Assembly (NCBI GenBank): GCA_947568835.1
Contig: OX387604.1
Coordinates: 16,211,076-16,275,075, forward strand
DNA: 64,000 nucleotides
From: Protonemura montana
Taxonomy: Eukaryota; Arthropoda; Insecta; Plecoptera; Nemouridae
Direction: 5' to 3'
The position numbers and the translations under genes are program-made. Positions 1 through 64,000 of this stretch are shown in pieces. The notes under the pieces were generated by a model. That model worked only from the letters and a program-made list of their open reading frames with translations, searched no databases and was not told the DNA's origin. Every line of letters begins with the position of its first letter. Positions within the stretch are counted from its first letter, which is position 1.

Positions 1-3000
1 GTGAAGGTGCTACCACAATATTAAGATAATCAACCAATACCACTTAAATTTGCGCGACATTTACTTCAAAAGGAATTGTATGACTAAAAAAAAACACAAG
101 CGCATTGATATCAAAGCACCGCATTTTTTTAACAGTTTTAAAACCAAAACATTTCAGATTATTTAAAGTTATATAGTTCTTACAAATTAAAATGCCTTTA
201 AAGCTTGGGACAATCGAAACATAATCAACGTCATAATCTTCACCGCAAAACTCTACTAGATAAGCCAGTAATATGATACACAATTAAACATTATTAAAAA
301 TCCGCAATAATTTCTTCTTCTATATGCAAGCATCTCACAAACTAGCAAAAAGCACCACAGCGAAATCATACTGCTTATCAACTTTGAAGCGTGCCGCTAT
401 GACACCTCACTGCTATCGCACTTTGCGCTAGATTATAGGGCACGATTGTGCAGGTGTGCACTGAAGTAATGTTATATGGCACACACCAGGACACACACAC
501 CTGTCGGCACCCTGCACACATATGAAGTGTGCTGACGTAGTACCACAAAGTGCACCCTCAACAAAAAAAGCAATTAACATCTTGGCTGACTCGACAATGC
601 CTTAGTGTAAAAATCACTGAAATAACGCACCCTTCTCTTTGTTAACTTGACAGGAACAAATATCAGAAAAATTGAGGTGGCGTACAAAAGGTGACGTTGT
701 CAAGACTTTTGCAAGAAAGTAGAAGAAATAATGCACGATATAAAAGCTAACCTCAATTTTCATCAGTATCGCAGCAATTCAATGGATATTTTAGGTAAGA
801 TCGAGAAAAAATGCGGAAACGTCAAGAAATCGTTATAAAAATGTAATGTTGCAATGTCTCGATAATTGGACCTTTTTTTGTTAGAGCAATGTTATTCGTT
901 GTGAATTTTCTTTGTTAGCTTGGATCTGTAGATAAATATTACGTGCTAATGAGTCCATAACCACAGATTAGCACCTATAAGTGCAGCCAGCTACTAAGAC
1001 ATACAAGCAAGGACTAAGTAAGGTGCTACTGCTGGGCAATTCCACTAAGCTTCTTATTAAAGCAATTTATTCTTGTATTATGACTGTTAGTCCACTGATG
1101 CAAGCCTAACGTCGATAATTACTATAAATAATACAAGGAATCAAGATTTTTTTCAGTGATCTACAACGATATTGATTAATTATTACCTAAACAAATAATA
1201 AATTTGCCACTTAAACACGGTAATGATTTTATTGTTAGACGCCAGTCATATTTAAAAATTTAATTGCAGCCAACCCTTAGGCTTCAAGCGTACTGCATTG
1301 ACAGCTAGTGAAGTGAAGGAAGGGACACTATCAAAACACACGAGTACTACTTTAAGGAACCTTTTGACGCATCCGAAGTAGGAATTGCAATGCTATTACA
1401 TTACATTTTAAATCGGACTTGATAAGCATGTCAAGATGTTGCCTACGGGTTCATTTCTATCGGCTATACTAGGCTAGGTCGGTATGACGATCTACCGTTA
1501 CATCTTGAATAGCGTTATAGTGGATGATATCCTAAGAAGAATAGGCGAGTAATGGTCGAGGACCGAAGAGGAGGAACGACAAGGTAGAAAGAGAAAAGAG
1601 AGAGGGAAAGAGATGAAGAGAAGGTAGGCACCTATAGAAGAAAGAAGCTGCGATGTCGATGTCGACCAAAGAAGGTGCATCATAAAAGATCATTGAATGC
1701 TCTGGTTTCTCTATAGCCTCTATCAATGCACCAGCAAACTAAGCATATGGAATACGAAATCTCTTGCGTTCTGTAGCGTCTGTGTAAAGATCTCGCGCTC
1801 GAATTCACAGATAAAATTATTTTGAGCAGAATTCTCAACGTTTTGGTGATTGGTAAAACAGTTTTGTAATGCGAAAGTATAAAAAAGTAATAGTTAAAAG
1901 AAACTAGGCTAAAAATATTCTGGATAATACATCGAATTAAATTTCAGACTCTCCTTGATGAGTTGTGAGAGAATTAGTATGATTAATGAGGATGCATGTT
2001 GCGTATTCCCATGCTTTTTAATTCTTACTATTCTTCTCTCTGGCAAGAATGGGTAACGCCCATTAAACTTATGTCATGTTTGCATTAAATCCATGTAAAA
2101 TAATCGATTATTTTAGCAATTTATTTAAAAGTGTTTTAGCTTGAATATTTTATGCAGAAAGGTGCCAAGTGGGACGAAAATGGGATAAAATAATGACAAA
2201 ATTTGAAGAATTATGCACATTAAGATTATTTGTGAATTGTAATTAGTAAATTATTTACTTATTCCAAAAGGCAAACACCCCTAGGGATGACATACGTGCC
2301 CAAGAACCATTTAGCTAAGTTCACATCTGTCTCTAGCAATGTTAAAGATTTCTAGTACGACTATGAGAAATCTGGTAAAGAAAATGAAAAACTAATATGA
2401 AAAACATCTCACTAACTAAGTAGGTTACCTTTCAATGTCGAATGGTGGGCATTATGGATTCAATGATTTTAAGATAAATAAACCTTAATAAGCAAAATAT
2501 AATATCACTGTAATATAGCCAGGGACCCAGGGTTTTAAAACAGGCTAAATTGCAGATAAACAAAAACATTCTGTCAAAAAATTATAATTTAACTAAGGTT
2601 AGGAAAAATAAATGATTTAATTAAATTATTTTTGGTGTCACAACGACAAAAAAAAAGTCTGGGATGATTTGGACGACTATTTTATGAATCCATCTACATG
2701 CATTTCTTGTTTACTCCATTCCCTACTTGTAAAACAGAGCCAATGCATTAAAAAAATATATACAAATGTATATATATATAAATATGTTTATTGCTTTGTC
2801 ACGACTTGAGACAGGTAGGTAGTGACTACCATTTACTGCTAGAAGAAAATTGTAACGCTGCCTGCCAGGAATTAAAATTTTAGATACAACATGAAAGAAT
2901 AATCCTTTTAAATTGATCCTTTACTCTGAAGATAACTCCAGGACCCAGAATAAGACAAGTTTGGTCAAAATATCTTTCTACGCAGAATCATACTTTGCAT

Positions 3001-3291
3001 AACCGATTTGACAGAACTTTTGACAGCGATTTTGCAATTTAGACTCATTGAAATGGCAATTGCAAACTAGTCCAAAGTAACCAAACAAGAAATGCTTGAA
3101 CGTACAAAGAAAGGAACTTAAGCTATGACTGTACAATTGTGATAAAGCTATCACCTTGTGCTTGCAAAACTACCTATCAGTACCTACCTATGGAATGTCA
3201 TGTGTGAGGACTGAGGAAAGAATGCATTGCAAAACAAACTGTCATTCTATTTTGACAGAAGAGTAAAGAATGTAAAGCTGGCGAATCTTAC
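1..3291. other. Non-coding stretch, probably intron of CenG1A
   Basis: I see no convincing coding exon, RNA gene or transposon in this AT-rich stretch. It lies downstream, on the minus strand, of the splice donor of the CenG1A first coding exon, so it is best read as part of that gene's first large intron. A short TA-rich microsatellite sits near 2755-2785. The next CenG1A exon, which should encode the start of the GTPase-like domain, was looked for and not seen, so it probably lies outside the window. Confidence 0.5.
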
Positions 3292-3466
3292 CTTCAATGC
3301 AGACGACATGATCTCGTATTTGTTGAGCAACCAGAGCATCAGGTACTAATTCAATTAAATCATATATTGCATATATCGATGGATGAACACTTTCAAAGCG
3401 TTGTATCTCTTGTCGAATAGCCAGTGAGTTGTTAAACAGTGGCTGTAAATGTGGTCTTGTATTCAT
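3292..3466 (-). CDS. CenG1A: First coding exon of centaurin-gamma / AGAP-type ArfGAP (partial gene)
   Basis: AGAP/centaurin-gamma proteins are multidomain Arf GTPase-activating proteins (GTPase-like, PH, ArfGAP and ankyrin domains) acting in endosomal trafficking and phosphoinositide signalling. This exon encodes 58 residues plus one base from an ATG at 3464-3466. It contains the segment I recall before the GTPase-like domain in AGAP proteins: a block beginning [20 protein letters not shown], then a [11 protein letters not shown] block. Family members continue with a conserved SQEWTLSR-type segment, which would be in the next exon. The exon ends at a good donor (GAAG|GTAAGA on the minus strand), in phase 1. 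All later exons lie left of the window. The assignment rests on recalled similarity and covers under a tenth of the protein. In Drosophila CenG1A maps, from memory, near the Ance/Nimrod region, which fits the neighbours here. Confidence 0.8.
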
Positions 3467-4335
3467 TGTTCATAACATTTTGAACATCACATCACGAAAA
3501 GTATAAAAACTAAATTACCTATCAAATTAGTATTTGTTTACATACAAGTTGCACAAAATTCCCTCCCACACTTCACTCAATATGGCGTGGCATAACCAAA
3601 TTTCAACTTTCATTAGACACATGGTGCTACCCAACAGGTTTTATCATTAAAATGTAACGTAGAAAGAGTTTCAGAAGTTTATTTGTACTGGATAACCTTA
3701 GTAAACAATCTCCAACACGTAAATTTTAAGCAGATGTTGATTCCGTACCGACAACACCTCCAGAACCACTACTGAATGGGTACCAACTGCACTAGAACAT
3801 TTCAGATCCCGCCTACTGAAGTGCACTAGCGCTACCTAGTAACTAAGTTAGTACCAAATACTAAGAGCGCGATAAGCTCAGCAGGTTGCGCTAGATAACA
3901 CTTTTGCAATGTTTTTAGTTTTTCTGCTTTCCGCGATTTCGGTCTGCAAAAAAAGAATATTCGAGACATGTACCAACATTTCTGGTTTAATGGGAGAGGG
4001 TAAGAAACTGTCAATTGAGAAGAAATTTTGAAATGAGTGAGATTTGTGGTTCGCAAATATACACTCAGATCATTTATTCTAATTTTATTCTAATATATGT
4101 TTGGCTTATTCATCGAATTCACACAAACATTTTCATAAACTGTCGAAGTGGTTCAGAGCCTTAGAATGTGCCGATGGTCCTCAGTCCTTAAAGAAACCAA
4201 AGTAATAATAAAACCATTTATTTATTCTAATTGATTATATACGTAGCAATATTGAACTGGTAGTTTCAGCCTGTAAAACTGTTAAAAGCACAAACATTAA
4301 CTTAATATGCATTACATTTAAATAACATTAAATTA
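3467..4335. other. Presumed 5' flank of CenG1A
   Basis: This is the sequence upstream of the CenG1A start codon on the minus strand. It should hold the 5' UTR and promoter, but I see no clear TATA box or initiator. Short open frames on the minus strand around 3832-4056 have no recognisable protein character. Confidence 0.35.
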
Positions 4336-4530
4336 CACTATATGACACTACATGACATTACATGACATTACATGACATTGGCATAACATTACATGACCAA
4401 ACACGACATTACATGACATTACATGACATTGACATAACATGACATAACATGACATAACATGGCATTGACATTACATGACATTACATGACATTGAAATAAC
4501 ATTATATGGCATTACAACATTAATGATTAA
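4336..4530. repeat. Degenerate ~10-bp tandem repeat
   Basis: Imperfect tandem units of about ten bases, core CATGACATTA, repeat through this stretch with frequent substitutions (for example CATAACATGA). This is a simple microsatellite-like array with no coding potential. Confidence 0.85.
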
Positions 4531-5133
4531 CAATAATATAATATATGTGTAGGACACAAGATCATTATTCCACAATATTTGAATATTTAGCTATACTAAA
4601 AAAACATTGTTCAATGCACCGTTTATTTCTATCTAGATTTAAACCCACCCTAGTCATTATTTTAAATGAAGCTAGTATTGTATAGCTAGTATTTTGAAGC
4701 TAGTAAAGTAGTATTGTAATACTTGAGTCCTGCGCTATCTTGTAAAACCCATTCGAAGGGAGCAAAACCGTTCACTGAACTAATAAAATTATCATGAATC
4801 AAATAAATCACGCTGACTCTCCTATCATGTTTTCTTTTCGTTAAGTTTTATTTAGCTATAAGCTATTGTGCGCATCACATTTGATATTTTTAACTTTTTT
4901 CTATTCTCCCATTTTTTCTTACAAATTTTCTAATTGATTTCATTTTTTTTTTTGGTTATTGTTTTTTTCCCCGTGTGGTTTTTTCCCCATAAGTATTCTT
5001 TTTTAATTTCGCACACCTTTCGTGAACGTTCTGTAAAAAGTTTAATACCAATAAATAATATAACCACACGAACAAAAAAAATCTAAATCAAAAATTAAAA
5101 CTTATTCTTTTAATACGGTGTGAGATTATTTTC

Positions 5134-5631
5134 TCAATAGTGCCATAATTTAATGGGCATTGCTGATGCTCCAATAACTTTTCCTGCGCCCTTAACCGAT
5201 CCATTAGCCGCTGTAGAAAAACCCATACAAGTCGAATAAACACCGTTTTTCTTACAATTTGGCGTAGATTCAGGGATTTCGGGCCAATGGGAATAATACT
5301 TAAGCGGTGCTTGGTCCCCAAGCTTGCAAGTAGTCTGATCTTTTTCAAGTAGATGCTTTTTCCACACAGAGTTTTGCTTCGCCTGGGGGGTCTTTTCCTC
5401 AAAAGGCGTTGTTTTCGCGACTGGTTTAAAGCTTGCCACCGTGGATGCTTGATGCTTTAACCATGGTACCTTCCCACTCGAAAGCCATTGTGGCTTTTCA
5501 TTCGACTGGCGTTGTGGCTTTTCATTCGATAGTCGTGGCTTTTCATTCGTCTGGCGTCGTGGATTTTCATTCGATGGTCCAGTCTGCCGTTTCGCATGTT
5601 TGCGTAGGACTAAGCACCAAGTCTGTAAAGA
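5134..5631 (-). CDS. Unidentified open frame with protein-like character, no ATG at its 5' end
   Basis: One minus-strand frame is open for 166 codons. Its first part is low-complexity, with several copies of a SNEKP/TNEKP-type motif from a ~24-bp tandem DNA repeat around 5485-5575. Its last ~100 codons look like ordinary protein, rich in W, P, K and G, with no repeats. They include a VWKKHLLEKD segment, a YYSHWPEIPESTP segment and a Gly/Ser/Ala-rich C-terminus ending KLWHY before a stop at 5134-5136. No in-frame ATG precedes the protein-like part (codon 5437-5439 is GTG). If real, it is a 3'-terminal exon of a spliced gene, or a decayed gene copy. I do not recognise the family and assign no function. 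A competing open frame on the same strand (5088-5402) lacks the protein-like composition. Confidence 0.35.
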   Translation of the reverse strand, partial: SLQTWCLVLRKHAKRQTGPSNENPRRQTNEKPRLSNEKPQRQSNEKPQWLSSGKVPWLKHQASTVASFKPVAKTTPFEEKTPQAKQNSVWKKHLLEKDQTTCKLGDQAPLKYYSHWPEIPESTPNCKKNGVYSTCMGFSTAANGSVKGAGKVIGASAMPIKLWHY

Positions 5632-5884
5632 TCAACGAAAGATGGAATTAGTTGATTTTTTGACTACAGTTTATTTGAGAACCCTCAATGAACCGCTATG
5701 GGCAAACTGCTGCATTAGATAACTTGTCCGGACCATTGAGACTCAAGAATCAAAGAATACTCTGAAGTCTAAGTAAACGTGTAAGATAATCGCAGTCATG
5801 CGAGGAACTAATTTCTTAGCATAGTGATTAGTGAAACTAATAGCGATTGCTAGAGAATTTGATCAGATGGGTCTCAAAATTTTG

Positions 5885-6018
5885 GTAGGAAAGGGTTTTC
5901 TCCTACTACGTTAGGTGCATCATCATCCGCATCATCATCTACTCATTTCCGAACGCCATTTGACCAGTTCCACATGGCCAGTTTTCAAAACAGTGCGTCG
6001 TCAAGCACCACTAATAAA
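5885..6018 (+). mobile_element. 3' fragment of the 5S-derived SINE
   Basis: The stretch matches the 3' half of the SINE family seen in full at 29536-29970: the CATCATCATC-rich segment, then a CGCCATTTGACCAGT-type block, then AAAACAGTGCGTCGT and a CACCA...AATAAA end. The 5S-like head is missing, so this is a truncated, non-mobile remnant in plus orientation. Confidence 0.75.
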
Positions 6019-6466
6019 TAATAATCATCAATATCTGTCCTTAAAATTCTTGCTTTGCAGGGATGGATCACTCGAAGAGTGAATAAATTGTTGCAAAATT
6101 CTCTTCAATTGCAACTCAGCATTAAAGACACCAATACCCTAGGCCCTTTAAAGCCCTGTAAAGTATTCAGGGCCATCAAGGAGAGTTGAACCGTGAAAGA
6201 CGTTAAAGTTTTAATGATTGCTCGACTGACTATTGGTGTGAACCGATACAGAGAATTACGCTGTCCCTGGCTATATTTTTTTGGCAACGGTTAGTTGAAG
6301 TCACATTCGTTTATGTTGGTAATTGAATTTCTGATCAGACGCAAAATAAAAAAACAATTGTCACCCAGCTAGAATACTATCTAACACGCGTGGAATTCAA
6401 ATGTTCAATTATGACCAAGCCCATCTGATGAAGCACCTTAGATCGTGCTGTGGTGTGCATCGTACC

Positions 6467-6575
6467 ACCCGCACTCTAGCAAACTTGTCAAGCGCCAAAG
6501 GTAAAATCATATTTTACTTGAGGTCGATGTTCGATTAGTGGGTATCTTGTCTTAAGAAACCGGTCCAGTGGCTAT
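6467..6575 (+). repeat. Dispersed repeat, left copy of a pair flanking the Ance gene
   Basis: This segment shares blocks such as ATCATATTTTA, TGAGGTCG, TAGTGGGTATCTTGTC and AAACCGGTCCAGTGGC, in order, with 13270-13363 in the same orientation. The two copies differ by many small changes, so the duplication or the two insertions are old. I see no terminal repeats or coding capacity and cannot name the family. Confidence 0.6.
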
Positions 6576-6619
6576 GTTATTGAATCTTGGGCTGAACGGA
6601 CTGTCACAGGAGAGCTCAC

Positions 6620-8036
6620 ATGGATTAAACTCGAGGTACTATAAGAGAGGTGAATGATTAGAAATATTCATCAGTTGGTGGGTAGACGCAGACGTTGAAG
6701 GTAAGTGTTGGGATTAAAAGTCGCTCCCGAATTCACTCTACTGCTTGCCTTTGTTTGATTCAACTTTGATCGGAATTTCATGTGAAATAAAACAGAAAAA
6801 ACGTATTACTGCATGAATATATTTTCAAAAATTTTGAAGCATCCTTTTTTGAAATACAATTAATATAAAAACTAAGGAAAATTTTGATTTTCTGCATGAT
6901 TAGTTATTATGGTGATATTTACTTTTGTAAATGTTTCGTAGAAATTTTGAATAAGTCTGTCCACCGCCCAGCTAATATTTGATATACATTTGCAAACTGT
7001 AAAATGATTGAACAATTTCGTATAACTGATGATAACTGCTGCTTGATTATCCAAAAGCATAACATTTTTAGGTTCTCATTTTTGGTAGAATTAAAGCTTG
7101 CACATTCTCTCTCACCAATCAATTCCTGAGCAGAACTTTCGGTTTGAGAAAGAATTATTAAAAGATGCGGTTCTCAAAGAGCCATGAGGCTTGACAATTT
7201 AATTAAAATTAAGTTATAATTAATTGTTTACCGCTTCCTGAGGTACTACAATTCATTGGATCATGATTGATTATCATACTTATTTTTATTAAAAATTAAT
7301 TTAAATTAATAAAAAAAATTCACGTTATTCAAGATCACATCTCATTTTCGCACATATGAAAATCTTAACGATCTTTGATTCAAAACCCCGAGGTGCCACG
7401 TATTACGCGTCCTAAATCAACTGCCATTAAATCAAGCGAGTCAAATCAGAGCTGAGATATTTCTCTTCAATTTCTGCATCTCATTAAAGCGCATAGGTTG
7501 CTGGCATCGAGAGAACTTGACTTTGCCTCTCTGGACTAAGTCCAAAACATCGATTGCAAGGACAAACCAAGTCTTTCACCGGGCACGTAATGCACACGTA
7601 ATATTTTATGCAAAGTTTTATAACTTGCTATCAAGTTTAAATATTGAAGGTAGGCTATTTTCTTGGACACGTTTATTATTGATGCACCACTGCTTGGCTT
7701 TTGAAACTTTTATTCTACATTTCATATGCTACTTAAAATGTGTTCCGATGTGACTCTGCATATTTATCTGCAAGCTGTCTTTGGTATCGACATTTTAGTT
7801 CTACATTCGTGTAAAATTTAGAAGTAATGCGCCATAAAATAATAAACTAGATATTTTTATTTCCATCTCCACCCTTTCATGACCCAGCGTTGTCCATTAA
7901 CACACTGTTTGGTCATACTCTGCATATATTTTATTAGTCAAACTGTGGTCAAACTACAGAAAATGTTGATAACATATCTAGATCCCACTATAAAATTAAA
8001 GGACACACCAACCCCTCGCTATCTTGGTGTTTGGAT
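6620..8036. other. Non-coding stretch upstream of Ance
   Basis: I see no gene or recognisable repeat here. Because the Ance start codon is directly preceded by a likely splice acceptor, the promoter and 5' UTR exon of Ance may lie in or upstream of this stretch. I could not place them. Confidence 0.35.
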
Positions 8037-8220
8037 GATTTGTGGTGTTTAACGACGCACTGTTTTGACAACGAACCCTATGGATTGGCCTAATGGCGTT
8101 GGTGAATAAGTAGGTGATGACAAATCTAGTCCAGCCTAGAAGGGAGGAGGGGAAACCCGATGCCAGTACGCAGCTTCAATGCTAAGAGCACCAACAACTG
8201 GACCAACAGGATTTCTTAAC
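8037..8220 (-). mobile_element. 3' half of a 5S-derived SINE just upstream of Ance
   Basis: Read on the plus strand it begins TTTGTGGTGTTTAACGACGC and continues through the GACAAC...GGCCTAATGGCGTTGGTGAAT segment and the TAGAAGGGAGGAGGGGAAACCC segment, closely matching the minus-oriented SINE at 29536-29970. The 5S-like head is absent. It ends about 40 bases before the Ance start codon, so the final bases of the 5' UTR intron are in part SINE-derived if the splicing model is right. Confidence 0.8.
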
Positions 8221-8260
8221 CGGTGAAAACTGATTTGTTTATTTTTGTGTGTCTATGTAG

Positions 8261-11200
8261 ATGAAGTTTTTCATCGGCATCTTGCTAGTGGCAGCGGCGG
8301 CTGTTGCGGTGGACCCCGAGCTGGAGTCTCATCAGGTTGAAACTGAAGAAAGCAAAGGCAAAGAATATCTTACTTTCATCAATGAAGAGTCTCGGAAGAG
8401 AGCTTCTATGGCTGCCCAGGCTGAGTGGGATTATGCTTCGAATATTACAGAAGAAAACCTATCGAAAAAGGTTATATTTTGGCTAAATCGTATCATTAAG
8501 TGGTCTATGATATTAACTGTAACTAAGGGTTGGTTCATTTTATTAGCTAAGCCTGAAAAAATGCGCCAAAAAAATTCTTTGACCATAATTTTTTTAATGT
8601 CAGCTCTGCCATTTCGTTGATAATTTGCATTAACCTTCAGAGAGTTACACGAGACGTTAAGTAGTACTTTGTGAAGCAAACGTGATCAAGTTACTAGTAA
8701 CCAAATTATTGTCTCATTCATTTTTTTTTACAGGGTTCGAATTATCAGTTATAAAATTTTCCAACATCGCTCAAAATGATTGATACTGATAGCACCTAAT
8801 TTTATGTTTTTTTCCCACAGCTGGCCCTTTCCCTTGAGTTATCGAAATTTCAAAAAAAGCAATGGCAAGAGACGATTAAATATCCATGGAAAAGTTACAA
8901 AGACCCCGATGTTCGTCGCCAGTTCAAAAAGTTTTCCGTTCTAGGGGTGTCTGCCCTTTCAGAAGATAAATATCAACAGGTTTGTAACGTCAATATAAGT
9001 AACTTATCATCTTGAAAGTCAGTGCATGCATGTAAACTCGATGCACACTCAAGATATACCTTTAAGATTTATAAGAGTTTATTTTAACTTTCCAGTATGA
9101 GAAGCTGACAAGCGACATGAGTGCTACTTACAGCAAAGCGACTATTTGTGATTTCAAGAACAACAAACAGTGCGATTTGCATCTTGAACCAGGTAAGCTA
9201 AAAACTTGCATCTGAAAAGAATCTTAAAACCACACACATACTTGTTATATTAAAAGAGAGTGTTTGTCTGTTCAGAGATCTCCAAGATCATGTCCACAAG
9301 TCGCAACCCCGCAGAGCTGAGCCACGCATGGGTGGAATGGAGGAAAGCATCTGGAGAGAAGCTACGTAATGACTGGCAGCATTACGTGGCCTTGAGCAAT
9401 GAGGCTGCGCTACTGAATAGTGAGTTTCTTACAAAACGGCATAGGGTACCAAAGGGCATAGGGTGCCAAAAGGTCGCTATTAACCAGTGTGCCCTTAGGG
9501 CGCTTTCGGCCCCACTAACATTATGAAAACAAACCCAAAGCCTATTCTGCTGAAGTTAAGTTACCAAAGAAGATAGATTGTAAAGTGTTCGAAAAATGTT
9601 CAATTTAAGGCTGAACATTGTAAGAGCAGAGGTAGAACATGAATTGTTTACAAAGTCAACGGAAATTAAAAATGGGTTGGTGAAACTTCAGAAAATCGAA
9701 CATGAAAATACTTCAAAAACGTTCTAAGGAATACTCCAGTTTGCAATCTTATTTGATACCGTGTATTTCTTCAGATCTGACTGACACTGCTGAGATTTGG
9801 TTGCAAGACTACGAGAGTGAAGATTTCCCGGCACAAGTTGACAAACTTTGGACGCAATTGAAGCCACTGTACACGCAATTGCATGCCTATGTACGACGCC
9901 GCTTGCGTGAAACTTACGGCAAAGAAGTTGTGTCGGAGAAAGGACCGTTGCCTGCACATTTGCTTGGTTGGTAAAATTTTTATGGCACAATTGAGTCCAG
10001 TAATGTTATAATGGATTGCAAATTGAGTGGGCGTAAGATCTTTGAGAACACAAGTCTAATTTTAAATCAATTTTAGGGATTTCTCTCCCTTTACTGGTAG
10101 CCCTTTCATCTACCCTACCTTCCCACCCCGCAGAGACTTTGAGCGATTCCCAAACTTAAATGAATTTGTTTTATCCAGCCAATATTTATGCAGCTGGTTA
10201 GTTCTCTGAATCTGATAGTTATACTGGTAGTTATATACACATAGTTAGACTTATATGTAATGTATCCAAGCAACAGAAATCGAACCAGAAAATTTATACC
10301 ACGATTACTTTTTTGTTTGATCTAAATTCGTGGGTTCTGATCTAATTTGTAGGCAACATGTGGGGGCAGTCCTGGAGTAACGTTTTTGATCTCTCTGTGC
10401 CGTATCCCGGTAAGGCATCGATTGATGTCACGGAAGAAATGAAAAAACAGGTGAAGCTTGATCAAATAATTAAAAAACAATGTTCACGTTATTTTTTTAA
10501 CGGATTATAATGTAACATGGGACTAATTTCATACTTAGGAATACACACCTCTCAAAATGTTCCAACTGTCAGAGAAATTCTTTACGTCACTGAATTTGAG
10601 CAAGATGACAGACTCATTCTGGACAAAATCGATCTTGGAAAAGCCTTCAGATGGACGTGATCTCGTTTGCCACGCCTCTGCTTGGGACTTCTATGATGGA
10701 CATGACTTCAGGTAATTAATTATCATTCCTGTAAGAAATAAAATGTTTATCAAAGCAACCATGTGGCCCGTAATGTAATTTAAATTGCATTTTACTCCCT
10801 CCACGGTGAAATGATTTGGCACGCATTTAGTGGAAAGTTGACACATTTTCCAACAAATTCAATTTTCCCACTAGGATCAAACAATGCACAACTATATCAC
10901 TGGAGCAACTTTCAGTAGCGCACCACGAAATGGGACATATACAATATTTCCAACAATACAAGGACCAGCCTAAAGTCTATCTGGAAGGAGCAAATCCAGG
11001 TATGATTATTATTTTTATCTAATTATTCCTCAGGATCAAACAGTGCACTACTATTTCCATGACCCAGCTTAAAACAGCACATCACGAAATGGGCCACATA
11101 CAATATTATTTGCAATACAAGGATCAACCAAAAGTATATAGGAGAGGTGCTAATCCTGGTAAGCCACATTTACTATTGTGCATAACCACTGAGTGTATAG

Positions 11201-12823
11201 CTAGTATCTCTGACCCCTGAACACCCCGATCTCTTTCAATTATTTTTAAACTAATTTTTATTTTTATAAGTTAAATCGCTAATATTTAAAATCTGCTTTC
11301 AGGCTTCCACGAGGCTGTCGGAGATGTGATGGCTCTATCGGTAGCAACTCCGAAACATCTCAAGAAAATTGGACTTCTTGATGAGAAATCTGTCGAAGAT
11401 CCTGAAGCAACTATCAACTTCCTATTCCTTCAAGGACTGGCAAAGATTGCTTTCCTTCCTTACGCTACTATGCTCGACCACTGGAGGTGGAATGTATTTA
11501 AGGGAAAGACTCCCAGCACTGATTACAACTGTGACTACTGGAAGCTCAGGTAAGATTAGACCGATGTTTTTATCCCACATTTTTGAATTTTTTAGTTTTT
11601 CGTTCGGCGCTTCCCCTACTTGACTGGTACGAAACCGTGATTTTTTTTTTTTAATAGCACAGCGAAATTACAAGATGAAACCATAAAACTTTGCCTCTTC
11701 CTAGAAAGTCAATGATTAAAAAATCTAGACAAACACATCCCAAACGATCACAGAGAGCATAATTATCTGACTTAACGCTATTTTCGAACTTATTCCAGCT
11801 AGGGTGGTGTGGTAGCATAACATCGGGTAACTTGAAAGCTTCTTTTTCTTCTAGACACGAATACCAAGGCGTTGAGGCTCCTGTCGATCGCACAGAAAAC
11901 GACTTCGATGCCGGCGGAAAGTATCACGTGATCGCTGATGTGCCTTATATCAGGTTAGACAGTCGAAATTTGAGCTACAGCTGATACCAAACGTAAAGAA
12001 CAAAATATATTTTCATAATAATTATCACTGTAAAACAAAAGCATTGTTTCTACAGATATTTCGTGAGCTTCGTTATTCAGTTCCAATTCCATCGCTCACT
12101 ATGCGCCGAGGCTGGCCAATTTGATCCGAAGAATCCGACGCTTAAACCTCTTCACGAATGTGACATTTACGAAAGCAAAGAAGCAGGAGCTCTTTTGAGG
12201 TAAAACTTTCACTTAATGATATGAATTCTTGGTCATGTGTTTGTTAAAAACACATGTAATCTTACAAATGACTATTTTTAGGAAGAACCACTATTAAAAA
12301 TGGTAAATCACACAGCCCTGTATGGTATTAAGATTCATTTTGAAGAGATACTGTGTGGTAGACCATTTCTATTAGTAGTTTAGTATTTGAAAATACTATA
12401 TTTTGGGCTTATAGAGATGTAGGCGCCGATTATTGCATGTCGTGTGTTTGGATCATACCATCCATGAGATCATACTGTCCATGAGATCTCATACCATCTA
12501 TGTACCCCACAGCAAAATGTTGCAAATGGGTTCGAGTAAACCCTGGCCAGACGCAATGGAAGTGGTCACGGGGCAACGCGAAATGGATGCCAGTGGACTG
12601 TTGGAATATTTCCGACCTCTCCAGGAATGGCTGGAGGCTGACAATGAAAAACACGGAGAGTTCATTGGATGGGAACAATCCCGAACCAGTAAGTAACACT
12701 TTAAACGTTAAATAAAAAATAAAAAAATACAATATTCTCATTTCAACTATTTATTATTTGTTTTCAGAGTGCGTGAAGAACAGTGCCGAATTAAAGATTC
12801 ATGCAACCAACAACGCATCATAA
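8261..12823 (+). CDS. Ance: Secreted single-domain angiotensin-converting enzyme (M2 peptidyl-dipeptidase), 13 coding exons
   Basis: This is a zinc dipeptidyl carboxypeptidase that trims C-terminal dipeptides from peptides outside the cell. Coding exons: 8261-8470, 8821-8979, 9096-9192, 9276-9419, 9775-9966, 10353-10450, 10539-10711, 10875-10999 (8a) or 11034-11158 (8b), 11303-11549, 11855-11953, 12056-12199, 12513-12688, 12768-12823. Every junction is GT-AG and in phase; the total is 1920 nt, 639 aa plus stop, usual for a one-domain insect ACE. Residues 1-17 are a signal peptide ([17 protein letters not shown]), and no C-terminal anchor follows, so it is secreted. Visible active-site residues: HEMGH at 375-379, third zinc ligand Glu403 in [14 protein letters not shown] with His345/Ala346, and GKYH...PYIRY with Lys504, His506, Tyr513, Arg515 and Tyr516. 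All match the catalytic and chloride-site residues I recall for ACE. The start is the only ATG before the signal peptide; TGTAG directly before it is a likely splice acceptor. An AATAAA lies at 12885-12890. Confidence 0.96.
10875..10999 (+). CDS. Ance: Ance alternative active-site exon 8a (C-domain-like pocket)
   Basis: The exon is 125 nt, follows CTAG at 10871-10874 and ends before GTATGA. It encodes the two zinc histidines and catalytic Glu ([15 protein letters not shown]), then VYLEGANP. At the positions matching tACE 376, 380, 391 and 403 it has Glu, Val, Phe and Glu. These are the residues I recall for the C-domain of mammalian somatic ACE. It is in frame between exons 7 and 9 (phases 2 and 1). 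Its reading frame and catalytic residues are intact, so it is not an obvious pseudo-exon. Confidence 0.93.
11000..11033 (+). promoter_or_regulatory. 34-nt spacer between exons 8a and 8b, too short to splice
   Basis: The spacer begins GTATGA, contains a CTAAT branch-point-like motif and ends TTCCTCAG, so it has all intron signals but only 34 nt. This is below the usual minimum for insect introns (about 45-50 nt, from general knowledge), so 8a should not be spliced directly to 8b. The arrangement would enforce a choice of one exon per transcript. Confidence 0.75.
11034..11158 (+). CDS. Ance: Ance alternative active-site exon 8b (N-domain-like pocket)
   Basis: This is a second 125-nt exon starting 34 nt after the end of exon 8a, between CCTCAG and GTAAGC. 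It encodes the same segment ([15 protein letters not shown], then VYRRGANP), with the same phases as 8a. It differs from 8a at 8 of 41 residues and at many synonymous sites, so the duplication is old and both copies are under purifying selection. At the positions matching tACE 376, 380, 391 and 403 it carries Thr, Thr, Tyr and Arg; the last three match the mammalian N-domain as I recall it. Use of 8b instead of 8a leaves the protein at 639 aa. Confidence 0.93.
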
Positions 12824-12884
12824 AGATTTGAGCAGTTTTGCCAATACAAAGAACACTGAAGTTCATTGTATTGCCATCGAATAT

Positions 12885-12890
12885 AATAAA
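12885..12890 (+). terminator. Polyadenylation signal of Ance
   Basis: AATAAA lies about 62 nt after the stop codon and is followed by AATTATGTTTG and a T/G-rich stretch. This is the expected place for 3' end formation of the short Ance 3' UTR. Confidence 0.7.
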
Positions 12891-13269
12891 AATTATGTTT
12901 GAAAAATACATATCTGGTATTATTGGCTATTCTTTTTACGTATAAAACGTATTCAAAGGATCAAAATCCCCCATCTGAATGATTAACTTAACAGAAGACC
13001 CAAAGAGTTGACCGTCTATTCCAAGTTCACCATGATTTCCCTAGGCACCTCCAATTGAAAATGCTGGATTAGTTTCTTTTCCAGCGGCAAACACAATACC
13101 TTTTCCTACCCCTCTTCTCATTCTTTCAATTGCCAAGCAAGATACCTATGTTATTCATGTGCAAAGAGAACAAGCATACTTTGCATAAGCCGAATCGTGC
13201 TCGCTGAAGCGTTGTAAAATCAAGCATTTCGACCCCAACCTATGACTGCCCTTGACCGTCTGCTAACTT

Positions 13270-13363
13270 TATCACCCGCACAGCTAAAGACAAATCATAT
13301 TTTAGTGAGGTCGTCGATCTGCTAGTGGGTATCTTGTCCGAACAAACCGGTCCAGTGGCAAAA
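13270..13363 (+). repeat. Dispersed repeat, right copy of the pair flanking Ance
   Basis: This is the direct-orientation partner of 6467-6575. Shared blocks include ATCATATTTTA, TAGTGGGTATCTTGTC and AAACCGGTCCAGTGGC. The sequence on either side does not match between the copies. Confidence 0.6.
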
Positions 13364-14103
13364 CGCTGTAGGATCTGTCGCCAGCAACCATGCGTGGTAA
13401 ATGACGCACATAAAACTGATTCAAGATTGGAAATAATCAACAGTCCGTGCTTGTTTAATAAAGCTAGACATATAAAGGTAAATGCTTGAACTTGAACTAC
13501 AGTTACCGAATTTGGACATCCATTTTGCAATGGTTTGTGGCAGTACTTCTTTTTTGAGCGGTGGTCACACAAGACTTTAAGATAAACATAAGTGCGCCAA
13601 TTTAATCTGTAAAATTTCCCAAGGGTCCTAAGTCTGGACCAAGACCGAAGAGATAAGATTTTAAAAATTAAAATGTAACGTTTTTATATCTGCAAACCGT
13701 GGTCTAGTCAACCTTTAAGTGGAATCATTCAACAAAAGAACATAATATTTTATTAAAAAGCTCACTCCTGATACTCCATTAATTTCTTTCATTTTCTTTT
13801 ACCGTTAGTCATAGTGGAACATTAATCCTTACATTAATCCTAACATTGTCAAATCGATTTAAAAAAGAAAAATCCCCTAGAATTTGTAGGACAGTTATTT
13901 TAAAATATTGCTTTACGGAAGACACTAACATAATTACGAAGCTACTCTTTCATTCGAGCTTTCGAAGATTCAAAAGCAGCGTAACTCAATAAATTATCAA
14001 AACTCCTCGATAAAAAAGGTTCTCAAGCATTAATTTCAAACGACATCCTCCAGTTCAGCACGAAAAATGATTAATACGTAACTAGTTAGCTTTGTGCAAG
14101 AAA

Positions 14104-14455
14104 CTGATCGGCTTAGCGTGTTGCAAACCCTGGTTCTCATGAGATCACTGAAGTTAAGCAACACTTCGCTGGAACAGGAATTAGATGGGCGACCATTATA
14201 CACATGACCAGTACTGTTTGGGAGAGAACTTGAGGGATGTAAGTTAGTACAGCAACTTCATTCGCCTTGCTTATCAACCTCTCGACAGCATTGATAAGTG
14301 GAGGAATTCTGTTTCTAAAGTTAGACGTCCGTCGACTTCGACAGGAGTGCCTCCCGACGCTACTTCATTTTAGGCTAGATAACGTTCATCATCATCTTTA
14401 TCATCACCCACTCATTAACTAATGTCATTAGACTCAGGGCGCTTTGTCAAAACAG
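14104..14455 (+). mobile_element. 5S-rRNA-derived SINE, near full length, degraded
   Basis: The head resembles the internal-promoter half of 5S rRNA: GGTTCTCATGAGATCACTGA, then AGTTAAGCAACACT, then TTAGATGGGCGACC. A family-specific body follows (GCTTATCAACCTCTCGACAG, CTTCGACAGGAGT) and a CATCATCATC...GTCAAAACAGT tail. The copy carries many substitutions and a small internal deletion, so it is old. It has no reading frame; such elements use pol III promoters and borrow LINE machinery. Confidence 0.85.
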
Positions 14456-17400
14456 TAAATCTTTAAACTCAACAAATGAGCTAATTACTTTGTACGATAA
14501 TTTAGAAACTAATTACCAGCTCAATTGTAACATTGTAACATTGAAACATATCTGTAACATTGCAAAACATGTACCATTGCGAACTGGCAGTAACAGTGTC
14601 TCTTATCTTAGAGAATGTAGAAAACCAGAGAAAACAGACAGAAAGACATTGACAACTAGTCATAGGTTGGCTACTCGTTGAGCACAATGTTTGCTATCTT
14701 TGACACATTTACGTAGCAATAAATGCCTACCTTACGGGCGCAAAGAAAGATCGGTATTTAGTTGTTCGCCAGGAGATTTTAGAGAAATCAAGTTTAAAAA
14801 TGATCAAGCTAGCAACATTGTGGGTATATTGTGCTAAATCAAATGTATTTTTTAGCACAGGTTTTTTAGTGTCATTGGAAAACCATGCACACACTTTTCA
14901 CCTGACAATTTCCAACGCCTGTTTTACCAAAAAGCGTGAAAAACATTATAACATGTATAAAAAAACAACGGAAAATAAATACAAATACAAATACAAAAAC
15001 ATTCATCCTGTGACAATTTTCTTCGCTTAAATCAGAGCTTAAATGTTTAGAGTACTTAAAAGGGTAAAGAATGAATTGAGACATAATATTTAGGAAAATG
15101 AATTAGTTTCAAACATTTATAGAACCCTGAAATGACAACTGGCTTCTTTAGTTTTAATGAAAGACATATAATTTTTTATTTTTGTTTTCAAATGCATTTT
15201 GGAAAACTTTTGTTACGCAAAACTTTATTTTACTAACTTTGACATTTTTCAGGCACTTTCAAAACGAGTTGGTTTTTATGCAATTCAAATCCCAATGAAC
15301 AGAAGAAGCGAAACAGATATGAAGATGAGTTTTCCGAAGCTTTTTTATTTTTCCATCAGAATCAGTGAACAGTTGTAATTTTAATTGAGTATCTCTTAGC
15401 TAAACGTGAAAAAGAGATCCATTCAACATAAACAAAAATAGAAATATCTACCACTGGATAATGAATAAATAGAAAATCTAGTCAAAGGTGAAGAAACTTT
15501 CTTATCAATATAGAAAAGCCTGATGGAAAATAGCTTTTCACCACCTTCAAAACTGTTTTCAGATGCCAAAAATTCAATCAAAGCGTTATCAACATCAAAT
15601 AACTTCAAATAACGTCTGAAATTGTCTTGAGCCCAACATTCACCCTATCACCCTATTACCCTATCACTCTGTCATATTTAGACGCCATTAGACCAGTGAC
15701 ACGGATAAATCTATCGATAGCGTTAATTCTTTTTTTAGCTAATTATTTTGTGAGAATCGCAATCCACGTGCAATTAAACCGTTCCTTGTGAATCTCAGCT
15801 GTTGTATCAGAATTTATGACCTTGACATTGAAACACCTTGAAGTTCGCTTTGCTGCAGCGAAAAGAAACACGATAGGTTTCTCAAGATAATTGCCACATT
15901 GCTTGAAGGATGGACTGATTTTGATTTGTTTTTAAATGAATCCATAATTAAAATCAGTCAATCTGTATGCGTTGTTTTTGAACAGATTTACTTAACTTTT
16001 GTCTACGGTTCTTCTCTGTGATAGCTATTTTCTTGCAAGAAATGCCTTTCATTTCTTTAGCACTCTATGTTTAAGCAATAAAATTGTACTGAAATTGGGG
16101 TAAGCTGTCAAAGTGAGGGATATCTATAGATTCCTGGACATTCTGGAATGAATGTTAACGGTACATTACCGAAATTGTCTTGGAAATGTGATTTCCTGAG
16201 GGAACGCATGAAATTGATCGAATGAAGGCTGTCAATGGCAAGAAGCCAATCAGAATAAAAAAAAAAGCAATCGTATAAAACGAACCAACAAGTGTTCATG
16301 TTTAATTATAACTTATGTTTTCTGGTTTCTTTTTGAATATATTGAAAAGATAAAAATAAGACATCGCATACTTGGTTGAGGTGCAACGAATGCACGATGT
16401 TATAATATTATTATTATAATATTAATGACCTTGACAATCACTTTTAATCCAGACTGTGGTAGCGAATATGTACAAGAATTCTCACCTTGTCTATTTCATA
16501 ATCTACCTGCTTTACCATGTTCATTATCCACTGAGATTGTTGTTATATCTGACGTATTTATATTTTCAATTGATACAGAATTTGCTGGAAAGTACGCTTC
16601 TCATAGGCTTCTTGGGACATATTATTAAAGTCTGAGCTATTTATGGGAAAATTACTTATTAATGGAGGGTACGAATAGCGGCATGGGGCTGATTTGGTTT
16701 GGTTGCCAAAAAATAATACTAACCCCTGATTAATTTGCTTAATAATGCTCAAAGAAAAATTTGAAGTGTAGGTCAAACTTATTATTATAATAATTATTTT
16801 TTGCGAAGTGGTCCTAAAACGAGTGTGTTTAAGGGTGATAGGTGATAGGGTGATAGAAGGGTGGTTAAGAGTGAGGGGTGAGGGAGTACGATGCAGTGCC
16901 TCCCAGGTTACACAAATATGGCTTACCTGTGGTAGTTTGAAGGCTAGTACAACGTTAACGTACAGTGGACAAATTCAAATTGACAATTTCAATATTTCAA
17001 AAAATATCAGAAAATCAAATAGTTAACAGCCGGCATATTAATCGGGATTAGGTGCTACAGGAAAAAAAAACTCAATTAAAACTCCTGAGGTTTATTTCTC
17101 AATCTTTTCAATGTGTAGATTTTTCACGCTTGTCCACAGAAAATCAGCATTATTCCTTAAATAACGTAATCACTTTAAAACTTTCTCGTATTCACCGGTG
17201 TGGGTACTTACGTGTTTTTTTTTCACTTAGGGGGCGTCATACCCGGCATGCAGGCAAGCGATGCAAAAGAAATGCATTTAAGGCGACTTGAGAAGGAAAT
17301 GGTTGAGTTGTATTTGCTGAAGGTCGTAAGAATCCGCCCACCTGTACGTTTCCGGATTTGATAGGTTCCATCTCCTTTTATCTCCTCGTAACAATTAGAA

Positions 17401-20400
17401 AGTTTTGGCCAGATGGGTGTTGTGTAACCGTGTATTGTTACTGTTTTGAGGGTTAGGTTAGGTCATCTATTGACGACTTGAGATGCGGATGACTTGATAG
17501 TGAATAAGAGGTGTGGTCAAGATAGAAAAGAAGAGAGGGGGTATATTGTATCATAGGTATTTAAAAAGTGAAGACGGCAGATGAAATGCAGTTAGTTTGA
17601 CGCTATTTGCCTTTCAAGATGTTTCATCGAAGCAAAGATGATACAATACATAAGAGAATTTAGTTTATGAAAATGCGTTACTGAAAGCCACGCATTTTTA
17701 TCACTTGATTGTGTGAAAAGTAAGAAAACTAAAGAAAACGAAAAAAACTGACAACAAGGAATTAACTGTCATGATAAAGCGTTCAATACCTTGAATTCAA
17801 CAAGGTAAGGTAATTTAGACCCTGATATTTTCAGATACAATTGGATTCAATATGAAACTATTTTTATCGGTATCCTCTGTGATAATTTAATACTCCAGGG
17901 GCATAAAAACCCACCTTCGTGATCATTGGTGAAAGATACTGAATGATCTTAGAGAAAACGTCTGTTAAAAACTTGGAAGAATTCAATAATTAAGTGTTCA
18001 GTTGTTATTTTCCAATTTATGTTCGACATAGGTGTCATATATCACGATAAAGAAACCTATTAACATCTGATCCAGTGTTTAACAGGTTTCATATTACATT
18101 TATCAAAATCATGTCCTGATCTTATCGTAATAATATTTCATTCTTAAACTCGATGAAAGAAAGATATCACTCTTCTCTGTTTAGAATTTGGCTGCTGCAC
18201 ACAACTTTCTTCCGCTTGTGGCTATATAGGCAATGATTGTGCATTATGTCAGCATTATGCAGCATCTCAATGGATCATTCACCGCATGTACGAGAAAAAG
18301 TTATAACATTTGCTGTATTGACGCTAGAAAAAGAGAAAGTAATTTTCTTCGTTGTCATTATAACATCTCGTCAATCTTCATTTTCGAACTATTTATTATC
18401 GTCTTTAGCTTTTGGCTATGTAATGATTTTACGTTCAGCTTCCGTATTTCCGGTATGATGATTTTTATGCAAAAATGCGTTTGATACACGCGTAATATTA
18501 AAATCGCACAGGTGTTCTTCATTTTTTTCTTACTAGCATACCGATAGAGTTTCTTGAACCTTTAAGAAAATTGCAAGTCTTAACTTAGTGATTGTCAGCG
18601 AGAAGCATGAGAAAATAAACATGAGAAAAGTACAATTAATAAAAGAGAATAACATTTATTAGACACCCGTAGATTGAGTACGCTCATGCAATTCATATTT
18701 ATGTAGAAGAATTCGTATCATGCGTAACACGCACGTTACTAAACTTTCAACTGTGCTTCGAACCTAGTTATTGACCAATCTTGCTTGGTCTATAGTATTT
18801 TTCAGAATTACCTTCAGTTGAGCCTTCGTGACGATAATAATTATCATATTTTCGAGTTTTATAGGCGGAAACGCAGAATTTTAGACCTTGAGGCTTATAA
18901 ACATTGACAATGTTTCTCATATATTACAAGGGGAAGAGCCAAGATAGGCACAATTGTCTGAGTGACTATTCTGGTTGACACATTTTTTTTTGAAAGATTT
19001 ACAAGACAGATATTCTTGGCGATGAAGGACCAAAGAAGCCTACGAGTAAGTAGAGACACAGTTATTATATTTCGCTTTGGGGTTATATTAAGACAGAAAG
19101 AATGTGCTAAAGAGTTATTCATACAGGTGGCAGGAAGTTAATATTGACGAAGTTGACAAGATGTCGATATCCGTAGCGAGTTAATAACATGTCTTGGTAG
19201 TAAAAGTGCACTTTGTATTCCTGGAAGTTTTTACACGTTTAAAAAAGTGCAGTTCAAAGAAATCTGAAAATTCTTATGGTCTCGTTGAATGTAAAGAAAC
19301 TGGTTTGTCATTCCTCACCCACTTTTTGAAGTGAACTTTTAATAAAATCTCTGTTAAGTTACCATGGTTACCATTAATCTATTTGCACCAGTGTTGCTAA
19401 CTTCGCCGAAATTTTTTTTTAATCTGGGGAATTTCATGTCGTCAAGAACTTTTTTTTTTTTTAACTTAGTGAATCCCGCAAAAGTCATATTTTTCATTAA
19501 TTTACCCAAAACAATGCAATATTTGTGTCTTGCCAGTTGCCATAATCTGTTTTTCAAAATCATCGAAGTTCTTTCCAGGCTTAAGTTGATTTATTTACTT
19601 ATTTACAATGATTTCAATCACAATCTGATAAAGAAGTCATTGGTAAATCTTTGATAGGTTTAAAAAAAGTATGATTTTATACCATTAATTAAAAAATCTG
19701 TATTGTCGAAGTTATTAACTTTATTTTAAGTCAAAGTTCAGATCAGCAATTTAATAACAGTATACATTTTGTTCTGTTTTGTATTTAGTTAACAATATTA
19801 TAAGCGATCTAAGGTAAAAAGTTGAAATCCATTTATCAAGTAGCAACACCGACACACACTTTTGATGTTTTGTTACAAATACTTTGTTTTTCTGGACGAT
19901 ATTTACTCGCAAAGGTGACAGGTTAATCAAATAAAAAAAAACGCTGTTATCAAATCCAACAACTTCTTATTTGTACAAAATGAGAAAAATTACTAACTTC
20001 GAAGAAAGCCACCGATTTATTACCTTTTTTTTGACCATTTTCGATAACATTTTGAATTTAAAATTATTATAACGTGACAAATAGACCCCGTTTTTATGGT
20101 TATACAAGTTTCAAATACACGCCGTTTTATAGCACAGAAGCAACGGATTTTTTAAATATGACACACCTTTCTTTAAGATTCAAGTATCATGTCTAAAGTG
20201 ACATTTTTCGCTAAAAATTAGCAAAACATTTTACTCATAAGCCACGGATTAAAAGATCTAAATAGAAACTTTTCCCACTTAGGTTATTTCTACTCTGTAA
20301 CCAAAGAAATCACTTAGAAACGAGTCTTCGGTGGTCCCATAAAAGACAAGATCATAGAATCTAGGCTGGACAACTTTTACAATAATAATTATCTATAATA

Positions 20401-22604
20401 ATTATTTATAATAATTACCAATTCGCTTACAGCTACATATTTGTTAAAAAAAAAGCTCTGAATAAGTTATTAAAATGTTTAAAATCAACAGGATTTTTGT
20501 AAAAACATGTAAATAAGATTTTTTTTACGATGGTTTCGTAAATCAAAGATTCTCTTCTAGACCAAGATTAGCAACTAACCAAGACAATTGCAGTTCTTAC
20601 TCTTCGACCATTAGACGCATTGTAGTGCATATACTTATAAAAAACAAAATATATAATTGAGAATTGAGAATTGAGCAAACAAAAGTCGAGGCAAAAAAAC
20701 ATGATGACAATAATAAATAAAGGTAACAAATATTAAATGGTTTAATAAGCTGCTAATTAAAATGTGAATGATTAAAATTACAGCAGGAACGTGCTTATGG
20801 TTAGTGACTGAAATGACTGAAGAAGAGGACCGAATGGTCTCAAGCAAGACCAAACGAGACCAAGAAACAGAAGGCGAAGAAAGTTTGACAGGTAGGTGAT
20901 AACTCAAAAATCAAGTCGCTTTTCGCTGGAAAGAGAACATAAATTGTCCCCAAACTTTTCCAGGAGTATCAAGGAGGCTAGGATACGTACTGGAAGGATC
21001 GCAAAAACAAAGTTACTTCGCACACAGAACTTCTATGGAAACAGAAAATTACATTACCCACATTTTTTTCGATTGAAGCAAGTTCTGATTGTTTTGTTTT
21101 GTTGTTGTTGTGTAAAACCAACCAATTAGATCAAAGTAGTTGCTCCCCTTGGAACTTTAAAGCATTAATAGTAGTCAAAAAATTGTTATTATTATTATTT
21201 TTTTAAATGTCATAGGAATGTCTTTATCAACTAATCCACGGTTTTTTTACTCCAATTGGTAATAAGCAGCCAATTTTAAGAACCAAATACGCACTTGCAA
21301 TTTGATTTTCTCTCAGTTCACAATATATTTGTTCTTTCTTATGGTTAATCGATTCTTAAAAAAAAAAAAAAAAAATAGCTGCAATATTTCATGGTATTTC
21401 ATGGTCTAAGAGCCTAGTTCAAACGTGGACCTTGTAAAAAGTCAATCGAAGTCCACAACTTTTATGTAAGTTGCACAAGTAGGTTGCACACAAGGGTTGT
21501 GCGGAAAAATGTGCCCTTGTAAATCGACCAAATAATAGAGAGTTTACTTTGTCAGCCGAATGCCGATAATCAGGCACAACTGTATCTTGCAAGGATATAA
21601 GACACGACTCAATCAGTCCACGGTTCCCTATTTTATCCCAAGTCAATTTGCATTTTCTTTTAACAATCCAATCAGAGAGGTCAAAATGGTTCAACCATCT
21701 TCTGTAGCGTTGCTAAGGACGAGTGTATTGTGTCCCGATGAAAGAGAAATGACATTGAAATCGAAAAGGTTATAGAGGAGAAGAAATAATGGTAAGCTAT
21801 TCCTGAATTTGAAAGGGAAATTTGGAGTTTATTCGAATTAGGTTGTGCCAATCAGCTATTCCATTCATAAACCTGCTCGTAGACTTGGTGAAGGACACTC
21901 ATAGAAGATTAAAAGATAAATTTAAATTTAAATCAATTGCAATCAAACACGATTTATTCGACCAATCCTACCCATCATTATGTCAATAGCATTTTAGGCG
22001 TGAATTCGATTATTTTCATTCGCAAGAAAACATTCACATGCTCTGAAATTGTGAGTTGATAGATATTTCGTTGGGGTTAGCTCAATTAAATTAATCATAT
22101 TGAAATATATAAAATGCAGCGATAGGTCACATAATATGACATCAAGCTAACCCTTGGTTGCAACCACAAAATCCTTCGAGCATACGTAATCTCTAAACGA
22201 ATTTTGAAAAGTAAATTTAAATGAATCATAAACGACGTCCGGTCGCTGGTAAAGATACACTTCTCTTAACTATTACAGAACACTATTTCAAACTGCTTCT
22301 GTTGACATTTTCTTTTTGTTTGCCTCGTTTGAGTGTGAGAACTAACAATTTAATTATACAAATGACATTACTTTCTTTTAAATGTATGCTTATTGACAAA
22401 TTTAGTCCAGTTAACTTAGTAGTTCTTCCACTAACAAATCACAAACTACACTCCCAAGACACACAATGATTTATCATTCCTCAAGAAAGTGATTGCCTAT
22501 TTTCATTGAACGTCTTCATTTTCAAATTACAACGAAAACGACAACCTAAGAAATAGTGTGATCATTCAAAGTTGATTATTTTATATGGCAGCACAAAGGT
22601 GTAG
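14456..22604. other. Gene-poor intergenic DNA
   Basis: I found no supported coding exon in this stretch. Scattered short open frames lack recognisable domains and the sequence is AT-rich. Small features are ATAATAATTAT-type palindromes near 16405-16425 and 20380-20420, a poly-A run near 21358-21374, and a possible short SINE tail remnant near 15685-15705 (GACGCCATTAGACCAGT). Confidence 0.5.
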
Positions 22605-22747
22605 AAACCGAACGGTTTGACGTGTTGAAAACACCAGTTCTCATGAGATCAATGAAGTTAAGCAACATTGCGCTGAGTCAGGTATTGGATGGGTGACCAT
22701 CAGACACATGACCAGTTCTGTTCGGGAGAGAGGTTGGAGGGATGAAA
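22605..22747 (+). mobile_element. 5S-derived SINE, head fragment
   Basis: The fragment starts with the family head AACCGAACGGTTTGACGTGT and runs through the 5S-like block (CAGTTCTCATGAGATCAATG, AGTTAAGCAACATTGCGCTGA, TTGGATGGGTGACC) to GGTTGGAGGGATGAAAG. The body and 3' tail are missing. This copy keeps the 5S-like A-box, intermediate element and C-box region well. Confidence 0.85.
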
Positions 22748-24125
22748 GAATGACCAAAATCGCTTCAAAATACTGATTTCCTTCTCATTTTCCTTTCCGT
22801 TATTTTGAAACGGCATGCCGGAAGCAAAAGTTCATACTTGACCCATCTCAGCTCCAATAATCATCTCACAAATCTACATTCACTAATTTACTGTTGTAGA
22901 CCATCATCGTTCATTTGCATTTTTAATTAATTTTCTGCGATTGTTTACATGTAAGGCGTGAAAACCAGTTCGCTCGTGAGGAAACGTGTCTGGGGCAGTG
23001 GGAAGGACCTCATCAACTTCTGCTTCGTCTGCTACATGTGCATCATAGCCGTTCATCTTGTGGAGTTTATTCAGTTTCAAAGAAGAAGACCCTACTTTTG
23101 TTACATTGATTGAACCCTACATGTATGTAGGGTTACAGGGTACAGTATGTCGCGACTCTGTCAATGCCTTCGAGATAAGATAATTAGCTTTCTCACACCG
23201 TCAGAGTAGAGGTGAAAAGGTATTGATTTAATGTTGACTGTTAGTTTGTTAGGTTATGTGCAGAGGTAAAGAATAAGGCTTGTACATTTCTGTTGTAATA
23301 AGCACCTTGAAACGATAATGGTATGTAGAATTGCGTGATATTTTCTCAATCTTGTGTGGAAAACAATACTAGAACGTAAGCCTACATCTCCAAATGCTAA
23401 CATCAGCTAGCACCTATTATATTATCTCGTATACTAGGTATACTACATATATAAGTGTGTGAAAAATATTCTACAACAATGCATAATACCTGTAATGACC
23501 TTAGGTATAATAGTATCTCCGTTGAAAATTGCATAACGCTTGGCCTGATAACCTAGACATACACTAAAGTTAAAATTTTCGTGAAATATTTAAAACGCAT
23601 GTCAATTGCTTTTTTTAGTTTCCAAGTAATAATTGTAAAAAATTAAATAATTGCTGAAGAGAGTAGGCACAAAAATGTGCTAATATTTATTTCATTGTTG
23701 ATGTGTAATCGTAATAAACATTTTTTGAATGACAGCGCACGCAAGATTTTCCAAGAAAGTCTACGAGCTCCTTACCAATAATTTCCTATTTTCCATCGTC
23801 ACATTTGTTAAGGAATAATTCAAATGATTATACCATCGCGAATTTCAAGCGAAAGCATCACAATAGTCTTCAAAGCAAAAGAGATAAATTCAATTACATT
23901 TCTAATTTAAGTTCACATTTTTCGTTGTCGTTATCTCAGAAATAACGTTCAGTTTGCTCACCAAGAACCACGAATCAATTGCAGTCCAGAATTTAGAATT
24001 ATTTTCAATTTCCTTGTCCAACTATAATCCATGAAGCGATTAAAAGAGGGAACAATTTTCCCCGTTGCTGGTACAGATTTATTTCCCCAAAGTGTATGTA
24101 TTTTGTAACTCAGAGAAACCCGCTT
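22748..24125. other. Gene-poor intergenic DNA
   Basis: No supported gene. A 53-codon open frame at 22955-23113 encodes a short hydrophobic peptide but has no ATG or visible splice partner. The remaining sequence shows nothing beyond AT-rich intergenic character. Confidence 0.4.
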
Positions 24126-24127
24126 CC

Positions 24128-24157
24128 CCTCCCATACACGCACACACACACACACAT
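24128..24157. repeat. CA microsatellite
   Basis: This is a short run of alternating CA dinucleotides with one interruption, about 28 bases, in intergenic DNA about 1 kb upstream of the Ance-3-like start codon. Confidence 0.85.
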
Positions 24158-25064
24158 AAGAAGATCCCAAGAAGATAACTGAAACCTTAAGCTGAAACCT
24201 AAGAAGATTTTCTGGAAATAATAATAAATATTCAAAAAATTTAAGAGCCCCTCCCCTCCCTTCCTTCCCTATTTCATCCAGAGCATAAATGAGCCCAATT
24301 AGATCCTCATTTTCGGAGAATAATTCTGGACAATTATTAATCCCCTACTTTTTTATTACTTTAGTATATATATATCACTAAAACAATCTATCTCCGGTGC
24401 ATATCAGAGTAAACCAAACTTTCTCAATGAATCCTTCATCTCCCACAACATCCTGAAAAAAATGCATCATCCATACTAATTGATAATCATGAGTAACATA
24501 AGTCATTACAAAAATAATCGTCGCTAAGGTAAGCGCGCGTAGTGCGTAATCACACAGTTCTGGCGAGTAAGTAGAGGTGGGTGGGAAGGTGATAATTAAG
24601 ATAACCGGTGTCCCTTAGCATTCAGGCCTCCACGATCGTTCCCCGCCCTCCCCTAGTCACAGGCCTGTGTTAGACCCATTGTGTGGATAGTACATGTGCA
24701 TGGCCTGGGAGCCAAGTCAGTCAGTAGTGGGTGGAAAACTGGAAGGTGATATCAATTGAAGAACAAGACAGTAGCCACGGAAAGCTCAACATTTGTGCAC
24801 GCGTTTTTAAACAGTGGAAGTTATTTTCTGTGTGCGTTTTTTTAAATACCTACCAGTGTGAGGATAAACGTTTCAAAGAGTGAGTTTGATTTGGTGATAT
24901 TTGAACAGTTGAATTTTAATTTCCTTTGGGACGAGTAATATTTACTCCTGGAACTCGACCAGAGAGCGTTTTAAAATTTTCCAGCAACAGATATTTTCCA
25001 ATCATCCTAGAATCTTATCAAAATTACCTAATTTTTGTACTTTTAAGTGGTTTTTACTGACGAA

Positions 25065-25080
25065 TTATCCTTTTCTTTAG
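25065..25080 (+). promoter_or_regulatory. Likely 5' UTR splice acceptor of the Ance-3-like gene
   Basis: The tract ATTATCCTTTTCTTTAG ends just before 25081, 86 bases upstream of the chosen start codon. The strong pyrimidine tract and AG suggest that the first coding exon begins at 25081 with a 5' UTR intron upstream. The upstream leader exon and promoter could not be placed; GAGTGAGT near 24878 is a possible donor. Confidence 0.45.
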
Positions 25081-25166
25081 GTTTTAAATGGTGACAAAGT
25101 GATTTGAAGAAAACTGAAATATTTCTTAACGAAGGCTTTTCTAAAAGAAAAGTCGGACCATTGAAA

Positions 25167-28100
25167 ATGGCATGCGTGAGCCGGCCAAAGCCGTTGTTGT
25201 ACTTCTGGCTCAAGCCAAGAATAGTGTTTTTCATAGCTTTATTACTGAGCAACAGTCAATTTTCAAACGGCCAACATTATGAAGATGCATCATTTCCCCA
25301 TTTCACCGGTACTTCAGGGCAGTACAACATACCCCAAGGATCAAACCAGCAATATCAACCTGTGAATCCATCCTTAGACCAGCCAAGGGTATCTGTGGCC
25401 CAAGGAAGAGGAGTCGGCTTCGATAAGGATACTCTTCGCTTATCGAATCAAGATCTTCTGGGATTATTAAATCAAGTGGATGTTATGTCTTCAGAACAGT
25501 GTACTAATAATGTTGCTAGCCAATGGGCATTTGAAACAAACGTGAATGCAGCAACACAACAAGCTGCGGTAAGACATTTTGAAGAAAACAATTAATACCG
25601 TTTGTTTTTCAGCAGAAGGTGTTTTAAGTAAGGTGCTTTCTAGTAGGTTTCATTCATAAAAAAACTGACTGAGCTTATCTTTAAATAGATAACAACGTTA
25701 GCAACGGATGTGAAATAAGTTATGTTTACTATTATCGGACAATTAATTAACTGTGTCTTCAGGTTAAATGTAGTACAACTTACTATACTAATAGTGTACA
25801 ACTTAACTTTAAGAAAAGCAATCACAATTTAAATATAACGTTCTTGAAACGTATCAAGAAAACTGGTGTCTATGAACACATATGAGGAATCGTGTATTGA
25901 TCCGTGGCGTTGAACAATGACGTGAAAAACCATGCAGTATTCAGGAAGCTTTTCATACTTGAAAGAGTACGGATTCCAAATGGGTTTCATTCAAGAAAAT
26001 CGAATTGAAATGCCACGGGAAATTCACCTCTACAGAGTAAAAACTATTCGCGTTAAAATTTTCATTCGCCAATCGCATTACTAATTGATTTCTTTGAATA
26101 CATTTTCTCTTACATTTATAGAATTTTAATCGCATATCAGACAAAACCAAATGATCTTCACGGTTCATTACAGCTTCAAGTACTTTGCAATTATCAACAA
26201 TAAACTTACCAATCACTGAAAAGACAATCGTTCAAGAAAGTATTCTGCATCATGGAAAATTCTGAAAACAATGAGCCAATGACGAATAAAGAAAGATCAC
26301 AATGGTTTTTCTTCATCCTGTGTGTGCATGTAGTATCATAGGATCATTATAATTATTTACTCCTAAGTAAGTGTTTACAGGTTTCGAAATGATCGTGGTC
26401 ATGGTTATGGCATGTCACGTCGTGAGAATTGAGCCTGGTCATTTCCCAGACCTTCCATTATGGTTCATAAGATCAATATGAGCAGCTTGCAAACATTCTC
26501 GTTGCGCTGTAAGATCCTTTATAAAATAGTACTCATTGTTGTGTTAGCTAAAAAGAAAACGAAATTTAATTTACGGTTAAAGTCACTAAAATGTACGCGT
26601 AAAGATTCATATTTTGTGCGTATTATTCTTTCACAGCGTGTGAATATTAGAACAACGACATTGCTGTATGCCTAACTTTTGTACGCATTTTTTTGTCCGG
26701 CCAGATGAATATTTTTAACAATCCGTATACGTTCAGTAGATCTGCGTGTGTCTAAACACTTACGCACTTTTTATGATTTTACTTTCATTTACTGATTGGA
26801 ATATTAACGCATAGAAAAATTGTAACGGGTTTTTAGTGATAAGTGATAGTAAGGCTAGTACTTTCTTTTCGTTGACAACGGGAAGCCCTGTCAAACACTT
26901 GTAATCGCTATATTTGACCTATTTGCTTCGGGATAAGCTATCTGCAAAGTATGACACTTCAAGTAAATTAGCAACATCGTTCATGCAAAATCAACAAATG
27001 CCGACGAAAGAGTCGGCGTTCCGTTCAGAAAATTGACGCCTTTCAAAATCAATTATTATTGTTGGGCATTAAATTTAACTTTCAACGACTTTTTTTAATA
27101 TTTTATGGTCTTGAAACCTTTGCAGGGTATTACAGAAAAAGCCCTTATATTCTGTTATATGCATTCTGTAATATTCTATTCTGTTGTGTACATTATGTAC
27201 TCTTTTTTTCTGTACTATTGAACTTCAAGGAAAGCGCAAACAGAATGTAGTCATCTCAAGACATCGACACATAAACTTTCGGTTATGACTCATCTCTCGA
27301 CTGGCAGATTCATACAGCGTATGATTCCATTCCCATTTTCATCTCACTTTTCATAGAATTTTCTATGAAATCTACTTTCAGACAAGAAATGTGTGCACCA
27401 GTTGCAGATGATATTACCTCGAAAATTAACAATTAGAAAAAAGAGTTCCTTTACCACTAAATGCAAGAAGTCGGAAAATTTTAGACAATAATTATAAGTT
27501 TTCTTTGTGAAAGCTGCCAAGTTTGCTATTTTTTAAGTTTTAGGAATGAAATGAGATAAATTAGCACAGATTCAATAAATTGTAATTTATTTTATTTCCA
27601 GCAGCATGGCAAGCTAGTCTTAATTTGGAAAGCATAGATGACCTTGAAAGAGATATCAATGTCTGCAGGAAATCTTCCGGTCTTTTAGAATCCCGTCCAA
27701 ATCTTTGTATGATGTTATCACTCATTGCATAAGGGTGATGTACCACTTTTAAACATGAAGCCATGATAAATATGTTTGCAACTTAATGACACAATGGCTT
27801 CCTCACCTAAATTATGCAATACCAATGAGAAAAAAATGCTGTAACGCGTACTCTCGCCACAATGACATCATCGTGGCTTCCTCACAGTCGCAGTTAGGTT
27901 TTATTATAATGCAACTATTTTGAAGGGTACAGAGACATCATTGTAACGAGTAACACGATATAATCTACATAAGTTACACTTTCAATAGAAAATCTTGAAG
28001 GACAGAAATACGTCATAAATAGGTGCCAAGAAACGCTTGTTAGGGATTTACAAAATAATTGGGAAAATCCGTAAAACTTAAAGTTACCTCATATTTGAAA

Positions 28101-31100
28101 AATTCTTTTCAAACTGAATGGTAATAGTGAGTTCATTGGAAAGCAATTAGCACTTACACTTGAACACATGATTCTTTGTATTTTTATCGTTTTAACTTCG
28201 AGTACATCGAAATTAGTCCCATTTCAGGCGTTAAGCAATGATTTTTCTTTTACAGCTTGCATCTCAACGAAACTATGCTTACTTTCAACGAGCAGTTTGG
28301 CAAATTCTACACAAAGTGAACCAAACTGACATTGCCAATGAAAGCTTGCGACGTCAGGTGAAGTTTTTGTCTGTGATAGGACCTGCTGCCCTTCCCCCAG
28401 ATCTTTTGGACAGGGTAAGTCTTTTCGAAACATCATCCCGTCTTTGTTTACTCTTCGTCATGGAAAATTCAATCAGAAGATTTAAGCCAAGGACATCGTA
28501 ATCAAATATTATTCACTGATTAAAAAAAAAAATCAGAATTACAAATTTTAAGCATTGGTTGTTCTGTAATTTTTATCAAGGAGACATTTCATTTTTATGT
28601 AAATATCTTGAAAAATCTATTGAATGTGTTGTATTTTTTCTTTTTTTGACTGTCATGTGCTTTTTTGTTACAGTATAACAAACTGATCGATGATATGTTG
28701 GCAATTTACAACAGTGCTACGATCTGCGCATATAACGAGCCTTTCAACTGCGGTCTACGCCTTGATCCTGGTAAGAAGCTACACATTCTTCATCGCAGCA
28801 TATCAAGATAAAGATCTACCATTCAGATTACTTACAATAGTGATGTGTTAAATCTCTCGAGCCAAAGGTCTGGGTAGTCAATAGTTTTGTTGAAAAGTTA
28901 TAGAAAAATGAATAGAATAGAATAAATATAAAAGTTTGATGCGTGCCAATAAGTCACAGAGCTGAAAATACAAAATTTTTTGTCCAATGTATTATTGGTC
29001 ATAATTACATATTTGATTTAAATATGTATGTGAATCTGCGAATGCTAGGGGTAGCATATGTTAGCTTGGATCGTTACGTGTAGTTCAGTAACTGAGTGAA
29101 TAGGAGGAATCACATCGCGCGGATAAACAGGAAACGAATGGAAGATAATTATTTTATCGGCGAAACGTGAGTCTAGAAACGCTAGAAACGAAACTCTAGA
29201 CTAGAAGCTTCTTCACTTACTATTGCAGTAATGGAATCCCAGTCACACCTTTAGCAATTTGAGAGATGGTCTCAGGCGTTGGTGAATGGGCGGGCAACAA
29301 TGATGAACCTAGCTTAGCTATGAAACCATTAAATACGTCCTGTCGAAGAGGTCCAAAGGTTCTCCAGCTTATCATCCCTTCCGAAGGACGGAACAACTCA
29401 AACAACAGAATTCCTTAACAAATCTATGCTGTCGAGAGGTTAATAAGCAAGGCTAGTGCAGTTGCTGTACTTGCTTTTATCTCTCTAACCTCTCTCCCGA
29501 ACAGAATTGATCATATGTACTATGGTCACCTATCCTTTATTTGTGGTGTTTAACGACGCACTGTTTTGACATCTGGCCATGCGGCACTGGTCAAATGGCG
29601 TCGGTGAATGAGTGGATGAGGAAGATGATGAACCTAACCTAGCCTAGAAGGGAGGCGGGGAAACCCGGTACCGGCACGTAGCCTACTCCTGTCGAACAGC
29701 ACCAAGGGGACCACCGGCTTAACGTCCCTTCCGCAGGACAGTACAACTCGAACAGCAGGATTCCTCCACAAATCCATGCTGTCGAGAGGTTGATAAGCAA
29801 AGCGAACGAAGTTGCTGTACTACCTTTTATCCCTCCAACCTCCCTCCCGAACAGAACTGGTCATGTGTATGATGGTCACCCATGCAATACCTGACTCAGC
29901 GCAGTGTTGCTTAACTTCGTTGATCTAACGAGAACTGGTGTTTCCAACATGCCAAGCCGTTCGGTATCTTACGAGAACCATTGTTACCAACAAGCCGAAC
30001 CATTCGGTCGATCTCAAATTTTCCTGTTCCTAATTGGCATGCTGTTATGTTCCAGAGTTGACACTAATTATGGCAAGGAGTCGAGACTGGGACGAGCTGC
30101 AACATGTGTGGCTGGAATGGCGAAGGAAGAGTGGACAGCAAATTCGGGATCTCTACGAGCAGTTGGTTGACGTCAGCAATCATGCAGCACAGCTTAATAG
30201 TACGAGTCACGTGATCTTTACTCGATCTTATTGAATTTTTTGTCAGGAACGTCAATTTATTTTAGTACAAAATCTTGGGCAGAATCGAATTCGAAAAAAT
30301 GTGTGGGTTTTCTTTTCATATACAGCTATTTCACCATTATTGGAGAAAAATAAAAATAAATGCTAGAACCATACCAAGGAAAATGTTGTTAATTAATAAA
30401 AAATTGTGTCAACTAGATAAAAACCGACAAGTGTACAAAAAAAAACCCCTGATATATTTTTCTTTTCCAGAAAGGGTCTAAGAACGGCCTTTTAGCTTAA
30501 ACAGATACCAAATTTGGAGATTTTTTTTCACCGAATATTCCAGATGTTTTTCATATTTACGATCATGATATATATTCTGTCAAAAATCGAACTGAAAGGC
30601 GCTGAGGTCACTTATTGTTGGATGTAATTATTGATTTTGATTTTGTTCACAGATCTTCGCGATTTTGCTGAGTACTGGATGTTTCCCTACGAGTCTGTCA
30701 GGTTTAGATTTGACATGGAAGATGTTTGGGAGCAAGTACGACCACTCTACGAGCAGATGCATGCATACGTGCGAAGAAAGTTGCGAGATCTGTATGGACC
30801 AGAAAAGATCAATCGTCAGGCACCTTTACCAGCACACATTCTTGGTACGCAATTGAAGACGTAACAGTGAAATTATGAAAATGCACATTACAAATTTTAA
30901 ATATTGAGTAACTTTTTTTTTTTAATAACTTGAATTCAGGTATTGATTAGTTCTATAAAATGAGATACTGTTTTGACAACTTAACCTATCAACGGAGTCG
31001 TAATTAAGTATGATAATTTTCCAGGAAATATGTGGGGCCAGTCATGGAGTAACATTCTGGATATTACTATTCCTTATCCCGGTAAAAACTTCTTAGATGT

Positions 31101-34100
31101 TGGGCCGCAAATGGTTGAGCAGGTAATGACTTATTTTCATATGCTTTGATTGTATCTTTAAACACTATAAAAAATATTAAAAAATTGTATAGTTAAAGGT
31201 TTTTACGGAAACCTAAAAAAGTTCTTTTCTGACAAGTGAATCTGGTCCAGACTGTAATTGATATTCTAATATGCATCGATCACAATGATTGATTGGACAG
31301 TAAACGATCATTATTGTTCTTGTTTCAGACGTGTTGATTCAAAGTGAAAATTCTGACAGTTACACTAAATTGTGTGCATTTTATTTGTTTAGGGATATAC
31401 ACCTATTGCAATGTTCCGGCTGGCAGAAGAATTCTACGTCTCTCTGAACATGAGCGTAATGCCCCCAGAGTTTTGGGCTCATTCTGTAGTTGAGGAGTTA
31501 CCTGATCGATCTGTCATCTGCCAACCTTCCGCTTGGGACTTCTGTAATCGACAAGACTACAGGTAGGCGCCAGATATTCACGTTTATCTCAGATCAAAGA
31601 CAATTTCGGAGATGAAACCACTTACTTCACAAGAAAAAGTCTGAAACTTGGATATTCAAGTGTAGAGATTGTTATTTCGTGCCGGATTTCTATTCGAATC
31701 TTAGACATGTTGATATCAAACTCTTTGAAAATTCAAACTATCGATTGGACGATTGTATTATTTAAAAACGATTTACAAGTTATTGATACAGTGATGGCTT
31801 TCTTATACAACTCATACTAAAAGCAATTTATGAACATAAAAATGCACGAAAGTATTAGAAATAATTGTATTTCTCCTGTAAATGACGCAAAGCATTCGCA
31901 TGCTTGTGTTAATAAATGCATAACTCCCAGGCGTTCGTCTACACTAGGAAAGGTCTTTCAAACTGCTACCTGAGTGCTCACTTCCTATAGTATGGTAAAA
32001 GGATTTTGTTGCGGGTTGGGGGACAATTTGGTGGGGAATGAACAATGATTTATTTAGCTTCAAGTAAATCTGTTCTGAGGTAAACATTTAGTAAGGGTAG
32101 CTAAGCCCACGTGGTGTGCTAACAAGTAGGTAACGCAGAGAATTGGATAAACCGGATAAACTTGCTATCATACACATTTTACTTCTATTAGACTAAAATT
32201 CTTTCCGTAAGGATAATAATATCTCCCTCTTCCCAGCTGCTAGAATCCAGCTTTTTGCCAGACTATCCTCGCAGTAAAAAATAAATACTGCGAATAGTCT
32301 AACGATTTTCTTAAATATATCAATGTGTTTTTCATTGGTTTCAGGATCAAAATGTGCACGCACGTGAATATGAAGGACTTTGTTACTGTTCATCACGAAA
32401 TGGGCCACGTTCAATACTTCCTAAATTATCGTAATCAGCCAAAAGTGTTCCGCGATGGAGCTAATCCAGGTAAAATATTTATATTTCAAAGAAATGTGCG
32501 ATAAAAGTAACGCTTAAAACACCGTATATTCATAACTGTATTACTATGCTATCTAAATTATCACATAATACGTTCTTGAAGCAATTTGTCAAATGTCTAG
32601 CATGTGAATTATAGAACGGTCAAATTGCAAAGTGCAAGGTAGACCCAAAGTCACACAAATCTTGTCACAATTTACGTAATTAGTGTCCTTCCAAAAAAAG
32701 AGTAGAAATTGACTGTAAATCAATTATTTTCTTACAGGTTTCCATGAAGCCGTGGGCGAGGCTGTTGCTTTGTCAGTTGCTACTCCAAAACATTTACAAA
32801 ACTTGGGATTGGTGCCGAGCTCCGTGGACGATACTCCACACAACATCAACTTTTTGTTCGCAATGGCTCTGGATAAGCTGGCATTCCTGCCATATAGCCT
32901 CACACTGGACCAGTGGAGATGGGATGTATTCCAGAAAAACATCAATAAAGATCAGTACAACTGTCACTGGTGGAGTTTAAGGTAAAAATAAATGCGAATA
33001 ATGCATTGTTTATCGACTTTTGATTCAATGAAGAACGTTGGTTGATTTCACAGCAAATAAAGTTAAATATCTCTTTCAAAATACCGTGCAAACTCTACAT
33101 TTGGTCAATAATTGGTTATTTTTTAGTCTTATTTCACAACATTGATCAGTGGGAGTTTGTGTACTTTGGAGATGCAGAACTAAAAGCCCCTGGCAACATC
33201 ACTCAACTTTTTCGTGACCTGAGGAAATATAGAGTCGGTGTTGAAGTGATAGATCCTGTAACGTACATTTGAAAGTAAAATTTGGACACAAGCACACGAT
33301 CATTTAAATGAGAGTGTAGACCAACTAGGCGAAACAAGGTCGTAAATTACAGTGAATATACAGTCCGATGTCGTGGTCGTAGACCATTACGCAGACTAAC
33401 TCGACATGCATTTCAGTGCAGTTTGTGTAACTTTAGCCGTCGTAACTTTCGAGCCCACCTTCTGTGGCTAAGAAAAGCTAGTTTTTTGGCACTTAACTCA
33501 AAATCTATGTTGATCCAGTTTGGCTAAATTTAAAAAACCTGTCAAATTACGTCAAGTATGATATGTGGTAAAATGAGCTGTCAGACTACTTTTCAGTTTC
33601 AGTTTTTGAAATTGTCATCCGAAAGAAGGCCACGATACCAGATTGCAAACATATTGCGATTTTTATTAATTAGACAAGTACCTACGTTTGTCGAAATCGA
33701 GAGGATATTATGTTCGAAGACATGAAATCGTGGTGAAACTAATTGGATCGAGCGACAATTTTTTCACAATCCAATAAAGTAATGTTGTGATGTGCTGTTT
33801 ATTGCAGAGAGAAATACACGGGGGTAAAGCCACCTCTGCTGCGGTCCGAGATAGACTTCGACCCCGGCTCCAAGTACCACGTCCCCGCCAACATTCCCTA
33901 CATTCGGTGAGTAAACGCAATGCACGAGTTTCTGAACAAGAAGTCCGTCGTTCGCCACTTGGCAAACTATGATTGTGCGAAATATCAATGCATTAGAAAT
34001 CTGCTGTCGTGAATCAGTCATTAGACTTCGATAATATAATATTACCTGCTATGATAATGCAATCTTAAAGAAAGGAAGGAACTAACTAGATATTTTCTTG

Positions 34101-37100
34101 ACTGACTCACGAAGAAAAATCGGAGGAAGTAAATACAAATGTTACTTTTGTTTCATTTATTTGCACACTTCTAAAAAACATATAAAACAGATTTAATTTC
34201 ATAACATGGTATAGTTGGTATAAAAAAGATGTCAGATACAAATTACAAGACAAGACTAGGATGTAGAGAAATGATAATGGGAATGATATAATATTTCTGC
34301 CCATTCTCCGTCCAATGCGATGCGGCAACTGGTCTCCCAGTTTTTATTCAATCAACTTTTAAACATAATTTATTCTCATTCGCCCAAATATACTTTCGAT
34401 CAAGACTTTCAACATTTGAACATGACCGGAACAGAGAATCGGTTAGACATTACATAATCTTTAATGGTGATAGCCGTATGATGAGCCTCCTCCATACGAG
34501 GAACCACCTCCATACGAGGAGCCACCTCCATAATCCCCGAACCCACCATCGCTATGATGGTGCTCGTGGACCTTCACGGGAATGTGGACGGGTACCTTGA
34601 CGGGGTAGGGGATCTCCTTTTCGACTGGGTAGTGGACGATCTTCTCAACGGGCACCTTGACAGGGTAGGGGATCAGCTTCTCGACTGGGTAGGGCACTTG
34701 CTTCTCCACGTGGACGGGGTATGGCTTGGGCACATGAACAGGGTACGGCCTATCGAAAGGAACCTTCACTGGATACGGAACTTCTTTCTCAACTGGGTAA
34801 GGCACCAATTTCTCAACTGGGTACGGGACCTTCTTCTCGACATGAACGGGGTATGGCTTGTCAACATGAACGGGATAGGGGCGATCGACGGGCACCTTGA
34901 CGGGATAAGGGATCTCCTTCTCGACGGGGTAAGGCACGGGTCGGTCCACCTTCACGGGGTATGGCTTCTCCACATGGACGGGGTATGGACGGTCAACGGG
35001 CACCTTCACATGTACGGGGTATGGGCGATCGACATGGACCGCAACAGGTACCTTCACGTGCACGGGGTAGGGCTGAGCGACAGGGACCTTCACGTGAACG
35101 GGGTAGGGCGCTGGGACATTCTTGGTAACCACGACTGTGTACGGTTTGGGCACTTCAACCTTGTACGGTTGGGGCACGGGGACCTTCACGTGAACGGGAT
35201 AGGGGACGTGTTTCTCGACGGTGTAAGGGACGTTGTAGGGACGGTCGACGGGGACCTTCACTTCATAAGGCACGTGCTTCTCTACGGTGTAAGGAACTGG
35301 TTTGTCCACGTGAACGTGGTAAGGGACGGGCCTGTCAACGGGGACCTTCACTGGGTAGGGAACTTCTTTCTCAACTGGGTAGGGCACTTCTTTGTGGATG
35401 GGCACATGGACTGGATAAGGATGAGGCACAGCAACCTTCTGGGTCACGTGAACGGTCTTCACATGATGATCATGGTGATCGTGACCACCTCCAAATCCGC
35501 CAAAATCTCCACCGAAACCGCCGCCAAGTCCACTGCCGTGGCCGTAATTGGAACCCCCGTAGTTCAGACCGCTGGAGTGGCTAAGCCCCCCGAAGCCGCC
35601 TCCGAAACTGCTGCCTCCAAAACTGCTGCCTCCAAAACCGCCTCCGTAGTGGCCGCCTCCGAAGCTAGAGTGTCCTCCGTAGCCAAGATCGAACAAGCCG
35701 CGCTTGTCTTGCTTCTTTTCGGGAAGAAGAGACTTTTCAGCTTTTGAAGACTCCTCGACTTTCACGTCGGCGACCTTCGTTTTCTTTTCCTCAGCCGAGG
35801 CAAGAATTGTGAACGCCAGGAAGGCGATACAAATCTGTTGGTGAAAATTTAATTAAATTAATTGGATGGTCACTGGATTACGTGTGTTCTAGCGTTGTAT
35901 TGTTCTGACAAATGAGACTCCTCTCAATTAGTGTTGCTAATTAGTCCAACTGGGGCAGAGGAATGGATCTTTTTTCTGGCGAAACAAATGCGATTTGCGT
36001 AGGATTTGTTTCTTGTTTTCCACTCGTTATCGGAAAATTTAGTGCGTTCTTTACAAAGTGATTTGTAGAAACGGAAAACCCTCGAAGGAAATGTTCCGAA
36101 CTGTGGTAAGTGCATTCGAGTTACATTGAAAATTTTTTTGAAGAATTTGCTTTCGCATACAAATTCAAACTAGTAAAAAAATTAATTGTGAGGAAAAAAC
36201 CAAAGAAATTATTTTGAATGATGGCGATTCATACAAATTAACTTTATACGACTTTTGTAGCTATAAAATCTTGAATAAAAAAACCTAAAGACAATACCAC
36301 ATAACCTGATTTTATATCAGACATTTCGAAAAAAAAAAATCTTTGACAGCCCACTAAAAATGGCATCAACTGCTCAACGCAAGAAATTTGGCGAAAGCTT
36401 TGTAAAAAATAAATTTTTGTTTCACTCAATACTATAATACTAATATCAAATATTCTTTCATAAAGCTACTTACCGAGATCCTCATGTCTAGGCTATGAAG
36501 TTGTTTCTAGACTTGATCACTTAAGACTGGATGCTTAATTCCAGTCGGCACACACTTTATATACTAATTCGACGGCAATTGGACTTTCGCTAACCATGAT
36601 AGTGCAAGCGGTGCGGCGCAGCACAGCGCTGCAGAGCCAACCAGCCAGTCCTAGCCAGTCCTGGTCGCACATATCCGTCCCAACCTCCGTTTCCTCGAGA
36701 ACACCAACTGTAACGGCGAGTGCAGCACGAAACGACATTCAAACTTTCAAATGTCGGTTTGTACCAAGTGTTTTTTTTTCAAATATTTTCATAAGACTTG
36801 CATTTATTTACGAGAAAGTAAATATAAACGCAATTGAAGTTCAAACCCTGCAAGATTCTTTTGAAACGGTTTATTATGGATTGATTGGCCGAGTTAGATC
36901 ATTAGTGTAGCATCTGATCTAGGTAGACGTCCGTCAATTAGCGAGCCGGATTTGCTTCCTCGTGAATGTAGCGATCTCATTTATTATTTTTAACACTGGT
37001 CAGGCGAAATAATTGAGGGTATTTGCATTATGTGATCACTGCCGACTCAGCATTCGCCTCCATTTCCGAATAAAAAAATCTACAAGGAATTCAAATAGAA

Positions 37101-40100
37101 TTTCCGATCTTTCACGTGCAAGGAGCGGTATTATGGGATGTATTTTGAATTCTTTTCGAAAGCAAATTATGTGCATCGCGTTTTTGAATAAATATACATA
37201 AAGATATTTTGTAAAAATAGTTGCTTATCTTATCTCAAATAAAAGCGGAATATTTCGTGAAAAGTAATAACAGTTAGCTAAGAATGCACGTCTTCGCAAT
37301 TTTAATTAACATCATGAAGAACATATTTCTTTCTTCAATTAGAACTGCTAATTACAAGAACAAGAGCCTAAAATTGGAAAACATCCACTGATAAACACGT
37401 TACTGCGAAATATCTACTCATTAATCAAAACTCATATCCTCCGGCTAACAATTATTTTATTGTACTTCTTCGAGTTTCAAATGAAACGATCATAATAATA
37501 TAATAAACAAACTCATAATATACATTTTTCTATTTCAATAGTTTATGGAAAAGAAAGATTCACTCACTCAAAAATAAATGAACGCTTAAAGGTGTGATTA
37601 TCTGTTTTCATGACGCAACTTAGGGGAAGTAAGCAGTCATTCGTTATTATGTATCTGAATAAGATTGAAATCAGATTGATGCAACTTCCACGGGCTAAGG
37701 TGTTGCTAAGGTGTGCAGTCTCTCAGGTGTTGCAGTCTACTCATCTCGTTTGTACTTTGCTACACTTCGCCTGCTAACAAGGCTAGATATGACGTAACTT
37801 TTGATCTCTACACGTTTTCTCGTCTTTCTAACGTTAGTAACACCAAATAAGCCTTGCAGCACAACCGTGAAAACTAAGCTATTTCCAATAATGCACAGTT
37901 TCTTTAGTTAAGATGTGCTATAAAATAATCTTGTGCATGAATGTGCGCCATGCTAGTCGCAAAAGACACGACGTCTTACCAATTACACGAGTCGGAATGG
38001 TAGAGTTAAGATGATAAAAACGAGCATGATTATTAATGAAGTGGAACATCAAGAATGAATTAATTGAACAGAGTCGCTAATGTCCTGTATAATAATTATG
38101 TAACGCAAAAAAAAAATATGTTCCAGGTTGGTTTATTATCTTGAATAATCTTAAGTTTCTCTTGTTCAAAAATTTGTCACGGTAACTTTTTTTGTTTTTG
38201 GGCACGTACATATTACATATGTTGTTGACAATCTATTTATTTCGATATTGAAATCATTTTACCAGCACAATTTTGATTGAAATGCGCCTTTCTTTGAGCT
38301 CATGCAACGAATAATGGTTTAATTAATTTGACATGTGATCTTAATTGGTAAACGAAAGCAAGGCTATTCTCATTTTAACACCAATAGATAGGTATGTGTT
38401 AAATCCCATCCGTCACTTCTTGACCGAACAGTTTATACGAGCTGAAATTAGCATAAAAACACGTATGAATCATAATCCATTCTGTCCAACGTTTGCAACA
38501 GGTGGAATTTCTTACAATGTTATAGACCAAAACAACTTAAGAAAAGCAATGAAAATACATTTTATTGAGAAAATTCGAGCGTGATCTTGAATATTTCGTT
38601 AGCAGTTGTTTCAGATAATTGTAACAGTTCAGTGACAATCATGTTTGTACGTTAGCAAGGAAAAAAACGCTGGACATTTTATAACGAGATATATAAAATA
38701 TGTAAATGCATGTACGAGAAAGGGAAAGCCCTCGTGCCTCATAGCTATATCCTGCGATTCAAGGATAAAGGATTTCAAGCTAAAGTTTGTTAAAGCTGTT
38801 CGTCAAACTAAGTTACATTAAAAATAACAATGTGCACGATTGAGCACCTCACCGAGCAAGTACCGATACATTCATGTGACTTCTTATTAATTGTTTATAA
38901 TCAGTTACCACAGTCTTAAAGATAGGTTTTATCGTTGGCGTACTCACATTTCAACCTTATCAATCTTCTGCTTATTAGCTAACACCATTGTAACATTGTA
39001 CGGATAAATAGTATTGTGAAATAACTCCCCATTGTTAAGAACATCCACGCTATTACCAAGATTGAAATAAGTCCTACGATTCTTTCGGTAAACTCAGGAA
39101 ATGAATATATTGTATAACACATCTGTAAGACCTAATTAAACTACAATAAAACTTGCTCAATTTCGTTCCAATTTTTAGCTCCAGCTGCATTGAAATAACG
39201 TCACCTAATTAAGTACTACGCCAAATTAGTATCAAACGCGTAGCTTATTTCTTCGACGGCATTTTAATGATCTACTTGCAATTTTCAACTTCTATGTTCT
39301 ATACCGAACGTTTTGTAATATGTTTAATCCTTCAAAAATAATTGCTCTAACATCAATAATATCCTGGGGCTGTTAAGCCTGAAAAGCGATTTACACTCGG
39401 TTAGATTGCAGTATACCTATTGGTTTCATAAACAGTTTTTTGTTCATAAAAATATTTCTAAGTCTATCTGTTCCTGAAAGATTTGACACGAAAGTAAAAT
39501 GCGCGCAGGCTCCATATGCAATGTGAAATCATTGTAAAAGCGCATTTTATTATTTCATTTTTATAATTTATGAATTCACGAAATCGGGCGAAAGGTTGAA
39601 AATCATAAAAAATAAATATGTGTGGGTTCATTTGGAAACTTAAGCGCAAACGAGGCATTCGTCACAAATAATTTGATTCGAATTTAATATTTCCGCAAAG
39701 GTAACCAAAACGTGCCTAATTCTATTTCTCATCTGTTAATTAAGGAGCTAGAAAATAACACAGATTATACTATTTTATGGATTTTTATTTGGCTTGCTGT
39801 TGAAACACATTACATATGACATTCTGATGTTACGAAGTATAGATAACAAATCGTATTAGGTACTGATCACAACATATATGGTTGGCCTACATAATCAACG
39901 ACCTCTGGCGACAACAATTTTCAGTTACAAAGATACATTACAAAAAATTAAATAAACATTTACAATATTATCATCCTTTTAATGGTATTCGTTATAGCCA
40001 TGACCATAGCCTCCCCCATAAGAGTCAAACCCTCCATCGTAGTGGTCGTCGTGGCTATGGTGAACCTTGACGGGCACGTGGACTGGGACCTTAACGGGGT

Positions 40101-41232
40101 AGGGGACGTGCCTCTCGACGGGGTAGGGCACATGTTTCTCCACAACAACCTTCACGGGGTAAGGTACGCGCCTCTCGACCGGGTAGGGGACTTTCCTCTC
40201 AACCGTCACGGGGTAGGGCTGGGGCACATGAACGGGATAAGGGCGATCGACGGGTACCCTAACGGGGTACGGAACCGGTTTCTCAACCGGGTAAGGCACA
40301 GGTCGCTCGACCGCATAAGGCACACGTCTCTCCACCGTCACGGGGTAAGGTCTGGGCACTTCGACGGGGTAGGGCCTGTCCACAGGGACCTTCACTGGAT
40401 AAGGCACGTGCTTTTCAACTGGGTAAGGCACGGGTCGGTCAACGTGAACGGGGTACGGCTTGGGAACATGGACGGGGTATGGCCTGTCAACGGGAACCTT
40501 AACTTCAACGGGATACGGCCTATCAACTGGAACTTCATAAGGTACTTTCACGTGGACGGGATACGGCTGAGGTACGGGGACCTTAACGTGAACGGGATAC
40601 GGTTGGGGAACGTACACCTTCTTCTCTACGTAGACGGGGTACGGCTTGTCAACATGAACGGGATAGGGTTGGGGTACATGGACTTTGACTTCGACTGGGT
40701 AGGGGACATTCTTGTAGACGGGAACGTGAACGGGAACAGGCCTGTCGACAGCTACCTTTACTGGGTATGGGATATTCTTCACAACTGGGTAAGGAACCTG
40801 CCTTTCTACATGGACGGGGTATGGGCGATCTACGGGTACCTTAACGGGGTAGGGCACGTGTTTCTCGACCGGGTAAGGGACGTGCTTCTCCACCGTCACA
40901 TGGACGGGGTACGGCTGTGGTACTGGAACTCCCACTTTGTGCGTTACGGTCTTCAGGGTGTGATGGTGGTGGTCATTGTGGACGTAAGTTCCGAGATCAG
41001 TGCCGTATCCGCCGTATCCGCCGTATCCTCCGAAGTCACCGTTGTACGAGCCATAAGAGCTACCCCCGTGGCCGTACCCGAGGCCTATGTCGAAGAGGCC
41101 GCGCTTGCCGGGTTTCTTGTCTTCGATTTTTGTCACCTCTGCTTTTTTCTCCTTCACCACTTCTCCGGCTAGGCAGACAGCCGCGAACGCCAAGACGGCG
41201 ATCGAGACCTAGAAAACGAAACGGTGGAAATG

Positions 41233-41265
<33 letters not shown>

Positions 41266-44200
41266 AATTCTGCGTTTGAAGTCTTGTTTGGTTTTGATTT
41301 CTAAATGTGCTTGAACTTCACAGTTTTGTGAGCAGTAATTTCAAAATCATTTCAAATAACTCAATGCATTTTTTTTATTTGAACTGTATTTTCCGAAGAA
41401 AAAAAACACTTGTAAGATCACATTATTATTTTTTTTTAATATAAGTATATACTGATAATAATTAATATAATTCACTGAAACTGCAACACTTTCCTTCACA
41501 AGTCACTTCTAAATGCTTTTAAAATGCAATCACTTTTTTGTTTCTTTCTTTTGCTTACCGTAAATTTCATGATTTATTCCTAGTGTTGGGTTCCTCCAAG
41601 TCTCAGCAGAGAAGTGGATACTGAGTAGTATATGTCTTGAACTATATATATACCCTCACTCCAAACTCGGCGTTACCTTCAGAATCCGAATGTCGGAATC
41701 TGTACTTTCTTTCTGCAAAAGAACTGGCGCTCGATCCGACGCTCTGTCCACATATCATTCGTTCTTCGAAGCCAGTGGTCATGCTTAGTCCGAGCGATAC
41801 ATTATATCACACTAACACACTAACACACACACACACAAACGCTGACATTTGTTCAGAATCTCTATCTTAATAGATTCGCTTAATTGAAACTTTGCATTTT
41901 ATTAACTAATGCATAATGAAAGTTTTCACACATTGTCTTAACGAGACTTGCTGGATGTCTTATAAGCTTCATGAAATTTAAATAATAATGATATTGGCTG
42001 AGAAAGCTGGTGATTGAGATCCCTGCAATTAAGAAGACAAGGCAGTAGGTGTTGTCAATGCCTTACGCAAATGGTTCTCATGTATTTATAACGAGTCCTG
42101 GGAAATAATTATTGTGTTAAAAATGTATCAAATACTAATGCTCCAATTAGTAATAGGTCTGATGGTAATATTATATGACTTCCTACATTTTCTTTATTAA
42201 GTCTTTTACACCTACTACAGAAATCTTGCACAATAACTTAGCTGTACCTAGCTGGCGTATTTAAAAAGGTAATATACACTAACGAGTTGTTTATTTGTGT
42301 TTTTTGCTTACCCGTTATGTAAGGGTGGATATTTTTCCCTTACGGTTAGCAACATCAATTGCCTTGTTAATCGACTGATTATATTTAGGCATGCCTGTAG
42401 TTACTGAACACGAATACAAAAAAGTTGTTTGACAGATTACAATCTAAAAAATAAAACACAATCCGCAATGTCAATGTTTTTTAAAGGTAACCATGCGGTG
42501 AAATTGCGTAACAAACATCAACAACATTACCTGGATGCCAATTACCAAGCTAGATCATTTCTTTGATCCACGTTTTTTTATTTTCAAGATCAAGTGAGAT
42601 AGCGAATCGATTGCGATTGCACCAAACTCTTACTTTCTTTAGCAACTATCTTTAATATTAAGATCCAAATACAGAAACTCGGTCAATTGCAGCGACCGAA
42701 ACAAGAAAGCCATCCAAATATTCAGAACGAATCAACACACAAAACACATTTTCTGAATCAATGTTCGCAATTGTTAGGAAATAAATTATTCAAAGATTTA
42801 GAAATAATAGGGAATGATTTATTTCGTGATATAAATCGCAAGTCCAATATTATTGATAAGGCCATTCATTTTCGTTGACGTGCAAGAAACCTAGAACAGG
42901 GTATGTAAATGCTTAATTATGTGGTAACACCTTGATATGGTCTAGTCTAGATGGATGTTACCTTTACCTGCGCTTTCAAAAATATGTTCCTTGTTTAATT
43001 GGAGGAAAATAATATGTAAAAGGCTATTGATTACCAAACTTCACGCAATCTATTAAAGTAAGACGAACATTTTCGCCAAGTTAAGTTAATAATAGCATAC
43101 TTGATTTTTTGGCGCTCGTGCCTTGCTGCAAAGGTGTGCATAATTGCATAGATTTACTCTTGACAGGCTCACCTCAGGCCAATTTGATCGAGCAAAAAAA
43201 AACTGGATGTGTGACCGCAAGCGGCAGTCATTTTCTAAGGCGCGTGGAGTTTGGTCGCTTGCTGAAGTGAGATTAGTCATGTATCACTTTTCTCCGAGAA
43301 TTATTAAAAAAAATATATATACGACGTCGTACATATAAATATTCTTGACTCGGCCGCATACCGGGATCTTGCTTGTGGAGGGAACTGGAAACGGAAACAC
43401 TGCTATTATAATAAGCGATACCGACAATGTTTCCACAACCTCAGTCTACAAACCAAATTTATTAAGATTTAATGAGTAGGTTATATTTTATTCGTATATA
43501 ATATACCTATCAAATTGTTTACAACACACAGTTTTGCGATCTACCATATTTAGTATTGTACCGTTTTTATATAGCACTACTTTCCAATTTTGCGTAACAG
43601 AAAACAGTTGATGCTTAATATACAATTATTAATTAACGAAATTATTGCTATATTTGTCCAAATAGGTTGAAGACAAAGCTTACCAATAATGATCTTATGA
43701 ATAATGTATGACCTGGCTTCCTCAAACTTGGCAAAACAATGCTTCTTCGTTCCGCCAAATTGGATTCTGCGGTGCTGCATTTACATTTCAATCCCATTAA
43801 GACTCAGTTTAAAAATGTACCACACTTGATGTAAAAATGTGTGATATATGAATTAAAATCGAAGAAATTATAAATAAAACCACGTAATGCAGTTTGCTCT
43901 TACATCGAGACGTAGGTATAACAATTGAATGCACCAGCATCTTGAGATTCGATAAAACACTTACGCTTATAGCAGCTAAGTGAAAATGGAAATTAAATTA
44001 AATTTATATCCTTTTCATTGTATACGTTACTTAAGCGAGAAAACGGCACTAAAAAGATAGAGATCCGAATGCATGAGTGGTAAGACACAGCAAGTATAAT
44101 CTGCAGTGTTGTGAATTACCTACATTACCTGCATTCACATAAATTGCTCCAAATATAATCATTAGCTTCGTGCACCTTACCGAGACAGTATGGAAGGAAA

Positions 44201-47200
44201 GGGAACTGATTTGACTAGCGCCGGCAAATACGTCATGCTTAATAAACAAATATGTTTTGAAGTTCCTAGCTTCAATGACGTCTAAAGCCCCGCAGCATTT
44301 GAATTAGCATACTTCAATTACAAAAATGGAGCCGTTATTATTGTTGATTGTATTGCATGTGACTCCATAAGTTAGCTTGTGGTTATTTTTGCATTCTTGC
44401 TGCAGCAAAATATCTATAATTGAATTATAATAACTCATAATATTGTGTACTTTTCAACTCACGCATGTGCTTTTTGCCTGGCAGGACTGAATGCTGCAGT
44501 TTCAGCTCAGGATTGCATTATTTGCGAGTGATTAATTTCTATGTAGGTTTTGCTACGAAATTCCAGCACCTTACTGTCACACATATCCTGACAAATGTAA
44601 GCCCAGCCTACATAAAGTTAATCTGTGTGACAATCGTTGGCAAGAAATCGTATTAGACATCATAAAAGAAATTATATGCTGTAACAAAACTGGCATATTG
44701 CGTGTAATAATATCTGAGCTCTTTTCGTCGCAAGGATGAGTCTCTCTGATTTGTGACCGAATTAAACAGTTTTCTAGAAGCGTATTGATCGACTAGCGGT
44801 GGATTTTGAGGCTTAAATTGAAACAGGTTAATCGATTCAGCAATCTGATGGGTTAATTATTTCTTTCTCCCGAGTCAAACAAAAGATGTCGCAATATTTT
44901 GAATATGAAACATATATAATGACTCATTCTGTAATTCATTCGCCTGCCTAGCTTGAGAGAAGATATTATTTTAAATCTCTGTCTACAAATTTGTTTCTCT
45001 GGCTCCTGAGGCAAAAGTGTCTACATGCGCTTTGATTTTGTTTCTTTTCTAACTGAATGGTCAGTTCACAAATTCTATCGTAACTTCCCCAAACACACTG
45101 CTCTCTATTTACCTTTTATAAAATATTTTATAACACATACAAATGCTTATGAAATCTGAACTCGAAATATGTTGGTCATGATGTATAGGTAGCTACACTC
45201 CAAAGATTCAGGCATGCATAACAAGGAATAAGTGAATTTCACAAACCCTATCTAATTCAAAACATGCATATCCTTATGGAATCTTATGGCAATCATTAAT
45301 GAAGGTATCACCATTATGTAGTATGCGTCAATGAAAAATGCGTTTGATATTGGTAGAAATGGGTGAATGGCGCACGACACCAAAGTCAGTCGTGCATGCG
45401 ATCAAAGGCTTTGCCGTTTGCCAATCTAGCAACTCCGTTTCAGCGCCCATGCCGGTGTTAATGCACATCCGATCACACGTTGTCGGTGTGAGTCTGAGAG
45501 ATAGGTACCTATATAGCAACCAGCGGCCGAAGTTTCACCTACGCTCGGGTAAGAGTGCGGAAATACGTCGTGCCTACAACACATTTTTTGCAATATATAT
45601 TTCTTAGCCAAATATATTTTGACTGCCCCGAAAGGGTTTAATAACTGTGTTTAGAAAAACGTACAGAAATACATATTTTCTTATCTGTTTCCGCTAAAAG
45701 GATGAGAAAGGAATAAGGCAATCGTGTACATTACAAATAAATACTACTATGTAATACATTGTAATAGGAGGTTTTATTTTTGGTATATCATTTACACAAA
45801 ATAATAAGAAACAGAGTAGAAAAATATAACTTAGAGCTTCAGTAGCAGCGACTTCTTTTCGGCTCACATATTGATCATAATAGATTGGTTGCAATTGTTC
45901 AAGAACTACACACCTGTATTACTTTAGTGGGAGCCAAGCCCGTAGCCTCCATAGCCTCCTCCATAGCCTCCTCCATTACCTCCTCCATAGCCTCCTCCAT
46001 AGCCACCTCCATAGCCTCCTCCGAAACCTCCTCCATGAGATTCCAGACCACCCTCATGATGGCCGTGGTGATGGTGAACCTTGACGGGCACGTGGACGGG
46101 GACCTTAACGGGGTAGGGGACGTGCCTCTCGACAGGGTAGGGCACATGTTTCTCCACAACAACCTTCACGGGGTAAGGTACGCGCTTCTCGACCGGGTAG
46201 GGGACTTTCCTCTCAACCGTCACGGGGTAGGGCTGGGGCACATGAACGGGATAAGGCCGATCGACGGGTACTTTAACGGGGTACGGAACCGGTTTCTCAA
46301 CCGGGTAAGGCACAGGTCGCTCGACCGCATAAGGCACACGTCTCTCCACCGTCACGGGGTAAGGTCTGGGCACTTCGACGGGGTAGGGCCTGTCCACAGG
46401 GACCTTCACTGGATAAGGCACGTGCTTTTCAACTGGGTAAGGCACGGGTCGGTCAACGTGAACGGGGTACGGCTTGGGAACATGGACGGGGTATGGCCTG
46501 TCAACGGGAACCTTAACTTCAACGGGATACGGCCTATCAACTGGAACTTCATAAGGTACTTTCACGTGAACGGGATACGGCTGAGGTACGGGGACCTTAA
46601 CGTGAACGGTATACGGTTGGGGAACGGCAACCTTCTTCTCTATGTAGACGGGGTACGGCTTCGGGACGTGGACTGGGTAGGGTTGGGGTACGGGGACCTT
46701 AACCTCGACCGGGTAGGGGACATTCTTGTAGACGGGAACGTGAACTGGAACAGGCCTGTCGACAGCTACCTTAACTGGGTATGGGATTTTCTTAATAACT
46801 GGGTAAGGAACTGGCCTTTCCACATGGACGGGGTAAGGGCGGTCTACGGGTACCTTAACGGGGTAGGGCACGTGTTTCTCGACCGGGTAAGGGACGTGCT
46901 TCTCCACTGTCACGTGGACGGGGTACGGCTGTGGTACTGGAACTCCCACTTTGTGCGTTACGGTCTTCAGGGTGTGATGGTGGTGGTCTTTATGGACGTA
47001 GGAGCCCAAATCAACTTCGTGACCTCCGTATCCTCCTCCATAGCCACCCTGGCTGATGACTCCTTGGCCGAATCCACCTAGGTTGCCGATTCCGCCTCCG
47101 TAGGAACCACCGTATCCGTAGCCCAGGTCGAAGATGCCTCTTTTGTCTTGTTTCTTATCATCTTGTGTGGATTCAACCTTGCTATCAGCAACTGTTGCCT

Positions 47201-50200
47201 TCACTCCTTCCGCTACTGGTTCGACTGCAGCCTTCTTCTCAGCCGATGCAGCCAATGCAAGGGCTAAGACGACGAGGGGGATCTGCAAAATTTGTTCACG
47301 CATTGTAGTCAAATTTTTACATTAACATTCATTTCCGGTAATTAAATTTTAATATGGGCCAAAACAAGTAAGTTAATCGCTTGTGCGTTCATGGTCAGAT
47401 TAAGTGTTCATTTTAGGAAGTTGTCAGTAGATCAATGTTATGTCTTCACTTATGCCCACTTTAATTTTATTTAAATTTTTTATTCAAGTTTAAAAGCAGT
47501 CTCGTATGAATTCATTGTCTGCTTTCATGACGAATAATCAAATTGCACAATTAATTGATTTCTTCGTGGTTCGGAAAACTGCTTTTTGACCGATTGAACT
47601 TCCTTTACACTTTTAATTTCAAACAAATCTTATTCTTGGCACTCCACTGGTTCTTCTTCTGTTCCAAGTAAAAACATTCGACTTACCGTAAACCTCATGC
47701 TCGATTGCTAATTGTTGGTTTATAACCAAGTCCTAAAGAAGACTTGATACTGAATATTGGTGTAGTTGGACTTTATTTATATAGCCCAGTCATTCTCCCT
47801 CAAGTGTATTCTACCTCTTGGAGGCGGTTGGACGTGTCGGTGGAGGTGGATCGGCGGCGGCGGCGACGGCGGCGTCCAATCTTCGTTCACTTTCGCTTAT
47901 CTAAGACGTCTTGGTCTAAACGACAAACCCACCCAGTCTACTGTCATATCCTCTCGTGTTAACTCATATGAAAATTAGGCCTGCAGTGTAATAAAAATAG
48001 CTCTCTTATGAAAGCATTCCGAGTATATACAATGTCCACAATCGAGAAAGTTCCTCTTGAAGCAATATAATTAATGAACGTTGTTTTCTTTTATTTTGCT
48101 TATTTTTCTTGAAAACTTTTGTTTTTATGTCGTAATAATCAAGTTACAGGAAGCTTAATTTAAACGAACCGTAACAACCGGAACTTGTTTAATTTGGAGT
48201 GACCGTCATTATGTAAGGAAGGTGGGCTCCTTTGATTAGAGTGTTATAGCGATGTGCATGCCCCACTGCCTGAAGAGACCCGGGTGGCCAGGGTGCCTGC
48301 ACGCAAACCAGTTCAACGGTAGACACCGACGAATGCATTTGTGTAATCTCGACTTGTAGAGCAGGCTTAAAGTGCAATAGGTATCCGCATTGACTAGATC
48401 GTGAGATAATAAATCGTTCGTCGCTATGCAATATCACTGCCCGAAGTACTGCAACGCAATCGAAATTTCTCGCAATCTTGATTGATCATCAATGATCATT
48501 GGAAAGCCATCTAACGATCAACACGTTTAAACTATACGATCGACATCTTAAAATCAATGCATTCTTGTCAATAGAGATTCGAAGAATTTTTTTCACATTC
48601 AATCCGTTAATTTATGTTAAAGAAAAGTGATGAAAGAAAGTGGTTCCCAATCATCCTATGTAATCCAGTTTCCGGCTATGTGCATTTCGTTTTGTGAATG
48701 TGTTTCTGTTTCCCGTCGCTTAACATCGAAGACAGTGATCTTGTTGGTCTGGTTTTCACTTTCAGGCTAATATTCATCGTCTGCGTTTAGAACGAGTCCA
48801 TTACACCAACTTTGTATTACTATTTCAGGCCCCTCAGGCCCCAGCATTGGGCTGCATCGCCCAATTGCTGAAATTCAATTAAAAGCTCCCAGCGACCCAG
48901 CTCTTCCGTTAAGAACCTGTCTAACTGCTCTCCTCATCAGTTAGGTAATAAGAACCGTATTACACCTTTGCTGGCGCTTATGAGAACGAAGCATTCGAAA
49001 ACCGTGAGGACGTACAGCATTCTTTCTTGGTCGTGAATCTGTCAAGCGAAATGTATTTTCACTCAATATGGGCAATCTGGATCATTAATCGCAAAAGCTA
49101 AGAAGAGCCGAAGCATCAATAAAAATGTGTCGTTTACCAATTAAGTATTTTTGGGATAATTATACGCATCGATGCCAAATTTTTTCTAGTAATATCTAGA
49201 ATGTCTTTGACATAATAGTTTGGAAAGGCTGGATTGATTGCCAATTTACTCTGGGTACACCATAGAAAACGTATATAATTATAAGTCATTTCTTTTCACT
49301 GTTTACATCGTATATCTTTTAGATCTGAACTTGAGTCATAATTAATCGGTTTATAAATAAAACAATAATAATAGAATAATTGCTCAATTTCTGAATTATG
49401 CCAACAATAGTGATTAAATAAACGTTTACTTTGTTATGCAATACAATTGCTAATAAACACTACTCATCTTCTAGACAGAACTCTTGAATACCTACTATAA
49501 AATAAAACGTAATGAACTTGATTTTTATAAACCAATGACCTGACTGGATAACGGCGAGAAAGTTCCATAAACTTAGTCGAAAAGATGAAAATACTTGCCG
49601 TATAAATCGTTCGAACTTTATGTCATTGTTAGTTCGTTTTTTTTCGCGAGTCGTCCAGCAGCCATAACATCACGAAAAGTTAGTGAAACTGGTTCTTAAA
49701 ATGGCAAATTTTCAGTTTTTTATTTAAATCCACTAGATTATTTAAATACATTTAAAAATTTTCGCCCCAGCAGTTCTGTTTATAGTTCATAAAATTGGAT
49801 GCCTCCGGTTATAATATGTGGATTTTGAGCTGCCAAAGGGCATGGACATCAATTTGATTTTACTCGGTTACGTTGGATTGAGAATATGCGGCACCTCTTT
49901 ACAAGAAATGTAAAACTGATCCAGTTTTTAGCTTCATATTTAAAAAATAACATATTTAAGAACACTTATTGCTAAATAAGGAGGAAATACTGAAATAAAA
50001 TGTTTTATCTGCCGAAGAGAGATGTTAAGTAAAATCAGTAAAACTTCGTAATCATCAAAATAAATAAAAATATTTTCTGTTGTACAGAAAATAGTCTGGT
50101 TTTGCTAAGTAGTTTTACACAGCACAGTGTTACAGTAATATTTAAGACGAACGTTTTCCCTTTACTACCATTTCCTATTCAAAACAATCGCATTATCTAT

Positions 50201-53200
50201 CGTCATCATTTACGCCAAAGTCGTAACTTCCATTTGACGTAATATGTTGTAACCAAAAGTGCATTAACGGCTTTGATTCGTTTTCTTGCCTTTTAGTGAA
50301 GTTTCGTTAGCGTAGGTAATGCATTTTTGGCCCGAACATTGACCCACTAATTTAGCATCCTAACACAAGTGCTAATTATAGAAACTACTTAGCATGCTGC
50401 ATGTTTTCTTGAGTTAACATTGTTTGGAAAGTGTTGAAAATAGCTTCGACCGATCCAGTTTAAAACAAACGTGACCTAGGTCTGTTTTTACGTTTTTAGC
50501 AACAAAAAAAAAACGCCTCCTTGGCTTGTTTTGGTTTTTAGACTCATGTCCACTTTAACTAACCTTAGAACAGGTTAAAAAAATAATAATAAAACAAATA
50601 TATATACTTATACGCACCTCCGTGCGTTTAATTTATTTTTTATACTTCACTGTATTTTTTATTCAATATAAAAAAATTCACTTATGTCGATCAAATATGA
50701 CAATTCATAATGTCGAGATTGCAAGATTTTTTGGTATCCCTGGAATTATTACTGGCTTTTATGTTCCTGGAGCTCATACCAGCAAGCCGTTGAGGATAGT
50801 AGAGCGTTGCTGGAAACTGAGCGCCCGAACCGGGTAACGAACCCTGGACTAACTTATAACCATTCGTGTGCCAACTTAGCTATCCTAGCATCCTGCCTGC
50901 ACTCGGAAAGTCCTTGGTTCGGATCCTGGTTCGGTCGCACATTTTCCAGCATCTTTCCACCACCATTGTCGAGTATCGTATCCCGGGTTCGTATCCCGGT
51001 TCGGTTGCACATTTTTTCAGTCTAGCTTCCTTTCCATTGTCGAGTATGTTTTTTTTTTGTGAATCTCACAAAATCTTGTCACTCTTCAAGCAATTGAACA
51101 CGAATTTCAATTTTAAAATTTGGTTATCCTGAAATAATGACCAGCTGTACGCTTCCTGTGCGGACTATTAAATAATCTGAGCGTAATTACAGACTGAAAT
51201 AATGATGCGTGGAAGGTGTCGTGGTGGGTACGTGGTGGGTAACTCTAACCGGTGCTAATCTGGCTCAGCTGCCCAGAGACAATGCCTCTGCTCGCCATGT
51301 CCATGTCATCCATGCTCTTCAATGAGCTTTCTACCAGCCCTTTAATCACACCGTTACTTATATCTTATAATGCGCGTAATTATGGTCATTACATTTTTAT
51401 TACTTCATTAAATGAGGGCAGTTAAGTTGGCTGGAGGGTCATTTCACTGCAGAAATTGATCGGTATTTCTTATTTAAACCACTACAGGATTTTTTTTATT
51501 TTGGGAGATTGTAATAATACGTGATAAAGAAAATAATGTATATATTTCCTATTTCCTATAGCAATTTATATGAAAATTCCTGGTTGTCACTAACTTCAAA
51601 AATTAAGTCATGCTTTGTATTCAGCACTAGATTTTCTCGGAGTTATAATGATAAATGTAAAAAGAAAATACTTCATCGATTGAACAGTCCACAATCTTAC
51701 ATTATTATAGCCAATCTTAAGTTAATACTAAAGCATTACCGGTCTCATTATAATTCTGCTCACATCGATATGCAGTCTATCTCAACCGTCATCTCATAGT
51801 GTTGATGTTATAAAGGTGATCGTGTGCAGTAACCACACAGGTATCTCGAATTGTTGTTACTGCGAAGAAGAATGGTGCAGAAAACAGTTCCACTTTCTAA
51901 TGTACATTTCATTTGTCACAGATATTTCGTTGGGACAATTCTGCAGTTCCAAATACACCGTGCGCTTTGCCGTGCCGCGGGTCAGTACCACCCCAACGAT
52001 CCAATTCACCCCCTGCACAAATGTGACATCTACAGAAGCAAAGAAGCTGGTCAACTGTTACGGTAAGAAACGCATATTATAATTTATTCATCTCTACAAC
52101 CTTGACGTTTTGGTGCAGAGGTACAAACGGCTTCGTATACATGGAGCACACTCAAAGACAGACATATTTCTTCTCTCGTCCGTGACGAGGTGAAACAGTC
52201 GGCTTCATTATGTAATCTTTTTGGATAATGTCGGAAGTCATTGTAACTGGATTAACATCTGTAATACTGCTTTGACATTTAATTTACGTGGACATGAATG
52301 AAAAATGTGGCTCGTTGTAGAGTTAGGAATGTAAACGTAAAACCAGTACACGATACGATTAATTTCATTTAATTGATGTTCATGTTTGTGTTTAAAATCA
52401 AAAGGTTAGGTATATTTGTATTCTGAGTGCAATACATTTACATTAATTAGTAAATTACGTGAAAACTCTCGGCATAATCAATAAATATCGAAGTAGCTAC
52501 GAGTATTTTCGCTAGACAGATAATTTTTTTAAGGAAAATAAGGAAATGTTATCTAGGCAAACGATGACCCGTGAAGGTACTTTGCTTGGAATTACGAAAT
52601 ACCAGAGCACTGGACTCAATCAACGTAATTCTAATCGTAATGTGTAACTGGATGAGGTAATGACATAGTTCGTATTTTCTTTTTTAAGCTTTACTTGTTA
52701 ATCTGATTAGCTTTTTCATGATCCATTCTCTCCTCTAATGGTTCGAGTTGGCAAGAAATAATACATTATTGCCGACTATAAAAGCGTATTGTAGAAAAGA
52801 GAATGTGGTATGTAATACAACGTAGATTCACGATTTCGTGCTCAAGTTCAGACCCCGGACTTTGATTGATTTCGATCAATAGGAATTTATTTAACAATAA
52901 CAAAAAAATACCGAATGCATGTACTTTAAATTAGATGCAAATCCACACAATACACTGGGCATTGTTATTTTGTAATCAAACTTATCTGAACCCAGGAAGT
53001 GAATAAGAGTTTGCCACCGAAACAACGCTTGCATGGAAGTGTTGATGATAAAATCATCTTCACTTTCCTCCCACCGTCTTCCTCCGTGTCTTAGCCTAAA
53101 AAGAATAGCAAAATGGCCCCAACATATTTACCCATTCACTAAGAGCGTTGAAACGGTATCTAACTGAGAGCAACCTTGGAAAGCATAGCGTGACGTTTGT

Positions 53201-54075
53201 CATATTTACAGCACGCTCTTCCCAAAGAAGTGGTAAAGTGGTGCACCATTTATGCTAAGTGAAATGCTGATTCTTTGTTTTAGAAACATGATGGAGAAGG
53301 GCTCGTCCATGGAATGGAAGGACGCTCTGCACGCTGCGACAGGAGAAGAAAAACTGGACGGGAATGCGATACGGGATTATTTCCGGCCTCTGGAAGATTG
53401 GCTCAGAGGGGAGAATCTTAGGACACAGGAGTTTGTCGGCTGGAATTATGGTAAGATGGGTTCAACTGTAGCTATTGATCATCTTGACCTCGAATCTCTA
53501 ATACTTTACTAATAAGTGAGATGAGGTCGTCAATTTTGTTAATGCCAACAGTGGATCAAAATATGATCTAATATCATATCACGATGATATAATATCGTTA
53601 ATATAATACCAACTTATCTCACTTGCAAAAAGATACAGAATTGGAACTGTGGATGAACGAGAAATCAAATATGATAATATGTTACAGAGCTAAGATTTCA
53701 TTTGTGGTGTTCACCAACTAGTGGGTGCTTTCTTTAAATAATAACAGGAAACGTTAGTGAAGCAGGTTCACCAATTTGGATTGGGTCGCCGGGATTTGTT
53801 CGCACAAGTCAGGGTATTCGCTACATGAGAATACAAAATACGAAATACGCGTCTACAGCTTCGATTGCTCCAAAAAAAAGTAGATCAGCTTGCATTGTCT
53901 GTTTGAGTAATTGCACCGTGCAATTGTTGTTTCAGACGGAGATTACTGCAAGCATAGCATCGAGACAGCAGGATTGAAGGTCTATGGAGGATACTACAAC
54001 AATGCCTATTCAATTCGACGCGTTCCAGCTGTTGTCGCATTTTTTGCACTAGTTATTCACTGGCTAATTAACTAG
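25167..54075 (+). CDS. Ance-3: Ance-3-like ACE-family protein, 13 coding exons, hosts three nested genes
   Basis: Coding exons: 25167-25568, 28256-28414, 28674-28770, 30056-30199, 30653-30844, 31025-31122, 31393-31562, 32345-32469, 32738-32981, 33808-33906, 51922-52062, 53284-53450, 53936-54075. All junctions are GT-AG and in frame: 2178 nt, 725 aa. Exons 2-6, 8 and 10 have the same lengths as in the neighbouring Ance, showing common descent. A stop at 25092 makes the ATG at 25167 the first in-frame one. An N-terminal signal/anchor segment ([16 protein letters not shown]) is followed by ~80 Gln/Pro-rich residues. Zinc site HEMGH is at 438-442, third ligand Glu466 in HEAVGE, and SKYH...PYIRY (566-578) is intact. 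CHASAWDF of Ance is CQPSAWDF here (Gln408, Pro409), so a substrate-contact His is lost. The last 17 residues (from VPAVVAFF) are hydrophobic with no tail, suggesting a GPI signal or membrane anchor. Orthology to Ance-3 is inferred from the C-terminal anchor and neighbours. Polyadenylation signal at 54314-54319. Confidence 0.93.
25569..28255 (+). other. Intron 1 of the Ance-3-like gene
   Basis: The 2.7-kb intron separates the signal/N-terminal exon from the first exon matching Ance exon 2. I see no nested gene or recognisable transposon in it; it is AT-rich with short runs of simple sequence. Confidence 0.7.
29221..30016 (-). mobile_element. Older 5S-derived SINE interrupted by a younger copy
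   Basis: The outer copy runs from about 29257 (GGCGTTGGTGAATG) to GGTCACCTATC at 29534. Its 5S head resumes at 29971 with ACGAGAACCATTGTTACCAA and a CGGTCGATCTCA end. About 45 bases of the 5S-like region expected at the junction are missing, so the insertion was accompanied or followed by a deletion. It sits in intron 3 of the Ance-3-like gene and ends about 40 bases before the acceptor of exon 4. Confidence 0.75.
29536..29970 (-). mobile_element. 5S-rRNA-derived SINE, most complete copy
   Basis: This is the best-preserved copy, about 435 bp. In sense orientation (minus strand) it begins with a head like CCGAACGGCTTGGCATGTTG, then the 5S-like block (CAGTTCTCGTTAGATCAACG, AGTTAAGCAACACTGCGCTG, GCATGGGTGACC). 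A body follows with CTCTCGACAGCATGGATTTG and GGGACGTTAAGCC, and the end is AACACCACAAATAAA. The head matches the internal promoter region of 5S rRNA, placing it in the SINE3 type. TATC at both edges is a possible short target duplication. Confidence 0.88.
33127..33272 (+). CDS. Unidentified exon-like open frame inside an Ance-3 intron
   Basis: After a good acceptor (TTATTTTTTAG at 33126) an open frame of 48 codons runs to a TGA at 33270-33272. It encodes a segment starting [20 protein letters not shown] and ending [10 protein letters not shown]. Composition and codon use look like real protein. It lies in intron 9 of the Ance-3-like gene. Joined to exon 9 it would be out of frame and stop at once, so it is not an alternative exon of that gene by this route. 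It may be the last exon of a separate nested gene or a fragment of a gene copy. I do not recognise the family. Confidence 0.3.
34461..36485 (-). CDS. Vajk-like PYPV-repeat secreted cuticle protein A
   Basis: Two coding exons: 36474-36485 (only MRIS) and 34461-35834; 639-bp GT-AG intron; 461 aa. The signal peptide spans the intron ([18 protein letters not shown]). An acidic/basic linker ends in Lys-Arg followed by GLFDLGYG. A Gly/Ser-rich stretch with SSFGG units comes next, then a His cluster (HDHHDHH). About 270 residues of [10 protein letters not shown] repeats follow, such as [20 protein letters not shown], and a His then GGGSSYGGG tail ends in YHH. Insect Vajk proteins, from memory, share this plan and act as extracellular structural proteins of the cuticle; automated pipelines often mislabel such repeats as zinc finger protein 512B-like, but no zinc fingers are present. 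TTTATT at 34369-34374 (AATAAA on this strand) is the likely poly-A signal. It is the most diverged of the three paralogues. The opposite-strand open frame is a shadow of the repeats. Confidence 0.88.
36553..36564 (-). promoter_or_regulatory. TATA box of Vajk-like gene A
   Basis: On the minus strand the sequence reads GTATATAAAGTGTG, about 70-80 bases upstream of the ATG at 36485. An initiator-like CCAGTCTTAAG lies about 30 bases downstream of the TATA box. The spacing fits a focused TATA promoter, as is common for cuticle-protein genes. Confidence 0.65.
36570..39780. other. Spacer between Vajk-like genes A and B
   Basis: Within the host intron. The short open frames here show no recognisable protein character. 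The part next to 36,600 should hold upstream control sequence of gene A, but I see no defined motif. No transposon was recognised. Confidence 0.4.
39979..41570 (-). CDS. Vajk-like PYPV-repeat secreted cuticle protein B
   Basis: Coding exons 41559-41570 (MKFT) and 39979-41208; intron 350 bp; 413 aa. Signal peptide [18 protein letters not shown]; a charged linker rich in Lys and Glu ending GKR; then [10 protein letters not shown] and a Gly/Tyr-rich stretch with [11 protein letters not shown] His cluster (DHHHH) precedes [19 protein letters not shown], after which ~280 residues of [20 protein letters not shown] repeats follow. The tail has [14 protein letters not shown] and Gly/Tyr, ending YNEYH. 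It has the same domain plan as A and C. The repeat domain is nearly identical in DNA to gene C, while signal, linker, introns and tail are not. The likely role is an extracellular cuticle matrix protein (family inference). Poly-A signal on this strand: TTTATT at 39784-39789. Confidence 0.88.
41642..41653 (-). promoter_or_regulatory. TATA box of Vajk-like gene B
   Basis: The minus strand reads GGTATATATATAGTTC about 75 bases upstream of the ATG. ACTCAGTATCC, an arthropod-type initiator (TCAGT), is centred about 26 bases downstream. The same TTCAGTAT-like initiator is found in gene C. Confidence 0.68.
41700..45770. other. Spacer between Vajk-like genes B and C
   Basis: Within the host intron. 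It holds a CACTAACACACTAACACACA microsatellite-like stretch near 41808-41840 and otherwise AT-rich sequence. Around 45340-45590 GC is higher and there is a CTATATAGC box, but I could not link it to any exon. No gene is supported here. Confidence 0.4.
45924..47698 (-). CDS. Vajk-like PYPV-repeat secreted cuticle protein C
   Basis: Coding exons 47687-47698 (MRFT) and 45924-47282; intron 404 bp; 456 aa. Signal peptide [18 protein letters not shown]; an Ala/Val/Glu/Lys linker ends KKQDKR; then [12 protein letters not shown] and a Gly-rich stretch. A His cluster (DHHHH) and [19 protein letters not shown] follow, then the long PV repeat domain, shared almost exactly with gene B. The tail starts [13 protein letters not shown] and continues as ~40 residues of GGGYGG units, ending GSH. 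The Gly-rich tail is much longer than in A or B and is encoded by a CCTCCATAGC-type tandem DNA repeat (about 45950-46035), so it has probably expanded by slippage. Poly-A signal: TTTATT at 45773-45778. Confidence 0.88.
47773..47785 (-). promoter_or_regulatory. TATA box of Vajk-like gene C
   Basis: The minus strand reads GGGCTATATAAATAAAG about 80 bases upstream of the ATG. ATATTCAGTATCAAG lies about 28 bases downstream as the initiator. Box, spacing and initiator resemble those of gene B, in line with shared regulation. Confidence 0.68.
47800..50815. other. Non-coding part of the host intron beyond gene C
   Basis: A GGCGG-rich patch near 47850-47870 sits just upstream of gene C. The rest holds no gene I can support. 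The minus-strand open frame at 48189-48437 covers a locally GC-richer stretch but has no start context, domain or splice partner. Confidence 0.4.
50820..51055 (+). mobile_element. tRNA-like SINE pieces
   Basis: Around 50875-50945 there is a tRNA-like head (CTTAGCTATCCTAGCA) with a good B box, GGTTCGGATCC, then GGTTCGGTCGCACATTTT. The tail segment (CACATTTT...CCATTGTCGAGTAT) occurs twice in tandem, ending near 50975 and 51047. Just upstream, CGAACCGGGTAACGAACCC is an inverted B-box-like piece. A related copy is at 59105-59245. The folding needed for a working tRNA is absent. Confidence 0.65.
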
Positions 54076-54313
54076 TGCACTGATCGGTTAATCACTATTA
54101 TTTAATTTGAATTAGCATCTACTTTGATGCTGTTAATGCTAAACACTGATAAATTGCATGGAAATATCTAGTTATATATTGTAATTTCAGATTTGAGGTG
54201 AGCAGTGTGATAAGTGATTTTATTTATACATTCTAAACACGAACCTAGCCTACTGTATCTTAATAGGACTTAATCATCTTTAAATGTAACGTAATAAGAT
54301 GCTAGTTTAAACT

Positions 54314-54319
54314 AATAAA
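54314..54319 (+). terminator. Polyadenylation signal of the Ance-3-like gene
   Basis: AATAAA lies 239 nt after the stop codon, within CTAATAAAAACC. It is the first good signal in the 3' UTR. Confidence 0.6.
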
Positions 54320-54329
54320 AACCTTTCTA

Positions 54330-55200
54330 CGCAAATGGGAAACTTGCGTTTAAACGAAAAATATTACCGAAGAGACATCATTTTATACCTATCGAGTGGT
54401 CTTGTATTTAATATTTCCTTTAATTTTTTAATGATTTTCTTCTTGATCGAATAACATTAAGTTATGTTAATCACGGTTAATGAGTGGTAAGATAATTAAA
54501 AATATTCTGTCTTCATTTAAAGTATTATTATATTTTAAATATTTAAAATATTTAAAATATTTAATTTCAATATTTTGTGCAAATATTATGCACGCTATAG
54601 GTTTCACACATAGTCCAACTGTCAACAAATAACTTAGCGTAGGCACACTTTTTACACTTTCCCTCTTAGAAAAATACTACAACCGTTTTCTGATCTTAAG
54701 ACGTTGACTATCGTGCTACTTTGCCTTAAATTAAACATGAAGTCTTTACTGTCCTTATGTGACATCAAATATTCCCTGTCTTGTTATACAGTGCCTTAAT
54801 CTAGCGACACAGTATTTAACTCACTTGTTATGTATTAAGAATAAGATACTGAAACGAATCATAATCGAGATTACAAAATTATGTCACATGCTCTAAAATA
54901 TCAAACCAAGCATGCCTATAATGAGGCGTATCAAAGCTGATTCGTTTTGGATAGTTATTATTTTATACGAATCTTGAATAAAAGCTAACAGTAGTTAACA
55001 CTAGAGCGCATTTATCTTTATAAAAAGTAGAACAATAAGGGTGCTTTGTTACCATGATACTTGAACTTATCATAGGTGTCGAGAGTCAGGCTTTGGTGCC
55101 ACTGTGTGTCACCCTGCAAGAAGCATCGAAATTCTAAACGATAATCGGTAAAGCTCAAAGAAGCAAATGTCCAGTGCATGGAGTTGAGGTATTTTTCTGT
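54330..55200. other. Intergenic DNA after the Ance-3-like gene
   Basis: AT-rich sequence with an ATATTTAAAATATTTAAAAT run near 54530-54560. No gene or transposon is seen. Confidence 0.45.
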
Positions 55201-55207
55201 ACTACAT

Positions 55208-55268
55208 ACTTAAAAGTACATGCTTAGAGGTACATGCTTAGAGGTACATGCTTAGAGGTACATGCTTG
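55208..55268. repeat. 14-bp tandem repeat
   Basis: About four near-perfect copies of AGGTACATGCTTAG lie head to tail, with a degenerate first unit. Simple tandem repeat, no coding content. Confidence 0.85.
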
Positions 55269-56573
55269 TGCTATTGTTTGTTTTTTATTTGCGAGGTAAA
55301 TAATATGATGTGGAAAAATCAAATCTCAGTTAATTGTGATTTTTTTATTTGGGGAGTCTTGAGCCACTAAACTTTGAAGTTTGGATCGGAGACTTTATTT
55401 TTTATGGCATCTTCTGTCATTTTGTCAAGTAATTATCTTTTATAGAGATAAATAAAGGAATGTCATTAGATTCAAGAAACATCTTTGCGATGCGTTTCCA
55501 TTTCCATTCGTTTCCGCACTCCATTCCACCCTAAGATGAAGCACTAAGGTGCCTTAAATAGAGTAATAAAGGATCCTTAAAAAGAGCGCTTAGAACTTTA
55601 CGAAGGAGCACCAAGCACTCGAATAAATAGCACTAGGGTAACTAAGAAGGAGCTCAAGGACTCCAATAAGTAGCACTGAGAACCCTTCGGTGGAGTATCA
55701 TGGACCCTATGGAGGAGCACTGAGGACACTATGGAGGAGCACTAAGGACCCTACGGAGGAGCACTAAGGACCCTATGAAGGAGAACTAAGGACCCTATGG
55801 AGGAGCACTAAGGACCCTACGAAGGAGCACTAAGAACACTATGGAGGAGCACTAAGGACACTATGGAGGAGCACTGATGACACTATGGAGGAGCACTAAG
55901 GACACTATGGAGGAGCACTAAGGACCCTTAGAAGGAGCACTAAGGAAACTATGGTGGAGCACTGAGGACACTATGGAGGAGCACTAAGGACACTATGGAG
56001 GAGCACTAAGGACCCTTAGAAGGAGCACTAAGGACCCTATGGAGGAGCACTAAGGACCCTATGAAGGAGCACTAAGAACACTATGGAGGAGCACTGATGA
56101 CACTATGGAGGAGCACTAAGGACACTATGGTGGAGCACTGAGGACACTATGGAGGAGCACTAAGGACCCTATGGAGGAGCACTAAGGACCCTATGAAGGA
56201 GCACTAAGAACACTATGGAGGAGCACTGATGACACTATGGAGGAGCACTAAGGACACTATGGTGGAGCACTGAGGACACTATGGTGGAGCACTAAGGACC
56301 CTATGAAGGAGCACTAAGGACACTACGGAGGAGCACTAAGGACCCTACGGAGGAGCACTAAGGACACTACGGAGGAGCACTAAGGACCCTACGGAGGAGC
56401 ACTAAGGACCCTATGAAGGAGCACTAAGGACACTACGGAGGAGCACTAAGGACCCTACAGAGGAGCACTAAGGACCCTATGAAGGAGCACTAAGGACCCT
56501 ATGGAGGAGCACTAAGGACCCTAAGGAGCACTAAGGACCCTATGGAGGAGCACTAAGGACCTTACGTTTAATG

Positions 56574-57440
56574 TATTTATTATTTTGAGGGGTTCAACGA
56601 CACACTGTTATGACAACAGGCCCTTTAGAACTGGTCTAATGGCGTCTGTGAATGAATGAATGATGATGAGGGAGATGATCTAACCTAGCCTAAATAGGGA
56701 GGAGGGGAAACTTGTAATAGTACGTAGCCTACTTCATGTAGCACCAAGGGTACCACCGTTGAGTGTGCAGTTTATAGGTGGAGACAGAACGTTAATGTTG
56801 CAGTTTCTGCGTGAAAGATGGCCGCCAAATGACTACCTTACCGACAAAAATGCAGAGTACCGGAACATCACGTTAAGTGGAGCCACTGTCATATGAAATT
56901 TAATTGCGATATCTCTCGTAGGTTACTCGCTTTTGAATCTCGTAACGTGTCTTTCAATCGTTGATATACAAGATATTTCGTCGATATTTCAAGATCTCCA
57001 CATTGATGGAGATCTTTTGAGCATGGAAAGTCCCAAAAGCGAGTTAACCTATGAGAAATATCGAAATTAAATTTCATACGACAGTGGCTCCACTTAACGT
57101 GATGTTCCGGTACTCTGCATTTTTTTCGGTGAGGTAGTCATTAGGCGGCCATCTTTCACGCAGAAAATGTAACATAAACGTTCTGCCTCTACCTATAACT
57201 TACACTCAACGGTACCACGGCTTAACGTCTCTTCTGAAGGACGGTACAACGCGAAAAAAAAGGATTCTTCCACAAATCCATGCTGTCGAGAGGTTGATAA
57301 GCAAAGTGAATGAAGATGCACTGCATAGACTGGACATATGTTTGATGGTCACCTATTCAATATCTGACCCAGCGCAGTAATGCTTAACTTCGGTGATCTC
57401 AAGCAAACCGGTGTTTCCAACGCGCCAAACCTCTCGGTCA
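56574..57440 (-). mobile_element. 5S-derived SINE carrying a foldback insertion
   Basis: The plus strand starts ATTTATTATTTTGAGGGGTT and follows the family 3' half to GGTACCAC at 56749-56756. It resumes at 57212 with GTACCACGGCTTAACGTCTC and ends with the 5S-like head (GCTTAACTTCGGTGATCTCA) and CGCCAAACCTCTCGGTCA near 57440. It is a nearly full-length copy split by the element at 56757-57211. Confidence 0.85.
56757..57211. mobile_element. 455-bp foldback (MITE-like) DNA transposon
   Basis: The element begins CGTTGAGTGT and ends with its reverse complement, ACACTCAACG. The inverted arms extend about 190 bases each: for example GAAAGATGGCCGCC on the left and GGCGGCCATCTTTC on the right, and a 40-plus-base perfectly paired block around CGGAACATCACGTTAAGTGG. 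It is flanked by GTACCAC on both sides (7 bp, or 8 bp as GGTACCAC). No transposase is encoded, so it is non-autonomous. The duplication length fits hAT- or P-like elements, but the tips do not identify the superfamily. Confidence 0.88.
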
Positions 57441-58084
57441 ATGGCCCTATGAAGATTCACTGTGGACCATATGGAGGTGCACTAAGGACCCCTAAGAAGA
57501 ACGACATGGGCCCTATGGAGTAGTAATTAAGACCCTATGAAGTTGTACTCAGGGCCCTAAGAAGAACCACAGCGAGAAGATTTACACCTGCACACTGCTA
57601 CATGACCTTGAGGCAATGGGGTGTGTCTTCAGTCTAGTGCAAGCAGAAAAGAAGTATTTTAAAATCTTTTTCCCTTTAAGGAGGTTGTAGTGCCCCCACC
57701 TTTTACAACTAATATGGGTGGTTTTCGAAATAGCTGACTCGTGTATTTGTTGTGTGTAGTTTGGCAGTGTTACCAGATTGAACAAATTTGGGATCCACAG
57801 CTGTTACGAAAACTCAGATTTATTTCTGTAAAAAACACCGGAAAAACGCTTAGTACATGCTCTTTTACAACGCGTGTAACGGTAAGATAAAATAATATTT
57901 TTGATTTTGAAAAGCGTCAATCTCTTGACTAAATACTCTTTAACTACTACTCTTTAACTACTACTAACTACTTGACTTTCTATACTTAAAACTAGGCGAC
58001 GAGTCGCCTAGTTTTTTTCGTAACGATCTGATAAGTGGTGTTGCGGATTAGTTGTATCAACTATTGATCACAAGTAATCTTTCA

Positions 58085-58870
58085 GAAAGATGGCGTCTTC
58101 AACGGCGTCTTCAGGTTTTTGGTAATTCTAAAGAAGGTTAAAAACAGATAATCATAGACATTACGAGTGAGCCAACCTTCAAAGAAGACGTAACACGTAT
58201 GGGTCTCTGATGGCCCCCATACTCCTTCAACGGCGTCCTCGGGGTACTAGGAAACTTCAACTGGTGCTGCTAACAAGTAGACATTGCGATAAAAACCATC
58301 GCACCATCAACGAAAAGTGTCCTCTAGCTACAAAACTCTTACCGGTGTTGCTAGCGGGTGAACATTGCAAGTAAGCCAATCCTCTGAGAACGGAAGTGAG
58401 CCTCCCAGGACGTTGACTCCTTTTAAGGCGTCATCGGGGCACTTCTTATTTTTCGTTGAGGTTAGCGTAACAGATGGGTCATTGCGAGTGAGCCAATCTT
58501 GAAGAAGATGGCGTCATACTCTAAGGTGTCAAAGAGCGTTTCATGGGGTATGGTGTCCTCTGCGTATCTGTAAATTTCACCTTGGTAGCTAGTAGGTACC
58601 TTCTAGAGCACAGCGTAAAACGTTTAAACATCAATGTGCCTCCCAATAAGCTGACTCTTTCAACGGAGTCCTCTGGGCACTTCAAAACTCGCACGGAGGT
58701 TGTTCACTGAAGGACATAGCGAGTTAAAACAACCTTGTAGGGGACGACGTCAAACTCTTTGGTTTCAAGGAACCTCCCGTGGTGTTGACTCCTTCAACGG
58801 CGTCCCCTGAGTATTTGGGAACTCTCGTTAGTCCACCTTGTAGGGGAAAGCGTCAAACTTAAAGTTAGTC
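58085..58870. repeat. Degenerate ~125-bp tandem repeat
   Basis: Motifs recur in the same order: CTCCTTCAACGGCGTC, then a GGGCACTT-type block, then CATTGCGAGTGAGCCAATCT, then GAAGATGGCGTC. The ACGGCGTC-type block occurs near 58105, 58223, 58421, 58543, 58657 and 58790. Spacing is roughly 115-135 bases, with one interval near 200. The units are strongly diverged, so this is an old satellite or duplicated-unit array. Confidence 0.6.
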
Positions 58871-59104
58871 AAAACTTATCAAACACGTCAAACTTTTAAA
58901 ACTTGTATGATATTGTCGAGATCGGACAAGTGGTGTGTCCACCTGGATGTATCCAGCAAGAGGCAATTTCTGTACGGAAATATACCTGAGTAAGCTCCCA
59001 CTCAAATAGTGTTACACTTTGTAAAATACTGACCCTAGCTTTTGTATATATCTTAAATGTAATCATGTATGTTTTAATAAGGTAAGCCTAGGTACGGCCA
59101 GGAT

Positions 59105-59245
59105 GGATAATTATTAAACCAAATAAAGAACTAATTTTATAGAAAGGGAGATAGACTAGAAAAATGTGCGACCGAACTGGGATACGAAACCGGAACCTTC
59201 CAATTGCCAGTGGGGTGCTCTACCAACTGAGCTATCCGGGCACAC
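59105..59245 (-). mobile_element. tRNA-like SINE copy
   Basis: In minus-strand sense the head reads GCCCGGATAGCTCAGTTGG TAGAGCA, a near-perfect tRNA-Lys-like A box. A B-box-like GGTTTCGTATCCC follows, then CAGTTCGGTCGCACATTTTT and a tail ending in an AT-rich stretch. The region between the boxes does not pair as an anticodon stem, so this is a SINE rather than a functional tRNA gene. Confidence 0.7.
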
Positions 59246-59349
59246 AGGTTCCAGCTTCGCAGAGTGAGATAAGGGATCCCCACAGATTAGTCTGTCACTT
59301 TTCCTCGGATCCCGTTTTATCTAGTAAGATAGACTGGGTGCAGGATTTT

Positions 59350-59424
59350 GGCGCAGTGTTGCTAAACTAAGTGGTCTCATGAGAACTGGTGTTTCCAAAA
59401 CGACAAACTGTTCGGTATCTCTCA
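59350..59424 (-). mobile_element. 5S-derived SINE head fragment
   Basis: The plus strand shows GGCGCAGTGTTGCTAAACTAA, CTCATGAGAACTGGTGTTTC and the terminal AACTGTTCGGTATC, which match the reverse complement of the SINE head. Only the 5S-like end remains. Confidence 0.75.
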
Positions 59425-59429
59425 CGTTA

Positions 59430-61560
59430 AACTGTAATTTCATCGCGAACTCTACATCCCCGAGTGTCACAGAGAACGATACTTCGTTGTCGATATTGCC
59501 AGTTGGTCTTGAGGGCGACGATTTATCATACCTTGCGAGTTGATATGTCTGGACAATGATGTAGCTTTATAAATTGTAAAACTAATTCAGATTCGACGCC
59601 AGAGCGTTTGTTTTTCGAATCCTAGCAAAAAAATAGAGAGACGTGTAAAACATTTTTCGAACGTATTTCTTGTGTTTTTTTTCCCGATAGTTTAGCGTTG
59701 GATTTTACAACAGTTCTGATTAACTCTGATTAACTCTAATAAATTTCTTTATGTGAACTATTAGTCAATTGCTTCTTAATCCTTATCCCATTAACTTAAT
59801 ACGACTGAGGAAGGCATTAGTTGATCCAATAATTAAATTTGCTTGCCCTTCAGTTACTCAGTTTTTGTCGTTGTCGTCGCATTGACCAAAACCCGCAGCG
59901 CAAACTCAAAAGAATGTTTCCATTCCTGTAAGTACGCGCTGTTATTTTTAAAATAAAACATATTATTACTATTATTATTATTGGGGTCCTGATGGAACTT
60001 ACTATTGAACTTTAATATTTATATTTCGCGGATTTTAGACTCAAAGTCTGTCAAAATGTGTGTTTTAATTTCCTATATTTCTAATGTCGGCTTTTAGCAT
60101 AATGTTCAACTATAAGTTGGACCATTAACTAAAAAAAAACATCTGAATTTTGCTGCATGTGATTGGAAGGTGCAATGGCAATAGTTTCATTTTCAACTAG
60201 GAGGCGAGATTTTGGTAAAGCCAGTCCCAAGTGATTTGAGCGTTAATCGTGTTATATTATCTCGCCGGTAACTTTCCGCCTCATGTCTGTCTTGAGATGT
60301 CTTTGATCATGAGTCCTATGACCTGGTGGTGGTCACTTGGTGTGAGAGGAAATGAAAATAGGAAAATATAAATTATTATGTTCGATGCTAAGATCACTTT
60401 AGCATGGCGGTGGATCGTCTTGAACATGTTATAGTTCTTTTGAAAGTTACCTTTTTCTTGGACATCAGTACTTGCTAGCATTTACGATGTTAAATACAAT
60501 TATCAAATAAAAAACATCAGTACAGCTCAGGATCAAACTCGGGGTTCAATTTGGACAAGAGGTCCGGGTTTCAAGCCCTCATCGTGGCATAGTGCATTTT
60601 ATTTGGTAATTGGATTCAACATCATAAACTAAGCCATGTTCCGATGGTCGAAAGGAAAAGGAAATAAAAATAGTTTATCCCAACTGGTTAAGGGAAGAGT
60701 TTGACAGCTGTTTTCAATTTTGCAGCATGGAAATTTGAAACCCCTTGCCCCGGTTTCCTTCAGTCAAATTTGATATTTAATTGTTCTTTTACAATTAATT
60801 AAAACAAGAAGAAACACTAAAATCGTCGACGAAACGTCTACCTAGGTCCTTTTTAGGAATACATTTCAATCAAAACATTGCAAAGCCGTCAACTAAATTA
60901 CCAATATAATCTTATTTAAAAATTTTTCTTATTTGTTAAATCAACTTTTTCCTAACGATTGCCTGAAACTGTTCGATCATCGATCAGCCTTGAATCTGCG
61001 TTTAAGTTTTCAAGGTTAAGTTCCGTACGTCTCGCCGAGGTCACATTTCAAAAGTCAGAGAAAGTCAAAACCCCGAAATCCTTGACGCCCAATACTACCC
61101 AAAATCCCGAGCACGATCAAAATGACCGGGTCGTTGAGCTTCTGTGGACAGCTTATTTTAAACGCAATGCCAACTCTACTCATACACCTGAGAATAGAGG
61201 TCGAGATACGTGGAGCAGACACGTGGCTTAACATAGACAAAACATCGCTGGTATGCATGAAGATAAGACTCTAAAAGCAGATTTGCGGCAAGCGTTGCAC
61301 CGCAGAATGCAAGTCGCATATTTAAACCCTCTGCCGTGTGAAGATGCATATACCCTGTTGCCCATGCCCGTAGGCTCAGTTTTTTTTCTTGCACTGTGAC
61401 CGACAAGAATAGTATACGATAAATACTAGACCAAGAGGCTGACAAATTGTATTGCGATATCAATCTAGCTTTTCCAAAATTAGGTGCCGAAAAATATGGA
61501 GACCCGCTTCACAGATATATCCTAATAAACTATCAACACCTTTAAAAATGTGTAAACAAA
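59430..61560. other. Intergenic DNA
   Basis: No supported gene. Short open frames such as 60959-61231 on the plus strand lack an ATG start, domains and splice partners. Confidence 0.4.
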
Positions 61561-61577
61561 TTGACTATTGATTAATG

Positions 61578-61632
61578 TTGATAGTCGATAGTTGATAGTC
61601 GATAGTCGATAGTCGATAGTCGATAGTCGTGT
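61578..61632. repeat. 7-bp microsatellite
   Basis: Tandem copies of CGATAGT (with TGATAGT variants at the left end), about seven units. Confidence 0.88.
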
Positions 61633-61639
61633 AGTTAGT

Positions 61640-63110
61640 CGATGTCATTGCTATTTTATGGATATTTTTACCCCAAAATCATAATCTTCTTGGTATATTC
61701 TTCTAATCAAAGCATTGGTACTTCAGTTCTGACGCGTGATCGGGCGTTGTACACCACCGACTAGAGACGTGCCTAGGAAATGGCATGTTTTTAAACTTTG
61801 GAAAAGCAGACTATTAACTTATTATACTTTGTCGCCAGAATTGAGAATCAATTATCGGTTTGCAGGACTAAACATCCTGTTTGTTTTTCAAACTTCTCTC
61901 ATACGTTGTGGAAAAAAGAAACAAATGCACACGTACCCCGTTCTGTGATGACGAATCCATTGAGTGCAGTTCACCTCCTGATGACTATGGTAATTATCGG
62001 CACAAAATGTATCAATAATTTCTGTAAACCGGCACTGACTAATTGTTGAATATGTACCAGGGTGTACTCGCGCACTTTGCTTAAGGTTGCCTTTCATTAC
62101 TTTGGAATTGCACGTAGGCCAATTCTGAGAAATGCAGAAAGAGGGGGTTTTTAACTAATGAAGTGGGACAGAAGGTGCATTCACGTGACCTAACTGGGCA
62201 GGCTCAAAAAGAGAATACCATTTTATAAAAGCTTCTTTTATTAATTAATATGAACCAAAAAAAAATGTAAAAAATAAGCGACGATTTTTCATGTGTGAGT
62301 TTGATTTAAAAAGTTTCGAATTGGTCAGAAATTAGGGTTTTTCTTCCATGATGACGTATGAAGAAGGCTGTGATTGGCAGTAAGTTGAGGTATGCGTTGC
62401 ATCGTGATTTACCTGGAGAAGGTTCTGGAGACCTGGAGGGGAAACGTTGCAGCGACGAATTCAACGCTGCGTAATTATCAGATATCAACGGCTCGTCAAT
62501 CATACAAGTTCATATCACTGGACAACTCAGCCACAGTTCGAATCAGTGTGTTTTCAAATCAGTTCCAACTTGTGGATAGATTCTCATCCAGGAAACAGCA
62601 AAGGTATGTAAAAATACTTGTCGCCTTTCTTAATCTTCTCGTTCTTTTCACAACTCTTTTCTCTAACTTTGAATGTAGTAATTACTCTAGATTCTACCTT
62701 GCTTCTCCAGGCTTTACTTGGCAGCGACGTTCCTAGTCTGGTGTCTAGTCTTTACCTAGGCGGTAGCTATTCGACTGTATGACCAGTGAATGTGTAGTAG
62801 ATCTCAAAATGGAATAGCAACGAACTAAGTTTAATGGAAATGTTTGTCTAATACATTCGCTCATAATATTGGCTTCCCAATCACTCCATTTTCTTTCATC
62901 GGTTGGAAATCAACGAACACTTCCTTACGAAATGGACGACGTAGTTTGAGTTCAATTGCTCGTCCTTCTCATTTCAAATAGCCGCCTTTAGGAAATAATA
63001 AAAAGAGTTGAAGTGTCAGTCTGTGAAAGCACTTTTCTGCTCATTTTCCACAGAAATACAACCATTCTACAGTTATTTCGGTAGAAAACTCGTGTGCTAT
63101 TTTCCAGGTC
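61640..63110. other. Intergenic DNA with one weak exon candidate
   Basis: An open frame from an ATG at 62392 runs about 70 codons to a possible donor (CAAAG|GTATGT near 62602), encoding a segment with SYKFISLDNSATVRISVFSN. It has no family match I recognise and a stop immediately upstream. Nothing else is supported. Confidence 0.3.
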
Positions 63111-63126
63111 TAACCAGCTATTCGTT

Positions 63127-64000
63127 GACAGTGCTTAGGTCATGTCTCCAGGTGTCACAGGTTCCTAAGTCAGTACCAGTGCTTAGGTCGCGTCTCCAGG
63201 TGTCCCAGGTTCCTAGGTCAGTACCAGTGCTTAGGTCGCGTCTCTCGTCGTCCCAGGCTCCTAGGTCACTACCAGTGCTTAGGTCGCGTCTCCAGGTGTC
63301 CCAGGTTTCTAGGTCAGTACCAGTGCTTAGGTCGCGTCTCTCGTCGTCCCAGGCTCCTAGGTCAGTACTAGTGCTTAGGTCGCGTCTCCAGGTGTCCCAG
63401 GTTTCTAGGTCAGTACCAGTGCTTAGGTCGCGTCTCTCGTCGTCCCAGGCTCCTAGGACAGTACCAGTGCTTAGGTCGCGTCGCCAGGTGTCCGAGGTTC
63501 CTAGGTCAGTACTAGTGCTTAGGTCGCGTTGCCAGGTGTCCCAGGTTCCTAGGTCAGTACCAGTGCTTAGGTCGCGTTGCCAGGTGTCCCAGGTTCCTAG
63601 GTCAGTACTAGTGCTTAGGTCGCGTTGCCAGGTGTCCCAGGTTCCTAGGTCAGTACCAGTGCTTAGGTCGCGTCTCCAGGTGTCCCAGGTTCCTAGGTCA
63701 GTACTAGTGCTTAGGTCGCGTTGCCAGGTGTCCCAGGTTCCTAGGTCAGTACCAGTGCTTAGGTCGCGTCGCCAGGTGTCCCAGGTTCCTAGGTCAGTAC
63801 CAGTGCTTAGGTCGCGTTGCCAGGTGTCCCAGGTTCCTAGGTCAGTACCAGTGCTTAGGTCGCGTCTCCAGGTGTCCCAGGTTCCTAGGTCAGTACTAGT
63901 GCTTAGGTCGCGTTGCAAGGTGTCCCAGGTTCCTAGGTCAGTACTAGTGCTTAGGTCGCGTCGCCAGGTGTCCCAGGTTCTTAGGTCAGTACCAGTGCTT
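63127..64000. repeat. 48-bp minisatellite running off the right edge
   Basis: About 18 units of 48 bp are present. Each contains GCTTAGGTCGCGT, then CCAGGTGTCCCAGG, then TTCCTAGGTCAGTACCAGT. Two unit types occur, one with CTCCAGGTGTC and one with CTCTCGTCGTC; they alternate between about 63230 and 63475, giving a 96-bp higher-order unit. Since 48 is a multiple of three, one minus-strand frame stays open throughout (16-residue period RDLSTGTDLGTWDTWR). There is no ATG start, signal peptide or flanking exon, so I read it as a satellite, not a gene. Confidence 0.85.

Follow-up and report, generated by a model that had tools for sequence, protein, structure and literature searches.

Tandem catalytic exons in a stonefly ACE gene exchange substrate-pocket residues and are probably spliced as mutually exclusive alternatives

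Can a single ACE gene make two enzymes by exchanging the exon that carries its active site? The question is raised by a 64,000-nucleotide stretch of the genome of the stonefly Protonemura montana (assembly GCA_947568835.1, contig OX387604.1, positions 16,211,076 to 16,275,075; hereafter the window), in which an ACE gene holds the exon encoding HHEMGH twice in a row. We built the gene model by hand from splice signals and translated it (Table 1), which gave 14 exons, with the two versions of exon 8 counted separately, and a 639-residue protein that reads open with either 8a or 8b. Judged from this translation, the product is an ACE-type peptidase of the M2 family: the two protein forms score 855 and 863 bits against the Pfam profile PF01401 (Peptidase_M2; E-values of 3e-257 and 1.5e-259), and the alignment runs over profile positions 2-581 of 581, the extent of the whole domain that marks a member of this family. 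A six-frame search with the same profile matched 11 stretches of the gene, overlapping exons 2, 4-7, 8a, 8b and 9-12, and returned no match for exons 1, 3 and 13. By eye, the N-terminus is hydrophobic, a likely signal peptide, and the C-terminus shows no membrane helix. In a structure search, Drosophila AnCE was the top-scoring single-domain entry (744 bits). The zinc ligands and the catalytic Glu (H375, E376 and H379 in the numbering of the insect protein) are intact in both 8a and 8b, and the third zinc ligand, Glu at residue 403 of the insect protein (equivalent to E411), is supplied by the shared exon 9. Subsite positions below follow human testis ACE numbering.

Table 1. Coordinates of the ACE gene, its paired exon 8 and other features of the window
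Feature	Position	Strand	Remarks
ACE (M2 peptidase) gene, coding part	8261-12823	+	Hand-built model from splice signals, translated
Exon 2	8821-8979	+	Encodes Lys107, aligned to human C-domain Lys118 (pairwise alignment)
Exon 6	10353-10450	+	S2' subsite region; Gln281/Thr282/Ser284 equivalents
Exon 7	10539-10711	+	Upstream partner of 8a and of 8b
Intron before 8a, 163 nt	10712-10874	+	Branch-point-like TTGAC, A 33 nt before end
Exon 8a	10875-10999	+	C-domain-like: E376 S379 V380 F391 L402 E403 (human testis ACE numbering)
Intron between 8a and 8b, 34 nt	11000-11033	+	GT...AG; branch-point-like CTAAT; in-frame TAA if retained
Exon 8b	11034-11158	+	N-domain-like: T376 K379 T380 Y391 R402 R403 (human testis ACE numbering)
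Intron after 8b, 144 nt	11159-11302	+	Gene model
Exon 9	11303-11549	+	Downstream partner; starts with GFHEA containing third zinc ligand
Second ACE gene	about 30040-53443	+	Nine profile matches
Three related long open frames	34461-35765, 39979-41193, 45924-47312	-	Repeat units, Gly-rich ends
Three dispersed 5S rRNA-like copies	14103-14223, 22607-22727, 29845-29965	+, +, -	49.6-56.3 bits
Open frame near window edge	63118-63918	-	Tandem repeats

The preliminary description had reported a tandem pair of HHEMGH exons of exactly equal length, with identical splice phases, good splice sites, an intact motif and 8 differing residues out of 41, and the gene model and codon table bear this out throughout. 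Both copies are 125 nt long, begin with ag/G-ATC-AA, end in a phase-1 donor and sit in GT-AG context, and their translations are identical at 33 of 41 residues. The four junctions proposed for the pair (10711/10875, 10711/11034, 10999/11303 and 11158/11303) are likewise correct. At the nucleotide level, 33 of the 125 bases differ and 92 are identical, as against at most 52 matching bases in 2000 mononucleotide shuffles. Nei-Gojobori counts give 20 differences at 24.3 synonymous sites (pS 0.82) and 13 at 98.7 nonsynonymous sites (pN 0.13); the silent sites are saturated, for which reason we quote no dS value, and the protein is constrained, in keeping with the earlier claim of many silent changes and long retention by selection. 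The similarity of 8a and 8b is neither chance nor recent. This divergence contradicts an origin of the second copy in misassembly or in a duplication of very recent date, and the introns show by eye no homology beside the splice sites of the two copies, which also speaks against a recent event; we consider this explanation hardly credible.

The view that the copies are alternatives in splicing was supported when the possible transcripts were read out, and mutual exclusion was the only tested reading that leaves an intact protein. Because 8a and 8b share their start phase and both end in a phase-1 donor, each can be joined to exon 7 and to exon 9. Three other arrangements were tried and rejected: including both copies shifts the frame, skipping both does the same, and retaining the 34-nt intron keeps the frame but places a TAA after 8a. 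A full protein is therefore obtained only from one copy at a time. Clusters of mutually exclusive exons have been recognized by like length, compatible splice sites and reading frame, homology of adjacent internal exons, and the presence of one exon per transcript (PMC3228551). In the stonefly gene the lengths are 125 and 125 nt, the phases are the same with GT-AG borders and 639 open codons, and the two exons are homologous (33/41 identical residues), adjacent, and internal between exons 7 and 9. In predicted isoforms of the orthopteran Anabrus simplex, described below, each protein carries one exon 8 form.

As for how exclusion might be enforced, the spacer between the copies measures 34 nt, compared with 79-386 nt for the remaining introns of the gene, and the A of its branch-point-like CTAAT lies 11 nt from the intron end and about 22 nt from the donor. 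Introns and branch-point spacings this short are generally too small for the spliceosome, as in the classic cases of steric interference. We also looked for docking and selector pairing between the introns, and the best duplexes did not exceed those of shuffled sequences (z of -0.38, 1.30 and 0.29; 200 mononucleotide shuffles per comparison). Given the 34-nt spacer and the loss of frame, steric interference is the simplest mechanism. The 34-nt intron would be too short to be spliced, transcripts with both copies or neither would be removed owing to a frameshift or in-frame stop, and the choice between 8a and 8b would presumably be made by tissue or stage. We consider it probable that 8a and 8b are mutually exclusive and that the gene thereby yields two secreted single-domain ACE-type peptidases that share one zinc site and differ in their S2 and S1' pockets.

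What the exchange would alter can be read against a 2025 structural paper, whose Table 3 gives 11 subsite positions that separate AnCE, the human C-domain and the human N-domain (PMC12025037). Five of the listed positions fall in exon 8 (C/N: E376/D354, V379/S357, V380/T358, F391/Y369 and E403/R381), and 8a and 8b differ at all five, with E, S, V, F, E in 8a and T, K, T, Y, R in 8b. The 8a copy equals the human C-domain at four of these positions and 8b equals the human N-domain at three. The agreement is complete in S2, where Phe391/Glu403 in 8a against Tyr/Arg in 8b reproduces the human contrast of Phe391/Glu403 with Tyr369/Arg381. The S1' residues are Glu/Ser/Val in 8a and Thr/Lys/Thr in 8b, compared with Glu376/Val379/Val380 in the human C-domain and Asp354/Ser357/Thr358 in the N-domain; here position 380 fits the human pattern in both forms, 376 in 8a only and 379 in neither, Ser of 8a being N-like and Lys of 8b like neither human domain. 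In AnCE, Arg386 is reported to reach a P2-side group through a water (PMC12025037), and at the corresponding position 402 (counted back from Thr387, which equals Glu403) 8a has Leu and 8b has Arg.

To gauge how unusual this is, we used natural sequences as a control. Three protein searches, with the best 120 rows taken from each, gave 245 different proteins, from which 238 distinct exon 8 sequences were compared in all pairs. Among the 1566 natural pairs with 7-9 differences, all five positions were changed in 3, four in 186 and three in 431, and 19% of the pairs showed a charge reversal at 403. The pairs are not independent, so 3 of 1566 serves as a guide and not as a P value. A random draw of 8 from 41 positions would strike all five with a probability of 7.5e-5, a figure that ignores the higher variability of these sites. 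The predicted amino-acid changes are thus concentrated at known subsite positions. The earlier suggestion that one gene could make two enzymes stands in this comparison, and it can be sharpened to two substrate pockets, because the substitutions are not scattered and strike all five listed positions of the exon.

The likely consequence of such an exchange has been approached from the human side. Replacing Tyr369/Arg381 of the human N-domain by Phe/Glu lowered the binding of the N-selective inhibitor 33RE 250-fold, and the single swaps Y369F and R381E brought losses of 36-fold and 8-fold (PMC3875237). At these two positions, going from 8b to 8a makes the same double swap. The C-domain preference of the inhibitor RXPA380 has been put down to hydrophobic S1 and S2 subsites together with a contact to Phe391 (PMC5947662). 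A Glu403-Lys118 bridge is reported to reduce chloride affinity, and E403R to increase it (PMC3894356). In a pairwise alignment, Lys118 of the human C-domain falls on Lys107 of the window protein. On the strength of the human swap, the RXPA380 and chloride data and this alignment, we predict C-like behavior for 8a and N-like behavior for 8b. The S2 pocket of the 8a enzyme, similar to that of human C-domain ACE, would be hydrophobic and contain a single acidic residue (Phe391, Leu402, Glu403); this enzyme could form the Glu403-Lys118 salt bridge (Glu395-Lys107 in the window protein) and would be expected to require more chloride. The S2 pocket of the 8b enzyme, similar to that of human N-domain ACE, would be polar and contain two basic residues (Tyr391, Arg402, Arg403); this form would favor acidic P2 residues and bind chloride tightly. 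These predictions of chloride dependence and specificity are carried over from human and fly ACE. Against them, Arg381 has been judged to influence inhibitor binding only weakly by direct contact, with a possible action on cleft closure (PMC11880972).

Is the arrangement confined to this stonefly? The preliminary description knew of no insect ACE with it and proposed a search in other species. That search revealed paired exon 8 in predicted isoforms of Anabrus simplex and in gene models of Gryllus and Timema, so the arrangement is not unique and predicted isoforms already stand in public protein databases. Between the Anabrus isoforms X1 and X2 there are 12 differing residues, every one of them inside exon 8, with F391/E403 in one and Y391/R403 in the other; among 52 close pairs in the 245 retrieved proteins, only these two have all their differences in this exon. 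The Gryllus bimaculatus model contains both copies, with Glu403 upstream, Arg403 downstream and Phe391 in both. The Timema californicum model also contains both, with Phe391 in an upstream copy that ends before 403 and Tyr391/Arg403 downstream, and the downstream type appears in rows of T. cristinae, T. tahoe and T. genevievae. Automatic gene models that fuse the two copies are the source of the Gryllus and Timema pairs. Single rows of Cryptotermes, Zootermopsis, Bacillus, Schistocerca and Blattella are of the Glu403 type, and exon 8 of Periplaneta X1 has Arg at 403; the rows of Periplaneta, Schistocerca and Cryptotermes are cluster representatives. Isoform X2 of the thrips Frankliniella (row P0038) is of the Tyr391/Arg403 type, and its exon 8 is the closest to that of Anabrus X2 among 15 compared rows (34/41); on these sequences, thrips may share the paired exon.

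Of the five listed subsite positions, four are changed in Anabrus (12 differences) and three in Gryllus (8 differences); in Timema, two of the four covered are changed (5 differences). As far as these predicted sequences go, the enrichment is weaker in all three than in the window gene. The lack of a clear enrichment in the Gryllus and Timema pairs would suit a different explanation, in which 8a and 8b are indeed alternatives but their enzymes are equivalent, the pair being kept for regulation (tissue splice control or tuning based on NMD) and the changes falling at variable sites. Positions 376, 379, 391 and 403 do vary across the 238 natural exon 8 sequences, and the regions swapped by tandem exons in human proteins tend to avoid small-ligand sites (PMC9741552). 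Equivalent enzymes are nevertheless hard to reconcile with the rarity of natural pairs of equal divergence that alter all five positions, dependent as those pairs are, with the recurrence of Phe/Glu against Tyr/Arg in Anabrus and of Glu against Arg in Gryllus, and with the 250-fold shift in inhibitor binding that the same swap caused in the human N-domain (PMC3875237). We therefore regard equivalence as unlikely.

The same natural exons bear on a further rival, in which only one copy makes the enzyme and the other, most probably 8a, is decaying or serves as a poison exon. Some residues of 8a are rare: Leu402 occurs in 0 of the 238 sequences, Gln392 in 6 and Val380 in 13. Yet in 8a the splice sites and the frame are preserved, as are the zinc ligands and the catalytic Glu, and the two copies combine a low pN with a saturated pS. 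An upstream copy of the Glu403 type is also present in the Gryllus bimaculatus model, and the Glu403 type recurs in the five genera with single rows named above. Decay of 8a is, on this evidence, very unlikely, and two functional, mutually exclusive exons remain our preferred explanation.

Exon 8 may not be the only interchangeable part of these genes. The 16 residues that separate Anabrus X1 from X3 all lie where the proteins align with exon 6, and in X3 Ser replaces Gln at the Gln281 position of the S2' subsite. By eye, the models of T. tahoe and T. cristinae (Timema rows P0036 and P0206) appear to contain two fused exon 6 copies. A tblastn search of the window found no second exon 6 copy in its ACE gene. 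Tentatively, and at somewhat less than even chances, we propose that polyneopteran ACE genes carry an old splicing code, with an interchangeable exon 8, bearing the S1' and S2 pockets and the zinc helix, across the group and also an interchangeable exon 6, bearing the S2' pocket, in Orthoptera and Phasmatodea, giving up to four pocket combinations per gene. If this is true, exon duplication here parallels the vertebrate solution of placing two ACE domains in one chain.

The history of the pair is harder to read than its present form. In an ACE tree made by a quick method without bootstrap, the window gene grouped with nine polyneopteran rows (SH-aLRT 97); two Gryllus longicercus rows fell outside this ten-row group, and the placement is for that reason only moderate. 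Exon 8 could have been duplicated separately in the stonefly lineage and in Orthoptera/Phasmatodea, which would make the contrast of Phe/Glu with Tyr/Arg a parallel one. The two stonefly copies are nearest each other (33/41) and sisters in a tree of the 41 exon columns, at an unsupported 71/36, and in that tree neither Arg-type nor Glu-type rows form clades. Against this, the best tree does not unite the two Anabrus forms as sisters (constrained together, p-AU 0.089), neither a single Arg-type clade (p-AU 0.168) nor a single Glu-type clade (p-AU 0.354) is rejected, and the order of Glu upstream and Arg downstream is common to the window gene and Gryllus; gene conversion between copies 34 nt apart could equally make 8a and 8b alike. 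We think separate duplication possible, though we would not put it at even odds. It is compatible with mutually exclusive exons that give two enzymes.

Among the matches listed for the stonefly genome, the pair belongs to one gene. Scanning the 258-Mb assembly with PF01401 gave at least 50 exon matches, which grouped into six ACE genes (with 11, 9, 7, 7, 7 and 8 matches) and one lone fragment. Profile positions 330-373 occurred twice in tandem solely in the window gene of Table 1, and 7 matches from another scan agree; neither tblastn of the window nor the assembly scan, with its at least 50 matches, found a duplicated exon 8 in the ACE paralogues. The second ACE gene of the window has an exon-6-like stretch at 31027 and a single exon-8-like stretch at 32346, and an open frame at 25104, which has no Pfam match, may be its first exon. 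Three related long open frames lie antisense between the matches of this second gene, perhaps in one of its introns; they have no Pfam family above the cut-off and could encode cuticle or structural proteins. Elsewhere in the window, which has a GC content of about 37%, the three 5S rRNA-like copies could be dispersed 5S genes or the heads of SINEs derived from 5S. The open frame near the window edge is made of tandem repeats around DLSTGTDLGTWDTWRR, and its one Pfam match, just under the cut-off (24.7 against 27 bits), is probably due to chance.

Were both forms expressed, they would provide a test of how the charge of the pocket governs the choice of peptide and the need for chloride when the rest of the protein is the same, and a pointer to the insect peptides that need each form. 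Work on a single isoform of insect ACE, including studies of ACE inhibitors as insecticides (PMC5366949), may see half of the activity. The difference between 8a and 8b includes the same S2 double substitution that was once engineered to explain the differences between the domains of human ACE (PMC3875237).

Several known systems invite comparison. To our knowledge, catalytic motifs are seldom found in alternative exons. The catalytic Arg of human KHK is another catalytic residue placed in an alternative exon (PMC9741552), and among the matches listed in a search of open-licence papers we found no description of alternative exons in ACE or in HEXXH peptidases; an alternative exon that combines HEXXH with five changed listed pocket residues would stand out. 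In C. elegans and other users of rhodoquinone, the mutually exclusive exons 6a and 6e of COQ-2 switch the quinone that is made (PMC8659336, PMC7434440). As in the ACE gene, tandem exons swap a few active-site residues, which in COQ-2 changes the substrate of the enzyme, and the same residues are reported to recur in annelids and molluscs (PMC8659336, PMC7434440). COQ-2 differs in being a prenyltransferase in which two residues are decisive and whose function has been proved genetically, whereas 8a and 8b belong to a zinc peptidase, include HEXXH and change five listed pocket residues, with a putative effect on function.

Drosophila AnCE resembles the window gene as a single-domain M2 peptidase, for which many structures have been solved, and we know of no duplicated catalytic exon in it. 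Its S2 positions are Phe375 and Thr387 (PMC12025037), unlike both the Phe/Glu of 8a and the Tyr/Arg of 8b. The closest likeness among insects is Anabrus simplex (rows P0016-P0018, X1, X2 and X3), in which X1 and X2 differ in exon 8 alone and with the same contrast; unlike the stonefly gene, it also shows alternative forms of exon 6 (X3), and it consists of predicted isoforms only. The N- and C-domains of vertebrate somatic ACE match 8b and 8a in family, in zinc site, in Tyr369/Arg381 against Phe391/Glu403 and in Thr358 against Val380, although 8a and 8b do not repeat the human contrast at 379. The vertebrate enzyme holds its two domains in one chain, whereas the stonefly gene has one domain, of which a duplicated exon would supply two versions.
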